Shown here one piece after another: positions 1 through 64,000 of a DNA stretch of 64,000 bases. Numbering within the stretch: the stretch's first letter is position 1; every line of letters starts with the position of its first letter. The DNA is from Fidelibacterota bacterium (GTDB lineage: Bacteria > Fidelibacterota > Marinisomatia > SCGC-AAA003-L08 > TS1B11). The stretch covers positions 1,921,403 to 1,985,402 of the forward strand of contig CP070638.1 of NCBI GenBank assembly GCA_020354025.1, read 5' to 3'. The notes beneath the pieces are model-generated. The model ran no database searches. It was not told where the DNA came from and saw only the letters and a list, made by a program, of their open reading frames with translations. A program made the position numbers and the translations under genes.

Positions 1-34
1 AAAATGATTTTAATACAATAAGGAGGACATAACG

Positions 35-115
35 GTGAAAAAATATTCCCCGATCAATCCTCGGATTTACATGCGGGATAGAAAAAAGCTCTACCCTCTT
101 GAAATATTTAAATAA
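35..115 (+). CDS. Small ORF of unknown function, possibly a gene remnant
   Basis: A GTG codon follows a strong Shine-Dalgarno sequence (AAGGAGG, positions 20-26) at good spacing and opens a 26-codon frame ending in TAA. The product is basic and has no signal peptide. Its first residues (KKYSPINPRI) faintly recall the start of GH42-type glycosidases. Given the broken sulfatase just downstream, this may be the preserved 5' end of a deleted gene. It could equally be a true small peptide; neither is established. Confidence 0.25.
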   Translation: MKKYSPINPRIYMRDRKKLYPLEIFK

Positions 116-156
116 GATACGATGACTTCCACGAGGTATTAATAGATGAGAAAAAA

Positions 157-500
157 ATGAAACATCACGATTTTTTATCTGCGGTTGCCGGCGGTGTGGC
201 AGCTTCTGCTTTGGGTCCTGCCGTGATTTGGGCTGAAGACCAGGGCCAGTGGAAACTGGTGTCCTATAATAATGAATCCCACCAGTTTAAGGTCGGGAAA
301 GGGGAGCGAACCGGGAACTGGGAGCATTATGATTTAGAAGCTGATCGCACGGAAATGCATAACCTGGCAGGAAAGCACCCTGAGAAAGCTGCTGAACTTT
401 AAATTTATTTGAGAGATGGAGCAAGAAAGTGGGCATCGTTCCATGGGAGACACTCGAGGCTATCAATACCAGACTGCGGGAAAAGGAACAGGTTCTTTAG
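157..500 (+). pseudogene. Arylsulfatase remnant with internal deletion and frameshift
   Basis: The first 26 codons read as a Tat-like export signal (VAGGVAASALGPAVIWAED) of the kind found on secreted sulfatases. They run directly into a sulfatase C-terminal end (GQWKLVSY, then YDLEADRTEMHNLAGKHPEK), so the roughly 400-residue catalytic core, including the formylglycine site, is missing. A stop at about position 400 breaks the frame, but the usual tail resumes in another frame (WSKKVGIVPWETLEAIN) and ends in TAG at 498-500. The gene therefore lost its middle and was then frameshifted. An intact sulfatase lies 5 kb downstream. Confidence 0.7.
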
Positions 501-501
501 A

Positions 502-1752
502 ATGAAACACTTTTATGTGCATATTATGTCTAAACGCGCGTTGCCCTTTTTATTCCTGACCTCATTATTGGGCTTAGTTGACCAGAGTCTTGCCGGAAAT
601 GGAGTTGAACCACGACTCTTTCTGCTTGATTCTAGAACACTTTTTGAGACCAAGGAAAGGGTGTATTCTGGTGATAAAGAGCTATTACCGGCCATACAGA
701 AGTTGCGGAGTGAAGCTGATCAAGCTCTAGACTCCGGCCCATTTTCTGTGATGGACAAGCCCTTTACACCTCCAAGCGGTAACAAACATGATTATATGAG
801 TCTGGCACCATATTGGTGGCCAAATCCGGATACAGAGGATGGACTTCCTTATATCCGAAAAGACGGCTTGGTAAATCCTGAAAGAAACAGGTACGACAAG
901 ATTCCACTTCGTGAATTGGAATTAAATGTGGTGACCCTGGCGCTAGCGTATTTCTATACCGAGCATGAGCCCTACGCTGCCCATGCGGTAAATCTGATAC
1001 ACTGTTGGTTTCTAGATGAAGAGACCCGTATGAATCCACATTTAGAATACGGACAAGGGATACCGGGAATAACCGAAGGTCGCGGCTCAGGTATCATCGA
1101 TACCCGATCGTTTTTCAGAATTGCAGAAGTTGTTGACTTGCTTAGTGGCTCGCGAAGCTGGACGGAAAAGAACCAGAAGCAATTACAGGAATGGTTCAGT
1201 AAATATCTTGACTGGATGCTGAATAGCGAAAAAGGCAAAAAGGAGGCTGCCTCTAATAAAAATCATGGAACCTGGTTTGATGTGATCGCATCTCATCTTG
1301 CTTTCTTTGTGGGGGAAGAAGATATCGCACAGGAAATTCTAAAGGCTGTACCGGAGTGCCGGATTGCCGTTCAAATCGAGCCCGATGGTCGCCAACCATT
1401 AGAGCTTAAAAGGACCCGCTCATTTCATTACAGCGCTATGAATATCGAGGGGCTCTTTCATTTAGCCATCATGGGTGAAAATGTTGGATTAGAATTATGG
1501 AATTTCGAGACCGAAGACGGCCGCTGTTTTAAAACAGCGTTGACTTTTTTACTTCCATACGTAACTGAGGGTAGACCCTGGCCATATCAACAGGTGAGAG
1601 GATGGGAAGCGGGAGATTCTGAAATTTTACACTTTATACTACGCCTTGCTGTAAAGAAATATGGTGAACCAGAGTATGAAGCAATGATTAAGCGGTTACC
1701 TGATATTGATGTGAACTCAAGCAGACTGAATCTACTCTATCCTTTGAGGTAG
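502..1752 (+). CDS. Secreted alginate-lyase-family polysaccharide lyase
   Basis: A protein of 416 residues with an N-terminal signal peptide (hydrophobic ALPFLFLTSLLGLV, likely cleaved after SLAG). It matches the alginate lyase domain family (Pfam Alginate_lyase; PL5/PL38-like enzymes acting on uronate polymers by beta-elimination). The family landmarks HDYMSLAPYWWPNP (about residue 85), NKNHGTWFD (about residue 255) and RTRSFHYSAMN (about residue 315) are present; the Asn-His pair and the Tyr/His region are catalytic in the family. I chose the ATG at 502, just after the sulfatase remnant; the longer frame from 409 overlaps that remnant and would bury the signal peptide. Mannuronate, glucuronan and other uronans cannot be told apart from sequence alone. 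Confidence 0.8.
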   Translation: MKHFYVHIMSKRALPFLFLTSLLGLVDQSLAGNGVEPRLFLLDSRTLFETKERVYSGDKELLPAIQKLRSEADQALDSGPFSVMDKPFTPPSGNKHDYMSLAPYWWPNPDTEDGLPYIRKDGLVNPERNRYDKIPLRELELNVVTLALAYFYTEHEPYAAHAVNLIHCWFLDEETRMNPHLEYGQGIPGITEGRGSGIIDTRSFFRIAEVVDLLSGSRSWTEKNQKQLQEWFSKYLDWMLNSEKGKKEAASNKNHGTWFDVIASHLAFFVGEEDIAQEILKAVPECRIAVQIEPDGRQPLELKRTRSFHYSAMNIEGLFHLAIMGENVGLELWNFETEDGRCFKTALTFLLPYVTEGRPWPYQQVRGWEAGDSEILHFILRLAVKKYGEPEYEAMIKRLPDIDVNSSRLNLLYPLR

Positions 1753-1894
1753 ATACGGGATGAAAAAGTGAAAGATAAGATGCAAAAAGATTAGTGTAAA
1801 ATCCCAGTTTAGCCATAATTTAATAGGCAACATCACACCAATGATCTGAAACCAGTAAGCGGCTGAAGCCGAACTTCAGCCCGGGAGGAAAAAA

Positions 1895-3325
1895 ATGGCT
1901 ATAAAGGAAGAACTGTCAAACAAAACAACGCGCAAGGAGTTCATCAGGAAATCGACCTGTGCCGCCGCCGGCATATCCCTGGGGGTAAGTGCCATCGGTT
2001 CGCCGGCCCTGGGGTCGGTGCTGGGTGCCAACGATAAAGTCCGGGTGGGTTTCATCGGCGTGGGCAACCGGGGCACTCAGCTGATGACCCGGTTCATGGC
2101 CAACGACGATGTCGAAGTTGCGGCCCTGTCGGATGTCTATGAGCCGTATATGGATAGAGACTATTCGAAAGTCAGCGAGAAGATTCTTGCCGAGGTGGGC
2201 GACAAGGTTCCCAAGATGGGCGAGAAGTTCAGTGGGAAAGTGGGCAAGTATAAGGATTTCCGCAAGCTGCTGGATCTGAAAGACATCGATGCGGTCTGTA
2301 TAGCCACGCCGGACCACTGGCACGCAATTCAGACCATTATGGCACTAGACGCGGGGAAGGATATCTACGTTGAGAAACCCCTTACTATCACTCTGTATGA
2401 GGGCCGCAGGATGATTGAGGCGGCGGCAAAAACCGATCGCATAATTCAGGTCGGTCTTAACCGCCGCGGGTCTTCCATCTATCAAAGCTTGGCGAAAATG
2501 ATCCGTGACGGCAAGATCGGGAAAGTGTCGCTGGCCCGGGCCTATCGCATCAGCAATATGTACCCTGACGGTATAGGCAAGGCCAAAGGGGTAAGGCCAC
2601 CGAGGGGATTTGATTGGGATATGTGGCTGGGACCCCGTGCTAAAATACCCTACCAGTACAACATCGCCCCCTACAAGTTCCGTTGGTGGAAGGACTATTC
2701 CACTCAGATGGGCAACTGGGGTGTACATTACATGGATGCTATCCGCTGGATGATGGGTGAGGAGGCGCCGACGGCCATTAGCGCCCATGGCGGCAAATAT
2801 GTCCTTGACGATGACCGCACCATCCCCGACACGATGGAAGTGACCTTCGAGTTCGCCTCGGGTGCTATCATTGCTTTCGGCATTTATGAGGCCAGCGGCG
2901 GGTCCATGATCGTCGATGGTGAAATCGAGTTGCGGGGCACTAAAGGTAATCTTATTTCCAGCCAGAGCGGGTACCGGTTCGAACCTAACGAGGGTGGCCA
3001 GTTCCAGGATCGCGATGGGCTGATCAAACCGGAAGAGTACGAATTTGAATCCGACCAGAGTTACGGCGATCTGGGCATTAAAGAAGACTCTACCGCCAAC
3101 CTGATCCGCAACTTCCTGGACTGCGTGAAGTCGCGGGCCAGAGATAAAGTCATGTGCGACCTGGAGACCGGTCACCGCTCCACCAGTTTCGCACACCTCG
3201 CCAATATCGCCCTCGAAGTGGGTGATCGCCTCGAGTGGGATACCAAGAATGAGCGCTTTATAAACAATGAAGCGGCGAATGAGCTGCTGCATTACGAGTA
3301 CCGCAAGCCCTGGATCCTGGGATGA
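1895..3325 (+). CDS. Tat-exported Gfo/Idh/MocA family oxidoreductase
   Basis: An NAD(P)-dependent sugar or polyol dehydrogenase of 476 residues. The N-terminus holds a Tat-like signal (TTRKEFIRKSTCAAAGISLG), then a Rossmann fold (RVGFIGVGNRG, about residue 50), the family motif EKPLT (about residue 160) with catalytic-type Lys, and the C-terminal alpha/beta domain containing the conserved GNWGVHYMD region. SD GGGAGGAAAAAA precedes the ATG. Exported members usually hold a tightly bound cofactor and recycle it, often forming 3-keto sugars. The next gene is ThuA-like and the one after an epimerase, a trio known from 3-keto-glycoside pathways. The substrate is not known. Confidence 0.92.
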   Translation: MAIKEELSNKTTRKEFIRKSTCAAAGISLGVSAIGSPALGSVLGANDKVRVGFIGVGNRGTQLMTRFMANDDVEVAALSDVYEPYMDRDYSKVSEKILAEVGDKVPKMGEKFSGKVGKYKDFRKLLDLKDIDAVCIATPDHWHAIQTIMALDAGKDIYVEKPLTITLYEGRRMIEAAAKTDRIIQVGLNRRGSSIYQSLAKMIRDGKIGKVSLARAYRISNMYPDGIGKAKGVRPPRGFDWDMWLGPRAKIPYQYNIAPYKFRWWKDYSTQMGNWGVHYMDAIRWMMGEEAPTAISAHGGKYVLDDDRTIPDTMEVTFEFASGAIIAFGIYEASGGSMIVDGEIELRGTKGNLISSQSGYRFEPNEGGQFQDRDGLIKPEEYEFESDQSYGDLGIKEDSTANLIRNFLDCVKSRARDKVMCDLETGHRSTSFAHLANIALEVGDRLEWDTKNERFINNEAANELLHYEYRKPWILG

Positions 3326-3526
3326 TCGTTCTTGCCGAATCCCGCCGATGGCGGAGGAGCACGACAATTCCCGGGATTCACACCTTCTTGGAAGGATCAG
3401 ACCGGACTATTGACCGTTGCTCAACCAAATGTTGAGGTTGTCATTGGATGCACCTGTGACGAAAGGCAAGTTTCTGATCCAGGGTGGTAGAGTTCAGACG
3501 ATACTTTTCCTTTGAAGGAGTTGATT

Positions 3527-4360
3527 ATGCTCAGCCGAGTTATAATCTCGCTTGTACGTATATCGTCCTTTGTCTTGTTGATCCCGGTATTATTCATGGG
3601 TTGCGAGTCATCTAGTGTGCTAAAAAAGGTGCTTATTATCCAGGACGAGCTGCCGCAGATCGAAGTCCTGGCTGAATTTCTGCGCGAACGAGGTGGTATG
3701 GAAGTGGTAGTGGTAGATCAGGAGGACTTGCCGTCTGATTTCTCGCCCTTCAGCGCTGTTATCGGTTTCATCCACGGGGACCTGAAGATACCTACGGAAA
3801 AAGCCATAATTGACTACACCCTTCGCGGTGGACGACACATCGTGCTGCATCATACCATTAGCAGCGGGAAGGCCGAGAACGAGTTCTACTTTGATTTTCT
3901 GGGGATCCGGTTGGATAATCCAGCAGAGTCCAGTGACCCTGTGGAGCCGGGCGGTGGGTATGGCTGGCGTCACGTGCCGGTGCTGACCCTGGTCAACCTG
4001 AATCCACAACACTATATCATCAACCATAAGGTCAACTGGGGCGAAGAAATCCCATACACGCCTTCCGATTTTCCCAGCGCTGAGGGATTGTATCCGTCCC
4101 TCACCCTGGAAAGCTCGGAGGTATACCTTAACCATAAGTATACTGATGGGCGGGAAAAGACTGTCCTCATGGGCCTGAAGTATTTCGATGACCGCAACCA
4201 GGTACTGTTCATGCAGGACCGGGCCGGTTGGATCAAAAGAGCCGGCAAGGGGGATATCATATATCTTCTACCTGGTCATGAACCATCCGACTATGAAAAC
4301 CGAAACATATCACAGATGGTCTTGAATGCCGTAAATTGGGTTCGCCAGTCTGACGAATGA
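3527..4360 (+). CDS. ThuA-like domain lipoprotein
   Basis: A 277-residue protein starting at the ATG six bases after AAGGAG; an upstream in-frame TTG lies within that SD and is less likely. The N-terminus is hydrophobic and ends in a possible lipobox (LFMGC, with Phe at -3, so not perfect). The rest resembles the ThuA family (class I glutamine-amidotransferase-like fold): an N-terminal KVLIIQDELPQ strand, the VLHHTISSGKAENEFYFDFLG segment, and a C-terminal GLKYFDDRNQVLFMQ block. ThuA proteins act with ThuB-like Gfo/Idh dehydrogenases on disaccharides and their keto derivatives, and such a dehydrogenase is the preceding gene. The exact reaction remains open. Confidence 0.7.
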   Translation: MLSRVIISLVRISSFVLLIPVLFMGCESSSVLKKVLIIQDELPQIEVLAEFLRERGGMEVVVVDQEDLPSDFSPFSAVIGFIHGDLKIPTEKAIIDYTLRGGRHIVLHHTISSGKAENEFYFDFLGIRLDNPAESSDPVEPGGGYGWRHVPVLTLVNLNPQHYIINHKVNWGEEIPYTPSDFPSAEGLYPSLTLESSEVYLNHKYTDGREKTVLMGLKYFDDRNQVLFMQDRAGWIKRAGKGDIIYLLPGHEPSDYENRNISQMVLNAVNWVRQSDE

Positions 4361-4392
4361 CCTGGATCATAATCATATAGAAAGGCTTGTCG

Positions 4393-5385
4393 ATGAGACC
4401 CAGTAAAAGTTCCCGCTCTACGGAGATGACTCGCGGTGAGTTTCTTACCATGATGGCCGCGACCGGGATAATCCTACCCACAACCAGGCTTGCCGGCATG
4501 ACCGAAAAGTCCAGGCCCGGCAAAGGCGGCAACCTGCCTTTATGCATCTTTTCCAAGCACCTGCAATTCCTGGACTATGACGCCATGGCCGAAACCGCTG
4601 CCGAGATCGGCTTTGACGGTGTGGACCTTACCGTGCGTCCCGGTGGCCACGTGTTGCCGGAGAACGTAGAGCGCGACCTGCCGCGCGCGGTGAAAGCCGT
4701 GCGTCAGGCCGGCTTGGAGGTCAATATGATGACCAGCCGCATCACCGATCCCGATGATCCCCAAACAGTATCCATCCTAAAGACCGCAGGTCGGCTGGGC
4801 ATTGGCTACTATCGCATGGGCTACTTGAAATACAAGGAAGAGCTGGGTGTGGTCCAGACTCTGGAGTCCTACAAGCCACAGTTGCGGGAACTGGCGGGGT
4901 TGAACGAGAAGTATGGCATACATGGAGCCTACCAGAACCACTCCGGTACGCGGATAGGTGGACCGGTTTGGGATGTCTGGCTGCTGATTAAGGACCTGGA
5001 CCCCCGCTGGGTGGGCTGCCAGTACGATATCCGCCACGCCGTCGTCGAGGGTGGGATAAGCTGGCCGCTGGGATTGAAGCTGCTCGGCTCACACATCAAG
5101 ATCACGGCAATCAAGGATTTCTACTGGGCCAAGGTCGACGGCGTCTGGAAAGTCCAGAACTGTCCGCTCGGTGAGGGGATGGTGGATTTCAAGACCTATT
5201 TCAAAATGGTTAATGAACTGCGAATTGAAGGCCCTGTATCGATACACTTTGAGTATCCCATGCCAGCCGAGAGTGAGGGGAAACTGAGTCTTGAGCAGCG
5301 CAGGCAGAAGACAGTGACTGTCATGAAAAGAGACCTGGAAACGCTCAGATCAATGCTTAAGGAAGCGGGATTGGTTACCGGCTGA
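4393..5385 (+). CDS. Exported sugar isomerase/epimerase, xylose-isomerase-like TIM barrel
   Basis: A 330-residue protein with an N-terminal export signal (TRGEFLTMMAATGIILPTTRL) followed by an AP-endonuclease-2 / xylose-isomerase-like TIM barrel. Visible family features are GFDGVDLTVRPGGHV (strand 2), YQNHSGTRIG (metal-site His), GCQYDIRHAVVEGG, HIKITAIKDFYW with the conserved Lys-Asp, and a final HFEYP Glu, giving a plausible divalent-metal site. The start is the ATG seven bases after AAAGG. Exported members beside Gfo/Idh genes are thought to act on keto-sugars or as epimerases. It probably forms one transcription unit with its neighbours. Confidence 0.85.
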   Translation: MRPSKSSRSTEMTRGEFLTMMAATGIILPTTRLAGMTEKSRPGKGGNLPLCIFSKHLQFLDYDAMAETAAEIGFDGVDLTVRPGGHVLPENVERDLPRAVKAVRQAGLEVNMMTSRITDPDDPQTVSILKTAGRLGIGYYRMGYLKYKEELGVVQTLESYKPQLRELAGLNEKYGIHGAYQNHSGTRIGGPVWDVWLLIKDLDPRWVGCQYDIRHAVVEGGISWPLGLKLLGSHIKITAIKDFYWAKVDGVWKVQNCPLGEGMVDFKTYFKMVNELRIEGPVSIHFEYPMPAESEGKLSLEQRRQKTVTVMKRDLETLRSMLKEAGLVTG

Positions 5386-5425
5386 ATTCAGCTGGAGGGT
5401 AGCTCAGACCTCGTAGGCTCAACCG

Positions 5426-6919
5426 TTGGATGCTGTGACGAAGAACCGCTACAATCGGCGTGATTTCATTGTGACTGCGGCTAAAGCAGGGGTCGCCTCG
5501 GCTGCTGTCATATCCGCTCCGGGGCTACTGCTGGGTAACCGGAGAGATCAGCCACCGAATGTGATATTCATAATCTGTGACCAGATGCGCGGTGATGCCC
5601 TGAGCTGCCTAGGACACTCCAATGCCCGGACGCCCAACCTAGACCGAATGGCCGCCGGTGGAACGCTGTTTACCAACTTCTTCGCTAACAGTCCGGTCTG
5701 CATTCCTTCAAGGGTGAGTATGTTCAGTGGACTGTGGCCTCACCAGCACGGTTGCCTGACCAATGAGTCAGGCGAACTCATTCAATCCCTGGGAGGCTCG
5801 CTGTTGGGATATTTTCATGACCGTGGCTACCGGGTAGGCTGGATTGGCAAGAACCACACCTATGCCAAAGAACGCCTCCAGGAGTTGGATCTAAGCAAAA
5901 TCAGGGCACGGGAGCCTTTCCGGGCTTACAGCAAATTCGTACCGCCCTATTGGCACAGCGATACTTTCTGGCCCGATGAGCAGTGCCACCCGTATCTGAA
6001 CACAACAAACGCCATCGAATTTATTGGCAGCGCCAGGGCTGGTGAACCGTTCTTCCTGCATCTGAGCTATTTTGATCCCCATCCTCCGTATATGGCTTCC
6101 TCGGAGTATACCGCCCAGTACTCCTCGAAGGACATGCAGCTCCCGCCGTATGTACCTCCCGAGAAGTTGAGCGAGCGGCTAGCCGAGCACCGCCGCGCGT
6201 TGCATTATGACCGTATCGGCGATACCGACCTGACCGAGACAATGCGTTACTACTACGCTTCTATCCAGTGGGGTGTCGATTCGCAGGTAGGGCGGATCTT
6301 GGCGGCCCTGGAGGAAAAGGAGTTGGCTGGAAATACCATTGTGCTGTTTGCCTCCGACCATGGTGACTTTATGGGCGAACATCGAATGGTACGAAAGGCT
6401 ATGTTCCTTTATGATTCCCTGCTGCATATACCCATGATCTGGTACGCTCCCGGGCGGGTGCAAGTCGGTGCACGTGTGAAGAACCTCGCCCAAGGGATTG
6501 ACCTGTTCCCGACTTTGGTTGACCTGACAGGTGGCAGGATGGATCGCAAGTTCCCTGGGCGGTCCTTGAAACCTTACCTGGAAGGGGGGGCACAGCAGGA
6601 GTACGACTTTGCCGTTATTGCCTCGGCGGCCTATAGCGATCTACCGCTGGGCTATTTCGATGATCCCGAGCTGGCCTACAATCCTGACTCCGATGTGCCG
6701 TTCCATACCCGTGTTCAGCGGTTGACCTGGAAGGCCGAGAACCGGACTGCTATGGCTCGCACGAACGGCTGGAAACTGATACTTAGCGAAACCCGCCCAC
6801 CAGAGTTGTACCACATGGCCGGGGGCTGGATCGAGCGGGAAAATGTTGCCAGCAAGCGGGAACACCGGAAAGTCCTCAAGTCGCTGGAGCAGAAAATCAG
6901 GGATGTGTGGTCGTGGTAG
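5426..6919 (+). CDS. Secreted sulfatase (formylglycine-dependent)
   Basis: A 497-residue type I sulfatase of the alkaline-phosphatase superfamily. It has a Tat signal (RRDFIVTAAKAGVASAAVIS), then metal ligands (FIICDQMRGD), the activation motif CIPSR with Cys92 as the residue to be oxidised to formylglycine, a GKNH-type active-site segment (WIGKNHTY), DPHPPY and the second metal motif FASDHGDFMGEH. The translation start is uncertain: TTG at 5426 gives the full signal, GTG at 5435 is an alternative, and neither has a strong SD. Together with the lyase it suggests a sulfated, uronate-containing polymer such as an algal polysaccharide. No formylglycine-generating enzyme is in the window. Confidence 0.94.
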   Translation: MDAVTKNRYNRRDFIVTAAKAGVASAAVISAPGLLLGNRRDQPPNVIFIICDQMRGDALSCLGHSNARTPNLDRMAAGGTLFTNFFANSPVCIPSRVSMFSGLWPHQHGCLTNESGELIQSLGGSLLGYFHDRGYRVGWIGKNHTYAKERLQELDLSKIRAREPFRAYSKFVPPYWHSDTFWPDEQCHPYLNTTNAIEFIGSARAGEPFFLHLSYFDPHPPYMASSEYTAQYSSKDMQLPPYVPPEKLSERLAEHRRALHYDRIGDTDLTETMRYYYASIQWGVDSQVGRILAALEEKELAGNTIVLFASDHGDFMGEHRMVRKAMFLYDSLLHIPMIWYAPGRVQVGARVKNLAQGIDLFPTLVDLTGGRMDRKFPGRSLKPYLEGGAQQEYDFAVIASAAYSDLPLGYFDDPELAYNPDSDVPFHTRVQRLTWKAENRTAMARTNGWKLILSETRPPELYHMAGGWIERENVASKREHRKVLKSLEQKIRDVWSW

Positions 6920-6962
6920 CCTATCCCTTAATACCCTCCAATATGAATCATCGGAGTTGCCA

Positions 6963-8372
6963 ATGAACAAGGAAGATTATTCAACGAGTATATCCCGCCG
7001 GCAGTTCATCGTGGGAACCGGCGCGCTGGTCGGCCTATCGATGATAGGCCTGACAGGATGCAGTCAAAAGTCAAAGAAGGACCAACCGATGGCAATCAAG
7101 ATAAAAGAAGTCGATTCGGATTTTGAACGGGAGCCCCTTATCCGGCCCTTTGGATTCAAGGGTGGCTACATGACCAGTATCTGGCAAACTGCCGCGCTCA
7201 TGGAGAGTGAATCGGGCGCGCGTGAGATCGGGCTATGTACCCAAAACGTACTGTGGTCGGATGCCAAGGTGTTCGCAGCCCATTCCGAGGCTGGCGGCAA
7301 CGCCGTAATGTACGCCCTGACCGAGCGGGCACTGCAGATCGCCAAGGGGATGTCCTTCCGAACCCCTATCGATCTGCTGGAGGAAATCATAGACGACGTT
7401 TATCAACACGGCAAGCAGATCACCGGTAATCCGAACCTGCGAAAAACCTTTGCACTCAACGCCCTGGTGGGCTTCGACAATGCCGCCTGGCTGCTGTACG
7501 CCAGAGAGAACGGCATTGGCAATTTCGACGACATGGTTCCGGCGGCATACCGGCCAGCCCTCTCGCACCACCACCAGCAGGTGGCCAGCATCCCCCTAAT
7601 GGCCTATGCCATACCGATCAGTGAGATCAAGGAGGCGGCCGAGCAGGGCTACTTCTTCATGAAGATCAAGATCGGTCAGCCGGGGACACAGGAGGAAATG
7701 CTGGAGAAGGATAAAGCCCGCCTGTCGGCCATCCACCAGGCCATCGGACACCTGGAAACCAGCCATACCAGTGATGGCAAGCTGCCATACTATTTCGATG
7801 CCAATGGTCGGTACGAGCAGAAGGAGACCCTGCTGCGGCTGCTGGATCACGCTCGTAAGATCGGTGCCTTTGACCAGATCGCCGTGATCGAGGAGCCTTT
7901 TCCTGAGGAACTAGAAGAAGATGTGAGCGACATTGGGGTGCGGATAGCCGCCGACGAAAGCGCCCACACCGACGAGGACGCCGCCAAGCGCATCGAGATG
8001 GGGTACCAGGCCATTGCTCTGAAAGCGATTGCCAAGACGCTGAGCATGACTATGAAGATCGCCCAGTTGGCCCACGAGCACAATGTACCCTGCTTCTGCG
8101 CCGACCTGACGGTCAATCCAATCCTGGTGGATTGGAATAAAAATGTGGCAGCCAGGCTGGCACCCTTCCCGGAACTGGGCCTGGGCTTGCTGGAAACCAA
8201 CGGCCATCAGAACTACAGTAATTGGCCTACTATGGTGAGCTACCACCCCTGCGCCGGGGCTTCATGGGCCCAGACGGTAGATGGCGTGTTCAACCTGAAC
8301 CGGGATTTCTACGACCGCAGCGGGGGGATATTCCTACCCTCCAAGCACTACCAGGAAATGTTCAAGCACTGA
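6963..8372 (+). CDS. Tat-exported enolase-superfamily (mandelate racemase/muconate lactonizing) enzyme
   Basis: A 469-residue protein starting with a Tat signal and lipobox (SRRQFIVGTG, then GLTGC, Cys33), so probably a Tat-exported lipoprotein. The enolase-superfamily barrel is complete: KIKIG (KxK base), FDANGRY (first metal Asp), VIEEPFPEE (Glu), IAADESAHT (third metal ligand) and ALKAIAKT (second base). Members abstract the alpha proton of a carboxylate, as in sugar-acid dehydration or epimerisation. Location outside the cytoplasm is unusual for this family. It sits just upstream of a TRAP importer, whose substrates are carboxylates, so its product may be what is imported. An upstream in-frame start overlapping the sulfatase gene was rejected. 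Confidence 0.88.
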   Translation: MNKEDYSTSISRRQFIVGTGALVGLSMIGLTGCSQKSKKDQPMAIKIKEVDSDFEREPLIRPFGFKGGYMTSIWQTAALMESESGAREIGLCTQNVLWSDAKVFAAHSEAGGNAVMYALTERALQIAKGMSFRTPIDLLEEIIDDVYQHGKQITGNPNLRKTFALNALVGFDNAAWLLYARENGIGNFDDMVPAAYRPALSHHHQQVASIPLMAYAIPISEIKEAAEQGYFFMKIKIGQPGTQEEMLEKDKARLSAIHQAIGHLETSHTSDGKLPYYFDANGRYEQKETLLRLLDHARKIGAFDQIAVIEEPFPEELEEDVSDIGVRIAADESAHTDEDAAKRIEMGYQAIALKAIAKTLSMTMKIAQLAHEHNVPCFCADLTVNPILVDWNKNVAARLAPFPELGLGLLETNGHQNYSNWPTMVSYHPCAGASWAQTVDGVFNLNRDFYDRSGGIFLPSKHYQEMFKH

Positions 8373-8640
8373 TCGCAAGAGGCCGGGGCCTTGGGGCTCG
8401 GGACTTGGGATCAAGAGTTTGAGGCACAGCGAGTCCCTCGTCAATGCGGGCACAATGTACATCAGACTTCGGGACATACACCTTACCCGGCCTGTAGCAA
8501 GGGCTGCTCCCAGCTGTAAGTTCGCAGTTGTAATTCTTACGGAGTGTTGTGAACCGTGGAAATCCGAGTCAAAGTAAATAAAACCGCGGTTTTAGTGAGC
8601 GATGTCTACGTCAGGTGTCTGGATATTCATAGGAGGTTAA

Positions 8641-9678
8641 ATGTTGCGTCGTAACCATGGTCGATGCTTTCCTATTTTAGCCATAATTGCCATTTTTATC
8701 GCGGGCTGCCAGTCTCCCGGCACTGCCGGGGGAGATGCCAGGGAGAAGTCGATCCCCAAAAAGGTCATCAAGCTGTCCCACAGCCATCAGGCCGACTTCA
8801 CCTCCGAGCTCCAGCTGGCGGCCTGGATCTTCCAGCAATGGATTCATGATCATTCGGACGACCTGGAGGTCAAGATCTACGCCGCTAACGCTCTGGGTCA
8901 GGAACGGGAGGTCTATGAAGGTATGCAGCTTGGTTCGGGGGCCAGCTGCGTGGTAAGCGGCACCGCTATCCTGAACAATTTTACACCCCGGATCGGTGTA
9001 CTCGACCTGCCCTTTTTGTGGAGGGATTACGACCACGTGTACAAGGTGCTCGATGGCGAAGTCGGTGATACCCTGGCCTGGGAGCTGGAGCAGGCCGGTT
9101 TCAAGGTACTCGGCTGGCTGAATAGCTGGGGTTACCGCAACGTTGTCACTTCCAATAAGGAGATCAAAACGGCGCAGGATCTCAAAGGCCTCAAGATCCG
9201 CACGATACAGACCCCGGTATACCTTGCCGCCCTGAATGCAATGGGCGTAAATGCTACCCCCATGGCTTTTGGGGAGGTCTATACTGGTATGCAGACGGGT
9301 GTCCTTGATGGTTTCGAGCATAACGCCACCGTTATCTGGGCTAACAAGTTTTACGAAGTGGGAAATTACATAACCCTGACACGGCACCTGTTAGGTCCCG
9401 TGGTTTTTATCTTTTCGAAGAAGGCCTGGGACAGACTCAGTGATAATGATAAAGAGGTCATCCAAGAGGCGGTCACGATGGCGCGTGATGTGGAGAGAGG
9501 CCTGACTTCTATCAGGGAAAGGGAGGCCTTCAGGAAGCTCCAAGAACACGGGGTGATTATCAATGAAATTGATACCCGGTCATTTGCAGAGCGCGCTGTA
9601 GAGCTCCAGAACAACCTAGCCGAAGAGATGGGTGCGCTTGATCTGCTGGAAAGGATCAGAGCAGCGGGACAAGATTAG
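8641..9678 (+). CDS. dctP: TRAP transporter substrate-binding lipoprotein, DctP family
   Basis: A 345-residue extracytoplasmic solute receptor. A strong SD (AGGAGG) precedes the ATG, and a lipoprotein signal ends at FIAGC, anchoring it to the membrane. The DctP fold is clear: HSHQADFTSELQLAA start, LKGLKIRTIQTPVY containing the conserved Arg that binds the substrate carboxylate, then FGEVYTGMQTGVLDGFEHN. The two membrane subunits follow directly. TRAP systems import C4-dicarboxylates, sialic acid, uronates and related acids using the sodium gradient; the enzyme context favours a sugar acid. Confidence 0.93.
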   Translation: MLRRNHGRCFPILAIIAIFIAGCQSPGTAGGDAREKSIPKKVIKLSHSHQADFTSELQLAAWIFQQWIHDHSDDLEVKIYAANALGQEREVYEGMQLGSGASCVVSGTAILNNFTPRIGVLDLPFLWRDYDHVYKVLDGEVGDTLAWELEQAGFKVLGWLNSWGYRNVVTSNKEIKTAQDLKGLKIRTIQTPVYLAALNAMGVNATPMAFGEVYTGMQTGVLDGFEHNATVIWANKFYEVGNYITLTRHLLGPVVFIFSKKAWDRLSDNDKEVIQEAVTMARDVERGLTSIREREAFRKLQEHGVIINEIDTRSFAERAVELQNNLAEEMGALDLLERIRAAGQD

Positions 9679-9774
9679 CTTTTGGGAAATACATAGTCAT
9701 AATGGCAATTCTTCCAAGGCGAGTTGTGTCCTAAGTCTACTTTGTTCCCAGATGGCAGCAAGTATGTATATAAA

Positions 9775-10260
9775 ATGATTAAAAGAGTATTGGCACATAT
9801 CGATCGTGGCATGGAGCTGTTCATCGCGGTCATCTTTCTATTGATGGTTCTTGCTGGCGGGCTGCAGGTCTTTAATCGGTTTGTACTCAATCAGTCTCTG
9901 AGCTGGAGCGAGGAGTTACAGATCTATTCACACATCTGGCTGATTTTCCTGACCATCCCCGTGGCATATAATCGAGGCTCCCACATCGGCATGATGATTC
10001 TTTTCGATAAACTTAATCCTCGTGCGCAGCTTATTCTAAGCGTCATCACGGACATCCTCTGGCTGGTTCTGGCCACTACCATACTGCTTTATACTGACGC
10101 TATCATGGCCGTAGCAAAGAACCAGTACAGCGCCGGCCTGGGGCTGCGGATGGACCGGATCTACTTTGGAATGATGATCAGTGCCAGTTATTTAGCCCTG
10201 ATCACAGTGCGTAAGCTCTCGAGTCGTATAGCCATGATTATACCCGGTGATGAGGAATAA
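9775..10260 (+). CDS. dctQ: TRAP transporter small membrane subunit, DctQ family
   Basis: A 161-residue protein with four predicted transmembrane helices (VIFLLMVLAGGLQVF, IWLIFLTIPVAYNRG, ILSVITDILWLVLATTILLY, and a C-terminal helix). It shows the DctQ signature of an Asn-Arg-Phe after helix 1, SLSWSEELQIYSHIWL, and NRGSHIG. I used the ATG at 9775, which places the first helix at the usual position; the longer frame begins at TTG 9724 and adds an unrelated hydrophilic tail. It lies between dctP and dctM and is six bases from dctM. Confidence 0.9.
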   Translation: MIKRVLAHIDRGMELFIAVIFLLMVLAGGLQVFNRFVLNQSLSWSEELQIYSHIWLIFLTIPVAYNRGSHIGMMILFDKLNPRAQLILSVITDILWLVLATTILLYTDAIMAVAKNQYSAGLGLRMDRIYFGMMISASYLALITVRKLSSRIAMIIPGDEE

Positions 10261-10266
10261 AGGTCT

Positions 10267-11556
10267 ATGCTGATCGGCCTTTTCGTTGCCTTACTATTGT
10301 TAATATTCCTCGGTACGCCCGTACTGCTGGCCATCGGCGTGGTAGCCCTGCTGGGTATCTTGATCACACCCGATCTGGTACTGGCCATGTTTCCCCAGAA
10401 GATGTTCACTATGCTCGATTCCTTCAGTCTACTGGCGATGCCTTATTTTATCCTGGCCGGTGAGCTGATGGCTAGGGGCGGCCTGAGCAGGAAACTGGTG
10501 CAGTTCGGCGAAACCGTTGTCGGACATCTGCGCGGGGGATTGGGACACGCCTCCATCTTTTCCTGTATGATATTTGCTAACGTGTCTGGTTCGGCATCTG
10601 CCGCCACTTCGGCAATCGGGTCAATACTGCTGCCATCTATGAAGGAACGAGGCTACAAGCCGGGATTCTCTGCCTCGCTGCTAGCGACCTCCGGCATTAT
10701 CGGCTCCATAATACCACCAAGCATGGTCATGATTGTTTATGGCGCCATGGCCGGAGTCTCGATAGGGGGATTATTCCTGGCAGGCATCCTCCCCGGTCTG
10801 CTTATCGTAGCCGTGCTAATGGTCGTGGTCTACGGTCACTCGTTTTTACCAGACTTTCCGGAATTGCGTCGTACTGTAGGTCGATTCAATCTGGCAGTGA
10901 TTATCAAATCGATCCCAAAAGTCTGGGTCGCCCTGCTGGCACCGGTGATCATACTAGGAGGCATCCTCGGCGGTATATTCACGGCTACCGAAGCTGGAGT
11001 GGTGGCCTGTATCTACTCCTTTCTGGTCTCCTTTTTCATCTACCGCTCGATGCGCCTGAGAGATCTGCCGCGAATCCTAGCCAGGGCTGCCATCACCACG
11101 ACGATGGTTGTAGGCATTATCTCCGTTGCGGGGGCTTTTGGCTGGCTGTTGGCATACCTGGATTTCAACGAGATCATGCTCCAATTTATTCTGGGCATAT
11201 CCAACCAGCCGATGGTGGTTCTGCTCATTCTAGTAGCCTCCATGATGGTCATGACCATGTTTGTCGAATCCCTGGCCATACTCATTATCATGGTACCGGT
11301 GATCATATATATCAGTAACGCTTTTGGATTTGATCCGTATCATTTTGGTATGGTAATGGTGATGGCGACACAGATCGGCGCTACAACGCCGCCGGTCGCT
11401 GTAGGGCTGTTTGTAGCCACCAGTATTGCGGGCACTTCCTATGATCAGACACTGCGCTATTGTCTGCCATTCGTGCTTGCTCTGATCGTTGTTATGATCC
11501 TGGTTATCTTTTTCCCTTGGCTCAGTAACTGGATTCCGCACTACTATCTGGGTTGA
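10267..11556 (+). CDS. dctM: TRAP transporter large membrane subunit, DctM family
   Basis: A 429-residue, highly hydrophobic protein with about twelve membrane segments, the size typical of DctM. Landmarks are LLAMPYFILAGELMARGG, FANVSGSASAATSAIGS (the conserved ion/substrate-binding region), SGIIGSIIPPSMVMIVYG and TQIGATTPPVAVGLFV. It forms the sodium-coupled pore with DctQ and completes the dctPQM operon. The stop is only 29 bases from the convergent serine-hydrolase gene, with no obvious terminator hairpin between them. Confidence 0.95.
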   Translation: MLIGLFVALLLLIFLGTPVLLAIGVVALLGILITPDLVLAMFPQKMFTMLDSFSLLAMPYFILAGELMARGGLSRKLVQFGETVVGHLRGGLGHASIFSCMIFANVSGSASAATSAIGSILLPSMKERGYKPGFSASLLATSGIIGSIIPPSMVMIVYGAMAGVSIGGLFLAGILPGLLIVAVLMVVVYGHSFLPDFPELRRTVGRFNLAVIIKSIPKVWVALLAPVIILGGILGGIFTATEAGVVACIYSFLVSFFIYRSMRLRDLPRILARAAITTTMVVGIISVAGAFGWLLAYLDFNEIMLQFILGISNQPMVVLLILVASMMVMTMFVESLAILIIMVPVIIYISNAFGFDPYHFGMVMVMATQIGATTPPVAVGLFVATSIAGTSYDQTLRYCLPFVLALIVVMILVIFFPWLSNWIPHYYLG

Positions 11557-11585
11557 ACTGGAATGATCGGCAGCACGGACGAGCC

Positions 11586-13052
11586 TTAGAAGGTCTTCCA
11601 GGTGCTCTTGCCCCCCAGTGCGCGCTGGGCTACGTCACAGGCGACATCATAGCCCCCATCGCTGTTGGTGAGCACCACTACTCCCATACCCAGCTCTGGA
11701 TAAACCGCCATCAGGCTGCGATAGCCGAAGGTGATCCCGTTCTGCCAGAGGGCATCACCCTGGGCGCTGTGCTGGATTCCGGGGCCCAATCCCCACGAGA
11801 AGTTGTCATCGATTGGCGTCTGCGGAGTGCGGATCTGCTCGGCCATTTCCGGGCTCAGGTACTGCGGTTGGGACAGTTCGATGAGCAGCCGCGCCAGGTC
11901 GGGGGCGGAGCTTCGCAGTGAGCCTACGGCACCGGGCTTAGGAGAAATAAACCGCGGCTTCGGACCGCTTATCATCATCGCAAGCTGGATCAGCACCAGT
12001 GCTGCTATTGTTATCAATACGGCACAGATTAAGAAGCGGTAGAGGCCACTCCCACGCCATCTGGAAAACAGCCGTAACAGGGTCTGCCGTCCAATCAGGA
12101 TCACCAAGGCCAGGACGGCTGCGAATCCAAGTCCTGCCAGCGTGATCAACAGTACGAAGTTTGGCAAAGGCGGGCCCATTATCCAGACGAGGAGCAAGAT
12201 TGCCAGCAATCCCGCCGCCACCAGTACCAGAGCCCATTGGTTGACCGACACCCGCCAGCGACCAGTCCGGATACGGAGGATCATCACCAACACGATCATG
12301 ATCACCACCAGTGCCATGACAAAAGGCATCAGGAATAAGAGCAGGGGAATACCGTAGCCCAGGTGGCCGTTGGCCAGGTGGGACCGGATATCAGGGGTGG
12401 TCACGAAGCTGCTGGCCGTCATTCCCAGGGGCTCCAGCGCTAATTCCCGGGCGGCCGTCTCCAGCGACTGACCTGTCACCTGTTCCACTGCAGCTTGGAT
12501 ATACTGCGCGCCGATACCCGAATACAGGAATCCAGTTCCGGGTTCAAACTGCAAGCTCTTATCCATGGGCAAAAGGTTGTCACTCAGCCCCGAGCTGTGC
12601 CCGGCCAGGTGGCGCAGGGTGATCTTATCCCCCCATTCCGATGGCGGCAGCCACGGTTCGTCAAGTTGGCCGATTAGGGGCTCATCCAGAGCCAATTGGC
12701 CCTGCTCCACCAACCGCAGCGCGACATAGGCCGTTACTACCTTACTAATGGAGGCTACCTCGAAAGCTGTCTCAGGTGTCACTGGCCGACCGGTCCACTG
12801 GTTGGCCACCCCGAAACCCTCCGACCACACCACCTTTCCTTCCCGCACCAGCGCAATGGACAGGCCGGGTACATGGTCATCCGCCATGCGAGCGGGGATA
12901 TAGTCGCGCAGGTCCGCCACCACTGCATCCAACGGTTCAATGTGGCGCAAGAGCGGCTCAGGTGTGTCCTGACCGAATGCATAGGTGAATGGAATGAACA
13001 AAAAGACTGTACGACTGATAAACGGGACGATTCGAGAGACGCGAGAGTACAT
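11586..13052 (-). CDS. Serine hydrolase (beta-lactamase class C fold) with a membrane-spanning insertion
   Basis: A 488-residue exported protein. The start is the ATG five bases after AAGAGGAA; a longer frame from 13094 lacks support. After a signal peptide comes a class C beta-lactamase/esterase domain: nucleophile motif SISK (FEVASISKVV), the tyrosine motif YSG, and TLRHLAGHSSGL. From about residue 225 to 345 the chain contains about four strongly hydrophobic helices (FLMPFVMALVVIMIV, WALVLVAAGLLAILLLVW and two more), and the fold then resumes with PDLARLLIEL and WQNGITFGYRS. Members cleave D-amino-acid peptides or esters; no substrate can be assigned. Insertion of a membrane bundle inside the hydrolase is the notable point. 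Confidence 0.85.
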   Translation of the reverse strand: MYSRVSRIVPFISRTVFLFIPFTYAFGQDTPEPLLRHIEPLDAVVADLRDYIPARMADDHVPGLSIALVREGKVVWSEGFGVANQWTGRPVTPETAFEVASISKVVTAYVALRLVEQGQLALDEPLIGQLDEPWLPPSEWGDKITLRHLAGHSSGLSDNLLPMDKSLQFEPGTGFLYSGIGAQYIQAAVEQVTGQSLETAARELALEPLGMTASSFVTTPDIRSHLANGHLGYGIPLLLFLMPFVMALVVIMIVLVMILRIRTGRWRVSVNQWALVLVAAGLLAILLLVWIMGPPLPNFVLLITLAGLGFAAVLALVILIGRQTLLRLFSRWRGSGLYRFLICAVLITIAALVLIQLAMMISGPKPRFISPKPGAVGSLRSSAPDLARLLIELSQPQYLSPEMAEQIRTPQTPIDDNFSWGLGPGIQHSAQGDALWQNGITFGYRSLMAVYPELGMGVVVLTNSDGGYDVACDVAQRALGGKSTWKTF

Positions 13053-13221
13053 GATTTCCTCTTGGATAGATGTTGTATTCGGAATGCTATTCAATGGTTT
13101 TTTTTATACCCGGTGGGTGTAATTGCCGCTCTCATTCTACCCCTCACACCAAGGTGAGGGGATGACACACGCTGTCTGGAGTGAGGTCAATCAATCAACC
13201 TCAGCCAATCATATTAGCGCA

Positions 13222-14343
13222 TTACAGCACCTGGCTGCCCCAGGAATCCCTGATCTGGTTCCAGGCTAGGATGTTCGGCTTTGAGAAGTTCCGCCTGACG
13301 TCTTTAATACCTGTGCCCCTAACCTCGATTTCACTCAGGCTTGTCGGTCCCATCCCAATATCACTTGCCAGGGCAAAGGTAGGAATTTCGTCCATCTCAA
13401 ATCCCATGACGCTGGCAGCAACCATGTCCGTGGCCAGCGGATTCGTGCCGGCTATGATCACGTTCATCGGCACCAGAGTTCCTGCGGAGGGGCCATCACC
13501 CTCCATGGCCATCGAACCGTCCACAACGACCAGTCCGAGTTTGTTCACCCGCACCATATCGATCGTCTCAAAGGCGACCCCTGGTGATTCGCGGTCGGTA
13601 GCCTGGTCGTGTACACATGCTCTAACGGAGCAATAGGCTGTTCCCGGATAAAGACCGATGAGGTTTTTCATTCCCAAAGTCACTGTTGCCAGTACGTGGG
13701 TCTTCATCATCGGTACTGAACAGAGTAGATCGATGTCCTGGAGGGATTGATGCAATGTAATCCGGTCAAAGGCGAAGGCATTGGGCACCGCTACATCCAC
13801 CATCTCACCTGAGTGGAGATTGATGAGCGGAATTCCCAGCGCTTCAGCCAGTTCGGTATAGCCTAGCTCGTCAAAGACGAACTGCTGCATGCCATCCAGG
13901 ATCTCCCGGTTCGTCGTCCGATAGTCAACTCCCTGCTTCCTGTTAAATCCTTCGCCTGAGGCTGAGCCTTCACCGATCAGGACCTCCTTACCGGAATTGA
14001 TCATCAGCTGGGCCAGAGCCCTGGTGATTTCCGGCTTGGTAGTGAATACCGGACTCTCCGCCACCAGATTGGGTTTGAGCATTATCCGTTCTTTGCCATT
14101 AGCGACACTACCGATGCCTCCAAGGAGGTCTATGGCTTCTTCTACCGCATACCCGATATTGCCGTTTTTTATCCTGGCGATACTGACTGTGTACTTTTTC
14201 TCACTGGAGGGTCCTGTAAGAGAGCAGGCCACCGACTGCAGGGCGAGCGGCGCAACCGCGACGCCTGCCGTTGCCTTCAGACTCAGCTCGATAAAGTTCT
14301 TTCTAGAGCGGATTTTTTCCATGAATTTGAGATTTTCGGGCAT
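13222..14343 (-). CDS. DUF362 domain protein, exported
   Basis: A 373-residue protein beginning at an ATG preceded by AAAGAGG. An export signal with a twin-arginine-like RSRKNF and a hydrophobic ATAGVAVAPLALQ stretch is followed by a DUF362 domain: MLKPNLVAESP, EITRALAQLM, VLIGEGSASG, LLCSVPMMKTH, GMKNLIGLYPG and NVIIAGTNPLATDMVAASVMGF. DUF362 proteins are widespread in anaerobes and often carry ferredoxin domains, but no CxxCxxC cluster is visible here. Its function is not established. It lies downstream of nothing obvious on its strand and may be a single-gene unit. Confidence 0.85.
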   Translation of the reverse strand: MPENLKFMEKIRSRKNFIELSLKATAGVAVAPLALQSVACSLTGPSSEKKYTVSIARIKNGNIGYAVEEAIDLLGGIGSVANGKERIMLKPNLVAESPVFTTKPEITRALAQLMINSGKEVLIGEGSASGEGFNRKQGVDYRTTNREILDGMQQFVFDELGYTELAEALGIPLINLHSGEMVDVAVPNAFAFDRITLHQSLQDIDLLCSVPMMKTHVLATVTLGMKNLIGLYPGTAYCSVRACVHDQATDRESPGVAFETIDMVRVNKLGLVVVDGSMAMEGDGPSAGTLVPMNVIIAGTNPLATDMVAASVMGFEMDEIPTFALASDIGMGPTSLSEIEVRGTGIKDVRRNFSKPNILAWNQIRDSWGSQVL

Positions 14344-14672
14344 GTTTACCTCTTTAAAGTAGTGTGATTGTGGCATAAAAAACTATACGGTAAATTTCAT
14401 TATTCCAAGGTTTAATCACCGCCTCATCATAAGTGGCTATGCTAGGTCACCGCCCGGATCTCGTCCAACTTTTCTGGAGAGATAACCTTCTCGATGAGCT
14501 TGATAGCAGGGATGACGCTGTCTGTCAATGTCACCCAGGTAGCCACAATCGTCCTGATACATCTCGGCCTTTCATTCCAATCGGCTCATCAGGCGATTTT
14601 TTTATATACGCCGGCTAGGGGATGGGGATAATATCGGATTATTATATGGCGATAAATTATGGATAAACGCGA

Positions 14673-15596
14673 ATGACCGAGCCTGCAGTCCTGCGCATCG
14701 GAGTAGACGTGGGTGGTACGAAGATCGAAGCCATTGCGCTTGACGACCGCGGGCGGGAGCTAACGCGGCGGCGGGTACCTACGCCCCGGGATGACTATGA
14801 GGCTACCATCCGGATTGTAGTGGACCTAGTGCAGGCTATTGAAGCGGAGTTGAACACCACGGGGACGGTAGGGGTGGGCATTCCCGGGGTAGTCTCCCCC
14901 GATACCGGCCTGGTGAAGAACGCAAACTCTGTATGGCTGATAGGGCATCCCCTCGACAAGGACCTTGAGAAGGCGCTGGAACGGTCTGTGCGGGTAGCCA
15001 ATGACGCCAACTGCTTCGCCTTGTCTGAGGCGGTGGATGGAGCTGCCGCTGGGGCTGAGGTGGTATTCGGCGTGATCCTGGGTACGGGCGTCGGTGGAGG
15101 GGTGGTCATAGGCCGGAAGGCGGTGGTGGGAGCCAATGCCATTGGCGGGGAATGGGGGCACAATGCTCTACCCTGGCCGCGTGATGATGAGCGACCTGGA
15201 CCTGACTGCTACTGCGGTCTGCGGGGGTGTATCGAGACTTTCCTGTCGGGCCCTGCTCTGGCGCGGCAATACCGTGAAGTGGTGGGTACTACCGCGGAGG
15301 GGCCGGAGATCCTCGCCAAGGCCAGCGCCGGTGATGCGGTGGCTGAGGACTTACTCAAGCGCTACGATGACCGCCTGGCCCGGGCACTGGCCAGTATCAT
15401 CAACGTGGTGGATCCCCACGTTATCGTGCTGGGCGGGGGCTTATCCAACATGGACCGACTGGTGGATAACGTACCCGGGTTGTGGGACCAGTACGTGTTC
15501 TCCGATCAAGTGAACACGGTGCTCAGGTCGGCAGTACACGGGGATTCCAGCGGCGTGCGGGGGGCGGCCTGGCTGTGGCCATCTATAACGGAGTAG
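14673..15596 (+). CDS. ROK-family sugar kinase, fructokinase-like
   Basis: A 307-residue cytoplasmic kinase: ATP phosphate-binding GVDVGGTK at the start, VGIPGVVSP, catalytic Asp in NDANCFAL, GTGVGGGVV, and the ROK signature GGEWGHNALPWP followed by the structural zinc site CYCGLRGCIETF (with its upstream His). The GHNALPWP-to-CYCG spacing is like Mak-type fructokinases, but ROK members also use glucose, mannose or N-acetyl sugars. No good SD precedes the ATG. It could phosphorylate sugars released by the cluster upstream, though it need not belong to it. Confidence 0.9.
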   Translation: MTEPAVLRIGVDVGGTKIEAIALDDRGRELTRRRVPTPRDDYEATIRIVVDLVQAIEAELNTTGTVGVGIPGVVSPDTGLVKNANSVWLIGHPLDKDLEKALERSVRVANDANCFALSEAVDGAAAGAEVVFGVILGTGVGGGVVIGRKAVVGANAIGGEWGHNALPWPRDDERPGPDCYCGLRGCIETFLSGPALARQYREVVGTTAEGPEILAKASAGDAVAEDLLKRYDDRLARALASIINVVDPHVIVLGGGLSNMDRLVDNVPGLWDQYVFSDQVNTVLRSAVHGDSSGVRGAAWLWPSITE

Positions 15597-15601
15597 AATC
15601 A

Positions 15602-15617
15602 TGTGATCAGAGTCACA
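15602..15617. promoter_or_regulatory. CRP/FNR-type operator-like palindrome
   Basis: TGTGA-N6-TCACA is an exact match to the half-sites and spacing of the cyclic-AMP receptor protein consensus. One more base pair on each side (A and T) extends the symmetry. It lies between the ROK kinase stop and the small gene at 15689, 72 bases before that gene's start, a sensible place for an activator. A chance match is possible, and no promoter elements could be fixed. Confidence 0.45.
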
Positions 15618-15688
15618 TATATAGGGCGTGATGGTTAAGATTGCCTGGGAAAGGCCGATATTGGATATGTCCAAGCATTTACCGGAAC

Positions 15689-15919
15689 ATGGAGAAAAAT
15701 GTGGTGACTCCTTCCCTCGAAATAGCCTATGCTGGAATGAAAGCCAGTCTTGACCAGCTCCAGTGTATTGGAGAGCAGATGGCCCACCTCGTATCCGGGA
15801 ACGATCCGACAAGCGATGTCGTGGAGCTGATCACTGGGCAGCATACCTTTGATGCCAATGCGGCAGTAGCCCGCTCCTCCGACGAGGTAGTGGGCTCGAT
15901 CATCGATCTGACCGTCTAG
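15689..15919 (+). CDS. Small protein resembling a flagellar rod/hook C-terminal helix
   Basis: A 76-residue protein. The C-terminal half reads DVVELITGQHTFDANAAVARSSDEVVGSIIDL, which has the pattern of the C-terminal helix of flagellar axial proteins (FlgC/FlgE/FlgF: a helix rich in Asn-Ala ending in a heptad run). The N-terminal half (LEIAYAGMKASLDQL) is also amphipathic, so the whole may be one helical hairpin. No flagellar genes are near. I chose ATG 15689 because the longer frame from 15641 has an unrelated leader. Stand-alone homologues occur in non-flagellated bacteria and their function is not known to me. Confidence 0.6.
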   Translation: MEKNVVTPSLEIAYAGMKASLDQLQCIGEQMAHLVSGNDPTSDVVELITGQHTFDANAAVARSSDEVVGSIIDLTV

Positions 15920-16064
15920 CCACTAGCTGCCCGCCCGAAAATTTCATCTGCCGGGACTACCGGCTATTCCCGTACGGCCTTATCCTTTCGATAATCGGCA
16001 GAGAGAGCTGCCAACAGTAAGCCTAATGCGCTAAATTCGCTTCACTGGAAAGTGTTAGTCGGTT

Positions 16065-17372
16065 ATGAGCATACGCATCAAGTCAGTTGATCCCGAGAGC
16101 CTGGGGGCCTACCTGGGTCTTAAGCCCGGGGATCGTCTCCTCAAGATCAACGGGCATAGGGTACGAGACCACCTGGACTACAGGTTCGCTATCGCGGAGT
16201 CGTCGCCGGAGCTGGAACTGGAGATCGATGGTCGCCGGGAGGTAGTGGTCCTGGATAAGGACGAGTACGTCGATCTGGGAGTTGATCTGGAGGATTTTAC
16301 CATCCGTCGCTGCGCCAACGACTGCGTATTCTGCTTTGTAGACCAGAATCCCCCTGGTCTTCGCGAGAGCCTCTACTTCCACGACGGGGACTACCGTCTC
16401 AGCTTCCTTTATGGAAACTACATCACCATGACCAACATGGGCAACCGGGATCTTGAGCGCATCGTGGAGCAGCGCCTGTCACCCCTATATGTCTCGGTGC
16501 ACGCAACCGAATCGGAGCTGCGACGTAAGTTGTTTCTATATAATAAAGATGATCATCTACTGGAAAAGATGCGATATCTGGTAGAAAACGGAATTGTTCT
16601 GCACGGCCAGGTAGTGCTTTGCCCCGGCTTGAATGATGGCCCTCACCTGCACCGGACACTGGACGACCTGCTGCCCCTAACTCCTGGTCTTCGGTCTCTG
16701 GTCATAGTCCCGGTGGGTATTACAGCTCATCGAAAGGATCTGGCGGTGATTCCTCCCGTAACGTCGGAGCTTGCCCGGGCTTTTCTTGAGGAGTATACCG
16801 AATTGGACCGGACCTATCGCCACGCCGATGGCAGCCGGTTCGTGCTGCTGAGTGATGAATGGTACCTGCTGGCTGGGCGGGAGGTGCCGGCTGTGTCCTA
16901 TTATGAAGACCTGGCCATCGAGGAAAACGGTGTGGGACAGGTGCGGGTATTCCTGGACCGCTTCCAGATCGAGCAGGAGCAGCTCCCTGAGGCGGTTGAT
17001 CAGCAGACCCATTTCACCATTGCTACCGGGATTCTGACCGAGGCTATTTTCCGCGAGTGGATCCTGCCGCGGCTGAATGCCATCGATAATCTCACGGTGG
17101 ACTTGCAGGCGGTTCGCAGTAGCCTTTTCGGTGAGTCAGTTACGGTAGCGGGATTGCTGGCAGGCAGGGATTTTATTACCCAGTTGTCAAATAATCCTCC
17201 GGTCGGCGGATTAGGCAGTGCTGTCTGGACCACCAGCCGTATAATGAATAGTAGCGGTGAACTCACCCTCGATGATATGACGCTGCCGCAGATTGGCCGC
17301 CAGTTGGGAGTTCCTCTGAACGTGGCGGGGGACAGCATACTAGAAATTTTCCAACGGGGTATCCGTGGCTAG
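16065..17372 (+). CDS. DUF512 radical-SAM protein with N-terminal PDZ domain
   Basis: A 435-residue cytoplasmic protein. Residues 1-65 form a PDZ-like module (DPESLGAYLGLKPGDRLLKINGH). They are followed by the iron-sulfur motif CANDCVFCFVDQ, a C-x3-C-x2-C arrangement expected of a radical SAM [4Fe-4S] cluster, and RLSFLYGNYITMTN. The C-terminal DUF512 part includes VVLCPGLNDG. The family is conserved in anaerobes and next to der in many genomes, but its reaction is unknown. Its stop overlaps the start of der by 8 bases, so the two are probably co-translated. Confidence 0.92.
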   Translation: MSIRIKSVDPESLGAYLGLKPGDRLLKINGHRVRDHLDYRFAIAESSPELELEIDGRREVVVLDKDEYVDLGVDLEDFTIRRCANDCVFCFVDQNPPGLRESLYFHDGDYRLSFLYGNYITMTNMGNRDLERIVEQRLSPLYVSVHATESELRRKLFLYNKDDHLLEKMRYLVENGIVLHGQVVLCPGLNDGPHLHRTLDDLLPLTPGLRSLVIVPVGITAHRKDLAVIPPVTSELARAFLEEYTELDRTYRHADGSRFVLLSDEWYLLAGREVPAVSYYEDLAIEENGVGQVRVFLDRFQIEQEQLPEAVDQQTHFTIATGILTEAIFREWILPRLNAIDNLTVDLQAVRSSLFGESVTVAGLLAGRDFITQLSNNPPVGGLGSAVWTTSRIMNSSGELTLDDMTLPQIGRQLGVPLNVAGDSILEIFQRGIRG

Positions 17373-18678
17373 GCCGACAATAGCTATCCTGGGTCGTCCT
17401 AATGTGGGCAAATCCACCCTATTCAACCGCCTGGTGGGCCGACGACAGGCGATTGTGGATGAAACTGCTGGTGTAACGCGGGACCGGATCTATGGTACAA
17501 TCCAGTGGGCTGGTCACGGTTTCCACTTGATCGATACCGGCGGCTATCTAGCGGGCAGCGGGGATATACTGGAAGCCACCATCCGAAGGCAAGCGGAGTT
17601 GGCTGGTGAAGAAGCCAACCTGATCCTATTCATGGTTGACAGCCAAGCGGGGATTGTACCCGACGACCGCTACCTGGCTGACCAGCTCAGGAAGCTGGAT
17701 AAGCCGGTGCTGTTGGTGGTCAACAAGGTAGACGATGTGGCTCACGAAACCCGGATTGCGGAGTTCTATGAGCTTGGCCTGGGCGAGCCCCTGCTCATTG
17801 GTGCTATCGCTGGTCGGGGAGTGGGGGATCTGCTGGATGCTGCTGTGGGGAAATTGAGCGGGTCCTGGAGGGAGGAGGAAATCCTGACCGAAACCGTCGG
17901 TCTGGCAATTGTGGGAGTGCCCAATACGGGGAAATCGTCTTTCCTTAATGCAATATTGAAGGAAGATAAAGCCATCGTAACCCCGATCCCTGGTACAACC
18001 CGCGATTCAATTGATTCATTTATACGCTACATGGGACACACGCTGCGCCTGATAGACACGGCGGGTCTTAGGCGCAAGGCCAGGATTAGCAATGTTATCG
18101 AGTATTACAGTACAGTCCGTACCCTGCGTTCGATCGATGAGTGCCATGTTGCTATCGTTATAATTGATGCCGAAAGGGGATTTCATACGCAGGACCGCCA
18201 GATCATGAGCCGGGTAATGGACCAGGGCAAGGGACTGGTGGCGGTGGTGAATAAATGGGACGTCATCAAGAAGGATACGGAGACCATGGGGGATTGGACC
18301 ACCTCCATGCGGGCTTCGTACAAGCCGCTGGAATACGTCCCGCTAGTGTTTATCTCCGTGCATCATAACCAGCGAGTCTGGAAAACCTTGAAGGTGGCCC
18401 TGGAGGTATATGAACAGTCCACCCGGCAGATCTCGACCTCGGAGCTGAACAGATTTCTGGAGGAAGCGGTCGGATACCAGCCTCCCCCTGCAGTCCAGGG
18501 CAAGCGCATTCAGATCAAGTATGCCGCGCAGGTACATCGCCAGCCGCCGCTGTTCGCCTTTTTCTGCAACTATCCGCGCCTGATCCCCGTCTCCTACCGC
18601 CGGTACTTGGAGAACCGGCTGCGGGAAAGGTTTGGCTTTGATGGAGTTCCGGTTAAACTATCTTTCCGGCAGAAGTAG
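17365..18678 (+). CDS. der: Ribosome-associated GTPase Der (EngA)
   Basis: A 437-residue tandem GTPase starting at GTG. The first G domain has GRPNVGKST, TAGVTRD, DTGGY and NKVD; the second, from about residue 178, has GVPNTGKSS, PGTTRD, DTAGLRRK and NKWD. A KH-like C-terminal domain (GVPVKLSFR end) completes the usual length. Der is essential for 50S subunit assembly in bacteria. It overlaps the DUF512 gene by 8 bases and is followed with no gap by the metalloprotease gene. Confidence 0.97.
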   Translation: MARPTIAILGRPNVGKSTLFNRLVGRRQAIVDETAGVTRDRIYGTIQWAGHGFHLIDTGGYLAGSGDILEATIRRQAELAGEEANLILFMVDSQAGIVPDDRYLADQLRKLDKPVLLVVNKVDDVAHETRIAEFYELGLGEPLLIGAIAGRGVGDLLDAAVGKLSGSWREEEILTETVGLAIVGVPNTGKSSFLNAILKEDKAIVTPIPGTTRDSIDSFIRYMGHTLRLIDTAGLRRKARISNVIEYYSTVRTLRSIDECHVAIVIIDAERGFHTQDRQIMSRVMDQGKGLVAVVNKWDVIKKDTETMGDWTTSMRASYKPLEYVPLVFISVHHNQRVWKTLKVALEVYEQSTRQISTSELNRFLEEAVGYQPPPAVQGKRIQIKYAAQVHRQPPLFAFFCNYPRLIPVSYRRYLENRLRERFGFDGVPVKLSFRQK

Positions 18679-20250
18679 ATGCGTATCTGGATAGTCATGG
18701 TGATAATGGTAGCGGCTCTTGCTGGACAAGCGGCTCAGGATAGGCCTATCAAGTGCGGCTGGAGCGCTCAGCCACACGCTCTGTCGGCCAGAATCGATGT
18801 CCTTTTTGGAAGGCCCAAGCGGCAAATGACATACATCTCTCCCAAGGGTGCCTTTGCGGTCCATTACGATACGACCGGTCTGCACAGTCCGGTCTTGGAT
18901 TCCTCTCAACCCGATGGCACTCCTGACTGGGTCGTAGAGGTGGCGGCAGCCCTGGACTCTGTCAGGAACCTGCTGCTGGTGCTGGGCTTTGATGCCGCTC
19001 CTACCGATGATGATGGTGTCTATGACGTCTACCTTGAGGAATACAACGGTGATACCTATGGGATTACGGATTGGGATAGCACTGATGCATATGGCAGAAT
19101 CATCAGCTACATGCGAATGGACAACGATTTCGCCGGGGATGAACATTACTATACTCATGGGATTGAAGCGGCTCGTATCACCGCTGCCCATGAATATTTC
19201 CACGCGGTGCAGCTGGCGTACGGCTGGCGGTACGCAGACGAATTTTTCTACGAACTCTCATCTACCTGGTTCGAGGACATTGCCTATCCAGACGTAAATG
19301 ACTGGGTGTTCTGGTTTAAAGGGGGAAACAATCCCTTTGGCAAGACGCCCACACAGCCGATGGCCAGGACAAACGGATACTCCATCGCGATTTTTGGTCA
19401 CTACCTTACACATATTCCCGGCACTTACGAGCCCGAGATAATGCGGCAGGCATGGGAACGTTTCAAGTCAACCAGTGCGACCGCTGCGATTGAGGAGAGC
19501 CTGGATTTCTATAATGCCAGTCTCACAATTGCGTGGACTGACTTTGTGGCGCGGCTGTTTCTCAATGGTCGCGCGTTAGAATCACCAGAACTATATTTTT
19601 ATAATGATCAGGATTTGCTTGATGCGCCCGAGTCTGGAGCGGTTAAAATCGTGATTGACGGTCTCAGCCTGCCTTTCTACAACCTACGTCCGGGTGCGGC
19701 AGGCATTCAAGTCCTGGAGCTGGCGAGTCCTGCTAATCTCGAGCTGCAAGTATGGTCCACGGCTTCGACGTACTGTGGACGGGTGGTAGTCGACAGGGAT
19801 GGGAATTACCTCACATTCCATAATCTCACTTCTAGTACCTGGCGCGCAGCAGGGCTCAGCAGCCTTTCTGAGGTAGTCGTGGTCGTGGGGGGTGATCGAG
19901 ACAGCGTGATCGTGAATGCCTCCGCTTCAGATACTCTCACCAACCTGGCCTTCAGTTTGGATTATCTCGCACCTAATCCGCTAATGCTTGAAAAACCCAC
20001 GCACCGGGAAATTACCCTGGGATACACGGTGGGAGAGGCACTTACCAAGGGGGATCACAGCATTGTTATCTATAACCTATTGGGGCAGGAACTCTATCGC
20101 CAGCAAACCACTCGCAGCGTGGGGGAGGGATCGCATACACTGTATCTGTCCACGCTGCCGTTTCTCACTTGGCCGAGCGGTGTCTATATTCTGAGCCTAA
20201 CCGTTGGCAAGCGTAGTCCTTTTACCCGCACCTTTACCCTTTTACGCTAG
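18679..20250 (+). CDS. Secreted zinc metalloprotease with T9SS sorting domain
   Basis: A 523-residue protein whose ATG begins immediately after the der stop. It has a short signal peptide (VMVIMVAALAGQAA), an aspartate-rich segment (TDDDGVYDVYLEEYNG), then a zinc-binding HEYFH at residues 171-175 with a downstream Glu in ELSSTWFED, as in gluzincin-type peptidases of the MXAN_6640-like group. The C-terminal 80 residues look like a type IX sorting domain (SIVIYNLLGQELYRQ, GVYILSLTVG). The product is therefore predicted to be exported through the outer membrane. The gene's place among housekeeping genes looks incidental. Confidence 0.82.
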   Translation: MRIWIVMVIMVAALAGQAAQDRPIKCGWSAQPHALSARIDVLFGRPKRQMTYISPKGAFAVHYDTTGLHSPVLDSSQPDGTPDWVVEVAAALDSVRNLLLVLGFDAAPTDDDGVYDVYLEEYNGDTYGITDWDSTDAYGRIISYMRMDNDFAGDEHYYTHGIEAARITAAHEYFHAVQLAYGWRYADEFFYELSSTWFEDIAYPDVNDWVFWFKGGNNPFGKTPTQPMARTNGYSIAIFGHYLTHIPGTYEPEIMRQAWERFKSTSATAAIEESLDFYNASLTIAWTDFVARLFLNGRALESPELYFYNDQDLLDAPESGAVKIVIDGLSLPFYNLRPGAAGIQVLELASPANLELQVWSTASTYCGRVVVDRDGNYLTFHNLTSSTWRAAGLSSLSEVVVVVGGDRDSVIVNASASDTLTNLAFSLDYLAPNPLMLEKPTHREITLGYTVGEALTKGDHSIVIYNLLGQELYRQQTTRSVGEGSHTLYLSTLPFLTWPSGVYILSLTVGKRSPFTRTFTLLR

Positions 20251-20888
20251 TGGGAAAATCATACACCATCACTAGATCTACTCCACAGGCAGAACACCGC
20301 GTGCGGGGATCGCGCTTCATTTCCCGCACTCAACCTGCCTCCAGCCAAGAGGAGGTACGGGAAATCCTGCGACAGGTGCGGGAGTTAATCCCAGACGCGA
20401 CTCACAACTGCTACGCCTATCGCTTGATGCAGCAAGGAGATGATCTGGAGGAATACGCCATCGACGCCGGTGAGCCGAGTGGTTCGGCTGGAATACCTAT
20501 GCTCCATGCTCTCCGGCAGCTCGGCCTGGTGGACGTAGTAGCCTGGGTAGGGCGTTACTTCGGTGGTACCAAGCTGGGAATCTCGGGGCTGATGACGGCC
20601 TATGCCCGGGCGATACGAATGAGCCTCGAGGGAATAACTCCGGTACCGTGGGTGGCGATGGTGGATGTTCATGTTGTCCTGCCGTATACCCTGGCAGACC
20701 GGGTCAAGAGTGAGCTACAAAGGATTGAGGGTATTGTCCTTACAGAAGAGTATTCCCAGCAGGTAGCACTTGGGTTGGAGGTGCCTCGACATGCAGCCCG
20801 GGATTTCGTTAGTCGGATGAGGGAGTGGAGCCGGGGGGGCATTCAAGCCACGTCCAGTGCGATTGATTTCGGCACTGAACATGCTTAA
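20250..20888 (+). CDS. YigZ / IMPACT family protein
   Basis: A 212-residue protein of the UPF0029/IMPACT family. The N-terminal domain shows the family pattern SRFISRTQPASSQEEV, THNCYAYRL, DAGEPSGSAGIPMLHALRQ and VVAWVGRYFGGTKLGISGLMTAYA. A ferredoxin-like C-terminal domain follows. It starts at GTG, sharing its first base with the previous stop. YigZ homologues are linked to translation control or RNA binding, and the precise role in bacteria is unsettled. Confidence 0.93.
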   Translation: MGKSYTITRSTPQAEHRVRGSRFISRTQPASSQEEVREILRQVRELIPDATHNCYAYRLMQQGDDLEEYAIDAGEPSGSAGIPMLHALRQLGLVDVVAWVGRYFGGTKLGISGLMTAYARAIRMSLEGITPVPWVAMVDVHVVLPYTLADRVKSELQRIEGIVLTEEYSQQVALGLEVPRHAARDFVSRMREWSRGGIQATSSAIDFGTEHA

Positions 20889-20904
20889 TTTAGCACACCT
20901 CAGT

Positions 20905-20978
<74 letters not shown>

Positions 20979-20988
20979 CTCTCGATAA

Positions 20989-21021
20989 GCCCTCTTTTCC
21001 GTCGAGAAACGAGGGTTTTTT
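20989..21021 (+). terminator. Rho-independent terminator after the tRNA
   Basis: GCCCTCTTTTC and GAGAAACGAGGG form a stem with a short loop, and a run of six T follows. It sits 10 bases after the tRNA. Confidence 0.7.
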
Positions 21022-21130
21022 ACATTTTGCCGAGTTTAGTCTAATGCAGTCTAATGTGGCCTGATAGCGCATATTTAGCCACGTTTTAGTCACGTTGGTC
21101 TCATAAGATGTTGTTATTATTAATCTACCA

Positions 21131-21230
21131 TCGGGCTCATAACCCGAAGGTCGCAGGTTCGAGCTGAAGTCCCGGCGGTGTCGGGACGGAGACCGGTGGA
21201 GCGCAGCGACATCAATCCTACTCCCGCTAC
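21131..21230 (+). pseudogene. Broken second copy of initiator tRNA, 3' half with insert
   Basis: Positions 21131-21162 match the anticodon arm, variable loop and the start of the T arm of the intact tRNA (TCGGGCTCATAACCCGAAGG onward). After 52 foreign bases the match resumes at 21215 with ATCCTACTCCCGCTAC. The 5' half, including acceptor and D arms, is absent. One T-stem pair is also broken (GCAGG against CCTAC). The fragment is followed by its own terminator, as an intact tRNA gene would be. Confidence 0.75.
21163..21214 (+). repeat. 52-nt palindromic insert within the tRNA T loop
   Basis: The insert begins GCTGAAGTCCCGGCGGTG and contains the hairpin GTCCCG-GCGGTGT-CGGGAC (21169-21187), followed by a GC-rich tail GGAGACCGGTGGAGCGCAG. 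It sits exactly at the T loop. It resembles short palindromic elements that spread through genomes, but I see no second full copy in this window. Confidence 0.55.
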
Positions 21231-21231
21231 G

Positions 21232-21258
21232 AAAACCTCAGCATCTGCTGAGGTTTTT
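21232..21258 (+). terminator. Rho-independent terminator after the tRNA remnant
   Basis: A perfect 12-base stem (AAAACCTCAGCA with TGCTGAGGTTTT) with a two-base loop, ending in a T run. Confidence 0.85.
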
Positions 21259-21646
21259 TCATATTATAGAGAGTGGGTAAGAATCAAAAGGGTGGTGGGG
21301 TGGGGAACACCTGGCGCAATTAGCAATGGTGGGAGGAAGTTTGCTACCACCTATTATTCAAGTACAAATATTCGAGCAGTATTTCGAGGAGAAAAAAGGC
21401 TATAATACTAGACCGACTTTGATGGAACCAACTTATGTATATCAAGCGGCAGACGGTTCAGATTTGACATCAGATTGGCCAGTCCCCATTCTTTGGGCCG
21501 TTTTCAAAGTTGGGACTTTCGGTTTCTGAGGGTCCCCCCCCAAATGGGTCCAGACCCTTTTGGACACTTGAAGCTTGATAGTAAGAAGGACACTCCCTAT
21601 TTCCAAGGTTTATATCACGGAATCCCGCCATCGGCGGGGCCTCATT
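21259..21646. other. Non-coding stretch
   Basis: No gene is convincing here: the open frames lack starts with SD and family resemblance. It contains a C-rich run (about 21532-21541) and the palindrome CCCGCC-ATC-GGCGGG at 21624-21638. Confidence 0.5.
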
Positions 21647-21775
21647 TTAAGCGTCTTCCGCTTGATTTACTCCCGGCCATTCCACCAAGGCCAGTTGTTT
21701 CTTCAGGAAATCAATCATGCGAACACCACTGGATATCAACAGGGTAGAAAACCGTGGGACTATAATTGATCTAAA
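21647..21775 (-). pseudogene. Degraded coding fragment, unassigned
   Basis: On the minus strand a frame ending in TAA at 21647 reads GVRMIDFLKKQLALVEWPG near its end, an amphipathic, protein-like sequence unlike its surroundings. It has an internal ATG at 21718 and stays open only a short way upstream. It looks like the C-terminal end of a lost gene. I cannot name the family. Confidence 0.3.
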
Positions 21776-21802
21776 TCGGCTATCCCCCCGCGCCCCGCCA
21801 GC

Positions 21803-23098
21803 CTACCTCGTCGGTGTGCAGCCGAGTATGGGGCCTATGCCTTTGGCCGGCACCGCTGTATCCACCACCTGGGCCAGGTGGGCCAGGGAGCCGGTAGCCA
21901 GGCGGGCGACACTATGGTAAAATGGCAAATCGAACTTGTCGATGGTATCAGCTTGCGTATGGAGCAGGTCCTCATAGTACGCCGTAGACACTTGGTTGAG
22001 CCCGACAGCGCCATAATCATATTGCCAGAATGAGGCGAAGTCGAGTTGAGGGCTATCGTGCGTTTCAAGCAGGTTCAAGCCCAGGCCGAAACGTTCATTC
22101 ACGTACTGAATAATGTCGGCCATATAATCTGAATTCCTTACCGCAGAACTGTGCAGCATGAGATTCTTGGTGCCCTGCTGGCTCCAAGCGATCATGTCCA
22201 AATCGATCACTCCGGCGATGTGCAACCCGCACGACCGCGCTTGTCGGGCAAAGCCTTTACTGCCCCGGCGGCCGTATTCGCCCATGTCCCATAACGCATA
22301 AAATATCGTATAGCGCGTTTGGTACTGGCTCAGAATCCTGGCGGCCTCCACCACCGCTGCCACACCGCTGGCATTATCGTTGGCCCCGGGCGAGGATCGG
22401 TTTGCCGGCAGGCAATCGTAATGGGCACTGACGATATAGATCGAGTCTGGAAACTCGACGCCCGGTTGAATGGCATACGGGTTGTTGCCCTTCTCCATAT
22501 AGTTCTGCATGTTTGCCAGCAGACCGAAACCCTCCAACCTCTCGCGCAGCCATTTACCAGCTAGTAAGGCGCCGAAAAATTCCCAATAGCGGGCGTGGAT
22601 AACCGATGAGGTGCCATCGATCATAATCCACTCGGTGCCCAGCAGCTGTCCCACAGTTCGCAGCAACGAATCAAGTTTGACGGCGGCGATAATGTCGTCA
22701 AACACTGTCGTGTCGCTGGCACTCACGAATACCTTGACCGTCTGGCTGACCTGGCCGCCTTGGCCGTCGTTGGCCGTGACCATGAAGGGGGTATTGCCCG
22801 TAACGGTGGGCACGCCAGAAACGGTGTTACCCTCGGCCTTTAGCCACGGTGGCAGTTGACTGTACGTGAATTCCACCGGATCGTCATCCTGGTCCTTTGC
22901 TGAAGCGGTATAGGTGAAGGGCTCGTTCACTATGGCGTAAGCTACTTGCGACGATGTCAATTCCGGCGGGGAGTTGCTGTCTATGCTCTGAGTAATATCG
23001 CAGGACTGGAACCAGAACAGGTAGCCCATGGCAATGACTGTCATGCTACGGTTTATCCGGAATGTGAATTGGCGGCGCCGAGCCTGAGGAGTCCTCAT
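21803..23098 (-). CDS. M28-family zinc peptidase lipoprotein with Ig-like domain
   Basis: A 431-residue protein whose start overlaps the stop of the preceding DUF4249 gene by four bases (ATGA). A signal ends at a lipobox-like FQSC. Residues about 45-125 form a putative cadherin/Ig-like module (EPFTYTASAKDQDDDPVEFTY, GVPTVTG). The peptidase domain has the M28 metal ligands in SAHYDCLP, GANDNASGVAAVVEAAR and LWDMGEYGRRGSKGFA, although the usual EE pair is reduced to one Glu (GEYG). The operon with a TonB receptor suggests that it processes a peptide or modified peptide at the surface for uptake. Confidence 0.85.
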   Translation of the reverse strand: MRTPQARRRQFTFRINRSMTVIAMGYLFWFQSCDITQSIDSNSPPELTSSQVAYAIVNEPFTYTASAKDQDDDPVEFTYSQLPPWLKAEGNTVSGVPTVTGNTPFMVTANDGQGGQVSQTVKVFVSASDTTVFDDIIAAVKLDSLLRTVGQLLGTEWIMIDGTSSVIHARYWEFFGALLAGKWLRERLEGFGLLANMQNYMEKGNNPYAIQPGVEFPDSIYIVSAHYDCLPANRSSPGANDNASGVAAVVEAARILSQYQTRYTIFYALWDMGEYGRRGSKGFARQARSCGLHIAGVIDLDMIAWSQQGTKNLMLHSSAVRNSDYMADIIQYVNERFGLGLNLLETHDSPQLDFASFWQYDYGAVGLNQVSTAYYEDLLHTQADTIDKFDLPFYHSVARLATGSLAHLAQVVDTAVPAKGIGPILGCTPTR

Positions 23099-24129
23099 TG
23101 GACAGCCATCCCGAGGTTTGGATCTGGCCTGATATCCACCAAAAAGGTGCGGGAATAGGATGAATAAAACAGGCCATTTCCATTGGTGATATTACTGCTG
23201 GGGGGGATAAATGGATTATAGCCCTCGGCACTGCCTGCCAGGTAGTCGTTTAGGCTTTCGTCGCCCACCTCGATTGTGATCAAATGAGGCCCGTAATAGT
23301 TAAAATACAGCCAGTTAATGGGGATGATCGTGAGAGTGGAATTAATGGTAATCAGTCGCGGCCGGTAAAGGTTCCCGTCGCTATCCTCCAGCATGGGCCC
23401 CTTGAAAGTGCGGGCAGCGAAACTGGTGTCGACGATGGCATTTGCCATGGTGGGGGTCAATGCAAATGTGCTGACCCGGGCAATTTCCGAACCGGTGGTA
23501 TGTTCGGCTTTCCACTGCAGGATAAACAGGGGGATTGATGCCCGGCTGGTGTTGTAACAGCTGCCCTCACGGTAAACCAGCTGGTCCATTTTCAGGCCCC
23601 TGAAATCACCGGTCTCCCTCGCTTCGGCAATTTTCAACTGCGAATTCCATTCAGTGTGAAAATCTATATCCCTGACCAACACCGCTTCCGTTTGGCACTT
23701 CCATTCCATCGAGGACATACTGCCGATGGTGAACGTATCCGGTACATCGGTATAGGCTCCCACCTCGAGCCCTTCCCATTTGACTGTTAATGAATAGGTG
23801 GTGGCCGCCTGGATAAAATGAGGTTGCCAGGAATCATCCCGATAGTGTCCCGGCAGGCTTGGGATGGGGGACAGGCAGAACGAGCTGCGGTCGTCGGATA
23901 TTGTGATCAGGGCGTCGGAGATCCAGTGGGTGCTGTCATCTGCCGTTTCCCCGATTGGGTGAGTGATCGATACGGACACCGTATCCTCAAAGGGACTATC
24001 CGCCACCAAGTGTCCAAACACCACAAGCCGCTCCTGGTACTTGCCGCCCTCCACCGATAACTCACAGGCGGAACATATCAGCTCCACCACTAATATGAGC
24101 AGGATTGCGTTGGCCGGGTTATATCTCAA
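23095..24129 (-). CDS. DUF4249 domain lipoprotein
   Basis: A 344-residue protein with a lipoprotein signal ending CSAC. Domain DUF4249 is suggested by the order of ERLVVFGHLVADSPFEDTVSV, WISDALITISDD, GHYRDDSW, YSLTVKWEGLEVGAYTDVP and the C-terminal SNITNGNGLFYSSYSR. DUF4249 proteins are found next to TonB receptors in this phylum group and are thought to be surface partners of the receptor. The start is TTG, six bases after GGAG, overlapping the receptor gene by 11 bases. Confidence 0.85.
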   Translation of the reverse strand: MRYNPANAILLILVVELICSACELSVEGGKYQERLVVFGHLVADSPFEDTVSVSITHPIGETADDSTHWISDALITISDDRSSFCLSPIPSLPGHYRDDSWQPHFIQAATTYSLTVKWEGLEVGAYTDVPDTFTIGSMSSMEWKCQTEAVLVRDIDFHTEWNSQLKIAEARETGDFRGLKMDQLVYREGSCYNTSRASIPLFILQWKAEHTTGSEIARVSTFALTPTMANAIVDTSFAARTFKGPMLEDSDGNLYRPRLITINSTLTIIPINWLYFNYYGPHLITIEVGDESLNDYLAGSAEGYNPFIPPSSNITNGNGLFYSSYSRTFLVDIRPDPNLGMAVQ

Positions 24130-26536
24130 TGGACACTCCGATACTCACTAGAAGTGGGAATGTGCTGATCGATTCCAGATGCGGGATACCCTCATCGGGC
24201 TCGTCGATTTCTCCATCGCTATCATCATCGATTTGGTTAGTGGTGCTGCCGAACAGGTAATACTGCCTGAATATGTTGTCCTGCATGTAGACATTCACCG
24301 CCTGCACGAAAGCATCCATTCTGAAAGCCATGAAATCCATGTGGCGGGTCACTCCCAGGTCCAGACGATGATAAGAGGGATAGCGCAACGAGTTCCGGCC
24401 GCCAGGGATCGAACGGTAAACGATATCAGGTGTATCCGGCAGGGTTTCGATGTAGTAACCGAGCACCGGCGTGAAGGGCTGGCCGGTCTGGTAGGTCCAG
24501 TTTAAACTGAATTCCCAGCGCTGCGAGGGGTGATAGGCTGTCACCAGGTTTAAGGCGTGAGTCCGGTCCCAGTTTGCATAATACTCAGTCTCCACCATTC
24601 GTTTGCGGGCGACGGAGAACGAATAGGCCAGCCAGCCGGTTAAGCGGCCGTACTCCCGCTGTAGGAAGACTTCCATACCGTAGGCGTAGCCATCCGCAAT
24701 GTCAAAAATGTCGGCCATTCGTTGGCTTGGCTGGGCGCCTTCGGCGGTGATCCGCTGTTCAACGAATGTGAGCATATTCCGTAGCTGCTTGTAATACCCC
24801 TCAACCTGGATTCTGTAACGTCCTCCCAGGTATTCCTCATAGCCTATGATATAATGTACGGCCGACGCCGGATTGATGGTGGAATCTACCGCAAACCACT
24901 GGCTCAATAGCGAAGGATTGAAATCATCCTGAGCTGTTTCCAGGAACTGGTGATAAACCCCTACGGCGGTGTTTAGATAGCGGTCTGTGGTAAGCAGGAG
25001 CTTGACCTGGAGCCGGGGATCGGCGAACCACTTGTCCGGGTGATTGTCGTAATAGGCCATCCGCAAACCGGGCTCAACCATCAAACGACGTCCCAGCCAT
25101 TGTTTCCATTGACAATATGCTGAAAATTCCCAGGGCGTCTGATCAACATCGAATACTTTCCGGTTCAGGTACTTGTTTTCATGGTGCAGTTGATACCTTT
25201 TGAGCTCCGCCCCGAACCGTACTTGGCCGGTTTGTGATGCAAAGTATGTAAAATTGGGCCCTAATGTGACGTCCTCAATAGCATTAACGCTATTATTCCC
25301 TGAAAAGACTCCCATGCTAAATTGGTCGTTGATCCAGTTGTCAGCAATCAGTTCTTTCGAAATACCCCCCAGGTTGAAACGGGTATCAAACCAGCTGGCC
25401 GCCACTTTCCAGTTGGATATGAGCCGGGAACTTTCCAGCTTCTGGAAATTGAAGCTGAAGGCTCGATTGCCCCAGCTAGCCGAAAGGTTGGAATCATCGA
25501 AGGATAGATAATCCCGACCCTGATACCAACTGATCGTTAAACGATCGTTTTCCGTTAAATCCTGGAAAAGGTGCCCTTGGATATCATAAAAATAGTACGG
25601 AAAATAGGCTGCCGTCCCCTTGAAGATTTGGTCGAAGTAGGTCCGGCGGAAAGCCAGTAACCAGGCGCCGTTCCCGATGGGCCCTTCGATGGTTGTCTGA
25701 CCAGCCAACAATGAAACGGTGCCCCGGGCATCGAAATGCTTCTGATTCCCCTGCCGGCTGCGAACGTTCAGCACCGCTGAAAGGCGATCACCGTACTCGG
25801 CGTTAAACCCGCCCTTAGATAGCTCGGCCTCCTTGACTGCATCCAGGATAAAGTTGGAGAACAATCCAAACAAGTGGGAAGGATTATACAGGGTGATCCC
25901 GTCCAGCAATATCAGGTTCTGGTCGGTGTTACCGCCCCGGATTACCAAACCCGAACTGTATTCGGAAGTGGACAATACACCCGGCAGGGTTTGTAACGAG
26001 CGCATTAGGTCAGCCTCGCCGATTGGTGGCACACTCTGCAATTGGTGGGTGCCGAGCTGCGCCTGACTAACCCTGTTCCGGGTCTGTTGATCGATCCGCT
26101 GTCCCAAAACGACTACGGAGTCCAATGATATCGTCTGGGGTGTCAGTTCGAAATTAAGGCGGTATGTTTTCCCCGGTTCGAGTGCTATATCGGTCCGTAG
26201 CGACCGGTAGCCAAGATAGGATATTTCCAAAATATATTCGCCGGCCGGTACGGCGGGGAACACGAAGTATCCATCGATGTTGGTAGCGGTCCCGACCTGG
26301 CTATCCACGAAATAGACATTAGCGCCTGCTAATCCCGCCCCGGTTACCGTATTGCGTATGTATCCCGCTAAGGTCGCGGTCTGGTCAGCCGCCGGTAAAG
26401 CGGCTGCCACATCCGTAGGCTTGGCCACCACAAATGCCACGGCTATGATCCAGAGGATTAACCAACCGGGGCGGGATCGCCTTGTGGCAATGACTATGTT
26501 TTTGGGGGACGGTAGCATATGATTGTTAGGATCCAT
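24119..26536 (-). CDS. TonB-dependent outer-membrane receptor with carboxypeptidase-regulatory domain
   Basis: From the ATG at 26536 the protein has about 805 residues; a longer frame from 26692 adds a hydrophilic leader without support, and ATG 26518 is also possible. After a signal (WLILWIIAVAFVV) comes a CarboxypepD_reg-like beta-sandwich (LAGYIRNTVTGAGLAGANVYF, DGYFVFPAVPAGEY), the plug domain (LVIRGGNTDQNLILLDG, EAELSKGGFNAEYG) and a 22-strand-type barrel with terminal strand LVSIGVSIEI. This is the domain order of SusC-like and related receptors. With DUF4249 and the M28 peptidase it forms a three-gene uptake unit; the ligand is unknown. Confidence 0.92.
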   Translation of the reverse strand: MDPNNHMLPSPKNIVIATRRSRPGWLILWIIAVAFVVAKPTDVAAALPAADQTATLAGYIRNTVTGAGLAGANVYFVDSQVGTATNIDGYFVFPAVPAGEYILEISYLGYRSLRTDIALEPGKTYRLNFELTPQTISLDSVVVLGQRIDQQTRNRVSQAQLGTHQLQSVPPIGEADLMRSLQTLPGVLSTSEYSSGLVIRGGNTDQNLILLDGITLYNPSHLFGLFSNFILDAVKEAELSKGGFNAEYGDRLSAVLNVRSRQGNQKHFDARGTVSLLAGQTTIEGPIGNGAWLLAFRRTYFDQIFKGTAAYFPYYFYDIQGHLFQDLTENDRLTISWYQGRDYLSFDDSNLSASWGNRAFSFNFQKLESSRLISNWKVAASWFDTRFNLGGISKELIADNWINDQFSMGVFSGNNSVNAIEDVTLGPNFTYFASQTGQVRFGAELKRYQLHHENKYLNRKVFDVDQTPWEFSAYCQWKQWLGRRLMVEPGLRMAYYDNHPDKWFADPRLQVKLLLTTDRYLNTAVGVYHQFLETAQDDFNPSLLSQWFAVDSTINPASAVHYIIGYEEYLGGRYRIQVEGYYKQLRNMLTFVEQRITAEGAQPSQRMADIFDIADGYAYGMEVFLQREYGRLTGWLAYSFSVARKRMVETEYYANWDRTHALNLVTAYHPSQRWEFSLNWTYQTGQPFTPVLGYYIETLPDTPDIVYRSIPGGRNSLRYPSYHRLDLGVTRHMDFMAFRMDAFVQAVNVYMQDNIFRQYYLFGSTTNQIDDDSDGEIDEPDEGIPHLESISTFPLLVSIGVSIEI

Positions 26537-26774
26537 ACAATGAGATGTACGTTGGGAATTTGGCGATGGAATTATCGGGAAACTACTAGTATTCCTGCAA
26601 TATTTCAAGGCTTTACCAAATGCCATTGCAATAACCCGCAAGGAGACTTCACTGCCGGTATCAGAAATGATAGGTTGTGAATAAGGATTCACGCTTCACT
26701 GTAGATAATCACACCATATCCATTGCGCTTGATTTCTATTTTATCTACCTTATGCATTATCGTCTGAGGTCAGC

Positions 26775-27164
26775 ATGAATCAAATTCGAATATATGGTTT
26801 AATAGCCTCCATCTTTGTTGCTCAACCCATTCTAAGTCATCCTCTGGACGCACTTGATGAAAAGCCCTCAGGCGTAGCCCTAATTGAGATCCGTGAACAG
26901 TCAGACGCAGTAGAGGATACTACCCAGCGGCAGCCTTCTTCAACAGTCCATGTGATCACCATAGAAGGTGTGATCAGCCCCATTTCGGCGGGATTTATAC
27001 TCAAGTCCATTGAAGATGCTGAGAGGGAACAGGTCCAATGCCTTTTCTTTACGGAAATACCCTTCTTGTGGTACAACGTGATCGGTTGTGTGGCAGTAAT
27101 TGCATTCGCCTATCTATTCAATCCATTTTTCGTTATGAAGGAGGCGGTGAGGGGCGCTATATAA
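26775..27164 (+). pseudogene. Chimeric remnant: NfeD/ClpP-like N-terminus joined to a sodium:solute symporter C-terminus
   Basis: The 129-codon frame is open but cannot encode a whole protein of either family. Residues about 1-90 read like the start of a membrane-bound NfeD-type ClpP-class serine protease (signal peptide, then HVITIEGVISPISAGFIL and IEDAEREQVQC). From about residue 93 it switches to PFLWYNVIGCVAVIAFAYLF, the last helix of sodium:solute symporters. The catalytic Ser of NfeD and the eleven-plus preceding helices of the symporter are absent. A deletion of several kilobases most likely fused two genes in frame. Confidence 0.65.
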
Positions 27165-27406
27165 AAATCCTATCCTAAGATCTGGTACAGCTTTTAGCGA
27201 TAGATCGAGCTGAGGACTATGGAATAATTCCTTGAAACCTCGGATATCATAGGAAATAATATGGTACCATCTGAACCACATGCCTCATGCCTCTGCAGCA
27301 AATATCCTCAATTTCTCTGATAACCTGATCTGTCGATCCAGAGAATCTTCAGATTCACACTATTCAGACTATAATAACTTGATTACCGGTTATATGGAGG
27401 TGTAGC
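27165..27406. other. Non-coding, decayed stretch
   Basis: No supported gene. Frames are short and full of stops. It precedes a small ORF with its own SD. Confidence 0.5.
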
Positions 27407-27550
27407 ATGACTCCTTGTTTTGGGATGAAAATGGTTACGGATGTGACCGATTCAAATGAGGCCTTGTTTCAAGATTTAATGCGATACACTAATACGAGCC
27501 TTATTAAAAGCAGAAGGCGCTGCTATCACCAGTTGTATGCAAGTCGGTAA
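27407..27550 (+). CDS. Small ORF with strong SD, unknown function or truncated gene start
   Basis: ATG 27407 follows GGAGG (27396-27400) at six bases, a good initiation site. The 47-residue frame (VTDVTDSNEALFQDLMRYT, then a basic stretch) shows no recognisable domain. Its position before chemotaxis remnants suggests it is the surviving start of a longer lost gene, but a real small protein cannot be excluded. Confidence 0.35.
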   Translation: MTPCFGMKMVTDVTDSNEALFQDLMRYTNTSLIKSRRRCYHQLYASR

Positions 27551-27849
27551 ACCGGGAACCATTTGCCATGCGCTTGGACCCCTCATCGTGCAATGATTAA
27601 GCTCATGCGATAGACAGGGCTCTGCTACTATTTACTGCCTTTTCTTACCATGCCCCCCTGTTGATCTTAATCCTGTTCCAGCATACCTTAAAATCACTAT
27701 GACTACCGTAATGCAATCTTCTCTTTCCCGGTTTTCTGATTAACTTATTGAGTGATTAGGAATAGGGCGGAATATCGCCTCAAAGAAAATGGTTCCTTCC
27801 GTCGTGAAAATACTCGATCCATCAACCTTGATCGTCTAGAGGAACGGTT

Positions 27850-28142
27850 ACTGCTGTCGAAGAGCTACGTAATACAATATCACAATTGGGTGCGGAGCTG
27901 GAACAGGTCTGCAAGAAGATAGCGGCTCTTGAGCTAACCACATCTGAGCGCACTCAAGCAGAGGTGGGCTAGTCTTCCGAAGAAGCCGATTTAGTGGGAG
28001 CGCTCACTATTGCCCAAGTTGGTTATTGGACTTCGTGGAAGCTGTAAGCAAAGTGGATGAACGAATGATATTAATTCTAGCGCCCTACAAGCTGTTCGCA
28101 AGTGAGGAGCACGCCATACTGGTGGATCTTGCGCAGGAATAG
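27850..28142 (+). pseudogene. Chemotaxis gene remnants, including a CheW-like C-terminal end
   Basis: Two frame-broken pieces are visible. Positions 27850-27972 encode a heptad-rich coiled coil (AVEELRNTISQLGAEL) ending in TAG. Positions 28026-28142 encode LDFVEAVSKVDERMILIL followed by LFASEEHAILVDL, the typical end of a CheW domain. An intact cheW starts 12 bases later. The pieces may come from a lost CheW paralogue or a fused scaffold gene. Confidence 0.5.
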
Positions 28143-28154
28143 GAGAAGGAAAAT

Positions 28155-28697
28155 ATGACTTCAGGCGGATTTGAAACCGATTCTCATACCCAAGAGCCAG
28201 CCCTGTCATCGTCGATGGAAAATGATGAGGCGAAAGGTGTGGAAGAGACCGTATTCATGGTAACCTTTCAGATTGCATGCCAGACCTACGGGGGTGATAT
28301 TCTACAGATTCAGGAAGTAACCAGACTGAGTGCTGTCACTTGGGTACCTCATCTTCAACCCTGCATCCGCGGAGTGAGCAACCTGCGAGGAAGTATCGTA
28401 CCTATAGTGGATTTAGGCATCCGGTTGGGGCTGCGGAGGGAAGATGGAAAAGAAGGCCACCTGATCATGATTGCACGGACTGACCAGGGTTTGATTGGAT
28501 ATATCGTTGATTCTGTGAGTGGAGTCGTGCCCGTCTCTCGTCAAACCATTGAACCTACTCCAGAAGGTTGGATGGATGGTGACCACAAGTATTATGCAGG
28601 AGTTGTGAAGCTGGAAGAGAAATTGGTGAGTATTGTGGATTTCAGCAACCTGATTCAAACCGACCAAGTGCTTCTGGATGAAGTCCGACTGGGCTGA
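28155..28697 (+). CDS. cheW: Chemotaxis coupling protein CheW
   Basis: A 180-residue protein preceded by AGGAGAAGG. After a 30-residue acidic, low-complexity tail comes a full CheW domain: VTFQIACQTYGGDILQIQEV, WVPHLQPCIRGVSNLRGSIVPIVDLGIRLGL, the conserved Asn-Leu-Arg-Gly, and a C-terminal SIVDFSNLI. CheW links chemoreceptors to the kinase CheA, whose gene follows 27 bases downstream. No chemoreceptor gene is intact in the window. Confidence 0.93.
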   Translation: MTSGGFETDSHTQEPALSSSMENDEAKGVEETVFMVTFQIACQTYGGDILQIQEVTRLSAVTWVPHLQPCIRGVSNLRGSIVPIVDLGIRLGLRREDGKEGHLIMIARTDQGLIGYIVDSVSGVVPVSRQTIEPTPEGWMDGDHKYYAGVVKLEEKLVSIVDFSNLIQTDQVLLDEVRLG

Positions 28698-28724
28698 TGG
28701 TGTTCTATCTTAAGGGGTAGATCA

Positions 28725-30617
28725 ATGAATGTCTATGATAATCTGCTGGGTATGGAGGAAGTACTGGATGAATTTATTGTTGAGACTGTAGATTTGCTCG
28801 AGGGCGTAAATGAAGATTTAGTAAGCCTGGAATCTGGGGCAGATGGGGAGGTTGTGAATCGTATTTTTCGGGCTTTTCATGCCCTGAAGGGTACCTGTGG
28901 CTTCCTAGGCTTTGAACAGGCAAAGAACCTAGCCCTCGTTGCGGAGGATTTACTCAAACAAGTGTGTAATAATGAGTTAGAGCCTAGCGGCACTATAATC
29001 GATTTGCTTCTAGAAACAAGCAACTGGTTTAGCTCATTTATTGGTGACGTTCGAGAACGGGCGGATAAGGAGTACGAGATCGAGCCATTAATAGGAAAAC
29101 TTCATGAAGCTCGCTATGGTAATGAAAAGCATAACGAAATAGAACACTCACAGCTGGTTGGATTGGACCAATCTATCGATGAGGTCACAACATTTGGGGA
29201 TAGTGCCGAACTCGATGAAAATAATAAGCTACCTTCTGCTGAGGAGGCCGAGCCTGCTACGAAACAGGAAGATCCAACCTCCGTAGATAAATCGGTCATC
29301 GACGATTATCAACCGCCTGAATGTGCCCCACCATCAGACAGTGATGAAGCTACTATCCTGGAGGCTTGCTCAGTGGCCAAAGAACGGCCTACCACAATCC
29401 AGAGTAAGGATGGCAAGCCCTCCCAAGCAGTGCGAACAATCCGGGTTGATATGGAGCGCTTGGAGAACCTCATGAACTTAGCGGGTGAGTTGGCGCTTTC
29501 GCGCAACCAACTAGGTCAAGCCTATGCCAACCTTTTGGCCACAAAGATCCCTGATGGTGCGTTAGACAACCTGGACCAGGTGAATACCTCCTTGGCACGG
29601 GTGACTACCGAAATCCAGGAGGGAGTAATGCAAATGCGTATGCTGCCGATCAGCAGTGTATTTCGCAAGATTAATCAGGTGGTACGGGGCCTATCCCGGA
29701 AGCGAGGCAAGCAAGTGCAGCTGGAGCTTATCGGCGAGGAGACGGAACTGGACCGGTCGGTGATCGAGGCTATCGGCGATCCCCTACTGCGCCTAGTACG
29801 CAATTCGGTGGATCATGGGATTGAGAAACCGGAAGATCGTAAAGCTGCCGGCAAACCGGAGCAGGGAACAGTGATCCTCCGGGCATCACATGAGGGGAAT
29901 CACATCGTGATCGAAGTAGAGGACGACGGAAGTGGCGTGGATGCTGAGAAGTTAGTGACCAAGGCGTTGGCGGAGGGCGTGATCAATTCTTCGGAAGCGG
30001 GAGCCATGTCCTATCGTGAGAAACTCAATCTCATTTTCAAAGCGGGTATTTCTACAGCAGCCCAGGTGACCGATGTATCGGGCTGTGGTGTGGGTATGGA
30101 CGTAGTGCATACCCACATCTCCAAGCTTAACGGGATTATTGATGTTGACACGAAAATTGGCACTGGTACTCGGATTACTATCAAGTTACCCTTGGCTCCG
30201 GCGATTGTGATGGGATTGAGGGTGAGCGTATGGGAGGAGGATTACATCATCCCGCTCACGTCGATTATTGAGACTGCAAAGGTCATGGATGAAGATTTGA
30301 CCAAAGTAGAGGATAAGTGGGTGATCCGTTTTCAAGATTCAGTGGTGCCTGCCCTTTTTCTGGACGAATGGTTCCTGATTGAGACTATTGGTAAGGATGA
30401 GCACTCCGAGCGCTATGCGGTGATCGTGGCGGTGGCCGAGTTCAGGTATGCTTTGGTAGTCACAGGATTGAAAGGCCAGGAGGAGGTAGTGATCAAACCT
30501 CTGGGTCAGGCACTGGGTCGAATCCCCGGCGTAGCCGGTGGTACGATTGGTGCAGATGGATTAATCACCATCATCCTGGACGTATCTGGACTGATTTGCC
30601 ATATGGGACTTGGGTAA
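28725..30617 (+). CDS. cheA: Chemotaxis histidine kinase CheA
   Basis: A 630-residue kinase. Its N-terminal HPt domain carries the phosphorylated His52 in FHALKGTCGFLGF. A long acidic linker (about residues 120-225) shows no clear P2 response-regulator-binding domain. The P3 dimerisation helices begin at ERLENLMNLAGELALSRNQL. The ATPase domain has N box LVRNSVDHGIEKPEDR, G1 DDGSGVD and G2 GCGVGMDVV. A CheW-like P5 domain ends the protein. Every catalytic element is intact. The downstream response regulators are broken, so its phosphate target must be elsewhere, or the pathway is in decay. Confidence 0.96.
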   Translation: MNVYDNLLGMEEVLDEFIVETVDLLEGVNEDLVSLESGADGEVVNRIFRAFHALKGTCGFLGFEQAKNLALVAEDLLKQVCNNELEPSGTIIDLLLETSNWFSSFIGDVRERADKEYEIEPLIGKLHEARYGNEKHNEIEHSQLVGLDQSIDEVTTFGDSAELDENNKLPSAEEAEPATKQEDPTSVDKSVIDDYQPPECAPPSDSDEATILEACSVAKERPTTIQSKDGKPSQAVRTIRVDMERLENLMNLAGELALSRNQLGQAYANLLATKIPDGALDNLDQVNTSLARVTTEIQEGVMQMRMLPISSVFRKINQVVRGLSRKRGKQVQLELIGEETELDRSVIEAIGDPLLRLVRNSVDHGIEKPEDRKAAGKPEQGTVILRASHEGNHIVIEVEDDGSGVDAEKLVTKALAEGVINSSEAGAMSYREKLNLIFKAGISTAAQVTDVSGCGVGMDVVHTHISKLNGIIDVDTKIGTGTRITIKLPLAPAIVMGLRVSVWEEDYIIPLTSIIETAKVMDEDLTKVEDKWVIRFQDSVVPALFLDEWFLIETIGKDEHSERYAVIVAVAEFRYALVVTGLKGQEEVVIKPLGQALGRIPGVAGGTIGADGLITIILDVSGLICHMGLG

Positions 30618-30638
30618 GGGCAAGGAAGGAGGTCGTGT

Positions 30639-30931
30639 ATGAGTAGGTTGGATGGTAAGAAGGTTCTGTTCGCATAAGACTCCCTCACCATGCGGTGAGT
30701 CATCGTGAACTTCCTCAAGCAGATCGGCTTCTTTGAAATCATCAAGGCCGAGAGCGTGGCTGACGCTCTTAAGAAGCTGGGGAGAAGGAGCTTTGCAGCA
30801 TTCCGCAGCTGGCGGCCATCTAGATCACTCAACACTTTCAGAATGTCACGGCTTGGATTGAACCTTCCCTTGGAGTGGAAGACGAGGACCTGAGAATGGC
30901 CGCAGCGCAGGCACTCAGAGTGTCGAAATGA
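30639..30931 (+). pseudogene. CheY-like response regulator with in-frame stops
   Basis: ATG 30639 has a textbook SD (AAGGAGG, six-base spacing). The frame reads KKVLFA-stop-DSLTMR-stop-VIVNFLKQIGF, then AESVADALKKL: a receiver-domain N-terminus in which TAA (30675) replaces an expected Glu/Asp and TGA (30696) replaces an expected Arg. The phosphorylated Asp region is lost to a frame change near 30790. A further piece in another frame runs to TGA at 30929. Confidence 0.7.
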
Positions 30932-30948
30932 CAGACCGTTCCATGTAA

Positions 30949-31188
30949 GTTCATAACCTGAAATTAAAAGAATTCTATCTGGAACACATCGAGGCGTTGG
31001 AAAAGCATCCAGCACAGCCATTTAATGTCGTCGAGCCACTGGAAATGGTTGGGAATGACAAAGTAGTTGTCTCTCAGCGAGCTTCGGTTAATCCTAAATT
31101 GTATGCGCTCGATATAGAGTGTTCAATGATAAATAATGCCGATGAGATTGATACTATTAAAGAACTGACAAGGAGAGCTCTTCAATGA
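30949..31188 (+). pseudogene. Open 3' fragment overlapping cheR, family unknown
   Basis: The frame is open from 30949 to a TGA that overlaps the cheR start (ATGA), the arrangement of translationally coupled genes. The sequence reads KLKEFYLEHIEALEKH, then VSQRASVNPKLYALDIE and EIDTIKELTRRALQ. It has no ATG or good SD of its own (TTG 30997 is the first near-start codon). It is probably the preserved end of a disrupted gene of the chemotaxis operon. Confidence 0.35.
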
Positions 31189-32048
31189 TACCTACTTCAA
31201 TTGATGAAGACTTTGACTTAGGTGAAGACCAGTTTCATCAGCTACGGGATATTATTTATGAGAAGAGCGGTATCTTCTTCACGGATAATAAGCTGTACCT
31301 GCTTCAGAACCGTTTGGGGAACCGACTCAAGGATCTGGGATTGAGCTCCTTTGAGGAGTATATCCGCTATCTTCGGACCCAGAATGGCAACATGGCTGAG
31401 TATCACAAGATATATAACGCCGTCACTATAAACGAGACCTACTTTTTCCGTTTCCAAGCGCAGCTGGATGCATTCCAGAGGAAACTGCTACCCAATCTCG
31501 TGGATCAACGGCGGGCAATCAATGACCGGCAATTGAATATCTGGAGTGCCGCCAGCTCCAGCGGAGAAGAGGTCTATACTCTGGCCATGATCCTTGATGA
31601 ATACCTCGGTTCCACGTTGGGAAATTGGAATGTTCAACTGCTGGGGACAGACATTAGCCAACGTGCTCTGAACCAAGCCCGGGAGGCTACTTACACACGA
31701 AATTCTTTCCGCGGTGCTATAACCGACCTCCAAAAGGAGACCTATTTCGAACCGATAGGAAACGAGTTCAGGCTGGATGGCCATATCAAATCCATCCCGG
31801 AATTTCGCTATCTGAACCTGAACGATAACCAGGAAATCGGCCGACTTAAGAAGATGGATTTCATATTCTGCCGGAATGTGTTGATCTACTTTGATGAAGT
31901 CGTGAAAGAGAAAGTCCTAAGGTCTATATACGACGTATTAAGTCATGGAGGCTACCTGTTCTTAGGTGAGGCTGAATCGTTACACGGGATCAGCTCGTCT
32001 TTCAAGGTAGAGTATTTCCCCGGGGCATTTGCCTACAAGAAGGATTAA
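31185..32048 (+). CDS. cheR: Chemoreceptor methyltransferase CheR
   Basis: A 287-residue SAM-dependent methyltransferase that methylates glutamates on chemoreceptors. The N-terminal helical domain (LGEDQFHQLRDIIYEKSGIF) is followed by the catalytic domain: TINETYFFR, IWSAASSSGEEVYTLAM (SAM loop), LGTDISQRALNQAREATY and FCRNVLIYFD. All key motifs are present. The start is coupled to the upstream fragment by ATGA. No cheB is seen. Confidence 0.95.
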   Translation: MIPTSIDEDFDLGEDQFHQLRDIIYEKSGIFFTDNKLYLLQNRLGNRLKDLGLSSFEEYIRYLRTQNGNMAEYHKIYNAVTINETYFFRFQAQLDAFQRKLLPNLVDQRRAINDRQLNIWSAASSSGEEVYTLAMILDEYLGSTLGNWNVQLLGTDISQRALNQAREATYTRNSFRGAITDLQKETYFEPIGNEFRLDGHIKSIPEFRYLNLNDNQEIGRLKKMDFIFCRNVLIYFDEVVKEKVLRSIYDVLSHGGYLFLGEAESLHGISSSFKVEYFPGAFAYKKD

Positions 32049-32061
32049 GGAGAGATCATTC

Positions 32062-32466
32062 ATGGGTGAAGCGATGAGTGAAAAGAATCAAACGGTGTAG
32101 GTGGTGAATGATTCCTATACGGTAAGGAAGTTCGTGTCCTTCTCGCAACACGCTGAGGAATTGGATTGAATCACTTCGGAGGATTGGATGGATGCTCAGG
32201 AAAGGGTGTCATAGGCACCGAAGTTGGATCTTATCATCGTCGATCTGAAAATGCCGAAGATGGGTGACTCAGAGTTAATCAAGAACGTCAGGAGTTCTGA
32301 GGTCTCTCAGGACGTTCTGATTATTATCCTTTCTTCGTAGCGTAGCGCTGATGCAAGACGAAGAAGTGCCGAGCTAGGGGCAAACATCTATATCGAAATG
32401 CCATTCGATGAAGCAGAAATTAAATATCATGTCTCCAAGTCTCCGGATGTTGACCACGCTGGATGA
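32062..32466 (+). pseudogene. CheY-like response regulator, frame kept but with four stops
   Basis: From ATG 32062 one reading frame runs 134 codons to TGA 32464 and is recognisable as a receiver domain throughout: VVNDSYTVRKFVSFS, then LDLIIVDLKMPKMGDSELI with the phosphorylated Asp in place, LIIILSS and GANIYIEMPFDEAEIK. It is interrupted by TAG at 32098, TGA near 32167, TAG near 32212 and TAG near 32338. No indel is needed, so the gene decayed by point mutation. Confidence 0.75.
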
Positions 32467-32656
32467 GATCAAGAACGAGACAAAGGGTCTTGAGCTGGGT
32501 GCAACGGATTCTATAATCAAACCGATCAGACTGCCAATCCTCCTCGCTCGTGTCGGTACTCAGCTAGCGTTCTACGACCTGAATCGCGCCCTGGGAAATA
32601 TCATTCTTAGGAGGAGCTCCGAGCTGCACGATATCCGGCTCGAAATGTCAAGTTAA
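32408..32656 (+). pseudogene. C-terminal remnant of another response regulator receiver domain
   Basis: An 82-codon frame overlapping the end of the previous remnant. It encodes TTLDEIKNETKGLELGATD followed by IIKPIRLPILLARVGTQL, the beta5-alpha5 region of receiver domains (conserved Thr and Lys-Pro), ending in a short coiled-coil-like tail. The Asp-bearing N-terminal half is absent. It is probably a different regulator truncated and joined to the CheY remnant. Confidence 0.55.
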
Positions 32657-32725
32657 ATCTTGAAAAAGCAAGAGAACTCTCTTAGTTGTTAATTAGAGCT
32701 GTGTAAAATCCTCTGAAATCCTATT

Positions 32726-33628
32726 GTGAAGAGAATACTTTATCATGTTTTTTTGTTCATATTTCTGCTGATTGTCATTGTCTCAGCAGGATGCAATAAG
32801 AATCCAGATTCGCCTCCAGATACTCAAACAGAAAAAGGCTCATGGGCCATATATACGCCTTATGACTGGACCCATGACGGCCAGCCATACCAATCGATCT
32901 ATTGTACGATCTACAGTGATGCGGCCAGTGATGAAATGAAACAACAGTTAGGAGAAATCGCTGACGAGAAATTTAGCCGAATCCTGGAATTGTTCAATTT
33001 TGATAAGGTATCCGATTTTATATATCCGCCGGATTACTCCAAGATTGAGATTTACATTAATAGAAATCATGCGGAAAATATTAACTGGGCTTATTGGGGT
33101 GGTTTTATTTTCACCATCAGATCACCCGATATCAGTGGACATTGGTACGATTATGCTACCTACACGATCAGTCATGAGATGACGCATGAGTTTGAATTTC
33201 TTATCGAGGGGAAAGAGTCACTCGGTACGGAAGTATGGTTCAAGGAAGGGATCGCCGTCTATACCGGTTGTTTAGAGAGTCCTGCATTCCAAACAATAGA
33301 ACTCTTGAGCGAGTTGGAATCATGGATTGCCGAAAACGAGAATATATCAGGGCAGGGCATTCCCGTCAAAATCCATCAAGATTCGGATTTTCCATCCGGG
33401 GCTGATATACATCAGTATTTTCGGTTTTTCGAGCTGGCGCTGAGATATCTGCTCGACCAAGAAGGATTCGGAAGATCATACCAGGATGTACTGAACCTAT
33501 TCTATGATTTACGGCAGGAAGTATCGTTTCCTGTATCTTTTGAGGATCATTTCGGGATCAGTGTGAGCGAATATGAGGGTGAATTTTACAGTCGCATGAA
33601 AACATATTTAGACAGCGATTCTCAATAA
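32726..33628 (+). CDS. Lipoprotein with HEMTH zinc-peptidase motif (peptidase MA-like)
   Basis: A 300-residue protein starting at GTG with a lipoprotein signal ending at SAGC (Cys23). The metalloprotease motif HEMTH is at residues 150-154 and a likely third ligand Glu174 lies in WFKEGIAVY, the gluzincin arrangement of the Peptidase_MA group. The rest has no other domain I recognise. No SD is obvious before the GTG. It lies alone beyond the chemotaxis remnants and seems intact. It could act on cell-wall or surface proteins; the substrate is unknown. Confidence 0.72.
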   Translation: MKRILYHVFLFIFLLIVIVSAGCNKNPDSPPDTQTEKGSWAIYTPYDWTHDGQPYQSIYCTIYSDAASDEMKQQLGEIADEKFSRILELFNFDKVSDFIYPPDYSKIEIYINRNHAENINWAYWGGFIFTIRSPDISGHWYDYATYTISHEMTHEFEFLIEGKESLGTEVWFKEGIAVYTGCLESPAFQTIELLSELESWIAENENISGQGIPVKIHQDSDFPSGADIHQYFRFFELALRYLLDQEGFGRSYQDVLNLFYDLRQEVSFPVSFEDHFGISVSEYEGEFYSRMKTYLDSDSQ

Positions 33629-34084
33629 TACTATAGACCGGCATTCGGTGTCGATACTGCTAGCCTTGTGACGCCTGAGGATAGCTGGGCCATCAAGCTG
33701 GCCTTGCTGAATTAGAATCAGAGTCCAATCCTAATATGGTCCCCCAGATTTGCATGTAATTATTATTTGCGGTCAATTATCGGGCTCGTGAGCAAAAGAT
33801 CGGTGGTTCGCCCCGCATCTACTAGGATTCAATCCAGGCGTAGGTGGGAAATGCTTCCCCTGCTGAGAAAAGATCCGTCTCTACTGAGTTCTTTTTACTT
33901 TGTAGCGAAGCGCATTCTTGTGTACCCTAGCGAAACCTACTGAGCCAATTCTGGTCGCACGGTCACCATATACTGCCGGTTCTGTGGCTAGTTCATCGCC
34001 CAGCAACCCAACCTTTCAGGATATGCAGCGGGAACTTTTACCGTGGTTTAGATTATAAAACTTTGATAATATTGTTAGAATGTT
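33629..34084. other. Non-coding, decayed stretch with a tRNA-like relic
   Basis: Frames are short and unsupported. The only recognisable element is the tRNA-like relic at 33780-33822. The last 60 bases before 34085 are AT-rich and probably hold the promoter of the metal-efflux genes; no boxes could be fixed. Confidence 0.45.
33780..33822 (+). pseudogene. Possible relic of the initiator tRNA 3' half
   Basis: TCGGGCTCGTGAGCAAAAG and then GATCGGTGGTTCG align with the anticodon arm to T arm of the intact initiator tRNA at roughly 70% identity, with the anticodon changed from CAT to CGT. The 5' half and T-stem 3' strand are missing. Chance similarity is possible. Confidence 0.3.
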
Positions 34085-34426
34085 ATGAAGATTCATAGCA
34101 CAATAGTCCTGATATTGTGGGTGGTGTCCATCAGCGCGCCATTAATGTCATTGCATGCTGACGAGTGTGATATGGCTTGCTGTGTGATGACCGAAAATAT
34201 CTGCCCAATGGAGGAGCATGGCGAGAAGTGCCCTGGTATGCAAGCGGGCACGCCCATCCCTCCCATTCCAGTTGCACCAGTGAATACTGTGAAGGCGGAT
34301 CAGGGCATCATCCATAGCACCACTAGCCGGACTATTCCGCTGGAACAGATATTAAGCTTCACGGCTGTATACGCCGATACTGTTCCTTATTTACTACCGC
34401 TTCAGAATCCTCCCCTTCTGATTTAG
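34085..34426 (+). CDS. Small secreted Cys/Met/His-rich protein at the head of a metal-efflux operon
   Basis: A 113-residue protein with an N-terminal signal peptide (IVLILWVVSISAPLMSL) followed by a thiol- and thioether-rich segment: DECDMACCVMTENICPMEEHGEKCPGM has five Cys, five Met and one His in 27 residues. Such sequences bind Cu(I) or other soft metals. A Pro-rich linker and a short hydrophobic C-terminus follow. It stands 90 bases before the efflux outer-membrane factor gene, where a periplasmic metal chaperone would be expected, but it is not like CusF. The function is inferred from composition and context. Confidence 0.6.
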   Translation: MKIHSTIVLILWVVSISAPLMSLHADECDMACCVMTENICPMEEHGEKCPGMQAGTPIPPIPVAPVNTVKADQGIIHSTTSRTIPLEQILSFTAVYADTVPYLLPLQNPPLLI

Positions 34427-34514
34427 TCTGATGTTGCCAATTGGCATACATCTGTGCCCTGACCGATCCGGTCAGGTACTGACTCTTATTATATGGATTA
34501 AACAGTAGCGAGGT

Positions 34515-35897
34515 ATGATGAATACAACCAGTTATTTTAGGCTCTTTTATAGATATAAATATTCACAAGCAGGTACCCGATGGTATCCTAACAGGCATAG
34601 ATCTGTTCTAGTCATTCTTGTTAGTAGCCTGATAGTGTTACCGGTTGGAGGCCAGTCGGTCAGTACACTTGAGCCTCCCTATCAGTCCGTGGAGGAGCTG
34701 CTTACGGTAGGATTAGCCGCCAGCCCCGAAGTGACGGGTGCCCAGGCACAATGGGAAGCGATGCTGGAGATCGTCCCTTCCCGGCGTGCTCTACCTAATC
34801 CCGCGCTGGGGTATGTGCATTACCTGCAAAGTGTGGAAACGCGGGTGGGTCCTCAGCAGGCCGCAGTGAGCCTGTCCCAGCTTCTGCCTTGGTTTGGAAA
34901 GCTCCGGCTTGATGGTCGCATCGCTGCCGGTGAAGCGGATGCTGCCTATTACCAATATGCCGGAACTGTTCAGAAGGTAGCTGCTGAGATAGAGGATGCT
35001 TATTGGGACTATCTCTATCTGCACCAAGCAATCGGGATTACCCGACAGAACGTGGAGCTGCTCCGCAACTGGGAGGCAGTAGCCCTATCCAAGTATATCA
35101 CAGCCCAGACTAGCCATCCTGACATTATCAAGGCACAGGTAGAAGTGCTGAGCTTGGAGGATCGGCTGGAAGCTCTCCAGCAGAGCGAAAAACCTCTCCT
35201 GGCACGCTTGTCAGCCGCGATGGGAAAGCCAATCACTTCCGGGGACATTGAAATAATGGCTGTCCCAGTTTTCCCGCTGCCACCCTCAATCGATAGTCTT
35301 CTTGAGGAGGCCTCACTGCGCAATCCTGGGCTGCTTAGAAGCCACGAGATCATTGACGTCTCTGAAAGTGCAGTTCATCGAGCCCGGCTTAACTACTTCC
35401 CGGACCTAATGCTGGGAGGAAATGTGGTGCTGACCGGGAAAAGTCTTGTGCCTGATCCCCCTGCGGAAAGCGGCAGGGATGCACTGTTGTTCACTGTGGG
35501 AATTACTATACCATTGTATAGAAAGAAGTACCGCGCCCTGGAACAATCGGCAAAGGCAGGACTGAACTCTGCCCGTCTCGCGGCTGAGAATATTGAAAAC
35601 CAGCTGAAGTCCCAATTGGAACTGGTTTCCTTCGACCTGCACGACGCAGCCCGAAAAGTGCGGCTGTATGAAGAAGCTCTCATACCCCGGGCCGAACAGT
35701 CGCTACTAACCTCGGAAAAGGCTTATATCGCCGAAGAGGTAGATTTTCTGACACTAATTGAATCACAGCGGGTGCTCCTTAATTACCAGTTGTCGCACCA
35801 GAAGGCACTGGCTGATCTGGCCAGCCATCGTGCACGATTGCACGCCCTTTTGGGCCGCTACCCGCTGAACATCACAACTGTTGAGGAAAAAAAGTGA
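34515..35897 (+). CDS. Outer-membrane efflux protein, TolC/CusC/CzcC family
   Basis: A 460-residue protein with a signal peptide (LVILVSSLIVLPVGG) and the two repeated helical segments of outer-membrane efflux proteins: SVEELLTVGLAASPEVTGAQA with LSQLLPWFGKLRL in the first half, and LLEEASLRNPGLLRSHE with VGITIPLYRKKYRALEQSAK in the second. It forms the outer-membrane channel of the pump encoded by the next two genes. The start of the adaptor gene shares one base with its stop. Confidence 0.93.
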   Translation: MMNTTSYFRLFYRYKYSQAGTRWYPNRHRSVLVILVSSLIVLPVGGQSVSTLEPPYQSVEELLTVGLAASPEVTGAQAQWEAMLEIVPSRRALPNPALGYVHYLQSVETRVGPQQAAVSLSQLLPWFGKLRLDGRIAAGEADAAYYQYAGTVQKVAAEIEDAYWDYLYLHQAIGITRQNVELLRNWEAVALSKYITAQTSHPDIIKAQVEVLSLEDRLEALQQSEKPLLARLSAAMGKPITSGDIEIMAVPVFPLPPSIDSLLEEASLRNPGLLRSHEIIDVSESAVHRARLNYFPDLMLGGNVVLTGKSLVPDPPAESGRDALLFTVGITIPLYRKKYRALEQSAKAGLNSARLAAENIENQLKSQLELVSFDLHDAARKVRLYEEALIPRAEQSLLTSEKAYIAEEVDFLTLIESQRVLLNYQLSHQKALADLASHRARLHALLGRYPLNITTVEEKK

Positions 35898-37966
35898 TGA
35901 CTTTGAAGAACTTGTTGCAGTATACACGCGAATCTATCCGTTGGCTGAAAGGTTTACCATACCAGGTATGGATTCTGGTAGGAGTGGCTTTCCTTGTTGG
36001 CATCCTTATCCGCGGTTCGGGTAGAGCCGCACCAGATAAAGCAGCTATCGCCGAGGTCGCAACAGTCGGAGAAGTAGAATCGTGGACCTGCTCCATGCAC
36101 CCCCAGATCAAGCTTCCCAAATCCGGTCAGTGCCCAATCTGCTTCATGGACCTCATTCCCCTGGAGACGAGCGGCGGTGATGTGGGTCCCCGGGAACTGC
36201 AGATGTCGTCAACCGCAGCGGCACTGGCTGGCATCCAAACCCAACCAGTGCGCAGGGCGGCTGCAAAATCGGAGGTACGTCTCTCCGGTAAAGTGGAATA
36301 TGACGAATCCCGTCTAGGTTATATCACCGCCTGGGTACCCGGTCGGCTGGAACGTCTTTATGTGGACTACACCGGGATCAGTGTCAATCGGGGTGATCAT
36401 ATGGTCGAGCTGTACAGCCCGGAGCTTTACGCTGCGCAGGAGGAGCTCAGCCAGGCATTACGCCGCGCACCAACTGAGGAGCAGACTCTGGGAAGAGAAT
36501 CAGCCCTCGCCACTATACGAGCCGCCCGGGAGAAACTCCGCCTCATGGGGCTAACCGATGACCAGGTTCAGGCAATTGAAAAACGTGGTATCCCTTCCGA
36601 TCGCCTCACTATCTACAGCCCTATCTCCGGGGTGGTGATCCATAAAAACGCCGTGGAGGGTTTGTACGTTTCCACTGGCACCAAGATCTATACGCTCGCT
36701 GACTTGAGCCGGGTCTGGATAGTCCTGGATGCTTATGAATCCGACCTCCCCCGGCTCCGTTTCGGCCAGGATGTTGACTTCACCATTGAGGCTTTGCCCG
36801 GTCAACAGTTCCATGGTCGTATCGCTTTCATACAACCGGTTCTCGATGTCGCAACCAGGACAGCCAAAGTGAGGCTGAGTATTTCCAATCCAAGTGGTGT
36901 TCTCAAGCCGGGCATGTTCGTTCGGGCGGTGGTGCAGTCGTTGATGGATGCGGAGGGTCAAGCTATTAATCCAGCCATGGCGGGCAAGTGGGTCAGCCCC
37001 ATGCATCCTGAGATCGTCAAGGACAGGCCCGGCAAGTGCGATGTGTGTGGTATGGACCTGGTACGGGCAGAGGACCTGGGGATCGTGAACGTCCCAGATG
37101 AAGGTGAGCTACCCCTGGTTATTCCTGCCAGCGCCGTACTGCTCACTGGTAAAAGGGCTGTGGTTTACGTTAAAAAGTCAGGCGCCAGAGACCCTGTATT
37201 TGAAGGACGAGAGGTTATACTGGGTACGCGCACCGGTGATACATATGTGGTCCTCAAGGGTCTCCATGAAGGAGAGGAAGTGGTGGTGAATGGCAACTTC
37301 AAGATCGACAGTGCCATGCAGATCGCTGCCAAGCCCAGTATGATGAATCCCCATGGGGGCGTTGTCATGATGGCCCATGCAGGCCACAGCATGGAAGGTA
37401 TGCAGCCAGTACCCTCGCCGTCCACTCAAGCGGTACCTGACCAGGGTGCTGTTATGCCAGAATCCATGAGAATGGAGACCAACTACGATTTCCTCCTGGT
37501 CTTAGGTGGACTGTACGACGTCTACTTCCGCGCTCAGGCCGCCCTGGCAGGTGATAATCAGGAGGATGCGATAGCAGCCCTGGTAGATTTGCGTGAAAAA
37601 GCCCACGCCGTGAATGGTTCCAGAGTGGGCCTAGGTGATCACGCCGCGCAAATGTGGCTGGAGTATCAGCAAGCTCTTCTGGCAGGAACAGAACATGCTC
37701 ATCACTGGACTTCCATCGAAGCAGCCCGCAAAGGATTTGATGTGGTGTCCCGGGTCATAATCTCCCTGGAACGGAGTTTCGGTCACTCAGGGGATCAGAC
37801 CTTCTATGAAATAGTCTGCTCCATGGCCTTTGGCAACACCGGTGCTTCCTGGTTTCAGACAAACGAGTTGGTGAATAATCCCTACTTTGGAGCCCGGATG
37901 CTTCGTTGCGGCGAGGTGAAGGCAGTAATTCCGCCCAGGGAAGTATCCCGGGAAAGCGGCAAATAG
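35897..37966 (+). CDS. CusB/CzcB-type efflux adaptor with two heavy-metal-binding domains
   Basis: A 689-residue periplasmic adaptor anchored by one N-terminal membrane segment (WILVGVAFLVGILI). It has a heavy-metal-binding YHS-like motif near residue 55 (CSMHPQIKLPKSGQCPICFMDL) and a second near residue 360 (MHPEIVKDRPGKCDVCGMDL). The fusion-protein core lies between them (VRLSGKVEYDESRLGYI, YSPELYAAQEEL, IYSPISGVVIHKNAVEG), and a C-terminal domain from about residue 530 resembles DUF3347. Most CusB proteins have one such metal domain. ATG 35897 is preferred over GTG 35894 on SD spacing. Confidence 0.92.
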   Translation: MTLKNLLQYTRESIRWLKGLPYQVWILVGVAFLVGILIRGSGRAAPDKAAIAEVATVGEVESWTCSMHPQIKLPKSGQCPICFMDLIPLETSGGDVGPRELQMSSTAAALAGIQTQPVRRAAAKSEVRLSGKVEYDESRLGYITAWVPGRLERLYVDYTGISVNRGDHMVELYSPELYAAQEELSQALRRAPTEEQTLGRESALATIRAAREKLRLMGLTDDQVQAIEKRGIPSDRLTIYSPISGVVIHKNAVEGLYVSTGTKIYTLADLSRVWIVLDAYESDLPRLRFGQDVDFTIEALPGQQFHGRIAFIQPVLDVATRTAKVRLSISNPSGVLKPGMFVRAVVQSLMDAEGQAINPAMAGKWVSPMHPEIVKDRPGKCDVCGMDLVRAEDLGIVNVPDEGELPLVIPASAVLLTGKRAVVYVKKSGARDPVFEGREVILGTRTGDTYVVLKGLHEGEEVVVNGNFKIDSAMQIAAKPSMMNPHGGVVMMAHAGHSMEGMQPVPSPSTQAVPDQGAVMPESMRMETNYDFLLVLGGLYDVYFRAQAALAGDNQEDAIAALVDLREKAHAVNGSRVGLGDHAAQMWLEYQQALLAGTEHAHHWTSIEAARKGFDVVSRVIISLERSFGHSGDQTFYEIVCSMAFGNTGASWFQTNELVNNPYFGARMLRCGEVKAVIPPREVSRESGK

Positions 37967-37976
37967 GAACATCGCG

Positions 37977-40900
37977 ATGGGTAACAACCAGCCGTCATCC
38001 TTGCTTGATCGGATAATCAAGGCCTGTCTGGAGAACAAGCTAGTGGTGGGTCTGGCCTTGGCCGGCTTGGTGGGCTGGGGTATCATGGTAGCTCCCTTCG
38101 ACTGGCAGATTCCCGGTATCGCTAGAGACCCGGTGCCGGTGGACGCCATCCCTGATATCGGCGAAAATCAACAGATCGTCTTCACCGAGTGGATGGGCCG
38201 CTCGCCCCAGGACGTGGAAGACCAGATTACATATCCTCTCACGGTAGCGCTCCTGGGTGTCCCGGAAGTGAAGACAATCCGGTCCTACTCCTTTTTCGGC
38301 TTCTCTTCGGTCTATGTGATTTTCAATGAGGGGGCTGAGTTCTACTGGACCCGGAGCCGTATCCTAGAGAAGCTGAATGCGCTGCCCGCTGGCACCCTCC
38401 CGCAGGGAGTTCAGCCTACCCTAGGTCCAGATGCCACTGCCTTGGGACAGGTCTTCTGGTACACCCTTGAAGGCCGGGATGAACAGGGCTATCCCACTGG
38501 CGGCTGGGACCTGCACGAGTTGCGCTCCGTTCAGGATTGGCACGTCCGTTATGCCCTGATGTCCGCTGAGGGAGTAGCAGAGGTGGCCTCGGTGGGAGGT
38601 TACGTGCAGGAATACCAGATTGATGTTGATCCTGCCGCCATGCGGGAGCACGGCATCGGGCTCCATGATATTTTCAGTGCTGTCAGTGCTTCCAATGTCG
38701 ATGTAGGTGCCCGGACCATTGAAGTTAACAAAGTGGAGTACGTGATCAGGGGTCTGGGATTCATCGAGAATCTGGAGGATATCGAATTCACTGTTGTGAA
38801 AGCCAGAGAGAACGTGCCCATCTACGTCAAGGACGTAGCTAACGTAACCCTGGGGCCCGCCCTGCGCCGGGGAGCCCTGGACAAGGAAGGGGCCGAGGTG
38901 GTGGGTGGCGTGGTAGTAGTGCGCTATGGGGAGAATCCTCTGGCGACCATCAAGAACGTTAAGGATAAGATGAAGGAAATCAGCATCGGGCTACCCCATA
39001 AGATACTCGCTGATGGCCGCGAGTCTCAGGTTACCATCGTACCATTTTACGACCGCACCGGCCTGATTTACGAGACCTTGGGCACCCTCAATCACGCCCT
39101 GCGTGATGAGATCCTAATCACCATCATTGTTATACTGCTCATGGTGATGCATTTAAAAACTTCCCTGCTTATCACTTCTCTCCTGCCCCTGACGGTACTA
39201 ATGGTATTCATCGGCATGAAGGTCTTTGGAGTGGATGCCAACATTGTAGCCTTATCAGGCATCGCCATTGCCATTGGTACTATAGTGGACATGGGGATTG
39301 TGGTCTCGGAGAACATGCTAAAGCGTCTGGATGAGGCTGGCGATAGAGCTGATAAGTTGAATATCCTTTCTCAGGCGACTTCAGAAGTAGGCGGTGCTGT
39401 ATTGACCGCTGTAGCTACTACTGTCGTGAGCTTTTTGCCGGTGTTTGCCATGGAGGCGGCTGAGGGGAAACTTTTCAAACCGTTGGCCTATACCAAGACA
39501 TTTGCCCTCATTGCCTCGGTGATCATGGCATTAACCATATTACCGCCGATGGCCCATATCTTTTACGAAAAGCGCATCAAGAAGGAACAGCTGCGAAATG
39601 TCCTGTATGGCGGTCTCATTCCGGCCGGGATCGTCCTCATGTTCGTCTTATCCTGGTGGTTGGGTCTACTGGTAACCCTCGTAGGCGTATACCATTTTAC
39701 CAAGGGATGGTTACCTGCTGGATTCCTGGATCGCATTCCCGTGTGGGTCAACTGGCTGGCTATCGCCTTGTTGACGTTCATCCTGTCTGACACCTGGGCA
39801 CCGCTGGGTATTGATAAAGGAATATATAAGAATATTGTCCTGGTAGGATTGCTCCTGGTCCTGATAATGGGTGGCATCGTCCTTTTCACCCGCCAATATC
39901 CCAGAATGTTGCGATGGGCTTTGGACCACAAGGCATTGGCGTTAGCCGGTCCCGTTGCAGTAGTTCTCATTGGTCTAATGGCCTGGATCGGCTTTAACGG
40001 GATGTTCGGCTTCATGCCCGATTTTGTAAAGAAGTCCCGTCCCTACGCGGTCCTGCGCCACACCTTCCCTGGACTGGGCCGGGAGTTCATGCCCCCCCTT
40101 GATGAAGGCTCGTACCTCTACATGCCCACTACCATGCCCCACGCCAGCATCGGTGAGGCCTTGGATGTTTTGGCGAAGCTGGATAAGGCCCTATATTCGG
40201 TTCCCGAGGTGGAGCAGGTAGTCGGCAAGCTGGGCCGCGCCGATACGCCCCTTGATCCGGCACCCATCTCCATGATCGAAACCGTGGTGAATTATAAACC
40301 TGAGTATGTCGTCGACAAGGACGGCAACCACCTCACTTTCAGGGTGAATCGTGATGGCTATTTCCTCCGGGATGAGAATGGTGAGCTTATCCCCGATCCG
40401 GGTGGGCGGCCATATCGACAGTGGCGCGAGCACATCCGTACCGAACGGGACATCTGGGACGAACTGGTGAAGGTAGCACGGATTCCCGGCACGACTTCCG
40501 CTCCTAGGCTCCAGCCTATCGCTGCCAGGATCGTCATGCTTCAGAGTGGCATGCGGGCTCCAATGGGGATCAAGGTTAAAGGCCCTGATCTGGAAACCAT
40601 CGAGAAGGTGGGCCTTGAGCTGGAGCGCCTGCTCAAAGAAGTACCCAGCGTGGAACCCGCAGCAGTTATCGCTGATCGCATCGTAGGCAAACCCTACCTA
40701 GAAATCGATATAGACCGGCGGGCTATTGCCCGTTATGGTATCTCCCTGCGGCAGGTGCAGGATGTCATCGAGGTGGCTATCGGTGGCAGGACCATTACGA
40801 CTACAGTGGAAGGCCGGGAACGCTATCCGGTACGAGTGCGCTATATGCGGGAGCTGCGGGACAATATTGAATCCCTTGGCACTATCCTGGTTCCCACCCC

Positions 40901-41756
40901 TGACGGCACCCAGATTCCCATAGCTCAACTGGCTGAAATCCGGTATGTCCGAGGAGCTCAGGCTATCAAGAGTGAAGACACCTTCCTGGTGGGTTACGTC
41001 CTGTTCGACAAACGGGATGGCTGGGCTGAGGTGGACGTAGTAGAGCAAGCCCAACGATACCTAGGGGCCAAAATCGAAAGTGGCGAGTTGGTACTACCGG
41101 CGGGAGTCAGTTATTCCTTCGCAGGATCGTATGAGAATCAGGTTCGATCAGCACAACGGCTGCGAATTATTCTCCCGTTTGCCCTGTTCATCATCTTCAT
41201 AATCCTCTATTTCAAATTCCGACGGATTTCCACCACTCTGATTGTTTTCTCGGGCATCTTCGTGGCTTGGTCCGGGGGCTTTCTGATGCTGTGGCTATAT
41301 GGTCAAGACTGGTTCCTGAACTTCAGTCTCCTGGGAGCTAGCTTTCGGGATTTATTTCAGGTACACCCGATAAACCTGAGCGTGGCCGTATGGGTTGGTT
41401 TCCTGGCCTTGTTTGGCATCGCTAGTGATAACGGGGTTATCATCAGCACCTATCTGGACCAGATCTTTGCCCAGCAGCGGCCGGATTCCATCACCGCTAT
41501 CCGCGAGGCCACCGTCAAGGCTGGCGCCCGACGTATCCGCCCGGCCATGATGACTGTCAGCACTACCATCCTAGCCCTCCTTGTTATCCTCACTTCCACT
41601 GGGAGGGGCTCAGACATCATGGTGCCTATGGCTATTCCGTCATTCGGGGGTATGGTTTTGGCCATTGTCACGGTCTTTGTCGTGCCCATACTCTACGCCG
41701 CTAGCGCTGAGCAGAGAATGGTGAAAGAAACTCGATCAGTGAAGGACAAGAAGTAG
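37977..41756 (+). CDS. Heavy-metal efflux RND pump, CusA/CzcA family
   Basis: A 1259-residue inner-membrane pump, longer than the usual 1040 because of added membrane segments near residues 530-650 (LIPAGIVLMFVLSWWLGLLV and following). Family features are VDAIPDIGENQQIVFTEWMGRSPQDVEDQ at the N-terminus, AIAIGTIVDMGIVVSENMLKRL in the proton-relay helix, PPLDEGSYLYMPTTMP and ASDNGVIISTYLDQ. The pump uses proton flux to export Cu(I)/Ag(I) or divalent metals through the adaptor and TolC-like channel. The metal cannot be fixed, but the Cys/Met-rich first gene favours copper or silver. Confidence 0.95.
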   Translation: MGNNQPSSLLDRIIKACLENKLVVGLALAGLVGWGIMVAPFDWQIPGIARDPVPVDAIPDIGENQQIVFTEWMGRSPQDVEDQITYPLTVALLGVPEVKTIRSYSFFGFSSVYVIFNEGAEFYWTRSRILEKLNALPAGTLPQGVQPTLGPDATALGQVFWYTLEGRDEQGYPTGGWDLHELRSVQDWHVRYALMSAEGVAEVASVGGYVQEYQIDVDPAAMREHGIGLHDIFSAVSASNVDVGARTIEVNKVEYVIRGLGFIENLEDIEFTVVKARENVPIYVKDVANVTLGPALRRGALDKEGAEVVGGVVVVRYGENPLATIKNVKDKMKEISIGLPHKILADGRESQVTIVPFYDRTGLIYETLGTLNHALRDEILITIIVILLMVMHLKTSLLITSLLPLTVLMVFIGMKVFGVDANIVALSGIAIAIGTIVDMGIVVSENMLKRLDEAGDRADKLNILSQATSEVGGAVLTAVATTVVSFLPVFAMEAAEGKLFKPLAYTKTFALIASVIMALTILPPMAHIFYEKRIKKEQLRNVLYGGLIPAGIVLMFVLSWWLGLLVTLVGVYHFTKGWLPAGFLDRIPVWVNWLAIALLTFILSDTWAPLGIDKGIYKNIVLVGLLLVLIMGGIVLFTRQYPRMLRWALDHKALALAGPVAVVLIGLMAWIGFNGMFGFMPDFVKKSRPYAVLRHTFPGLGREFMPPLDEGSYLYMPTTMPHASIGEALDVLAKLDKALYSVPEVEQVVGKLGRADTPLDPAPISMIETVVNYKPEYVVDKDGNHLTFRVNRDGYFLRDENGELIPDPGGRPYRQWREHIRTERDIWDELVKVARIPGTTSAPRLQPIAARIVMLQSGMRAPMGIKVKGPDLETIEKVGLELERLLKEVPSVEPAAVIADRIVGKPYLEIDIDRRAIARYGISLRQVQDVIEVAIGGRTITTTVEGRERYPVRVRYMRELRDNIESLGTILVPTPDGTQIPIAQLAEIRYVRGAQAIKSEDTFLVGYVLFDKRDGWAEVDVVEQAQRYLGAKIESGELVLPAGVSYSFAGSYENQVRSAQRLRIILPFALFIIFIILYFKFRRISTTLIVFSGIFVAWSGGFLMLWLYGQDWFLNFSLLGASFRDLFQVHPINLSVAVWVGFLALFGIASDNGVIISTYLDQIFAQQRPDSITAIREATVKAGARRIRPAMMTVSTTILALLVILTSTGRGSDIMVPMAIPSFGGMVLAIVTVFVVPILYAASAEQRMVKETRSVKDKK

Positions 41757-42003
41757 GAAAAGGGAATAGAGCTCACCCCTGAATGGTTGCGTCTCAGGAT
41801 AGTGCGGCTCTGTAGAGATGTATTGCTGTGGGAGGACTTTTCCTTCCCGCAGGCAGGCGGATGACCGTAATATTTAAGCCTCGCTCATTCCCTCTGCTCG
41901 TGGAATCCGCCTGAATTCCAGATCGCATACATGGTGGCGATGGAGACTGTCAGCATTATCGACGGGAAAACTTGGTTTCGCAATACACCAGGAAGGGCTT
42001 CAT

Positions 42004-42672
42004 CTACTGCTCCGAGATGTGATCAAAGATGAGGGTGCCTGCTAAGGCGAACAGGATAAAAAAGGTGACCATGAGCATCAGCCAGAGATCCCATTCTCTG
42101 AGCGGCCGCCCGGCCAGAGCGGCGCTGGTAGCCCTGGTGGCGGCAATCAGCAGGGGGGCCAGCAATGGAAACAGCAACACGGGCAGCAGGGTCTCACCGG
42201 CAGGGGAGCGTAGGTTCATACCGGCGATAAGGGTTCCCACGGCGGCAATGGCCAGGTCGGTGAGGACGATAATGAGAGCCAGGGAGGCGGGGGCCGCCAG
42301 CAGGGGCATATTCAGGAAGAGACCGAAAAGGGGCAGACTTATCATCTGGGTTGCCAGTAGAAAGAGGAAAAAGGCGGCAGCTTTTCCCAAGTAGATAGCA
42401 CCGCGGCTCACCGGTGCGCTCAGCAGCAGGGAATACGCGTCCAGTTCCTTTTCCCGTCCGAATGATCTGAGCAAACCCAACACCGCGGTGAAGAAGTAGG
42501 TCATCCACATCAAGCCCGGGATGAATGCCTGAAACCGGGCAGGGGCGGCGTTAACAGCGAAGGCAAAAAGCAGAGTGACCGCCGCGGCGAAGATCACCAT
42601 GGCCGACAGGCTTTCCCTGGTGCGTAGCTCTAGGCGCAAATCCTTGAGAAATATAGTCCAGGCAGTCGCCAT
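42004..42672 (-). CDS. ccmB: Heme exporter membrane subunit CcmB
   Basis: A 222-residue protein with six hydrophobic segments, typical of CcmB. Family landmarks are FLKDLRLELRTRESLSAMVIF, FGREKELDAYSLLLSAPVSRGAIYLGK and LPLFGLFLNMP. It works with CcmA in the CcmABCD complex that releases holo-CcmE during c-type cytochrome maturation. It starts with SD GAGGAG and overlaps ccmA by one base (TAATG). It is the last gene of the long minus-strand cytochrome run. Confidence 0.93.
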   Translation of the reverse strand: MATAWTIFLKDLRLELRTRESLSAMVIFAAAVTLLFAFAVNAAPARFQAFIPGLMWMTYFFTAVLGLLRSFGREKELDAYSLLLSAPVSRGAIYLGKAAAFFLFLLATQMISLPLFGLFLNMPLLAAPASLALIIVLTDLAIAAVGTLIAGMNLRSPAGETLLPVLLFPLLAPLLIAATRATSAALAGRPLREWDLWLMLMVTFFILFALAGTLIFDHISEQ

Positions 42673-43376
42673 TACTCCTCTTCGCTTATATACGAGACCA
42701 GATCACTCTCTGTCGACACCGGCGCTTCCCTGCTGATAGTGCCTCCACTGAGCAGGAGCGCCCGCTCAGCCCGGGCTGCTCCCCAGCCCAAATCGTGGCT
42801 GGTAAAGAACACCGTCCGTCCCTGCGAATGCCAGCGAGTGAGCGCATCACTGAGGGTTTGGGTTCCATCGACGTCCAGGGCGGCTGAAGGCTCGTCCAGC
42901 AGGGCCAGCCGCCATGAGGCCAGCTCCAGGCGGACCAGGCCCAGCCGCTGGAGCATCCCTTCGGAGTAGACCCGTATTGGTTCTTCCTCGCGGCCCGCCA
43001 GCCCGTAGCCGGAAAGGAGGGTCTGAAACGTTTCCTCATCCCATGTCTGCCCACGCAGCCGGACGCTGAGCATGAGATTTTCCCGGGCGGTGAAGGCGGG
43101 ATACAGGTTGGGCTGGTGCCCTAGATAGACTACGTCCCGTCGCCAACGGCTGTCAGCGGTAAATAGGATCGATCCGTTGAGGTAGGCGGTTCCCCTTTCG
43201 GGGCGCATAATACCGGCCAGGATTCGGAGTAGTGTGGTCTTGCCGCTGCCGTTGCGGCCGAAAAGCAGGACAGTCTCACCGGTAGCCAGGGAAAATGATA
43301 CGTCCTTCAATACCGGATGCAGGTGAAAAGATTTGTTGATATTTACTGCGGTGAAGAAGCTAGCCAAGTGATTCAA
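42672..43376 (-). CDS. ccmA: Heme exporter ATP-binding subunit CcmA
   Basis: A 234-residue ABC ATPase: Walker A GRNGSGKTTLLRILAG, Q-loop region YLGHQPNLYPAFTARENL, signature-like YSEGMLQRLGL, Walker B LALLDEPSAALD and H-loop FFTSHD. With CcmB it powers the release of heme-loaded CcmE. The first codon is probably TTG, three bases after the previous stop; no ATG is available nearby. Confidence 0.92.
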   Translation of the reverse strand: MNHLASFFTAVNINKSFHLHPVLKDVSFSLATGETVLLFGRNGSGKTTLLRILAGIMRPERGTAYLNGSILFTADSRWRRDVVYLGHQPNLYPAFTARENLMLSVRLRGQTWDEETFQTLLSGYGLAGREEEPIRVYSEGMLQRLGLVRLELASWRLALLDEPSAALDVDGTQTLSDALTRWHSQGRTVFFTSHDLGWGAARAERALLLSGGTISREAPVSTESDLVSYISEEE

Positions 43377-43379
43377 CGG

Positions 43380-43853
43380 TTAGTTCAGCAAACCCCGGCC
43401 GCAGCTGGCGCAGAAGCGGTCCCCGGACGATACCGTTGCACCGCAGCCGGGGCACACATCCCCAACCGCCGTGCCGCAATTGGAACAATACCTGGTACCC
43501 GGCACTATTGGTGCGCCACAGCTCGGACAATCAGAGATCGCCGTTCCATTTTCCGGCGGATTGTGGTTTCCGGGTACACTATCCAGTTCATGCATCACTT
43601 CCGCCACCTCCGCCAAAAGGTCTGTCTTTGTGCGATCAAAATCCTCTTCATTGATAAGGCCCATCTCCCGTTCGAATTCCGCTTCCCGTATTTGCTTGAA
43701 CAGGTTGACCTTGCGCAGCTCAAGCGCGATGGTTCGGTCGGCCTCGTCTTCGCTGACCGGTTTCTCCTTAACTGATAGGAGAGGCACCAGCACGTAGTAG
43801 GTGGCAAAGAGGAAAATCAGGAAAAGAGCCGCGGTAGCCAGCAGTGTATCCAT
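43380..43853 (-). CDS. CcmI-like membrane protein with double zinc ribbon
   Basis: A 157-residue protein: one membrane helix at the N-terminus (LLATAALFLIFLFATYYVLV), an alpha-helical region (ELRKVNLFKQIREAEFEREMGLINEEDF) like the N-terminal part of CcmI, and a C-terminal double zinc ribbon built of four CxxC pairs (CPSCGAPIVPGTRYCSNCG and CPGCGATVSSGDRFCASCG). CcmI holds apocytochrome during heme ligation. The zinc ribbons are not part of classical CcmI and may bind partners or metal. It lies between ccmH and ccmA, with 1- and 3-base gaps. Confidence 0.8.
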   Translation of the reverse strand: MDTLLATAALFLIFLFATYYVLVPLLSVKEKPVSEDEADRTIALELRKVNLFKQIREAEFEREMGLINEEDFDRTKTDLLAEVAEVMHELDSVPGNHNPPENGTAISDCPSCGAPIVPGTRYCSNCGTAVGDVCPGCGATVSSGDRFCASCGRGLLN

Positions 43854-43854
43854 T

Positions 43855-44337
43855 TCAGATGTCCAGATCCTGCATTTCTTTTTCGATCTTATCGATAAAT
43901 TCGTTGTCGTAGGACTTGCGTTCGGCAGGAGCGGATCGCTGAGCTGGAGTCTTACTGCGGCTGATGAAATATACCAGTAGCAGCCCGCCAGCTAGGAGAA
44001 TGGCCGGTGGCATGATGTATGCCAGGAGATTAAATCCCCGGGCTCGGGGGCGGGCAAGGATCCGCTCGCCGTACTGGTTGACAAATAGGTCAATGATTTC
44101 CTCTTTAGTCCTGCCCTCCGCCAGCAATCGGGCAATCCGGGCCTTCACCTGCCGAGCGGCCTCCGAGTCGTGATCACCAACGGTGCTTCCATAGCAGCAG
44201 GGAGCCATGATCTCATACTCCAGCTCCCGCTGCAGGGCATCTTTGCCTATTCCTTCCACTAATGGGGCAGATTGCCCTTCCTGACAGAATGCCATTACCG
44301 GCAGTATGAGTGATAATAGCAGGAAAATGCGAATCAC
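43855..44337 (-). CDS. ccmH: CcmH/NrfF-type cytochrome c maturation protein
   Basis: A 160-residue protein with a signal peptide, the CcmH domain, and a membrane helix at the C-terminal side (LLAYIMPPAILLAGGLLLVYF). In place of the usual LRCxxC thiol motif it has APCCYGSTVGDHDS, adjacent cysteines as in several non-proteobacterial CcmH proteins. The helical part is standard (KARIARLLAEGRTKEEIIDLFVNQYGERIL). It acts in reduction of apocytochrome CxxCH thiols and in ligation with CcmF. It starts at GTG, overlapping ccmF by four bases. Confidence 0.9.
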   Translation of the reverse strand: MIRIFLLLSLILPVMAFCQEGQSAPLVEGIGKDALQRELEYEIMAPCCYGSTVGDHDSEAARQVKARIARLLAEGRTKEEIIDLFVNQYGERILARPRARGFNLLAYIMPPAILLAGGLLLVYFISRSKTPAQRSAPAERKSYDNEFIDKIEKEMQDLDI

Positions 44338-46301
44338 GCCAGTCTCTCTTTCAGTCGTTGATCGGTGCGGCTAGGCCAGATAGCCACCAGAGTGCCGACC
44401 ACTATGATAATGCTCCCCAGCCAAACCATCTGTACCAGGGGATTGATCATGATTTTCAGCGCCACACTATTGTTCTCTCCGCCGATACCGCCAGCGATGG
44501 CGTACAGGTCCTGTAGCGGTCGGGAATGGATGGCTACTTCCGATTGGACCTGGCTGTCCTGCTCGATATAAATCCGCCTCTCGGGTCTTAAGATAGTCAC
44601 CGGCCGGTCATTCCGGCTTACTGAGAGGTCTACAATCCAAGCGCGATGGTTCGTTCGTTCCACTTCGTAATATCGGTCCAGCTTAAATACATATCCTTTG
44701 AGGTAAGTATTTTCTCCCGGTTTGAGGGCAAGCTCCTGTTCAGTGGAGAAGGCCTTGCCAGTAAAGCCTACGAACATGAAAAGAACACCCAGGTGAACGA
44801 TAGCCCCGCCGTATCGGCTGCGGTTCCGGTCAACCATGTTCCGGAAAGCCGTAAGGGTTGACTCGCCGCTGATCCTGCGTCTGGCGCGGATGCCACGGAA
44901 CAATTCGTTGATGATACCCGCGAACACAAAGGCTACCAGGCCAAGGGATAGCAGCGGGTAGATTTGCCGGAGGCCGAGGAGCATGCCACCAGCTGTTGCC
45001 ACAATAGCCGTTGCGACGGGTATGGTTAAATTGCGCTTCAATGTTCCCAAAGAGGTACGCCGCCAGGCCAGGAGAGGCCCTATGCCGACCATGAGCAGCA
45101 GCAGCAGCCCGATTGGGACGGTAGTGCGGTTGAAGTAGGGCGACCCCATGGTGATCTTCATACCTCGTACCGCTTCAGATAGGATGGGGAACATGGTACC
45201 CCATAGTACGGCTAGGGTAAGGGCTACGAAGATCATATTGTTAAATAAAAATCCGCTTTCACGGCTGGTAAACGATTCCAATCGATTCTGAGAAGTTAGC
45301 TCGTCCTTACGTAGGATTACTAGGATGGTGCATGATAAGATGATAAGTAAAACGAAACCGAAAAACCATATGCCCAGTTCGCTGGCGGCAAAGGCGTGCA
45401 CTGAGGAGAGTATACCGCTCCTAGTCAAGTACGTACCGAAGATGGTCAGGATGAACGTGGACATGATGAGGATCACGTTCCACAAGCGGAGCATGTTTTT
45501 CTTCTCCTGGATGCGCACCGAGTGGATATATGCAGTGCCGGTAAGCCAGGGCAGGATGGAGGCATTTTCCACCGGATCCCAGGCCCAGTAGCCGCCCCAA
45601 CCCAGCTCCGCATAGGCCCAAATACCGCCCAGGACGATACCTATCCCCAGGAACATCCAGGGCAGAAGGCTCCAGCGGCGGGTTAAACGGATCCAGTTGG
45701 CATCCATGTGCCTTGTAACCAGCGCCGCGATAGCATACGCAAACGGCACCACAAAGCCTACATAGCCCAGATAGAGTATCGGCGGATGAATTAGCATTAC
45801 AGGATGCTGTAGCAGGGGATTGAGACCCATCCCGCGGCTGGAGGCCCCTGGAGGCAAGAGTGTGAAGGGATTCTCAAAAAAATTGGTGACGATCAGGAAA
45901 AAGAGCATCACTGTCGCGAACACCAGGTTCACTACCAGCATGAGGGAGAGGTTACGGCGACGATTAAGGTAGCCAATCAGGAGGACGTAGATCCCCAGGA
46001 TAGTGAGCCAGAATAGCAGGGAGCCTTCCATACCGGCCCACAGACCAGCAAATTTATACATGGTTGGGGTAGCGGCGCTGCTATAGCGGGCTACATATTC
46101 CAGGCTGAAGTTGCTTGCCATGAGCTGATGAACCAGAGCAAGGGTGGCCACCAGGATCAGGAACGCTGAGACCATCAGTCCCCGTCGGCTCACAAGGGAA
46201 AATCGCAGGTCGCGCTTGACCAGATTAATAAAGCCCGAAACCAGCGCCAAGCTGCAGAAAATCAGGGCCAGTTGCAGGGAAGTTGAACCCAGGAGAATCA
46301 T
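44334..46301 (-). CDS. ccmF: Cytochrome c heme lyase subunit CcmF
   Basis: A 655-residue, multi-helix membrane protein of normal CcmF length. The tryptophan-rich heme-handling motif WGGYWAWDPVENASILPWLTGTAY is intact, and conserved neighbours GLNPLLQHPVMLIHPPILYLGYVG and FGTYLTRSGILSSVHAFA are present, with the heme-ligand histidines in these. It carries heme from CcmE to the CxxCH sites. It overlaps ccmH by four bases and lies nine bases after ccmE. Confidence 0.96.
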   Translation of the reverse strand: MILLGSTSLQLALIFCSLALVSGFINLVKRDLRFSLVSRRGLMVSAFLILVATLALVHQLMASNFSLEYVARYSSAATPTMYKFAGLWAGMEGSLLFWLTILGIYVLLIGYLNRRRNLSLMLVVNLVFATVMLFFLIVTNFFENPFTLLPPGASSRGMGLNPLLQHPVMLIHPPILYLGYVGFVVPFAYAIAALVTRHMDANWIRLTRRWSLLPWMFLGIGIVLGGIWAYAELGWGGYWAWDPVENASILPWLTGTAYIHSVRIQEKKNMLRLWNVILIMSTFILTIFGTYLTRSGILSSVHAFAASELGIWFFGFVLLIILSCTILVILRKDELTSQNRLESFTSRESGFLFNNMIFVALTLAVLWGTMFPILSEAVRGMKITMGSPYFNRTTVPIGLLLLLMVGIGPLLAWRRTSLGTLKRNLTIPVATAIVATAGGMLLGLRQIYPLLSLGLVAFVFAGIINELFRGIRARRRISGESTLTAFRNMVDRNRSRYGGAIVHLGVLFMFVGFTGKAFSTEQELALKPGENTYLKGYVFKLDRYYEVERTNHRAWIVDLSVSRNDRPVTILRPERRIYIEQDSQVQSEVAIHSRPLQDLYAIAGGIGGENNSVALKIMINPLVQMVWLGSIIIVVGTLVAIWPSRTDQRLKERLA

Positions 46302-46310
46302 GTTATGATA

Positions 46311-46733
46311 CTAGTTATTGGTGCCGGGATCGGTACCAGGCGCACCTGCATCTACTTCGTAGCGTGAAGCGCATTTGGTCATGAGGTTATCCGCCGCGAA
46401 AACATCGTCGCGGAACTCACCCTCAATGATTACCTCAACCGAGTCCTGGAACAGGTCCGGCGTCAGGCCGGAGTAGTGAACCGGCAGGACATCATCACCC
46501 TGGACCATGACAAAATCGACACTCAGTTTGTCGGCGGAGTAGACGATAGAGCCTGCTTCCACCAATCCCCCCAGACGCAAGCGGCGCTGTTCCCATCTAT
46601 TCGGATTTTCGTGCAATTCCGCAATACTCACGTAGGGTACCTCTTCCTCTTCGGTCCCGATCGTAAGCCAACCGAAAACAATCAGAGCAACTGCGGCGAT
46701 GAGGATTACGAATTTGGAGCGTTGGCTTTTCAT
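46311..46733 (-). CDS. ccmE: Heme chaperone CcmE, CxxxY variant
   Basis: A 140-residue membrane-anchored OB-fold protein: one N-terminal helix (FVILIAAVALIVFGWLTI), then LRLGGLVEAGSIVY, VHYSGLTPDLFQDSVEVIIEGEF and DDVFAADNLMTKCASRYE. The standard heme-binding His motif (HDENY) is replaced by CASRY, the Cys-type (CxxxY) CcmE known from some sulfate reducers and archaea. A clear SD GGAGGG precedes the ATG. It is the first ccm gene of the run, following the large cytochromes by 119 bases. Confidence 0.92.
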   Translation of the reverse strand: MKSQRSKFVILIAAVALIVFGWLTIGTEEEEVPYVSIAELHENPNRWEQRRLRLGGLVEAGSIVYSADKLSVDFVMVQGDDVLPVHYSGLTPDLFQDSVEVIIEGEFRDDVFAADNLMTKCASRYEVDAGAPGTDPGTNN

Positions 46734-46852
46734 GGGATTATCCCTCCATACGATATTTTCTTTTTACATCCATCAAGGCCTTCCCTCAATGGGCTGATCC
46801 TTTTCATTATCCAATTTACCTATATGTTTTTAATCTTACAGGAAAAATCAGG

Positions 46853-48814
46853 CTATTCGATCTGATGATCCTGGGGTGGTAAATCTTTCAAGGCTTGCTG
46901 GGCAAAGGGAGAAAGCTGATTGTAGGTAATTTCGCCCTTCCGATAGCCTTCCAGTTCACCCTCCAGCTCCTCATAGAATCCGGCGTGCTTGTGGCGCCAC
47001 TCCTCGACGCTCATCTTCCCCGTGCCCATCACTCTGCTGCCCGGGTATTCTTCAGGATGGAAGATGGAGAAAAAGAGATGCCAGATGACAATTGCCAGCG
47101 ATGCCAACCAGGCTTCCCAGTAATGCACAACTTCGGATACCTTGATGAGCCAGACAGGTGTGGCCTCGCCGAGGATTGTTGGGAACCACAGAATGAAACC
47201 TGTGAGACCCATGACCACCGATCCCCATACCAGAGCCCAGTACTCGATCTTCTGGCCATAATCGAACAGGCCGTACTTCACATCGGGCGGACGCCCCTTA
47301 GCAGATGCGCGCATGTTGCGGAAGAAGTCCCGCAGGTCCCGTCCCAGTGGCAACATCCGCAGCAGGTGCTGCCGGCCCCAGGGGCTGACGAGCGCGTAGA
47401 CTATGTGCCACACCGCTACCGCAGCCATGGTCCCGGCCGCAATACGATGGATCAGACCGCGGGCGGTCTCCGATAGTCCGATCGAGCTGAGCAACTGAAC
47501 CCAGCCTGATTCGGGGAATTTGAGGGCGAATCCGGTTATCGCCAGGATAGTGAAGGATATCCGCAGCAGGCTGTGCTGCCAGATTTCCTGTAGAGAGAAG
47601 CGGCGGATAGCAGGAGTGTCCGGTTCACCTCCGGCGCTGATCCTGACCAGCCCGCGCTTGCGCTGCTTCAGGTATCCGGTAAAAATAACTCCGTTATGGA
47701 CCACCATGAAGCCGATGACCCCGATAATGAGCGCCACGTAGATGATTTGTACGATGTCCTCGATCGGCGTCTCCCGGATGAGTACCGAGGAGTGGGTGTA
47801 GGTCTGGGCGAACTGGGTGGTGGCATTGGGATGGCATTGGGCGCAGGTACCTTGCAGGTTGGATGCGTGAATAGTGGAATTTTCATGCTCCTGGCCGAGA
47901 ATGGCGTGCACACCGTGGCAATCGAAGCAGCTGGCGGCTTCTTCATCACCCCGCATGACGGCCAGGCCGTGATAGCTGTCTGAGTAAGTAGCGGCCACGC
48001 CCTCCTGCAATCCGTATTTTAGGGCTAGTTCATCGTCCGAGTGGCACTTCAGACAGGTGTGATCTGCCAGCTCGCGCTTTTTAATGATATCGTAGCGGCC
48101 GGTAGGATCGCTGATTGCGTGTTCACCATGGCAGGTGATGCAGGCTGGCGCATCACGAACCCCGCGCTGGAGAGCTAGCCAGTGATCGCTGCCCTGGAAT
48201 TCCTCGTACTCTTGCAGGTGACACTTTCCGCAGGTCTCCGCCACATTCCAGTAATTAATAGTAGAACGTGAGTGTCGCAGGTTCTGGATATCGTGAGTTC
48301 CATGGCAATCGTTGCAGGTAGCGGAGGCATAGCCTGACTCCTCGAGGACGCTGAAATGTATACTCTGTTTGTAGCGGGTCACCGGATCCAGAATATCGAT
48401 ATTGTGGCGCTCCACCAGCTCCGGATTGGCGTGGCAGCGGCCGCAGGTACTAATCATATTGGCGGAGTGCACCAGCGAGTTGCTATCATCAGCCGGTAAG
48501 ATCTCATGGCTCCCGTGACAATCCACACAGGTGGCCTCATCCGGGGAGAGGCTGTTGAGCTTGAGTCCGTGGACGCTAGCTGAGTGTTCATTCCAGGCAT
48601 CTTCATGACAGCCGCCGCAGGTTTCCTCCTGGGAGAAAACCGGTAGTATCCCTTCATCGATATGTTCTTCCAGCTCGAGTCCGGTGTGGCAGTCCAGGCA
48701 TCCAAAACCTTCGTGAATGGATTCTTCTGTTGAGACCTCATGGCAGTCAAGACAGCTATCATCTTGAGCCCATAGAGGTAAAGCAAAAGCAAGGAGATAA
48801 GCGAGTTTCTTCAT
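46853..48814 (-). CDS. 11-heme cytochrome c fused to b-type cytochrome membrane domain
   Basis: A 653-residue protein. After a signal peptide, residues about 20-345 hold eleven CxxCH sites. A membrane domain follows from about residue 360 with several helices and paired histidines (LLRISFTILAITGFALKFP, LIHRIAAGTMAAVAVWHIVYAL, SLAIVIWHLFFSIFHPEEYP), like the cytochrome b561/formate dehydrogenase gamma family. Joining soluble hemes to quinone-site b hemes suggests quinol-to-periplasm electron transfer. It follows the 17-heme paralogue by three bases. Confidence 0.9.
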   Translation of the reverse strand: MKKLAYLLAFALPLWAQDDSCLDCHEVSTEESIHEGFGCLDCHTGLELEEHIDEGILPVFSQEETCGGCHEDAWNEHSASVHGLKLNSLSPDEATCVDCHGSHEILPADDSNSLVHSANMISTCGRCHANPELVERHNIDILDPVTRYKQSIHFSVLEESGYASATCNDCHGTHDIQNLRHSRSTINYWNVAETCGKCHLQEYEEFQGSDHWLALQRGVRDAPACITCHGEHAISDPTGRYDIIKKRELADHTCLKCHSDDELALKYGLQEGVAATYSDSYHGLAVMRGDEEAASCFDCHGVHAILGQEHENSTIHASNLQGTCAQCHPNATTQFAQTYTHSSVLIRETPIEDIVQIIYVALIIGVIGFMVVHNGVIFTGYLKQRKRGLVRISAGGEPDTPAIRRFSLQEIWQHSLLRISFTILAITGFALKFPESGWVQLLSSIGLSETARGLIHRIAAGTMAAVAVWHIVYALVSPWGRQHLLRMLPLGRDLRDFFRNMRASAKGRPPDVKYGLFDYGQKIEYWALVWGSVVMGLTGFILWFPTILGEATPVWLIKVSEVVHYWEAWLASLAIVIWHLFFSIFHPEEYPGSRVMGTGKMSVEEWRHKHAGFYEELEGELEGYRKGEITYNQLSPFAQQALKDLPPQDHQIE

Positions 48815-48817
48815 ATT

Positions 48818-51436
48818 TTAACTGCTGAAAAAGGTTCCAAATATAATGAATATCAACAACAAAAAGCCAATGGATAGGAATACATACGCGCAGATGAGCA
48901 GGATGTATTTTGTCCATCTGGGCAACGGCTTGACTTTCAAGTTATTGTATTCGTTACCAGTAACAAGGCGTTCCTTCTCAATCGGACGCTCTTCGGCAAA
49001 CCTCTCTTCCGAGAGATAGCCGGTGAAGATGACTTCATCCATAGGAAATGCTCCCGGGCGGAGGTGAGTATTGAAGAAATGAACGGTAAAAATGAACGCC
49101 GTCGCCAGCAAGGCCTCCTCAGAGTGGATTATGTGGGCGGCGTTGATGATCCAGCCCGGGAAAAGCCGGGTGAATGTCTCGGGGAACCAGAGCGTCAGGC
49201 CGCTGGAACCGATGATGACCATACCCCAGACCACGGCGAAGTAGTCGAATTTCTCCCAGTAGGTCCAGCGATCAAACTTCGGCGGTTTCCTGCGCAGGCC
49301 AATGAAGTAGCCCAGGTGCAGGAAGAAGTCCTTAAAGTCCTGGAGATTGGGGACCAGCGATTTGGGACCGTAGAACAGTCCTCTCTCCTTGCGTCCGAGC
49401 CAGCGGTACAGGAGGACAATCAGGTGAATTACGAAGATACTGGCCAGCGTCACAGCGGCGATCCGGTGCAGGATAGCAGCGGTCCCAAGACTGATGAGAT
49501 TATTGACGAACCAGGTGGCCATAGGCGTATGGCTGTATTTCAACGGCAGGCCGGTCGTAGCCAATGTGCCAAAAGACAGGAGTAATCCTAGATGGAATAG
49601 CCTTTGATACGGTTTAAATCGCTTCACCCGATAGGCGGTCTTCACCTTGGGTTGTTTTTTCCCTTCGAAAATGCGCCGTACTAGCAGACGGATCAGCCAT
49701 AGGGTTGTATGGGCGCCGAAAATAGCTAGCGTAACACCCAGCAGCCAGCGCATGAAGGTGTCGATACCTTGTAGGATGGGATTTTCCTTGTGGGCCATCG
49801 GGCTGAAGTGCTGGAGGTAGGAAACGAAATTGATATTCACATCCTCATGACAACGGCCGCACGTTTTCAGGATATTCTCCTCGCTGACGGTGGAGCTCTG
49901 GTCGGAGACGGAGAGCACACTATGGTTATCGTGGCATGAAGCGCAGGTGGCGAACTCTGATCCCTGGTAGCCCAGCTGGTAAACTTGGCCATGGTAGGTG
50001 CTCTGATAGCCGGAGACCACATCCGGATTGAGCTGGAACCGCAGGATGATTTCCCGGTTGCTATGACAGGAGCTGCACAGCTCAACACTGGCTTTCCCCA
50101 TCATACTCTCTTCCGTCTTGGGGATGAGCCGCTCGCCGTGGCAGGTGATGCAGGTGGGGGCCTCTGCGTGTCCCTTGGCGGAGCTGATGCCGTGTACCGA
50201 TTGTTCCCAGGCTTCCTGCTCACCAGGATGGCACTCACCGCAAGCCCGCTTTAGCCCATTAGCCGCCGGGTGCTCCGGTGCCCGATAATGGTACTCGTGA
50301 CACTGGCCGCAGTTAACCGGTTCCCCTGATCTAGCTTGCTCGATTTTTTCTTGGTGAATCACCATATGGGCTTCAGCTGGATCAGCGAGCAATTCCTCCT
50401 CATGGCATAAAAGACACACGTTCGCCAGCCCGGTTTCGAAAATAGATGAGTGTGCGGTGGTCATGTCCGTAGAATGGCCCACATGGCAAGCTACGCAGGT
50501 TTCCAGGCGCGGATCGTCACCCTCTTGTGGGCGGTGAATCGAGACCTCGTAGCCCACATGGCAGCGAGTACAGGTCAGGTCCAGTCTGGCTACCGATACA
50601 AGGCTGTTGGGATCTCTGGGTGACAGCACCCGGTGTTTGGCGTGGCAGTCGGAGCAGACAGGGGCTCTCAGATTGCCCTGTTCGAGCTCCCGGAAGTGCT
50701 GGGAGTCTGTATAGTTGGCCACTTCCTGTTCATGGCATAAGTTGCACGATTCCACCAGATGCATCTTCCACTGCTGGGGCGTGTACTGATCCTTCTCCAT
50801 CTTGAAGTGAGGATGGTGGCAGGAAACACAGGTGACCTCTTGGGTAATATCGCCGACTTTCCAGTGACGGGATGCCAGGAAGTCTTCCAGTATATCCTGA
50901 TGGCACACACCGCACACCTGTCGGGGGTGCCCTTCCCAGGAAACCTGGTGGCGTCCATGACAATCGGAACAGCTGGGGATGGAGGTATATCCCTTCTCCA
51001 TAAGGGGCGCAAAGAAGCCTTCGATGAAGATGGCCTGTTCCTCCTCATGACAGGTACCACAGTCCGGCAGAACCAGGCGTTCCCGATGAGGCCATTCTTC
51101 CACTCCTTCAAGTTCAGTATGGCAGTCGATGCAGGCGAAATCTTCATGCGGGCTGCCCTCCAGATGCTCGCTGGTAACATATAGCGACAGCTCCACGCCA
51201 TAGCGGATCACATTGTGGTCGGGATCGTCATGGCAGGTTTCGCAGGTCTCGTTGTCCTGAGCCCAGGTGTTGTCAGGCCAGAGGCCGGTCAACAAAACGG
51301 TAATTAAAGCGGACCAGATGAAGATCCTGGAGTGACGGGCAATACTGCCCGGTGTGTGGGCTGCACGGCTGGAAGATAAGGCAGCAGGATTAGTTGTTGA
51401 GCTGCTGAGGTCACCTTTAAGGGTTGGCGACAACAT
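48818..51436 (-). CDS. 17-heme cytochrome c fused to b-type cytochrome membrane domain
   Basis: A protein of about 872 residues, starting at ATG 51436 (the GTG one codon upstream is possible). An N-terminal membrane segment (IFIWSALITVLLTGLW) is followed by seventeen CxxCH sites up to about residue 540. A b-type membrane domain then follows (LFHLGLLLSFGTLATTGLPLKY, AILHRIAAVTLASIFVIHLIVLLYR, HFFNTHLRPGAFPM) with histidines placed for two b hemes. It is a longer paralogue of the next gene, and the pair may act as alternative or serial quinol-linked cytochromes. Confidence 0.92.
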   Translation of the reverse strand: MLSPTLKGDLSSSTTNPAALSSSRAAHTPGSIARHSRIFIWSALITVLLTGLWPDNTWAQDNETCETCHDDPDHNVIRYGVELSLYVTSEHLEGSPHEDFACIDCHTELEGVEEWPHRERLVLPDCGTCHEEEQAIFIEGFFAPLMEKGYTSIPSCSDCHGRHQVSWEGHPRQVCGVCHQDILEDFLASRHWKVGDITQEVTCVSCHHPHFKMEKDQYTPQQWKMHLVESCNLCHEQEVANYTDSQHFRELEQGNLRAPVCSDCHAKHRVLSPRDPNSLVSVARLDLTCTRCHVGYEVSIHRPQEGDDPRLETCVACHVGHSTDMTTAHSSIFETGLANVCLLCHEEELLADPAEAHMVIHQEKIEQARSGEPVNCGQCHEYHYRAPEHPAANGLKRACGECHPGEQEAWEQSVHGISSAKGHAEAPTCITCHGERLIPKTEESMMGKASVELCSSCHSNREIILRFQLNPDVVSGYQSTYHGQVYQLGYQGSEFATCASCHDNHSVLSVSDQSSTVSEENILKTCGRCHEDVNINFVSYLQHFSPMAHKENPILQGIDTFMRWLLGVTLAIFGAHTTLWLIRLLVRRIFEGKKQPKVKTAYRVKRFKPYQRLFHLGLLLSFGTLATTGLPLKYSHTPMATWFVNNLISLGTAAILHRIAAVTLASIFVIHLIVLLYRWLGRKERGLFYGPKSLVPNLQDFKDFFLHLGYFIGLRRKPPKFDRWTYWEKFDYFAVVWGMVIIGSSGLTLWFPETFTRLFPGWIINAAHIIHSEEALLATAFIFTVHFFNTHLRPGAFPMDEVIFTGYLSEERFAEERPIEKERLVTGNEYNNLKVKPLPRWTKYILLICAYVFLSIGFLLLIFIIFGTFFSS

Positions 51437-51486
51437 CACTTTTTTCTCAATCCGACTCTAATCTGGATCTGGCAGGTGGGCGCCGA

Positions 51487-52479
51487 TCATGGATAATCGG
51501 CCCGGCCGTTGATATGTTTTTGGGTGTCGATGATACTCAGGTGATCCTCTCCAGCGACCGAAGTATGGCAGTCCCCACAAGCGGACAGCTGCAGATGCCC
51601 AGTGGGTGGGTAGCTGTGACAGGTGGCGCACCGGTTCTCCGCTGTAAGAGTGTCAGTCCAGGTAACAGTCTGGTTATTCCCTACGATGAGGCTGTCGGCA
51701 TAAATCCAGATATTGCTGCTGGTAGCTTTCTCGAACCGGAAATTTCCGTGACAGTACGAATTTGAGCAGGTGGCGCTATTACGGTCCCAGCTCAATGTGA
51801 AGGTGCTATCAGCTGTGGTGGGGATTCCGAAAGGTACTTCCGCGTACGGTGTTTCGTCGATATGCCCCTCTGCCCAGACGGAATCTGGGATCAAATGGCA
51901 AGAAGCGCAGTCAATATTGACGGTCAAACTGTCGGGATGGGTATAGTGGCTGGTATGGGTGCCTACTGTCACCAGATCAGTGCCGGTCTGGTTTCTCACG
52001 TCGATAAAGGAATCGTTAGCTTGGGTATTATGACAGTTATCGCAGGCGAAAATACCTCCAGAAGCGGTATGGCAGGCAGTGTTACTGCAGGCAGACTCTA
52101 CAACGCCGCCTTCCAAGTTCTGGCCGTGGCAAGCCTGGCAGCTGGAGAAATCCCAGTTATTCAGCCAGAAGATGCGTCCGTGGTAGTTATCATGGCTTGG
52201 ATCGATGTATTCCGCCAGCGGGGGATGGGGGATAGCTCCACCATCGCTATGGCATTCACTGCATGCCACTCCTGATGTACCACCGCTGAATTTTTCTCCA
52301 TGGCACTGGACACAGCCAGATAATCCCACAGCACGTATCTTGTCGCCGTGGAATGCATCACTGGGATCGTCCCATTTATCGGGATGAACCTTTCCCCCTT
52401 CGGCCACTTCGGTGCAGCTCCACCAGCCAAAAACCAGACACGCGGCCAGACCGCCGAGTAGGAACCGTTTAGAAAACAT
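51487..52479 (-). CDS. 9-heme cytochrome with CxxCH and CX4CH motifs, likely lipoprotein
   Basis: A 330-residue protein whose signal ends at WWSC, a possible lipobox. Seven CxxCH and two CX4CH sites (CSNTACH and CSNSYCH) are present. The mixed pattern, plus GxLSGCVQCHG and the DNCHNTQAN region, matches the CxxxxCH/CxxCH cytochrome family of Geobacter-type bacteria, which includes extracellular electron-transfer proteins. Its start overlaps the 12-heme gene by 11 bases. Confidence 0.9.
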   Translation of the reverse strand: MFSKRFLLGGLAACLVFGWWSCTEVAEGGKVHPDKWDDPSDAFHGDKIRAVGLSGCVQCHGEKFSGGTSGVACSECHSDGGAIPHPPLAEYIDPSHDNYHGRIFWLNNWDFSSCQACHGQNLEGGVVESACSNTACHTASGGIFACDNCHNTQANDSFIDVRNQTGTDLVTVGTHTSHYTHPDSLTVNIDCASCHLIPDSVWAEGHIDETPYAEVPFGIPTTADSTFTLSWDRNSATCSNSYCHGNFRFEKATSSNIWIYADSLIVGNNQTVTWTDTLTAENRCATCHSYPPTGHLQLSACGDCHTSVAGEDHLSIIDTQKHINGRADYP

Positions 52480-53377
52480 GGCACCCAGCCCTCGTACAGG
52501 TCACGTCCGTGGCCGGTTCGTGGCAGACCACACAATAATCAGGAAGGTCTTCGGCCTCATCATGATGATAGCCGCCATCATCCCTCGTGATTGCCCAGCC
52601 AGGGCTGTTGTGGTTCAGAGGCATAATTAACAAAGACTGATGACAGGTGCGGCAATCCTCGGGCATCGCGTGGCAGGTGCTGCACTCTTTCTCGAAGCCG
52701 ATAAATTCCCCGGCGTGTAAGAACTCGTAATTGGCGGGATGGACCTTCTTTTCCAGCTGCGTCTGGGCATGGCAGGACTCACAGTCAGCTTGCTGATGGC
52801 ACATAGAGCACTCGCTATCGCTTCCTCTTTGGGTGAACAATCCATGAACCTCAGGCCAGTCCGGGTCATGGCTGGTGGGCAGCTTCTCTTTCAGGGAAGC
52901 GTGGCAGGTATAGCAGCCGGCATCGGTGAGGGGCACAGCGTGGCAGTCCATGCAGGATTCCATCTCCGGCGGTGTCCGTGGCACCAGGGCTTCGCTACCG
53001 GCCGTGGTGGCATGACACCGCTCGCATAATATATCTTCCGTTAGGTGGATCTGATGTGGGAACACCAAGTCGGGTGTGGTCTGCCAGGTATAGGTAGTTG
53101 GCTGATCGGGTTGGGTATGGCAGGCGGAACACTCCTGCGTTGCTGTATCATCATCATGGCAGGCGAAGCACTGGTCCATGACCGGCAGCAAGTCGTGGCT
53201 TACTTGTGTGCTCGTTTCCAAACCTTCATGGCACTCGTTGCACTCAAGACCCATATCATCAACATGGGCCAGATGGGAGAAAATGATGCGGTCAGTGGCG
53301 TCAGTTCCGATGCTCTGAGCGACCAGGTAACCTGCAGAGACCAGGAGGGCTACGATTATGAGGCTACTATAGCGCAT
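52469..53377 (-). CDS. 12-heme periplasmic cytochrome c
   Basis: A 302-residue protein with a signal peptide (SLIIVALLVSAGYLVAQ) and twelve heme sites, eleven CxxCH and a final CTRAGCH. About one heme per 23 residues is dense, typical of electron-wire cytochromes such as MtrA/OmcA types. Histidine-rich spacing (FSHLAHVDD, FPHQIHLTE, LHAGEF) supplies distal ligands. It begins 11 bases inside the barrel gene, so it is co-translated with that gene, consistent with insertion into the barrel as in MtrA-MtrB. Confidence 0.9.
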   Translation of the reverse strand: MRYSSLIIVALLVSAGYLVAQSIGTDATDRIIFSHLAHVDDMGLECNECHEGLETSTQVSHDLLPVMDQCFACHDDDTATQECSACHTQPDQPTTYTWQTTPDLVFPHQIHLTEDILCERCHATTAGSEALVPRTPPEMESCMDCHAVPLTDAGCYTCHASLKEKLPTSHDPDWPEVHGLFTQRGSDSECSMCHQQADCESCHAQTQLEKKVHPANYEFLHAGEFIGFEKECSTCHAMPEDCRTCHQSLLIMPLNHNSPGWAITRDDGGYHHDEAEDLPDYCVVCHEPATDVTCTRAGCHVF

Positions 53378-54608
53378 AGCTCACCTGCAATCCGACCCTG
53401 CCGTCCTGTTTGAAATACCGGTTCTGGGCATATTGGCCAAAAAGGCGATAGCTCCAATGACATCCCAAGGTTCCTTGGACCCAGAAAGACGCCATCAGTG
53501 CCGACAGGTCTTCCTTAGTAATCCCCAGATCCGACACCGCCTGGGATTGCTCATCATACAGGGCGTATGTATTGGCTCCAAGGCTGAGTCCTACTCTGGT
53601 TCTTTTGAATAGCGTATGTTGCCCACTCAACAGTAGATACTGACTCCCGTAGATGGACTGTGCTCGGGATTGCCAGGCTACGGCTAGCCTGCCCCAGGCA
53701 AGCCGGGCGGAGATATAGTGGCCCGAACGCTTTCCCAGCCGCTGTACGAGATTCAGACGGAGTTGTATGGTACTTATGACCCGGACGTTCAAGCCCGCGG
53801 CGAGGGCGTGACGCGGGTCCGGTAGCTCGTCAGCCATAGGGTAGGCGATTATAGTCAGATGCTGGGAATACCGGTATTGGACATGGGTGCTGACTTTCGG
53901 TGTTAGTCTTATCTGGGTTCGGAGCCGGATTTTGTCAATTGATGGGTGTAACAGGCCCAAGGCCAAATCGGCTATTTGGATGATGCGCCGTCCGAAACGT
54001 CTTCGCAAGGTACTGCCGATATATAATCTGCGCTCGCCACCCATTTCATTGGTCCACAACTGGAGCGACGTGTGGGATGGACCTGCCATGCGCCGGTACA
54101 GACCACCGGCCACTACTGTTCCGGCGTCACCGTAATCCGTGCCAAGCTCGTTCTGGGGCGTTACGCCGGCATACAGGGTGATCAGTCGTTGATCGCTGAA
54201 GGACCCTTTCCGCCGGTTCAGGGTGAGCCCGTCAAACCTGGTCGTGTGGAGCGCGTCCCACTGGATCTGCCGGCCGATGATTGTTTTCCAAGTGGGATTC
54301 AGTCGGATCTGTACGCGACCCGAATAGAGGTGCGGGCCAGCGGGACGGATCATAGTGGTGGGCATAACATCCCCAAGCATATACCAGCTCAGCCGTTCAC
54401 TGAGATGATGGCGTATGGTAAACTGCCCCCGCCAGACTAGGGTTTCAGCTGCGGTCAGATCGCTGCGTGGGTAAACCAGGCCGCTCTGAAGGACCACCGT
54501 CGGTCGGTTGGCTTTGACACTGGAACCTGCAAGAAGTAGCCAGATCAGGAACACCGCGATGGAGCGTGATGCGATTAAGTAAGTTCTATATTGTGGATGT
54601 CCTGCCAT
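53367..54608 (-). CDS. Probable outer-membrane beta-barrel (porin of the cytochrome conduit)
   Basis: A 413-residue protein with a signal-like N-terminus (SIAVFLIWLLLAGSSVKA), no CxxCH, and an alternating, amphipathic pattern with aromatic girdles (WYMLGDVMPTT, HYISARLAWGRLAVAWQSRA, THVQYRYSQHL). It ends in VGLQVSYAL, a strand with terminal Leu, as outer-membrane barrels have. It leads the cytochrome genes and overlaps the 12-heme gene. No sequence family can be named; the role as an MtrB-like sheath is inferred from topology and position. The start codon lacks an SD. Confidence 0.75.
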   Translation of the reverse strand: MAGHPQYRTYLIASRSIAVFLIWLLLAGSSVKANRPTVVLQSGLVYPRSDLTAAETLVWRGQFTIRHHLSERLSWYMLGDVMPTTMIRPAGPHLYSGRVQIRLNPTWKTIIGRQIQWDALHTTRFDGLTLNRRKGSFSDQRLITLYAGVTPQNELGTDYGDAGTVVAGGLYRRMAGPSHTSLQLWTNEMGGERRLYIGSTLRRRFGRRIIQIADLALGLLHPSIDKIRLRTQIRLTPKVSTHVQYRYSQHLTIIAYPMADELPDPRHALAAGLNVRVISTIQLRLNLVQRLGKRSGHYISARLAWGRLAVAWQSRAQSIYGSQYLLLSGQHTLFKRTRVGLSLGANTYALYDEQSQAVSDLGITKEDLSALMASFWVQGTLGCHWSYRLFGQYAQNRYFKQDGRVGLQVSYAL

Positions 54609-55023
54609 AAAGGAGAGGAAAGTTAAATATATCAGGACAACGAACTCAAATTTATTTATTGCTTGGAGTAAGCAAACTCTGCCGGTCTTGGGAGAGGGGA
54701 CATGGGGCTATGCCTTGTAATCGGATATCCGAGTTTAAGTCCATTCAGCCAACAACTATCTGAATCCCCAAATACTTCAATTCTTCTCTGAAGTTTACCT
54801 GCTGATATGGTGCCACCAGTATGATACCTTGAAATGAGACTTAAATGTCTTGTTAGCTATTGAAAAATCGATTAGCTTAAATGATAATTTACTTCCCGGT
54901 GTGGCAGGATAGAATCTTTCGTTGGCTGAGCCTTCTGTCATTAGGGGTAACCATTCTCTATAGCATAGCTCCTTTAAAACGGTTCGGGAAATATTAAGTA
55001 AAATCATTTATTGGGAGATGAAA
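54609..55023. promoter_or_regulatory. Divergent intergenic region of the cytochrome locus
   Basis: About 400 bases separate the two divergent cytochrome runs and must hold both promoters. AT-rich tracts (54850-54900) would suit promoter elements, but I could not fix -35/-10 pairs or an operator. No supported gene is present. Confidence 0.4.
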
Positions 55024-55641
55024 ATGTTTAGGGTGCTTACAATATTGCTGGTATTCTCCTGCTCGGTGCTCTTTGCGCAACAGGACGAATTTTCCTATAT
55101 GGGCGTCAATAACTGCAAGATGTGCCATAATAAAAAGGATAAAGGTGCCCAATTCAATGTCTGGAGTGAGGGTCCCCATGCCAGGGCCTTTGAAACCCTC
55201 AAGAGCGAGGAAGCCCTTAAGATCGCCACTGAACTGAAGCTAGAGGGATCGCCTCACGAAGCCGGGGAATGTCTAGGGTGCCACACCACTGGATGGGGCA
55301 AAGCCGACGGTTATGAGGTGTTGAGTGCGGATTTTATTGGTAATCCCAAGAATGCCAGAGCGGTAAAAAAGAATGATTCCAAGGCCAATGTTGGCTGCGA
55401 GACCTGCCACGGTCCCGGAAGTGGGTACAAATCCAAGAAAACCATGAATGGGATTTTTAACGGTGCAATCGATCCCGCGACCGTTGGACTATTTGCTCCT
55501 GAGAAGAACGTCTGCATAACGTGCCATAACGAAAAAAGCCCGACTTTTAAGAAATTTGACTTCGATGCTATGGCAGCCAAGATTGCCCATCCGTACCCTG
55601 AGGAGTTCAAGGCCACGAAAGGAACTCCTGGGGGAAAGTAA
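55024..55641 (+). CDS. Tetraheme cytochrome c, c554-like
   Basis: A 205-residue protein with a signal peptide (LTILLVFSCSVLFAQ) and four CxxCH sites (CKMCH, CLGCH, CETCH, CITCH). The layout NNCKMCHNKKDKGAQFNVW, GSPHEAGECLGCHTTGWG and NVGCETCHGPGSGY is that of cytochrome c554-like proteins. I chose ATG 55024 because GGGAG lies six bases before it; ATG 55018 would abut the SD. It probably serves as a mobile periplasmic carrier. Confidence 0.92.
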   Translation: MFRVLTILLVFSCSVLFAQQDEFSYMGVNNCKMCHNKKDKGAQFNVWSEGPHARAFETLKSEEALKIATELKLEGSPHEAGECLGCHTTGWGKADGYEVLSADFIGNPKNARAVKKNDSKANVGCETCHGPGSGYKSKKTMNGIFNGAIDPATVGLFAPEKNVCITCHNEKSPTFKKFDFDAMAAKIAHPYPEEFKATKGTPGGK

Positions 55642-55727
55642 AGCCCTTCCGCTAATCATACAGGTACGCATTCATTTGATGGTTCTGTGTCACTAGTCAT
55701 AAGGGGCCGATTCATTTTCTTCTGAAC

Positions 55728-57629
55728 ATGAGCCCCAGGGTTCGTAAGCGAGTTATCGTCGTCTTGGCCGTCGTGGTGACCGTGCCCATCATTTTCTGGG
55801 GTGCGGCGGAGTATACATCGCGCCCAAAATTCTGCAACAGCTGCCATTATATGGAGCCGTTCTATGAGAGCTGGCAGCTGTCCTCCCACTCTGATGTCAC
55901 CTGTACTTTTTGCCACTTCGAGCCGGGACTCGCCGGTAAGATTGAGGGCAAGCTCAACGGCCTTTACCAGCTAACCAAATACGTCTCGCTTGCTTATAAA
56001 AAGAGCAAACCGTGGGCGGAGATTTCCGATGCCTCCTGTGTCCGTGAAGGCTGCCACGACACACAAACCCTGCTTGGTCCCATCCGGTTCAAGAACGTAA
56101 AGTTCGACCATAGCCATCACCTCGGGGAACTACGGCGGGGAAAACAACTGCGCTGCACCAGCTGCCACTCCCAGATGGTCCAGGGCAGTCATATCCTGGT
56201 AACAGAGGAAACCTGCTTCCTGTGCCACATGAAAGACCGGGGAGAGACACCCGGGATGTTCAACTGCCGCACCTGCCACACTGACGAAATCTTTCTGGAA
56301 ATGGGCAGCCAGCTGCGCTACAATCATACCGCAGTGGTGGAAACGGGCAAGCCGTGCGAATCGTGCCATGTAAACACGGTTGAGGGCAACGCTTCGGTCT
56401 CCACTCAGAATTGCATCAATTGCCATTGGCAGACCGATTTCTTTGAACGCTACGATGATCCCGAATTCCTGCATAAGAATCATGTCACCGATCATAAGGT
56501 AGAATGCATCGCATGCCATACTCCGATACTACATCAGGTCCAGCGGAAGCACCTGCTAACCGGGGAGGACTGCCGTTCCTGTCATCAGGATCAACATGCA
56601 GCCGAAGCCCAGCTTTTCGCGGGTCTGGGAGGGATTGGCATTCCCCAACAGCCCAATCCGATGTTCACCGCGGGTCTCTCCTGTCAGAGCTGCCACATCT
56701 TCCACGAGGAGAACGTAGGTGGCGGTGAAACCATGGTCTCCAACGCTGACGCCTGCGACCAATGCCATGGGCAGGGCTATGGTCGCCTGCTGCAGAACTG
56801 GGAAACTTACCTTATTCATCTGGAGGCGGACGTGATCAGCTATCTGGATCAGGCCCGTACCGGTCTTGATCAGCGGGGGGGGCTGATCCCTGAGCAGGAG
56901 GAGGTCTTGGAGCGGGCGAATCAATATATTCAGCTGGTATCATCGACCCGTGGCATCCATAATATCCAGCTCAGCGATAACCTGCTTAAAACCGCCCACG
57001 AACTGATCTCCCGGAGCCTGCAGCAGGCCCATCTGGGAAACCTTGCCCGGGAATATGTCTCAAGTGGCCAGCTGGTACCCTCGGACTGCGCCAACTGCCA
57101 CTTCGGTATTGAAGAGATCAACATCGAGGTCTATAACTTGAATTTCCAGCACGGGCGGCACCTGACCAATGGAGTTGCCTGCACCAAGTGCCACTCCAAT
57201 CTCCGGGTGCACGGTGAACTGCTGCATACCAGGGCTGAATGCCTGAACTGCCATCACAGCCAGGAAGAAAAAGACTGCTCGACATGCCACCGCAAGCAGC
57301 AGCAGCTTCTTGCGGGGGAGACGACCTTTTTCACAAACGATCCCGATTTCATGTGGGCCGAAGATATCACCTGCCAGGACTGTCACATGGCTGATTCCGG
57401 TATTATACGCCGGGAGCCCGAATTATGCGCCGATTGCCATGATGATAGCTATACCGCAATGGTATTGGAGTGGCGGGATGAGATTCGAACACTTCTCAGC
57501 TCCCTTCCAGATAAACAATACCGGGAGCTTAAAGAATGGTTAACTTCCGAGGGCAGCTTAGGAGGTCATAATCCACAGGCTGTTATTGATCATCTTGAGG
57601 AAACACTCAAGACATCGCCACGACCGTAA
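55728..57629 (+). CDS. 18-heme NapC/NirT-anchored cytochrome c
   Basis: A 633-residue protein with an N-terminal anchor helix (VIVVLAVVVTVPIIFWGA) and a first heme region FCNSCHYMEPFYESWQLSSHSDVTCTFCHFEPG that matches the NapC/NirT quinol-dehydrogenase pattern. Altogether there are 17 CxxCH and one CX4CH (CVREGCH). An interruption without hemes between the twelfth and thirteenth (about residues 355-445) is helical and may be a dimerisation or partner domain. It likely takes electrons from quinol. Confidence 0.92.
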   Translation: MSPRVRKRVIVVLAVVVTVPIIFWGAAEYTSRPKFCNSCHYMEPFYESWQLSSHSDVTCTFCHFEPGLAGKIEGKLNGLYQLTKYVSLAYKKSKPWAEISDASCVREGCHDTQTLLGPIRFKNVKFDHSHHLGELRRGKQLRCTSCHSQMVQGSHILVTEETCFLCHMKDRGETPGMFNCRTCHTDEIFLEMGSQLRYNHTAVVETGKPCESCHVNTVEGNASVSTQNCINCHWQTDFFERYDDPEFLHKNHVTDHKVECIACHTPILHQVQRKHLLTGEDCRSCHQDQHAAEAQLFAGLGGIGIPQQPNPMFTAGLSCQSCHIFHEENVGGGETMVSNADACDQCHGQGYGRLLQNWETYLIHLEADVISYLDQARTGLDQRGGLIPEQEEVLERANQYIQLVSSTRGIHNIQLSDNLLKTAHELISRSLQQAHLGNLAREYVSSGQLVPSDCANCHFGIEEINIEVYNLNFQHGRHLTNGVACTKCHSNLRVHGELLHTRAECLNCHHSQEEKDCSTCHRKQQQLLAGETTFFTNDPDFMWAEDITCQDCHMADSGIIRREPELCADCHDDSYTAMVLEWRDEIRTLLSSLPDKQYRELKEWLTSEGSLGGHNPQAVIDHLEETLKTSPRP

Positions 57630-57695
57630 TTCTATAAGACGGCATTTGACTGTACACGGCAGCGTCTTTTCAATTATAAACGAGTATCGACCCAG

Positions 57696-58472
57696 ATGAT
57701 CGAAGTAGGTAAAGGATGGGCTTGGATGAAGAAGCGCGTCACCGGTATACCTGATCCTGTCCTGAGACTAGGGATTGTCTTTATCTGCTTCATCGGAATA
57801 GTACTCTTTATCAGAATAGTCATTATTCCCTCCCCTCTTAAAGAAACAGGTTCCCAACGAACCTCTGCTATAGAGAGAGAGCTGTCAAGAGAGATTTATT
57901 TTGCTGGTTCGGATATCTGTTCAGATTGCCATGATGAAGAATCTGCACTGAATAGGAGTGGTCATCACAAGTACTTGTCCTGTGAGACGTGCCATGGCCC
58001 GGCACTGGAGCATACGGAAGATTCCGAAATCTTACCGTCAGCACCCCGGGAGCGAGAATTCTGCTCACAATGTCACACTTACAATCTCTCAAGACCGACC
58101 GGTTTCCCTCAAATATTCCCTATTGCCCATAATCCTCTTGATCCCTGTATTAGCTGTCACGATCCTCACGATCCCAAGACCCCAGAGATTCCCGGTGAGT
58201 GTTCTGCATGCCACGCACAAATTGAAAGAGTGAAAATCGGATCTCCTCATTTCTTTCTGAGATGCATTACCTGTCACGAAACTCCTGAGGGTCACAAAAT
58301 CCAACCAAGGCTGGTGAGCTCGACCAAGCCAGTAGAGAGAGAATTCTGTGCGACATGTCATAGTACGGAATCTAGAGTGGAGGATACGCCGAAGATCGAC
58401 TTTCTGATCCACGGAGAAGATTATCTCTGTTGGCAGTGCCATTATCCCCACCGACCGGAGATAGAGAAATGA
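57696..58472 (+). CDS. 8-heme membrane-anchored cytochrome c
   Basis: A 258-residue protein with an uncleaved N-terminal membrane helix (LGIVFICFIGIVLFIRIVI) and eight CxxCH sites. Its place before the ferredoxin and NrfD genes, with an ATGA overlap, matches the order of membrane redox complexes such as Qrc, Hmc and alternative complex III, in which a multiheme subunit faces the periplasm. It is the probable electron exit of that complex. Confidence 0.9.
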   Translation: MIEVGKGWAWMKKRVTGIPDPVLRLGIVFICFIGIVLFIRIVIIPSPLKETGSQRTSAIERELSREIYFAGSDICSDCHDEESALNRSGHHKYLSCETCHGPALEHTEDSEILPSAPREREFCSQCHTYNLSRPTGFPQIFPIAHNPLDPCISCHDPHDPKTPEIPGECSACHAQIERVKIGSPHFFLRCITCHETPEGHKIQPRLVSSTKPVEREFCATCHSTESRVEDTPKIDFLIHGEDYLCWQCHYPHRPEIEK

Positions 58473-59221
58473 AGAGAAGGAAGTTCTTATCGTCGCTGAC
58501 GAATCTTACCCTACTTATCATATCAGGGAGTGTTGTTAAAACAACATTAAGGGGCGCTGTTGAAACCTACCTCACGGACACTGCTGGTGCAAAGAAGCGA
58601 TTTACGATGGGGATTCAAACGCAGAAATGTATCGGATGTGGTAGATGCGTTACAGCATGTAAAACAGAAAATAATGTTCCGGAAGAACCATTCTACTTCC
58701 GCACCTGGGTGGAGCACTATGTCGTAAAAAAGGATGACAGTGTTATAGTTCACAGCATCAATGGTGGATCAGGCGAAATCTCTGAGAATATCAAAGAACA
58801 TGATGTTTTAAGAAGTTTCTTTGTCCCCAAGCTGTGCAATCATTGCGAAAATCCCCCGTGTGTCCAGGTCTGTCCCGTCGGGGCTACCTTCAAGACTGAG
58901 GACGGGATTGTATTGGTCGATGAGGACCGCTGCATCGGGTGCAGCTATTGTCTTCAGGCCTGCCCATATGGAGCGCGGTATATTCGTCCCGCTACGCACA
59001 TAGCCGATAAATGCACCTTATGTTATCATCGTATCAAGAAGGGATTGAATCCGGTGTGTGTTGAAGTTTGTCCGACCCAGGCCAGAGTATTCGGTGATCT
59101 TGAGAGCGGGGCCTCCCCACTGGTAAGACTGAAACGTATGAAAAATACCCACGTGCTGAAACCGGCCCTCAATACCGAGCCCAAAGTCTTCTACACCGAT
59201 CTGGATGGGGCTGTAAAATGA
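58469..59221 (+). CDS. Four-cluster ferredoxin subunit, NrfC/DmsB type, Tat-exported
   Basis: A 250-residue protein starting at ATG 58469 (ATGA overlap with the cytochrome gene) with a Tat-like signal (KRRKFLSSLTNLTLLIISGS). The four cysteine groups are CIGCGRCVTACKTE, CNHCENPPCVQVCP, CIGCSYCLQACPYGARY and CTLCYHRIKKGLNPVCVEVCP, enough for four [4Fe-4S] clusters. It would pass electrons between the NrfD quinone site and the heme subunit. No molybdopterin subunit is present. Confidence 0.94.
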   Translation: MKRRKFLSSLTNLTLLIISGSVVKTTLRGAVETYLTDTAGAKKRFTMGIQTQKCIGCGRCVTACKTENNVPEEPFYFRTWVEHYVVKKDDSVIVHSINGGSGEISENIKEHDVLRSFFVPKLCNHCENPPCVQVCPVGATFKTEDGIVLVDEDRCIGCSYCLQACPYGARYIRPATHIADKCTLCYHRIKKGLNPVCVEVCPTQARVFGDLESGASPLVRLKRMKNTHVLKPALNTEPKVFYTDLDGAVK

Positions 59222-60429
59222 GCGCTGATTTCGAAAGACTGGCCGCGATTCTGAAACAGGTAACCGGCTATATCTATCCGAACGAAATCGAGATTCACTG
59301 GTCTATACTGATAGTGGTATATCCATATATCACAGGGCTGGTCGCCGGAGCATTTATTCTCGCATCTCTTGTCAAAGTTTTCAATGTTAAGGAAGTCCTG
59401 CCTACCTACAGGCTTTCACTCCTGACAGCGCTTTCATTTCTGATAGTTGCGCCGCTGCCCCTGCTCTTTCATCTGGGACATCCTTGGCGCTCCTTCGAAA
59501 TCTTTCTCACACCGAACCTGAGCTCTGCCATGGCCATGTTCGCCTTTGTCTACGCCTGGTATCTGATGGTGGTCCTGCTACTCGAGATCTGGTTCGAATA
59601 TCGTACGGACATGATCGCCTGGGCAGGAGCTTTAAAGTTTCCCAGCAACCTGTTCTATCGTATCATTTCCCTTTTTTCGTCAGATACCAGTGAGAAGGCG
59701 ACATATTTCGATAAGAAAGCGATAAAGGCAATTACTGTAATCGGGATTCCGTCGGCGTTTATCCTCCATGGATATGTCGGATTTATATTCGGATCCGTCA
59801 AGGCCAATCCCTGGTGGAGCAGTGTGTTGATGCCGATTGTTTTCCTGTTTTCCGCCATTGTTTCCGGAATCGCCCTGATCCTTCTGCTTTATATGGTGAT
59901 CACTCCCTCACGAGGGGAACAGCTCGATATGAAATGTCTCGATAGACTGGCATCACTGCTGCTCTACGCGATGATTGTCGCTTTTTCCCTGGAGGGGCTT
60001 GACTTTCTGCACAGGCTATATGAAAGTGAGGAATCAATCAAGATCCTATCGGATATGGTTATCAATCGTCTTTTCATAAGCCTCGTTGTCATGCAGATTC
60101 TCTTTGGCATGGTAGTCCCCTTGGGGATTCTGATGCTGGTAAAACTCGCCCGTTTCAATGATGAGCTCAGAAAACTGCTGTACTTTGTTTCGGCAATTCT
60201 GATCCAGATAGGAATATTCAGCACCCGGTGGAATGTAGTTTTCGGCGGGCAGATGTTCTCCAAGAGTTTCCGGGGATTGACGGCCTATAAACTGGAAATT
60301 CTGGGAGTGGAGGGACTTCTTACTGCACTCTTCCTGCTGGTCCTGCCATTTCTTATCCTCGCGCTGCTGCTGAAAGTACTCCCTCCCTGGGGGAAGATCA
60401 TCAACCAGGATGCATCCGTCGCGAGCTAG
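59218..60429 (+). CDS. NrfD/PsrC-type integral membrane subunit
   Basis: A 403-residue protein with about ten membrane helices of the NrfD family (VVYPYITGLVAGAFILASLV, PLPLLFHLGHPWRSFEIF, SAMAMFAFVYAWYLMVVLLLE and others). It carries the conserved PxxLLFHLGHPW segment near the quinone site. It has no heme or Fe-S of its own and works with the ferredoxin subunit. It overlaps that gene by four bases. The complex probably oxidises quinol, but the direction of electron flow cannot be read from sequence. Confidence 0.93.
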   Translation: MSADFERLAAILKQVTGYIYPNEIEIHWSILIVVYPYITGLVAGAFILASLVKVFNVKEVLPTYRLSLLTALSFLIVAPLPLLFHLGHPWRSFEIFLTPNLSSAMAMFAFVYAWYLMVVLLLEIWFEYRTDMIAWAGALKFPSNLFYRIISLFSSDTSEKATYFDKKAIKAITVIGIPSAFILHGYVGFIFGSVKANPWWSSVLMPIVFLFSAIVSGIALILLLYMVITPSRGEQLDMKCLDRLASLLLYAMIVAFSLEGLDFLHRLYESEESIKILSDMVINRLFISLVVMQILFGMVVPLGILMLVKLARFNDELRKLLYFVSAILIQIGIFSTRWNVVFGGQMFSKSFRGLTAYKLEILGVEGLLTALFLLVLPFLILALLLKVLPPWGKIINQDASVAS

Positions 60430-60477
60430 CGTTTTCCCACGTCCGAACTGAAATCCTCAAATCAAGGAGTAACGCAC

Positions 60478-61404
60478 GTGCGCTCAATCAGAATCATATT
60501 ACCGGCCTTCTGGCTTGCGGTATTAGCATGGAGTCCCCCCGGAGCGAGTACGCTTCAGGCCCAGGAACCGAGCCCTTATGGACAATTCGAGGTGCTGATC
60601 TTACCTGAGTACGAACACCCTGGTGTGGAGGTTCGGATAGAAGGATCTGTAAAACCCGGCCAGTTCCCGCGGTACTTGGAGCTCGATGTGTCCCCCAATA
60701 CCCGGGTTGCTTTGCTCACCAAGCCTGGCCCTCAGGGTGAGCCGGTCAGTGAGCGGATCGAATCCCGGGAAGAGAACGGCAGGACCTACCTGCCCGTTGA
60801 TGTCAGTGAGGCCCGGTTCGTGCTACGCTATTTCTTCAATCCGTTTGACGGGGAGAGTGTGGAGCGGACGTTTACCTATGAACTGACCACCAATGAATTA
60901 CTGTCTGAGTTTCATCTCATTATTCAGAAACCTGCAGTCGCGCGAAATTTTAAGCACTCCCTAACTGAAGCAGAAGAACAAGTGGGCGAATTCGGTCTGA
61001 TCTATTATCAGCAGCATGTCCAAGAGTTGCTGGCAGGGGCCAGCTTCAGCGTAACAGTTGATTACGATAATCCCACTAATGCATTCACAATGACAGAATT
61101 GCAGACAAGAATGGAACGTAAACAGGCGGAAGGTGACGCTGATGTGGAGACTTTGGGTGAACGTCCATTGAGCCTGATAACGGTACTATTTGTGTTGGCA
61201 CTTTTAGGCGTCTGTATGTTCATCGTTCTCCGGCTATGGAGTAGGCGAAAGGCCACAGCTTCGGACGTGACCCTCCGGAAAGCCCGGAACGATGCCCCGA
61301 CTGATTCCGCAGATTCTCTCGAGGAAAGGAAATTCTGCAACGGATGCGGCGCTCCCCGACGGTCGGGAGCCCGGTTCTGTTCTGAATGCGGTAAGGAATT
61401 CTGA
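60478..61404 (+). CDS. Exported membrane protein with C-terminal zinc ribbon, unknown function
   Basis: A 308-residue protein beginning at GTG after CAAGGAG. It has a signal peptide, a beta-rich extracytoplasmic domain (PYGQFEVLILPEYEHPGVEVRIEG, APTYLPVDVSEA-like segment about residue 100), a membrane helix near residue 240 (ITVLFVLALLGVCMFIVLRLW) and a cytoplasmic zinc ribbon (CNGCGAPRRSGARFCSECG). The topology echoes the CcmI-like protein in the opposite operon. It closes the plus-strand redox operon and may be an assembly factor, which is inference only. Confidence 0.7.
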   Translation: MRSIRIILPAFWLAVLAWSPPGASTLQAQEPSPYGQFEVLILPEYEHPGVEVRIEGSVKPGQFPRYLELDVSPNTRVALLTKPGPQGEPVSERIESREENGRTYLPVDVSEARFVLRYFFNPFDGESVERTFTYELTTNELLSEFHLIIQKPAVARNFKHSLTEAEEQVGEFGLIYYQQHVQELLAGASFSVTVDYDNPTNAFTMTELQTRMERKQAEGDADVETLGERPLSLITVLFVLALLGVCMFIVLRLWSRRKATASDVTLRKARNDAPTDSADSLEERKFCNGCGAPRRSGARFCSECGKEF

Positions 61405-61470
61405 TATATCCGTACTCACCCCTTAGTTAAGGATACTATAATAAGGGGATAGTACACGGGTGAATCGTTC

Positions 61471-61500
61471 AAAGGCCCCGGGATCATTCCCGGGGCCTTT
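61471..61500 (+). terminator. Strong hairpin, probable terminator of the plus-strand cytochrome run
   Basis: A perfect 13-base stem (AAAGGCCCCGGGA with TCCCGGGGCCTTT) and a four-base loop. It lies 67 bases after the last plus-strand gene. The T tract after it is short. Confidence 0.7.
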
Positions 61501-61646
61501 GCTTTAAATCCAGGCACAATCCCGGTCGTCTCTAAATGGCGGTGAGGAGAGCTGCCTGCACACCATTGGCGAAGTTGTCAGCCAGATCTGCCCGCGGGGA
61601 TCAGAAGCAGGTTCTGAAGAGGATTCATGCTAGATCAGGATAAAAA

Positions 61647-61677
61647 GAAAACCCCATCGACACTCAGATGGGGTTTC
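61647..61677 (-). terminator. Rho-independent terminator of the 9-heme T9SS cytochrome gene
   Basis: On the minus strand AAACCCCAT pairs with ATGGGGTTT across a short loop, followed by TTTTCTTTTT. It lies 34 bases past the stop. Confidence 0.8.
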
Positions 61678-61710
61678 CTTATTGGGCGTATGTCTTTACG
61701 GTGCCGCTTG

Positions 61711-63762
61711 CTACTTCATGACAAGCATTTTCCGCATCGCCGAAAATTCATTGACACGAATCCTATAGAAGTAAACTCCCGACGCCAAACGACGCGCATC
61801 AAGCGCCACGCTATGCTTCCCTGCGGCCAGGGATTGATCGATAATCCGCATGACCTCTCTGCCGAGGGTGTTATAGACAATCAGGGTAACATCTCCAGCC
61901 GCTTTCAAACTGAAGTTGATGGTCGTGGTTGGGTTGAAGGGATTGGGATAGTTCTGTGCCAGGGTATATTCCAGAGGCACAATCTCTTCATCGCCATCAA
62001 TTGACAAAGTACCCCTCAGGGCAGCGATGCTCGTCTTCAGGGTCGCTACGGTGAAGGCAGGGTTATGAATACCAAAGCTGTGATCATGGTAGACCATCTG
62101 ATAGTTGAAGGCAGACTGCAGCTGCAGGGTGGTCCAGGTTGAATCCACGGGATCATGGGCGTCATAACCGGCGACGGTATCTGCATGGGGTAGCAGCGCC
62201 GCCAACGTATCCAATAGTCCGTGGACCTCGTCCTGCAATCCTTCCGCAACGCCATCACCGTCATGATCGGTAACTCCGCTTAGATAGAAGGGTTTATCAG
62301 CAAAACTGTCTCCGACGTCTCCATGGCATGGAGCACAGGTAACGACGTTGTCCACCGTGTCCGATGACATGCTGAATGTATGTGATCCCATCATGATGAC
62401 GTTGTCATCTTCATCCGCGTGGCCAGGGTACATGTGGCAGTCTACACAGGCATTTTCGGTAGCTGCCAAGTGCGGAGAGGTCGGGAGAACCTGGCCGAAT
62501 GTGATCACGTTGGTGGCCATCAACATATCGGCCTGGGGAGCATAATGCGGACCGAAGTGGGTTGAATTCACGGGAGCCGTTGTGTATTCTATTACGTCGT
62601 CCCGGCGCTGATGATGGCAGTTCATACATAGTGCCCCGCTGCCTGCCCCAGTAACGGTCTCCCCGCTGGCCAGGGTAGCAGAGACGGTACGTAGCTGGTG
62701 TTCGTTGGTGTCATCATGGGGCTCATGGCAAACGGCGCAGGTGATATCAGTAGTAGGCTGTGATGTTATAGTCTCACCCTTCACGAATTGGATGAACTGG
62801 TTACCACTATGGCAGCCCTCGCAGTTCGTGCGCGCTCCCCCTGGATAGCTAGGTACATGCGCATGCCCGGAGGCATCCCACTGCTCGGGATAGACGTGAT
62901 GCGTGCCGCTGTCATGGCAAATAGCGCAACCATCAGTTGAGAGAGAAGATGCCTTTTGATGAGTACTCTGAGGCCCATGACAGCTCTCGCACTGGATGCG
63001 GGCCAGTTTCATTGAGTTGGGGAAGAATATTAGCAGCGAATCGTAGACGCCATCAAACAGATGCCCACCACTTACATCGCCGTAAACATCCACCAGGGTC
63101 GTTGAATCCGGGAATACGAAGGTGGTATCCTTACTCAGGTAAGCCACTGTCTGAATTCGATCATCGAAACCATCGTTATCAGCATTGGCGTCATAGCCTG
63201 TTGTGTGGCAGGAAATACAAGTCGGCCCATAGTGGCTGCTGGCAATACCATTCATGCCATCCTCAAAGATCGAATAATGCCCTGTCTCTTCCCAGTCAGC
63301 TGTTGCGCTGGCATGACAGGTGGCACAATTTCCAGCAGCAATGCCGACATAAGTCCCGGCAGTGACAATCAGCGTATCACTGACGGATTCATCAGTGAAT
63401 ACAATGGTGTAGGTGCCGGCGGAATCCGGGATGAAGGAAACGACTTCAGAAGCTGAATCAATAGCAGCAGCCGCACTGACATCTGCAGTTGAGCCGGTGG
63501 GACCGGTTACGTCCCAGGAGGTACTTACCAGCGTCGAATCTTTAGATCCCTTGAAATACATTTTGGTTTCAACACCGACATTGAGCAAACCATCGTACGC
63601 GCGGTCTAAGATCCCAAGGTATGTACGAGGCGCTGGGACACCCACGGTGTCGGCTTCGACATCGCGTGGGGATACACCGAAAGGTTCCAATACCAGTTCC
63701 TGGGAAGCAGCTACTGATATAGAGCAGCAAAGTACAAAACCAAGCAATATCACTCTCTTCAT
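61711..63762 (-). CDS. 9-heme extracellular cytochrome with T9SS sorting domain
   Basis: A 683-residue protein with signal peptide (VILLGFVLCCSISVAAS), an Ig-like module at residues 60-135 (VSTSWDVTGPTGS, SFIPDSAGTYTIVFTDE), nine CxxCH sites between residues 145 and 480, and a C-terminal type IX sorting domain containing AQNYPNPFNPTTTINF and GVYFYRIRVNEFSA. Heme-bearing parts resemble cytochrome c families of multiheme carriers, while the sorting domain predicts secretion through the outer membrane and attachment outside. SD AAGGAG is present upstream. It is convergent to the redox operon and likely the outermost member of the path. Confidence 0.93.
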   Translation of the reverse strand: MKRVILLGFVLCCSISVAASQELVLEPFGVSPRDVEADTVGVPAPRTYLGILDRAYDGLLNVGVETKMYFKGSKDSTLVSTSWDVTGPTGSTADVSAAAAIDSASEVVSFIPDSAGTYTIVFTDESVSDTLIVTAGTYVGIAAGNCATCHASATADWEETGHYSIFEDGMNGIASSHYGPTCISCHTTGYDANADNDGFDDRIQTVAYLSKDTTFVFPDSTTLVDVYGDVSGGHLFDGVYDSLLIFFPNSMKLARIQCESCHGPQSTHQKASSLSTDGCAICHDSGTHHVYPEQWDASGHAHVPSYPGGARTNCEGCHSGNQFIQFVKGETITSQPTTDITCAVCHEPHDDTNEHQLRTVSATLASGETVTGAGSGALCMNCHHQRRDDVIEYTTAPVNSTHFGPHYAPQADMLMATNVITFGQVLPTSPHLAATENACVDCHMYPGHADEDDNVIMMGSHTFSMSSDTVDNVVTCAPCHGDVGDSFADKPFYLSGVTDHDGDGVAEGLQDEVHGLLDTLAALLPHADTVAGYDAHDPVDSTWTTLQLQSAFNYQMVYHDHSFGIHNPAFTVATLKTSIAALRGTLSIDGDEEIVPLEYTLAQNYPNPFNPTTTINFSLKAAGDVTLIVYNTLGREVMRIIDQSLAAGKHSVALDARRLASGVYFYRIRVNEFSAMRKMLVMK

Positions 63763-64000
63763 ATCTAATGATACTCCTTAATTAGATTTTTTAGATTAAT
63801 TTTGGATCATTAATTGTTGGAAGTATAATCAAAAATTACCTAGAATCTCCACGATTCCTTGTTAAAACTACGAAGTTTTTTTTAAAGAGACAAGGATATC
63901 TTCAATTCCTTTATTTTCCTGCTCCTATGGCTAACCAAGGTTGGAAAAGCGATTAAGTATCAGCTACCCATCACAGGATTAGAGTATCATCCATAGAAGA
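63763..64000. promoter_or_regulatory. Upstream region of the T9SS cytochrome gene
   Basis: AT-rich, with no supported gene. It must hold the promoter of the minus-strand cytochrome gene. I could not fix boxes. Confidence 0.35.

Follow-up and report, generated by a model that had tools for sequence, protein, structure and literature searches.

A gene cluster of a Fidelibacterota bacterium, in which sugar-processing enzymes with putative export signals lie upstream of a TRAP importer, raises the question of which compounds are broken down outside the cytoplasm and what an enolase-superfamily protein contributes to the process. The cluster is located in the window analyzed here, i.e., the whole stretch of 64,000 nucleotides of contig CP070638.1 (assembly GCA_020354025.1, positions 1,921,403 to 1,985,402). 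Gene positions and families proposed in an earlier note, which was made from the sequence alone, were all confirmed by Pfam analysis (Table 1), including the ThuA assignment (PF06283, 52.5 bits at a cut-off of 33.4) and a complete TRAP set of DctP, DctQ and DctM. The first gene listed, encoding an Alginate_lyase-family protein, probably belongs to the cluster. Scanning of the locus for promoters and terminators revealed no enrichment (10 vs. a shuffle mean of 7.8; 9 vs. 8.8).

Table 1. Genes of the cluster, numbered from the first nucleotide of the window.
Feature	Position	Strand	Evidence
Alginate_lyase-family (PF05426) protein, possible polyuronate lyase	409..1752	+	Pfam, 280.1 bits
Gfo/Idh/MocA oxidoreductase, Tat-like N terminus (R-K instead of RR)	1895..3325	+	Pfam
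ThuA-family lipoprotein, lipobox FMGC	3527..4360 (ORF from 3512; 3527 is the likely start)	+	PF06283
Xylose-isomerase-like TIM-barrel protein ('epimerase'), AP_endonuc_2, N terminus TRGEF	4387..5385	+	PF01261
Sulfatase, RR signal, C-x-P-S-R motif (CIPSR, read from sequence)	5426..6919	+	PF00884, 163 bits
Enolase C-terminal-domain protein with Tat-type lipoprotein signal and two-lysine site	6963..8372 (mechanical ORF from 6843)	+	Pfam, model
DctP, TRAP solute-binding lipoprotein	8641..9678	+	PF03480, 233 bits
DctQ, TRAP small permease	9724..10260	+	PF04290
DctM, TRAP large permease	10267..11556	+	PF06808, 356.8 bits

The enolase-like protein represents a distinct, unassigned family, the fold of which is predicted with confidence to be that of the enolase superfamily. 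Its model (pLDDT 90.8) comprises a capping domain and a modified TIM barrel and is best matched by 3r0u (Z 35.8, rmsd 2.8, 351 aligned), dipeptide epimerases and MLE being the nearest folds. The active-site set K234-x-K236, D279, E310, D331 and K354 was found to be invariant in all 67 sequences. With strand ends taken from the predicted structure, the KxK motif lies on strand 2, the metal ligands D279, E310 and D331 at the ends of strands 3, 4 and 5, and K354 on strand 6, which is the pattern of the MLE-type subgroup (dipeptide epimerase, MLE, NSAR/OSBS) with its two-domain fold. The protein was also aligned by hhalign, including the metal ligands, with the dipeptide-epimerase-like protein of the same genome; K354 falls outside this alignment, so that its placement on strand 6 rests on the model. 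Since the two-lysine (muconate/dipeptide-epimerase type) site is complete in 67/67 sequences, an MR-type His-Asp sugar-acid dehydratase does not fit and was rejected: strand 6 ends in K354 and strand 7 in CFCAD, with no conserved His there.

Despite these likenesses, the protein is only 15-19% identical to members of the MLE-type subgroup in the ten best structural alignments, and it is exported and placed among sugar genes. No PDB sequence was matched at E 0.001 by the protein or its profile, and no NCBIfam model matched it near its cut-off. In the accessible portions of the literature on exported enolase-superfamily enzymes in glycan loci, no report of this family was found. The earlier impression that an exported enolase-family step is new thus holds within NCBIfam and PDB, but the export of an enolase-superfamily protein is not in itself without parallel: the same genome encodes a second such protein, of the MR type. 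The two-lysine site, the nearest folds and the hhalign alignment could also indicate that the protein epimerizes dipeptides or N-acyl-amino acids of cell-wall or protein origin in the periplasm, and that the adjoining sugar enzymes serve a separate function; the lack of a PDB sequence match, the sugar-acid genes nearby and the recurrence of both sugar-enzyme partners at related loci (see below) make this quite improbable.

Export signals were judged by motif (twin arginine, hydrophobic stretch, lipobox). Of the four Tat-type signals claimed previously, those of the sulfatase (NRRDFIV) and of the enolase-like protein (SRRQFIV...LTGC, with a lipobox) are proper twin-arginine signals with RRxF, whereas the Gfo/Idh protein starts with TRKEFIR (R-K) and the TIM-barrel 'epimerase' with TRGEFLT (R-G, a single arginine), so the label does not strictly apply to the latter two in the window. 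The lipoprotein-like signal suggested for the ThuA-like protein was borne out by its lipobox FMGC, and DctP carries the lipobox IAGC. Among close orthologues, RRx[FWL] occurs in 29/29 Gfo proteins and in 28/32 TIM-barrel proteins, the four exceptions (L005, L008, L021, L035) including frames with a mechanical start too far upstream. The enolase-like proteins possess RRx[FLV] in 47 of the 57 scorable cases (out of 62), while RRx[FWLV] was detected within the first 40 residues of 35/484 other neighbouring ORFs. TatC is encoded in the genome (209.6 bits). Judging by these motifs, export of the set of Gfo/Idh, TIM-barrel and enolase-like proteins is a conserved trait. The signal is absent from 15/67 enolase-like proteins, a set that excludes 5 of the 62 locus sequences because of truncation or a missing anchor motif; hence export is not essential to their chemistry.

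The TIM-barrel protein of the window, having lost its RR as in the sister genome, may not be exported. The altered signals (R-K and R-G) in two of the four enzymes could even mean that the cluster is decaying here into exported relics with damaged signals. In the sister genome, which also has ThuA, the enolase-like gene is present as partial copies in two places, with no Gfo, sulfatase or TRAP match beside them. Nevertheless, the reading frames of all the window genes are intact and the active-site residues of the enolase-like protein are complete, and we regard decay as very improbable.

Which of the genes form the functional core was assessed at 62 related loci, some of them cut by contig ends, with neighbours identified by BLAST at 1e-6 using the window proteins as queries. 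At the 49 loci where the sequence preceding the enolase-like gene exceeds 3 kb, a Gfo orthologue (at least 40% identity) was present in 28, a TIM-barrel orthologue in 27 and both in 20; neither partner was found in 14/49, a point against the reading proposed below. By gene neighbourhood, the recurrent unit is the Gfo/Idh protein, the xylose-isomerase-like TIM-barrel protein and the enolase-like protein, and ThuA and TRAP are local additions. This trio spans several phyla but is rare (8/392 Bacteroidota genomes and 2/245 genomes of the window's phylum). The previously suggested ThuA/ThuB pairing was therefore rejected as the core, as ThuA was matched at 0/62 related loci and occurs only in the window lineage and the sister genome; likewise, TRAP proved not to be a general partner, being present at 1/62 loci. 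KSB1 locus L021, the source of the single DctP relative among these loci, combines Gfo, sulfatase (59% identity to that of the window), enolase-like, TIM-barrel, GntR-FCD regulator, DctP (67%), DctM (77%) and IolB-type isomerase genes, the last scoring 175 bits, just under the NCBIfam cut-off of 205.

The earlier proposal of a link to exported 3-keto-glycoside pathways gained support from the neighbours of the cassette. The Pfam scan covered 129 operon-like neighbours, from 134 of 140 candidates listed, after five had been dropped by hand (a TIM-barrel orthologue of L055 and four L058 near-duplicates of L056 neighbours), and 9/129 in relatives proved to be 3-keto-disaccharide hydrolases (PF06439). 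The best NCBIfam match of the window Gfo is the glycoside 3-dehydrogenase BT_2158_fam, at 152.3 bits far under the equivalog cut-off of 750, and its nearest PDB sequences are 8tdf and 8tdh, with 8tdi (glucuronide-3-dehydrogenase) further down the list. The TIM-barrel model (pLDDT 90.5) has many tied fold neighbours, including AtHYD, the 3-keto-beta-glucopyranoside-1,2-lyase AL1 and IolE; the Z scores of 23.3 with 8tcd and 24.7 with 8ro4 are level with those of many epimerases, so these matches fit an epimerase, IolE, a hydratase or a lyase alike. Conserved residues of this protein are QNH185, D214, H217, K243, H287 and E289. AtOGE (8BVK) and CGEs are absent among the fold matches listed, which excludes nothing.

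These hydrolase neighbours, the BT_2158_fam match and the presence of AtHYD and AL1 among the fold neighbours could be accounted for by an exported pathway for neutral glycosides, in which the Gfo protein would oxidize C3, the TIM-barrel enzyme would eliminate or hydrate, and the enolase-like enzyme would act on an aldonic acid intermediate. We consider it rather unlikely, given the low Gfo score, the absence of PF06439 from the nine window genes scanned (0/9) and the neighbours of lyase and IolB/KduI types, which suggest acid sugars. An inositol-like pathway of IolG-, IolE- and IolB-type enzymes relocated outside the cytoplasm is highly improbable: the Gfo protein does match the IolG model (1.6e-28) and the TIM-barrel protein the IolE model (2.1e-4), IolE structures occur among the fold neighbours and L021 has the IolB-type isomerase, but the scores (99.5 bits vs. 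a cut-off of 355 for IolG; 20.9 bits vs. an equivalog cut-off of 290 for IolE) are far below the cut-offs, for which reason it was rejected as the first choice. To our knowledge, an inositol route does not need an enolase-type enzyme.

The pointer to acid sugars comes from genes of the IolB/KduI type (4/62 loci vs. 0.26 expected) and of the alginate-lyase family (4/62 vs. 0.31 expected; adjacent or close to Gfo in L008, L015, L016 and L020), enrichments that derive from few loci, with L006, L008, L016 and L020 in one clade and Poisson values ignoring kinship. In L006 and L016, the neighbours of the IolB/KduI-type isomerase include an SDR as well as an MFS transporter of the sugar-acid type. 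One cluster elsewhere in the window's genome encodes UxaC, UxaE, an SDR, KDPG aldolase and a PfkB kinase, i.e., a hexuronate route. As foreseen, DctP may serve acid import: its nearest solved relatives include binders of galacturonate (4n8y), glucuronate (4x8r) and KDG (7bbr), and other sequence neighbours bind pantoate and erythronate; a ligand of this hexuronate/KDG/erythronate kind is a prediction from sequence. Counting against the reading proposed below, the genome has no PF04962 gene, and a separate TRAP system accompanies its hexuronate genes, with only 31% (partial DctP) and 38% (DctM) identity to that of the window.

Considering gene order and conservation, which favour acidic-sugar breakdown outside the cytoplasm, we tentatively propose, with somewhat less than even confidence, that the exported enzymes of this cassette act on (sulfated) uronides and that the resulting acid is imported. 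The cassette, presumably acquired laterally and largely exported, would target uronic-acid-containing, probably sulfated, oligosaccharides prepared by the alginate-lyase-family and sulfatase proteins. The exported Gfo/Idh enzyme with its own bound NAD(P) would oxidize a ring hydroxyl of the uronide, probably at C3, and later re-reduce the product, so that no outside electron acceptor would be needed; the activated 3-keto sugar would be broken or hydrated by the TIM-barrel enzyme. With Mg2+ and two lysines, the enolase-superfamily enzyme would take the proton beside the uronate carboxylate (C5), leading to elimination of the C4 substituent or to C5 epimerization. Free hexuronate or deoxy-hexuronate would then be bound by DctP, imported by TRAP and directed into hexuronate catabolism.

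The specific role of the enolase-like family as glycan-active, exported Mg2+/two-lysine enzymes, performing beta-elimination at C4 or C5-epimerization of uronides or Gfo-made 3-keto-uronides outside the cytoplasm, is in our estimate unlikely. It would in effect be a polysaccharide-lyase-like or uronate-epimerase activity of a new kind for glycan-active enzymes; we know of no enolase fold among the known lyases. If true, the enzymes able to open acidic glycans would gain an unassigned but highly conserved enolase family with the same two partners across several phyla, a second chemistry would be added to the exported 3-keto-glycoside route, and the TRAP importer would gain a ligand prediction. 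Direct testing of the family is feasible, since its active site is complete and the named strain Mariniphaga anaerophila DSM 26910 carries a relative.

Among known systems, the periplasmic 3-keto-glycoside pathway of Bacteroides (BT2158 and partners) shares with the cassette an exported Gfo/Idh protein of the same broad group, a TIM-barrel partner and, near cassette relatives, PF06439 hydrolases. It differs in that the Gfo of the cassette scores far under the equivalog cut-off, an enolase-superfamily enzyme is added, and the window has acid-sugar neighbours and TRAP uptake. A 2024 Nature paper is said to describe an alternative glycan pathway. The GlycDH-AtOGE-AtHYD system of Agrobacterium, as presented in the accessible part of its description, shares the order of oxidation followed by TIM-barrel elimination or hydration. 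It differs in that its oxidase is a flavoenzyme, no enolase-superfamily step is named in that part, and the AtOGE ligand pattern given there has no obvious fit, by eye, to the conserved residues of the window TIM-barrel protein (PMC10628242). In our best reading, the combination with an enolase-superfamily step is an addition to the exported keto-glycoside kind of system.

The window's genome consists of one contig of 3.40 Mb, and its closest relative among our searches belongs to the same genus. Nine consecutive genes, assigned by Pfam, encode an alginate-lyase family protein, a Gfo/Idh oxidoreductase (Gfo), ThuA, a xylose-isomerase-like TIM barrel, a sulfatase, an enolase-like protein and the DctP, DctQ and DctM components of a TRAP importer, in this order (Table). 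The intergenic gaps are mostly 6-45 bp, being wider between the alginate lyase and Gfo (~140 bp), Gfo and ThuA (~200 bp), and the enolase-like protein and DctP (268 bp); promoter and terminator scans revealed nothing informative.

Table. Coordinates of the gene cluster and of other features in the window, elsewhere in its genome (contig C1) and in the sister genome
Feature	Location	Strand	Content
Short ORF just 5' of cluster	window 157-402		exported-looking start fused to sulfatase-like C-terminal stretch (by eye); perhaps a gene remnant
Nine-gene cluster	window 409-11556	+	alginate-lyase family to DctM
Beta-lactamase-family (PF00144) protein	window 11586-13094	-	long hydrophobic stretches; convergent with TRAP genes
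DUF362 protein	window 13222-14376	-	downstream of TRAP genes
CxxCH-rich proteins	window 46853-63762		numerous, multihaem cytochrome-like (by eye)
Ferredoxin/NrfD-like pair	window 58430-60429		by eye
Second enolase-superfamily protein	L068:892-2199 (C1 about 789,800)		RR signal (SSRRDF); MR type by motifs
Hexuronate cluster	L087:45-17281 (C1 3.207-3.224 Mb)		TRAP, 949-aa protein (CARDB sole recognised domain), tagaturonate epimerase UxaE, SDR, KDPG aldolase, UxaC, Gfo/Idh, Lar_N protein, PfkB kinase
Partial enolase-like copy, sister genome	L082:9160-10455
Partial enolase-like copy, sister genome	L083:9700-10473

Tat-type signals, ascribed by the earlier note to Gfo, the TIM barrel, the sulfatase and the enolase-like protein, are borne out for the latter two by RRxF in their N termini. 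The window's Gfo has TRKEF (R-K) and its TIM barrel TRGEF (single arginine), though their orthologues nearly all carry a twin arginine (29/29 and 28/32, respectively), as do 47/57 enolase-like proteins, against 35/484 other neighbouring ORFs, for which the searched motifs and lengths differed slightly. Tat can tolerate R-K, while a lone arginine is tolerated less; TatC is encoded in the window's genome. Since the single-arginine signal of the TIM barrel is common to the window and the sister genome, it is probably an inherited change. Lipoboxes were found in ThuA and DctP. In the enolase-like protein, LTGC closes the hydrophobic stretch of the signal, which together with RRxF makes it probably a Tat-exported lipoprotein. 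On the enolase-like tree the signal changed at least 8 times (5 forced by starred branches), gains and losses being indistinguishable.

Across 84,980 species genomes, the search yielded 62 loci with relatives of the enolase-like protein (50-92% identity), mainly in Bacteroidota, but also in KSB1, Verrucomicrobiota, Planctomycetota, Lentisphaerota, Acidobacteriota and two MAGs, one from the Spirochaetales and the other labelled Thalassobius. Among the 49 loci with more than 3 kb upstream of the enolase-like gene, 28 contained a Gfo orthologue and 27 a TIM-barrel one (both in 20, neither in 14); Gfo typically came first, followed by the TIM barrel and then the enolase-like gene. ThuA and the TRAP importer, stressed previously as partners, proved to be local companions, ThuA not being detected at any of the 62 loci and found only in the sister genome. 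The latter carries two partial, mutually overlapping copies of the enolase-like gene at distant chromosomal positions, which could reflect rearrangement or an assembly error. The family is rare (8/392 sampled Bacteroidota genomes, 2/245 genomes of the window's phylum), which, given the high identity, points to spread by lateral transfer. The closest row to the window by path in the tree, on a branch that is open, is the KSB1 locus L021, with 59, 67 and 77% identity for the sulfatase, DctP and DctM, respectively; it additionally encodes a GntR-FCD regulator and an IolB-type isomerase.

The sole Pfam match of the enolase-like protein is MR_MLE_C (56.7 bits), and neither phmmer nor a 30-sequence profile retrieved PDB sequences at E 0.001. 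Its predicted structure (pLDDT 90.8) displays a complete two-domain enolase-superfamily fold, the top match being 3r0u, titled putative dipeptide epimerase (Z 35.8, with tied rows below). K234, K236, D279, E310, D331, K354, D381 and E411 are invariant in 67/67 sequences; the KxK and three acidic ligands align by hhalign with the genome's own dipeptide-epimerase-like protein, and K354 ends strand 6 in the model. The MLE subgroup is characterized by KxK, acidic ligands and a strand-6 Lys, and sugar-acid dehydratases by His-Asp. Judged by residues and model, the predicted active site is of the MLE arrangement; the His-Asp arrangement does not fit this residue set. MLE-type sites catalyse 1,1-proton transfer, cycloisomerisation or elimination adjacent to a carboxylate. 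The proposal that the exported enolase-family step is new gains from the finding of no assignment in NCBIfam, Pfam, PDB or the searched literature. The genome encodes a second Tat-signalled enolase-superfamily protein, of MR type (Table), so this family is not the only one with an export signal.

Several observations suggest uronides as the substrate. Alginate-lyase-family genes occur in the window and in 4/62 related loci versus 0.31 expected (based on 42 matches among 27 of the host genomes), and IolB/KduI-type isomerases in 4/62 (L006, L013, L016, L021) versus 0.26 expected (36 matches in 28 genomes). Several of these loci are close kin, so that a fair count for each gene type would be two to three independent cases, at which Poisson values are 0.002-0.04. 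The single PF04962 match in the genome of L021 is, we infer from equal length and score, the gene of that locus. In L006 and L016 the isomerase is accompanied by a gluconate-5-dehydrogenase-like SDR and a transporter closest to the D-galactonate MFS model; L078, one of 9 extra Bacteroidota regions, has an IolB/KduI-type isomerase separated from the enolase-like gene by other frames. The top PDB relatives of DctP include 4n8y, 4x8r and 7bbr, whose ligands are given in the consulted part of PMC11668362 as galacturonate, glucuronate and 2-keto-3-deoxygluconate; the other matches are described there as open or bound to pantoate or erythronate, with the caution that most ligands had co-purified. 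The window's genome also clusters UxaC, UxaE, an SDR, KDPG aldolase and a PfkB kinase at 3.21-3.22 Mb. Against uronides count the lack of PF04962 matches in this genome and the limited identity of the hexuronate cluster's own TRAP to the window's (DctP 31%, partial; DctM 38%).

Most likely, the cluster works as a pathway for polyuronide fragments. The sulfatase would desulfate them, Gfo would then oxidise them, the TIM barrel would cleave or hydrate the products, and the enolase-like enzyme would act at C5 by elimination or epimerisation, the resulting acid being passed to DctP. The outline of the earlier note, processing outside the cytoplasm followed by acid import, stands as a hypothesis, with the likely substrate class moved from disaccharides to uronides. 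As the cytoplasmic NAD pool is out of reach of an exported Gfo, the simplest design would be a redox-neutral cycle of oxidation, cleavage and reduction that relies on a bound cofactor.

The PDB sequences closest to the window's Gfo are 8tdf and 8tdh (labelled dehydrogenase), with 8tdi (labelled glucuronide-3-dehydrogenase) among lower matches; its best model match, scoring far under the cut-off, is the glycoside 3-dehydrogenase BT_2158_fam. According to the consulted part of PMC11300592, BT2158 is a glycoside 3-dehydrogenase of the periplasm. Structures similar to the predicted TIM barrel (pLDDT 90.5) include ketose epimerases, the keto-glucal hydratase AtHYD, the lyase AL1 and IolE (Z 22.9-26.6 among the 50 matches listed, many tied). 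The Agrobacterium system uses a TIM-barrel enzyme for beta-elimination on 3-keto glycosides, according to the consulted sections of PMC10628242. Enolase-superfamily enzymes are used for sugar-acid breakdown in SAR202, export not being mentioned in the consulted portion of that report (PMC10444878). We rate the cassette as a variant of exported keto-glycoside systems rather than a new kind of system.

What the first reader, a model, noticed from the sequence alone, without database searches (positions are those of the whole stretch)
42004..54608. One minus-strand run joins an outer-membrane barrel, four multiheme cytochromes and Ccm genes
Seen: genes run barrel, 12-heme, 9-heme, 17-heme-b, 11-heme-b, ccmE, ccmF, ccmH, CcmI-like, ccmA, ccmB, mostly overlapping or within a few bases (largest gaps 47 and 119). 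Known: porin-cytochrome complexes such as MtrAB-C carry electrons through the outer membrane, and Ccm attaches heme. Inference: a complete electron conduit packaged with its own maturation machinery. I know no named system with this gene set and the two b-fused giants, so it is the best candidate for an undescribed system here.
Basis: partly seen in the sequence, partly recalled or inferred. Interest (0 to 1): 0.85.

Follow-up and report, generated by a model that had tools for sequence, protein, structure and literature searches.

The report
Outer-membrane electron conduit in Marinimicrobia
A bacterium of the uncultured phylum Marinimicrobia carries a conserved set of genes that look able to wire its respiration to something outside the cell; the parts are of known kinds but the combination seems unreported in this phylum, and the neighbouring heme-attachment genes turn out to be a relocated housekeeping set rather than part of the wire.

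Summary
In detail: all eleven minus-strand genes lie where stated, with the stated heme counts and gaps. The 53367-54608 product models as a 22-strand outer-membrane barrel (pLDDT 80). Barrel, 12-heme and 9-heme lipoprotein form a porin-cytochrome conduit; the two "b-fused giants" are CbcL/MtrH/MtoC-type quinone-linked cytochromes, a published family that sometimes clusters with conduits. Of 20 class genomes with the 17-heme-b protein, 19 also have the barrel. Related sets occur in other phyla. The Ccm link is not part of the system: in eight examined relatives the ccm genes stand elsewhere; here ccmC was left behind with a scar holding ccmE and ccmB remnants, and the window holds the only other ccm genes. 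Still, 22 of 24 closely paired CXXCH motifs of the genome are at this locus, so these cytochromes are Ccm's main clients. Most likely function: quinol oxidation coupled to extracellular reduction. New variant of a known kind.

The parts
53367..54608 (-). outer-membrane beta-barrel (porin of the conduit), 413 aa, 22 predicted strands
   Evidence: AF2 model pLDDT 80.1, pTM 0.70; Foldseek hits only to large outer-membrane barrels; signal-like N-terminal helix; no Pfam/NCBIfam match
52469..53377 (-). periplasmic 12-heme c-type cytochrome (c7/c3-like), in the MtrA/OmaB position
   Evidence: 11 CXXCH + 1 CX4CH; all 12 sites aligned in family relatives, 11 in other families; phmmer to 3ov0
51487..52479 (-). 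9-heme lipoprotein, probable outer-membrane/surface cytochrome of the conduit
   Evidence: 7 CXXCH + 2 CX4CH; lipobox-like stretch ending in Cys-Thr/Ser/Asn-Glu conserved in relatives while heme number varies from 4 to 25+
48818..51439 (-). 17-heme c-type domain fused to FdnI/HydC-like cytochrome b, CbcL/MtrH/MtoC type
   Evidence: PF01292 and TIGR01583 in C-terminus; 10 invariant His in the membrane part; 56-79% identity in 9 relatives
46853..48814 (-). 11-heme c-type domain fused to FdnI/HydC-like cytochrome b, CbcL/MtrH/MtoC type
   Evidence: PF01292; aligns to E. coli FdnI 1kqf_C; membrane His 373, 414, 456, 470, 564, 579 invariant
55018..55641 (+). 4-heme cytochrome (C554-like), start of the divergent half of the module
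   Evidence: PF13435; orthologue directly upstream of the 17-heme-b gene in G058, G056, G054, G013, G059, G050
55728..57629 (+). 17-heme cytochrome with NapC/NrfH-like N-terminal anchor (probable quinol dehydrogenase / periplasmic wire)
   Evidence: PF03264, TIGR03153; orthologue directly follows the 17-heme-b gene in several families; co-occurs with it
57696..58472 (+). 8-heme membrane-anchored cytochrome
   Evidence: 55-58% identical orthologues in the cluster of G054 and G020
58430..59221 (+). ferredoxin-like 4Fe-4S subunit
   Evidence: PF13247; 67-68% identical orthologues in the cluster of G054 and G020
59218..60429 (+). NrfD-type membrane quinone subunit
   Evidence: PF03916; 75% identical orthologues in the cluster of G054 and G020
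60478..61404 (+). membrane protein with C-terminal zinc ribbon, downstream of nrfD; role unknown, membership uncertain
61711..63762 (-). 9-heme cytochrome with type IX secretion sorting tail, probable exported surface cytochrome
   Evidence: PF18962 tail and MtrC/MtrF-like domain match; tailed multiheme proteins also beside the cluster in L027, L033, L054
46311..46733 (-). ccmE (relocated housekeeping Ccm)
   Evidence: PF03100; ancestral place elsewhere in relatives
44334..46301 (-). ccmF (relocated housekeeping Ccm)
   Evidence: PF01578, PF16327; only ccmF in the genome
43855..44337 (-). ccmH (relocated housekeeping Ccm)
   Evidence: PF03918; only ccmH in the genome
43380..43853 (-). CcmI-like with two zinc ribbons (moved with ccm)
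   Evidence: TIGR03142 below cut-off, PF12773
42672..43376 (-). ccmA (relocated housekeeping Ccm)
   Evidence: PF00005
42004..42672 (-). ccmB (relocated housekeeping Ccm)
   Evidence: PF03379

Best explanation
The locus 46853-60429 (probably to 63762) is an extracellular electron transfer module of a Ca. Neomarinimicrobiota bacterium. Shown by sequence: a large outer-membrane barrel, a 12-heme periplasmic protein and a 9-heme lipoprotein encoded together; two CbcL-type c/b fusions; a divergent operon with a NapC/NrfH-like 17-heme protein, an 8-heme protein, an FeS protein and NrfD; conservation of these genes as one cluster in other families. Inferred: quinol is oxidised in the inner membrane by the CbcL-type proteins and/or the NrfD-FeS-cytochrome complex, electrons pass over the 17-heme and 4-heme proteins to the 12-heme wire threaded through the barrel, and leave by the lipoprotein tip and the T9SS-tailed 9-heme protein to an extracellular acceptor. 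Two or three different quinone entry modules may serve acceptors of different potential, as CbcL and ImcH do in Geobacter. The adjacent ccmEFHIAB is the cell's only copy of those genes, moved here within this species' lineage; it matures these and the other multiheme cytochromes together with the distant ccmC.
For: Barrel fold. Domain assignments. Cluster barrel-c12-c9-(c4)-b17-(c17)-(c8-FeS-NrfD)-b11, with parts optional, in seven or more other genera of the class. 19 of 20 genomes with the 17-heme-b protein also have the barrel, about 4 expected (genomes are related, so the p-value overstates). Related sets outside the class: Electryonea L049, Bacteroidota L078, Ignavibacteriales L122. Lipobox conserved in the tip protein while its heme number varies, as published for Pcc outer-membrane cytochromes (PMC4245776). 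No heme-copper oxidase, one cytochrome bd, an nrfHA-like pair and no NarG/NapA-like enzyme recognised, so the locus is the largest respiratory outlet seen. Ccm relocation.
Against: No sequence match of the barrel to MtrB or other named conduit porins; link to the Ignavibacterial barrel only suggestive (hhalign E 0.01). No complex was modelled; the 12-heme model was poor. No expression, redox or physiological data; direction of flow is not readable from sequence. Family members G003, G006 and G008 keep the conduit without the b-fused proteins, so the parts are separable.
Confidence: 0.75

Rival explanations
1. Same conduit run inward: extracellular electron uptake (Fe(II), sulfide, a partner cell), with the CbcL-type proteins acting as quinone reductases like MtoC.
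For: [quoted passage not shown] Cytochrome bd and nrfHA-like genes could take up the electrons.
Against: No heme-copper oxidase. Two CbcL-type proteins plus a NapC-like and an NrfD module resemble sets of quinol outlets. Neither Cyc2 nor CO2 fixation was searched for.
Confidence: 0.2
2. The conduit serves extracellular sulfur compounds (elemental sulfur or polysulfide) rather than metals or partner cells.
For: In L026, L027, L031, L032, L033 the barrel is preceded by an 8-10-heme protein and a lipoprotein with rhodanese domains; Pcc systems have been proposed for sulfur and selenium acceptors (PMC4245776).
Against: Neither of those two genes was found in the window, and the multiheme one would probably have shown in the genome pattern search.
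Confidence: 0.12
3. One reading: a purpose-built package of conduit plus dedicated Ccm.
For: Compact same-strand run; 22 of 24 paired heme motifs of the genome at this locus; in a KSB1 contig ccmE and ccmF also stand near such cytochromes (L084).
Against: In G001-G005, G008, G054 and G056 ccm stands elsewhere, together with a ccmC-sized gene; here ccmC stayed at that place with ccmE/ccmB remnants; ccmF groups within the genus; no ccm in the cluster of the class relatives.
Confidence: 0.07
4. The barrel is an ordinary porin and the cytochromes form an inner-membrane/periplasmic quinone-cytochrome system without outer-membrane transfer.
For: Foldseek matches are general porins and other barrels; b17-like proteins occur in many Bacteroidota contigs without a recognised barrel nearby.
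Against: Barrel, 12-heme and lipoprotein genes overlap or adjoin and stay together in 13 loci, also where the quinone parts are missing.
Confidence: 0.1

Closest known systems
Porin-cytochrome complexes (Pcc), e.g. OmbB-OmaB-OmcB of Geobacter and the Ignavibacterium album cluster IALB_1837-1839 (PMC4245776)
   Same: Gene trio of a mid-size barrel (18-22 strands published, 22 here), multiheme periplasmic protein (5-14 hemes published, 12 here), very variable outer-membrane cytochrome with atypical CXnCH motifs; other cytochrome genes attached
   Different: No detectable sequence homology of the barrel to a named family; two CbcL-type proteins and one NapC/NrfD module in the same conserved cluster; an atypical heme motif also in the periplasmic member
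CbcL/MtrH/MtoC family (PMC6295460)
   Same: N-terminal multiheme c domain plus membrane cytochrome b of the FdnI/HydC type; known to cluster with mtrAB in some species
   Different: Two different members side by side (17 and 11 hemes); the 11-heme one seems, by reading its hydrophobic stretches, to have 5 rather than 6 membrane segments
MtrCAB / MtoAB / PioAB
   Same: Barrel plus periplasmic multiheme wire plus (in Mtr) a surface cytochrome
   Different: 22 strands against 28 predicted for MtrB/MtoB/PioB, 12 hemes against 10 (PMC4245776); no match to an MtrB family in Pfam or to MtrA-type models above cut-off
Ccm system I
   Same: ccmE, F, H, I-like, A, B present
   Different: ccmC is 0.54 Mb away; the CcmI-like protein carries zinc ribbons; CcmH has APCCYG where the usual motif is RCxxC, as in its relatives (usual motif from general knowledge)

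Membership tests
Porin-cytochrome complex (Pcc) | outer-membrane beta-barrel of about 18-22 strands | tested here: met
   22 strands in AF2 model
Porin-cytochrome complex (Pcc) | adjacent periplasmic multiheme c-type cytochrome | tested here: met
   12 heme sites, signal-like N-terminus, overlapping gene, kept together in relatives
Porin-cytochrome complex (Pcc) | outer-membrane multiheme cytochrome in the cluster (most cases) | tested here: met
   9-heme protein with conserved lipobox; localisation itself not tested
Porin-cytochrome complex (Pcc) | sequence homology of the porin to OmbB/ExtB/ExtI types | tested here: inconclusive
   No Pfam/NCBIfam match; weak profile match to an Ignavibacterial barrel; Geobacter porin sequences were not at hand
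[quoted passage not shown]
   needs proteoliposomes or mutants
MtrCAB/MtoAB | MtrB/PioB family barrel and MtrA-type decaheme protein | tested here: not met
   no barrel family match; 12 hemes; best NCBIfam match QrcA below cut-off
CbcL/MtrH/MtoC | multiheme c domain (3-23 hemes) fused to FdnI/HydC-like membrane cytochrome b | tested here: met
   for both proteins
CbcL/MtrH/MtoC | conserved membrane histidines as possible b-heme ligands | tested here: met
   invariant His in 10 aligned sequences each
CbcL/MtrH/MtoC | quinone oxidoreductase activity | not testable with these tools
   biochemistry needed
Ccm system I | full set including ccmC at the locus | tested here: not met
   ccmC only at G000:C1:2508.9 kb

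The most novel reading that the evidence does not exclude
Phyla of the FCB group share a distinct class of electron conduit: a 22-strand barrel unrelated to MtrB, an 11-14-heme wire and a variable lipoprotein tip, served by two CbcL-type modules plus a NapC/NrfD module and continued outside by T9SS-exported multiheme cytochromes; and in this species selection moved the only ccmEFHIAB block next to its main clients.
Probability: 0.35. Interest if true: 0.7.

Novelty: new variant of a known kind. Interest (0 to 1): 0.5.

Why it matters
No paper in the searched library reports extracellular electron transfer genes in Marinimicrobia. If the module works as inferred, part of this widespread uncultured phylum can respire solids or partner cells, and the gene set (barrel profile, 17-heme-b protein, NapC-like 17-heme protein) gives a direct marker for it. 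The ccm relocation with its scar is a clear case of maturation genes coming to lie beside their main clients.

Tried and rejected
12-heme structure prediction: pLDDT 58, not used. Barrel against viral structures: nothing of use. Barrel in plasmids: no match. Promoter/terminator scans: counts near the shuffled expectation, not used as evidence; a weak promoter-like site in the 119-bp gap cannot decide whether ccmE has its own start. That gap resembles neither the ancestral ccmE leader nor the sequence after b11 in relatives. Horizontal origin of the ccm copy: rejected, ccmF groups inside the genus, on a longer branch. An assembly chimera at the b11-ccmE junction is unlikely, because the old ccm place carries a true deletion scar, but no second assembly was at hand to check it.
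Full report
Observation. The 12-heme count needs one CX4CH motif; that site is a CXXCH in most relatives and its Cys/Cys/His are invariant in all 13 aligned sequences, so it is a real site. The 9-heme count needs two CX4CH motifs, as in the Geobacter CxxxxCH family it matches. The barrel candidate, without any domain match, was modelled from an alignment of 13 positional orthologues: 22 long beta-strands, mean pLDDT 80.1, with Foldseek matches to large outer-membrane barrels.

Host. The nearest named relatives carrying the cluster are Candidatus Neomarinimicrobiota MAGs. The window's own genome is one contig of 3.40 Mb.

What the two fusions are. The C-terminal parts of both large proteins match cytochrome b561/FdnI models (PF01292, TIGR01583), and the 11-heme one aligns to E. 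coli FdnI over the whole domain. A multiheme c domain followed by such a b domain defines the CbcL/MtrH/MtoC family, published with 3-23 hemes in 15 phyla and sometimes next to mtrAB (PMC6295460).

The missed half. In G020 the order is barrel, c11, c19, b17, c17, c8, FeS, NrfD, b11 on one strand; G054 has the same with the 4-heme gene; G056, G058 and G050 have barrel, c11, tip, c4, b17, c17, b11. In the class, 34 genomes of 171 searched have the barrel and 20 the 17-heme-b protein, 19 of them with both. Within the window's family, G003, G006 and G008 keep barrel-12-heme-tip without any b17 match in the genome, so the outer-membrane trio is a unit of its own. Outside the class, similar trios stand next to b17/b11-type genes in Electryonea (L049), a Bacteroidota MAG (L078) and an Ignavibacteriales MAG (L122). 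Homology of those barrels to this one is only suggestive.

The tip protein. Its length and heme number vary from about 140 aa with 4 hemes to 820 aa with 25 or more, but the N-terminus keeps a hydrophobic stretch ending in a lipobox-like Cys followed by Thr/Ser/Asn and usually Glu and, a little further, HP..W in most. Such diversity of the outer-membrane member, and its atypical motifs, are published traits of Pcc systems (PMC4245776). A 9-heme protein with a type IX secretion tail closes the region (61711-63762); tailed multiheme proteins stand beside the cluster in three further loci.

The ccm genes. Only one ccmH and one ccmF exist in the genome and they are in the window; ccmC is 0.54 Mb away. 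In G001, G002, G003, G004, G005 and G008 the ccm genes lie in one run downstream of a GCS2-type gene and end in ccmC, with a GAPDH-like gene beyond where the stretch reaches; G054 and G056 also have ccm elsewhere than the cluster. In the window's genome that place holds GCS2, a 157-base scar and ccmC, with flanking proteins 72-83% identical to those of G002. The scar holds a ccmB 3' remnant (alignment score 81 against a maximum of 27 in 1000 shuffles) and a ccmE 5' remnant (protein score 48 against a maximum of 38 in 2000 shuffles). The window ccmF groups inside the genus, on a longer branch. The simplest account is a copy of ccmEFHIAB placed beside the cytochromes, followed by deletion of the old one. 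The linkage is thus species-level, not a conserved trait of the conduit. It may still be useful: 22 of 24 closely paired CXXCH motifs of the genome are at this locus; the others are in an nrfHA-like pair at 809 kb, and a 10-heme protein at 2217 kb was found by profile.

Mechanism. Shown: gene content, fold of the barrel (predicted), domain types, conservation of the cluster. Inferred: quinol oxidation by the b-type and NrfD modules, transfer over periplasmic hemes, passage through the barrel, exit by the lipoprotein and the exported cytochrome. The genome has no heme-copper oxidase, one cytochrome bd, and its molybdopterin hits are in a complex I operon and in a formate-dehydrogenase-like setting judged by reading the neighbouring proteins, so an outward respiratory use is favoured over uptake, at about 0.65 to 0.2. 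Multiple entry modules may match acceptors of different potential, as shown or proposed for CbcL and ImcH (PMC6295460).

Novelty. The searched library has no paper joining Marinimicrobia with multiheme extracellular electron transfer; absence from this open-access set does not prove absence elsewhere. Parts and working principle are known; the combination, the unassigned barrel family and the host range are new. Hence a new variant of a known kind, interest 0.5.

Noticed in passing
L123:7441-7597 (G000:C1 about 2509.4 kb): 157-base scar at the ancestral ccm place with ccmE 5' and ccmB 3' remnants beside a surviving ccmC.
   Followed up: yes
window 61711-63762: 9-heme cytochrome with a type IX secretion sorting tail; similar tailed multiheme proteins next to the cluster in L027, L033, L054. 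One literature search found no paper joining type IX secretion and multiheme cytochromes.
   Followed up: partly
L026:4005-6203, L027, L031, L032, L033: An 8-10-heme protein and a rhodanese-domain lipoprotein precede the barrel in several relatives, hinting at sulfur chemistry; absent from the window.
   Followed up: partly
window 43380-43853 and 60478-61404: The CcmI-like protein and a second membrane protein both end in zinc ribbons.
   Followed up: no
window 43855-44337: CcmH has APCCYG in place of the usual RCxxC motif, shared by its relatives.
   Followed up: partly
L058, L065 and other Bacteroidota loci: Named strains of Draconibacterium and Maribellus carry 19-heme relatives of the 17-heme-b protein with a 7-heme, a NrfH-like 6-heme and a 4-heme gene but no recognised barrel nearby: possible cultivable hosts for testing.
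   Followed up: no
window 34515-41756: Heavy-metal RND efflux operon (CusCBA type) ends just downstream of ccmB, on the other strand.
   Followed up: no

Follow-up and report, generated by a model that had tools for sequence, protein, structure and literature searches.

Organization of the locus

The window, i.e., the whole stretch of 64,000 nucleotides analysed here, belongs to the genome of a Fidelibacterota bacterium (G000; 3.40 Mb, single contig). Near its end, on the minus strand, lies a gene for a nonaheme cytochrome that carries a type IX secretion system (T9SS) sorting domain. The features of this gene and of the cytochrome genes beside it are the following (numbers beginning with L designate loci where homologues of this nonaheme were found in other genomes).

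42007..43208, minus strand: CcmB and an ABC ATPase fragment (CcmA-like); PF03379 90 bits, PF00005 43 bits
44337..46301, minus strand: CcmF heme lyase of cytochrome c maturation system I; PF16327 219 bits, PF01578 135 bits
46856..48814, minus strand: 11-CxxCH cytochrome with a cytochrome b561 membrane domain
48821..51436, minus strand: 17-CxxCH cytochrome with a cytochrome b561 membrane domain
51490..52479, minus strand: 7-CxxCH conduit partner with a lipobox-like N-terminus (FGWWSC); TIGR01904; homologues beside nonahemes in nine other loci
52472..53377, minus strand: 11-CxxCH periplasmic-type conduit cytochrome; homologues beside nonahemes in L061, L067, L080, L122, L124, L125 and L134
53370..54608, minus strand: putative outer-membrane porin of the conduit, 413 residues, no hemes; suggested by its position between conduit cytochromes and by mostly strand prediction
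55018..55638, plus strand: tetraheme c554-like protein; PF13435; homologues in L067, L081, L102, L122, L124 and L134
55728..57626, plus strand: 17-CxxCH cytochrome with a NapC/NirT N-terminus, candidate for the quinol side; PF03264; homologues at 33% in L122 and L124
57696..58469, plus strand: 8-CxxCH membrane-anchored cytochrome; 46% homologue in L112
58469..59218, plus strand: 4Fe-4S protein; PF13247; 56% homologue in L112
59218..60426, plus strand: NrfD-like quinol dehydrogenase membrane subunit; PF03916; 69% homologue in L112
61711..63762, minus strand: nonaheme OcwA-like cytochrome with a T9SS type A sorting domain, 683 residues
63703..63762, minus strand: its Sec signal peptide, residues 1-20, of the signal-peptidase-I type, no lipobox (inspection and lipobox scan; helix 2-19 in the model)
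63352..63591, minus strand: its Ig-like beta domain, residues ~58-137 (AlphaFold strands 61-136, pLDDT about 92-97)
62008..63351, minus strand: its nonaheme core, residues ~138-585, with all nine CxxCH, closing in a helix bundle
61714..61962, minus strand: its T9SS type A C-terminal sorting domain (CTD), residues ~601-683; TIGR04183 and PF18962; beta sandwich in the model

The cytochrome c maturation genes (42007-46301) adjoin the cytochrome island. Farther out, positions 34515-41753 of the window hold three genes which, by eye, we take to resemble a TolC/adaptor/RND efflux set.

A nonaheme cytochrome ending in a sorting domain

The nine CxxCH motifs start at residues 146, 182, 258, 279, 314, 342, 379, 439 and 476. 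In 20,000 shuffles of the 683-residue protein, such motifs occurred 0.03 times on average and never more than twice. The tail (~80 residues), which contains the motifs NYPNPFNPTTT (residues 604-614) and GVYFYRI (662-668), scores 46.1 bits against TIGR04183 (cut-off 23) and 40.6 bits against PF18962 (cut-off 27). Thus, the nine heme sites and the C-terminal sorting domain that the first-pass annotation had reported for this gene are both confirmed, on the minus strand and with a tail above both curated cut-offs. Since core and tail are both kept in homologues, their presence is not due to chance. By inspection, the signal peptide reads MKRVILLGFVLCCSISVAA-SQE. No paralogue of the nonaheme was found in its own genome.

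The AlphaFold model of the full-length protein, built with 30 homologues (mean pLDDT 84.4), predicts successively the signal helix, the Ig-like domain, the heme core leading into the helix bundle, a disordered linker and the beta-sandwich tail. Among its Foldseek matches is the C-terminal domain of T. forsythia mirolase (8qb1; E=9e-3, TM-score 0.60 by target).

The heme core and the OcwA family

We compared the profile of the core with the PDB, where its best match is OcwA of Thermincola potens (6i5b, E=5e-23), followed by OmhA (6qvm), NrfA, octaheme nitrite reductase and MccA. The stretches aligned with 6i5b span residues 14 to 500 of its 526-residue chain. The profile made from relatives that have no CTD gives OcwA again as best match (E=1e-39), with OmhA next. 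At the level of the full-length model, OmhA is the only Foldseek match below 1e-3 (E=1.2e-6), with a modest TM-score of 0.32, and OcwA is absent from the top 50 matches. Judged on these profiles, the core is a member of the OcwA family and not MtrC/OmcA-like.

OcwA acts at the cell surface as a terminal Fe(III) reductase with nine hemes, of which hemes 1-4 are arranged as in cytochrome c554 and hemes 5-9 as in NrfA; its hemes 2 and 5 are open, each with a His-His pair beside it (PMC6703420). The window cytochrome shares with it the nine CxxCH, homology over both halves of the core (c554-like and NrfA-like), a G(I/V)HN segment at the end of the C-terminal helices and, at the level of sequence, the His-His pair of the heme-2 pocket (H288-H289). 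On the other hand, the pair of heme 5 aligns with H402-F403, i.e., HH has become HF; our protein has additional N-terminal Ig-like and C-terminal T9SS domains, and OcwA comes from a Gram-positive host that has no outer membrane to cross. Outside the CxxCH motifs, nine histidines (162, 268, 289, 300, 349, 406, 431, 461 and 566) are each conserved in 29 or more of the 31 CTD-type proteins. They would provide one histidine per heme, and their matching to particular hemes can be proposed provisionally.

OmhA of Carboxydothermus ferrireducens, the best full-length fold match and the second-best profile match, is likewise a surface cytochrome of extracellular electron transfer (EET), but it is an undecaheme (11 hemes) of the S-layer of a monoderm, without a sorting domain (PMC7829351). 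MtrC/OmcA of Shewanella also are surface multiheme cytochromes standing beside a porin-cytochrome conduit, and the PF22113 model matches the window protein too; however, their export goes through type II secretion and their N-terminal cysteine is acylated (PMC7096707). Membership of their family was rejected (TIGR03507, 18.1 bits against a cut-off of 209.3). The matches to the UshA-like (NF041198) and DmsE (TIGR03508) models are far under cut-off and reflect common heme spacing only.

The type IX secretion machinery of the host

The first-pass annotation had proposed that the cytochrome leaves the cell by the T9SS, a claim that depends on the core genes of this system. These are present: we detected SprA (708 bits summed over segments, in a frame of 2183 codons), PorU (629 bits) and nine proteins of the PorV family above cut-off, and the export route proposed earlier accordingly has its SprA, PorU and PorV components in the same genome. 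The genome also encodes 73 sorting domains, mostly on large open frames. We looked for CxxCH in the stretches around the CTD matches of 72 of these 73 proteins (one with an internal stop was left out, and seven frames contained masked stretches), and the cytochrome at 61711-63762 is the only one to have any. As only one of 72 has CxxCH, the combination of CTD and hemes is not a by-product of common heme motifs in the cargo.

The motor is another matter. The GldL/PorL and GldM/PorM models found no match in the host genome, a search that a strongly diverged motor would escape, and likewise none in the further CTD-nonaheme genomes searched (18 for GldM and 6 for GldL). In the Bacteroidota-group controls, 15 of 61 genomes matched GldM, and five of the five re-tested among these matched GldL. 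By these searches, the host machine appears to be made of SprA, PorU and PorV without a recognisable PorL/PorM motor.

SprA and PorV are the binding partners of type A domains; the cargo exits CTD-first with PorV and can then be either released or attached (PMC10994853). A review of T9SS effectors confines the system and its CTD cargo to Bacteroidota, and cytochromes do not figure in it (PMC10202324). The window cytochrome has the usual features of type A cargo, i.e., the PF18962/TIGR04183 domain, an SPI-type signal peptide and SprA, PorU and PorV in the genome; it differs by being a multiheme cargo and by the lack of a PorL/PorM match.

Distribution of the sorting domain and of the lipid anchor

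A scan of GTDB genomes for nonaheme cores yielded 79 loci. In the host's own phylum (Neomarinimicrobiota), nine nonahemes, including that of the window, bear the sorting domain, while more distant relatives within the phylum (9, 6 or 5 CxxCH) end after the core and have a lipoprotein-like start. The association of nonaheme and sorting domain is found in Neomarinimicrobiota, Ignavibacteria (among them the cultured Stygiobacter electus, with its gene at L069:9515-11659), Bacteroidota MAGs, KSB1, Calditrichota, Latescibacterota and Glassbacteria. Nonahemes without sorting domain are found in Chloroflexi, Planctomycetes, Acidobacteria, Myxococcota, Sumerlaeota and Verrucomicrobia. The comparison with other T9SS-tagged cytochromes, which had been suggested when the gene was first noticed, shows that nonaheme plus CTD recurs across FCB lineages and is not peculiar to the host genome.

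The Pfam sorting domain is detected in 29 of 31 CTD-type homologues and in none of 32 others. On the contrary, a lipobox is predicted in 12 of the 32 proteins without CTD and in none of the 31 with it (p=1.4e-4, shared ancestry being uncorrected). In this set of 31 CTD-type and 32 other homologues, lipid anchor and sorting domain therefore never coincide. SprA follows the same division, with 26 of 27 CTD-type genomes against 2 of 23 others (p=8e-11, confounded with phylogeny); the sole CTD-type genome without SprA is the MAG of L097. On a tree of 82 cores, the CTD label needs four changes, indicating that the sorting domain was gained or lost several times.

The probable conduit in the neighbourhood

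We also found that the neighbours of the window nonaheme recur beside its relatives, whichever their anchor. Homologues of both the 7- and the 11-heme proteins accompany CTD-type nonahemes in L061, L067 and L080 (the 7-heme protein also in L072 and L133), and both accompany lipoprotein-type nonahemes in L122, L124, L125 and L134. The lipoprotein-type locus L112 carries the module of 8-heme, FeS and NrfD proteins at 46-69% identity. Moreover, the density of other multiheme genes near nonahemes is 1.1 per 10 kb, while a sample of 318 kb from other parts of the host genome contained none. This density, together with the presence of conduit homologues next to both anchor types, is our strongest reason to consider that the nonaheme is wired to the conduit. 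The same occurrence of conduit homologues with both anchor types suggests to us that the sorting domain takes the place of the lipid anchor.

The barrel is the least certain element of this conduit. The window barrel has no similarity detectable by hhalign with the barrels of the related loci, which form two groups matching each other at 99%. Its model, made from five sequences, is strand-rich with a pLDDT of 35, i.e., of very low confidence, and we assign 53370..54608 to a barrel only weakly. Taken together, sequence, distribution and gene neighbourhood agree with, and support, a predicted T9SS display of the cytochrome beside a conduit.

Proposed function and alternative explanations

We propose, with a probability of roughly 0.7, that the gene encodes a heme-loaded terminal reductase of the OcwA type, exported by the T9SS to the cell surface, beside a porin-cytochrome conduit. 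The nonaheme would cross the inner membrane by Sec; the Ccm system would then load its nine hemes in the periplasm, where the cytochrome would fold. CcmF-type heme attachment is periplasmic, so that the nine hemes should precede outer-membrane transit and the cargo should cross in a folded state. The C-terminal domain would deliver the folded cytochrome to the SprA/PorV translocon, and PorU would cleave the sorting domain off. Once at the surface, the cytochrome may exchange electrons with insoluble or large acceptors. Its own supply would most likely come from the neighbouring porin-cytochrome set (barrel, 11-heme and 7-heme proteins), and this set would in turn draw on quinol via the NapC- and NrfD-type modules.

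In a quite different reading, the sorting domain is vestigial or acts otherwise, leaving the cytochrome periplasmic, or the T9SS of the host is idle for want of a motor. The failure to detect PorL and PorM speaks for it. However, SprA, PorU and PorV are intact and the genome keeps 73 sorting domains, mostly on large open frames; the motor models match nothing in the further CTD-nonaheme genomes searched either, yet these have kept SprA and CTDs; and the CTD, itself strongly conserved, never occurs together with a lipobox. We thus regard this reading as very unlikely. Export could also end in release: because release is one of the two fates of type A cargo, the other being attachment (PMC10994853), and PorU is present, the cytochrome might diffuse freely, as a shuttle or a component of the extracellular matrix, rather than act as a cell-anchored reductase. 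We hold this to be improbable, given that the relatives without CTD are lipoproteins in several lineages, which argues for a cell-attached role.

A last alternative accepts surface export by the T9SS and changes the substrate. The core lies in the fold family of NrfA, MccA and octaheme nitrite reductase, OcwA also reduces nitrite and hydroxylamine (PMC6703420), and the His-His pair of its heme-2 pocket is kept (H288-H289), so that the protein might be an enzyme for hydroxylamine or a soluble nitrogen or sulfur oxyanion, and not a mineral or electrode reductase. Against this, the heme-5 pair is HF in the window cytochrome, the nitrite turnover of OcwA is slow (1 per minute, PMC6703420), the neighbours are conduit cytochromes and not nitrogen or sulfur enzymes, and surface export would be needless for a soluble substrate. 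Such an enzyme seems unlikely to us, and the surface terminal reductase remains the reading that we prefer.

A more general proposition goes beyond this locus, and we put it forward tentatively, with the odds slightly against it: in FCB bacteria outside the classical Bacteroidota, heme-loaded OcwA-type reductases and at least some other multiheme cytochromes would be placed at the surface by a T9SS devoid of PorL/PorM, sorting tag and lipid anchor being exchangeable modules of one ancient nonaheme reductase.

Relation to previous work and implications

The surface cytochromes of Shewanella are delivered by type II secretion and held by an N-terminal lipid anchor (PMC7096707). A 2021 study placed OcwA among nonahemes of Gram-negative bacteria, and the accessible part of this paper mentions neither the T9SS nor any sorting route (PMC7829351). 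We found no description of multiheme cytochromes linked to the T9SS in the literature searched, which covers neither preprints nor the majority of subscription journals. As far as titles and counts show, the publications where type IX secretion occurs together with cytochromes and EET make only passing use of these terms, and cytochrome sorting is not mentioned in the papers on Melioribacter roseus and Caldithrix abyssi. What appears new here, as far as sequences can tell, is an OcwA-family core placed under a T9SS tag that replaces the lipid anchor of other relatives.

These results point to a second, largely undescribed route for placing heme wires outside the cell. If this is true, EET in Ignavibacteria, Neomarinimicrobiota, KSB1 and others would rely on a delivery route unlike that of Shewanella, and cytochrome screens blind to sorting domains would misplace such proteins, for which the combination of multiheme motifs and sorting domain could serve as a simple genomic marker of surface location. 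The OcwA-type family would also tie the terminal reductases of monoderms to those of diderms. Moreover, a T9SS without PorL/PorM raises the question of its power source. Stygiobacter electus, which is cultured and bears the gene, opens the T9SS reading to testing.

Further tagged cytochromes and variants among the relatives

The nonaheme is not the only heme protein with a sorting domain in these loci. In L061 (7556-10555) and L072 (13335-16415), a protein of ~1000 residues that adjoins the nonaheme combines seven CxxCH, a heme domain of the ethylbenzene-dehydrogenase type (PF09459) and a T9SS sorting domain. Other proteins with 7-9 CxxCH and T9SS sorting domains stand beside the nonahemes of L063, L064, L066, L101, L104, L113 and L124. 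These additional CTD-tagged proteins with 7-9 CxxCH indicate that the T9SS tag is carried by more than one cytochrome family.

Several variants were observed among the nonahemes themselves. The nonaheme genes of L038 and L062 have identical starts, as do those of L039 and L065, and the first heme site of L039 is CAGFCH (CxxxCH) instead of CxxCH. The lipoprotein nonahemes of L122, L123, L124, L125, L126, L127 and L134 have a collagen-like CEGxQGPxGPxGP run starting from the lipidated cysteine. In L098 and L107 (Sumerlaeota), the nonaheme core lies inside single ORFs of about 1340 residues with 16 CxxCH. Finally, the nonahemes of L074, L076, L082, L083, L084 and L086 (mostly Verrucomicrobia) have in common an extension of ~150 residues past the core, with an end like QQFYRVxxTP, which is possibly another sorting or surface domain.
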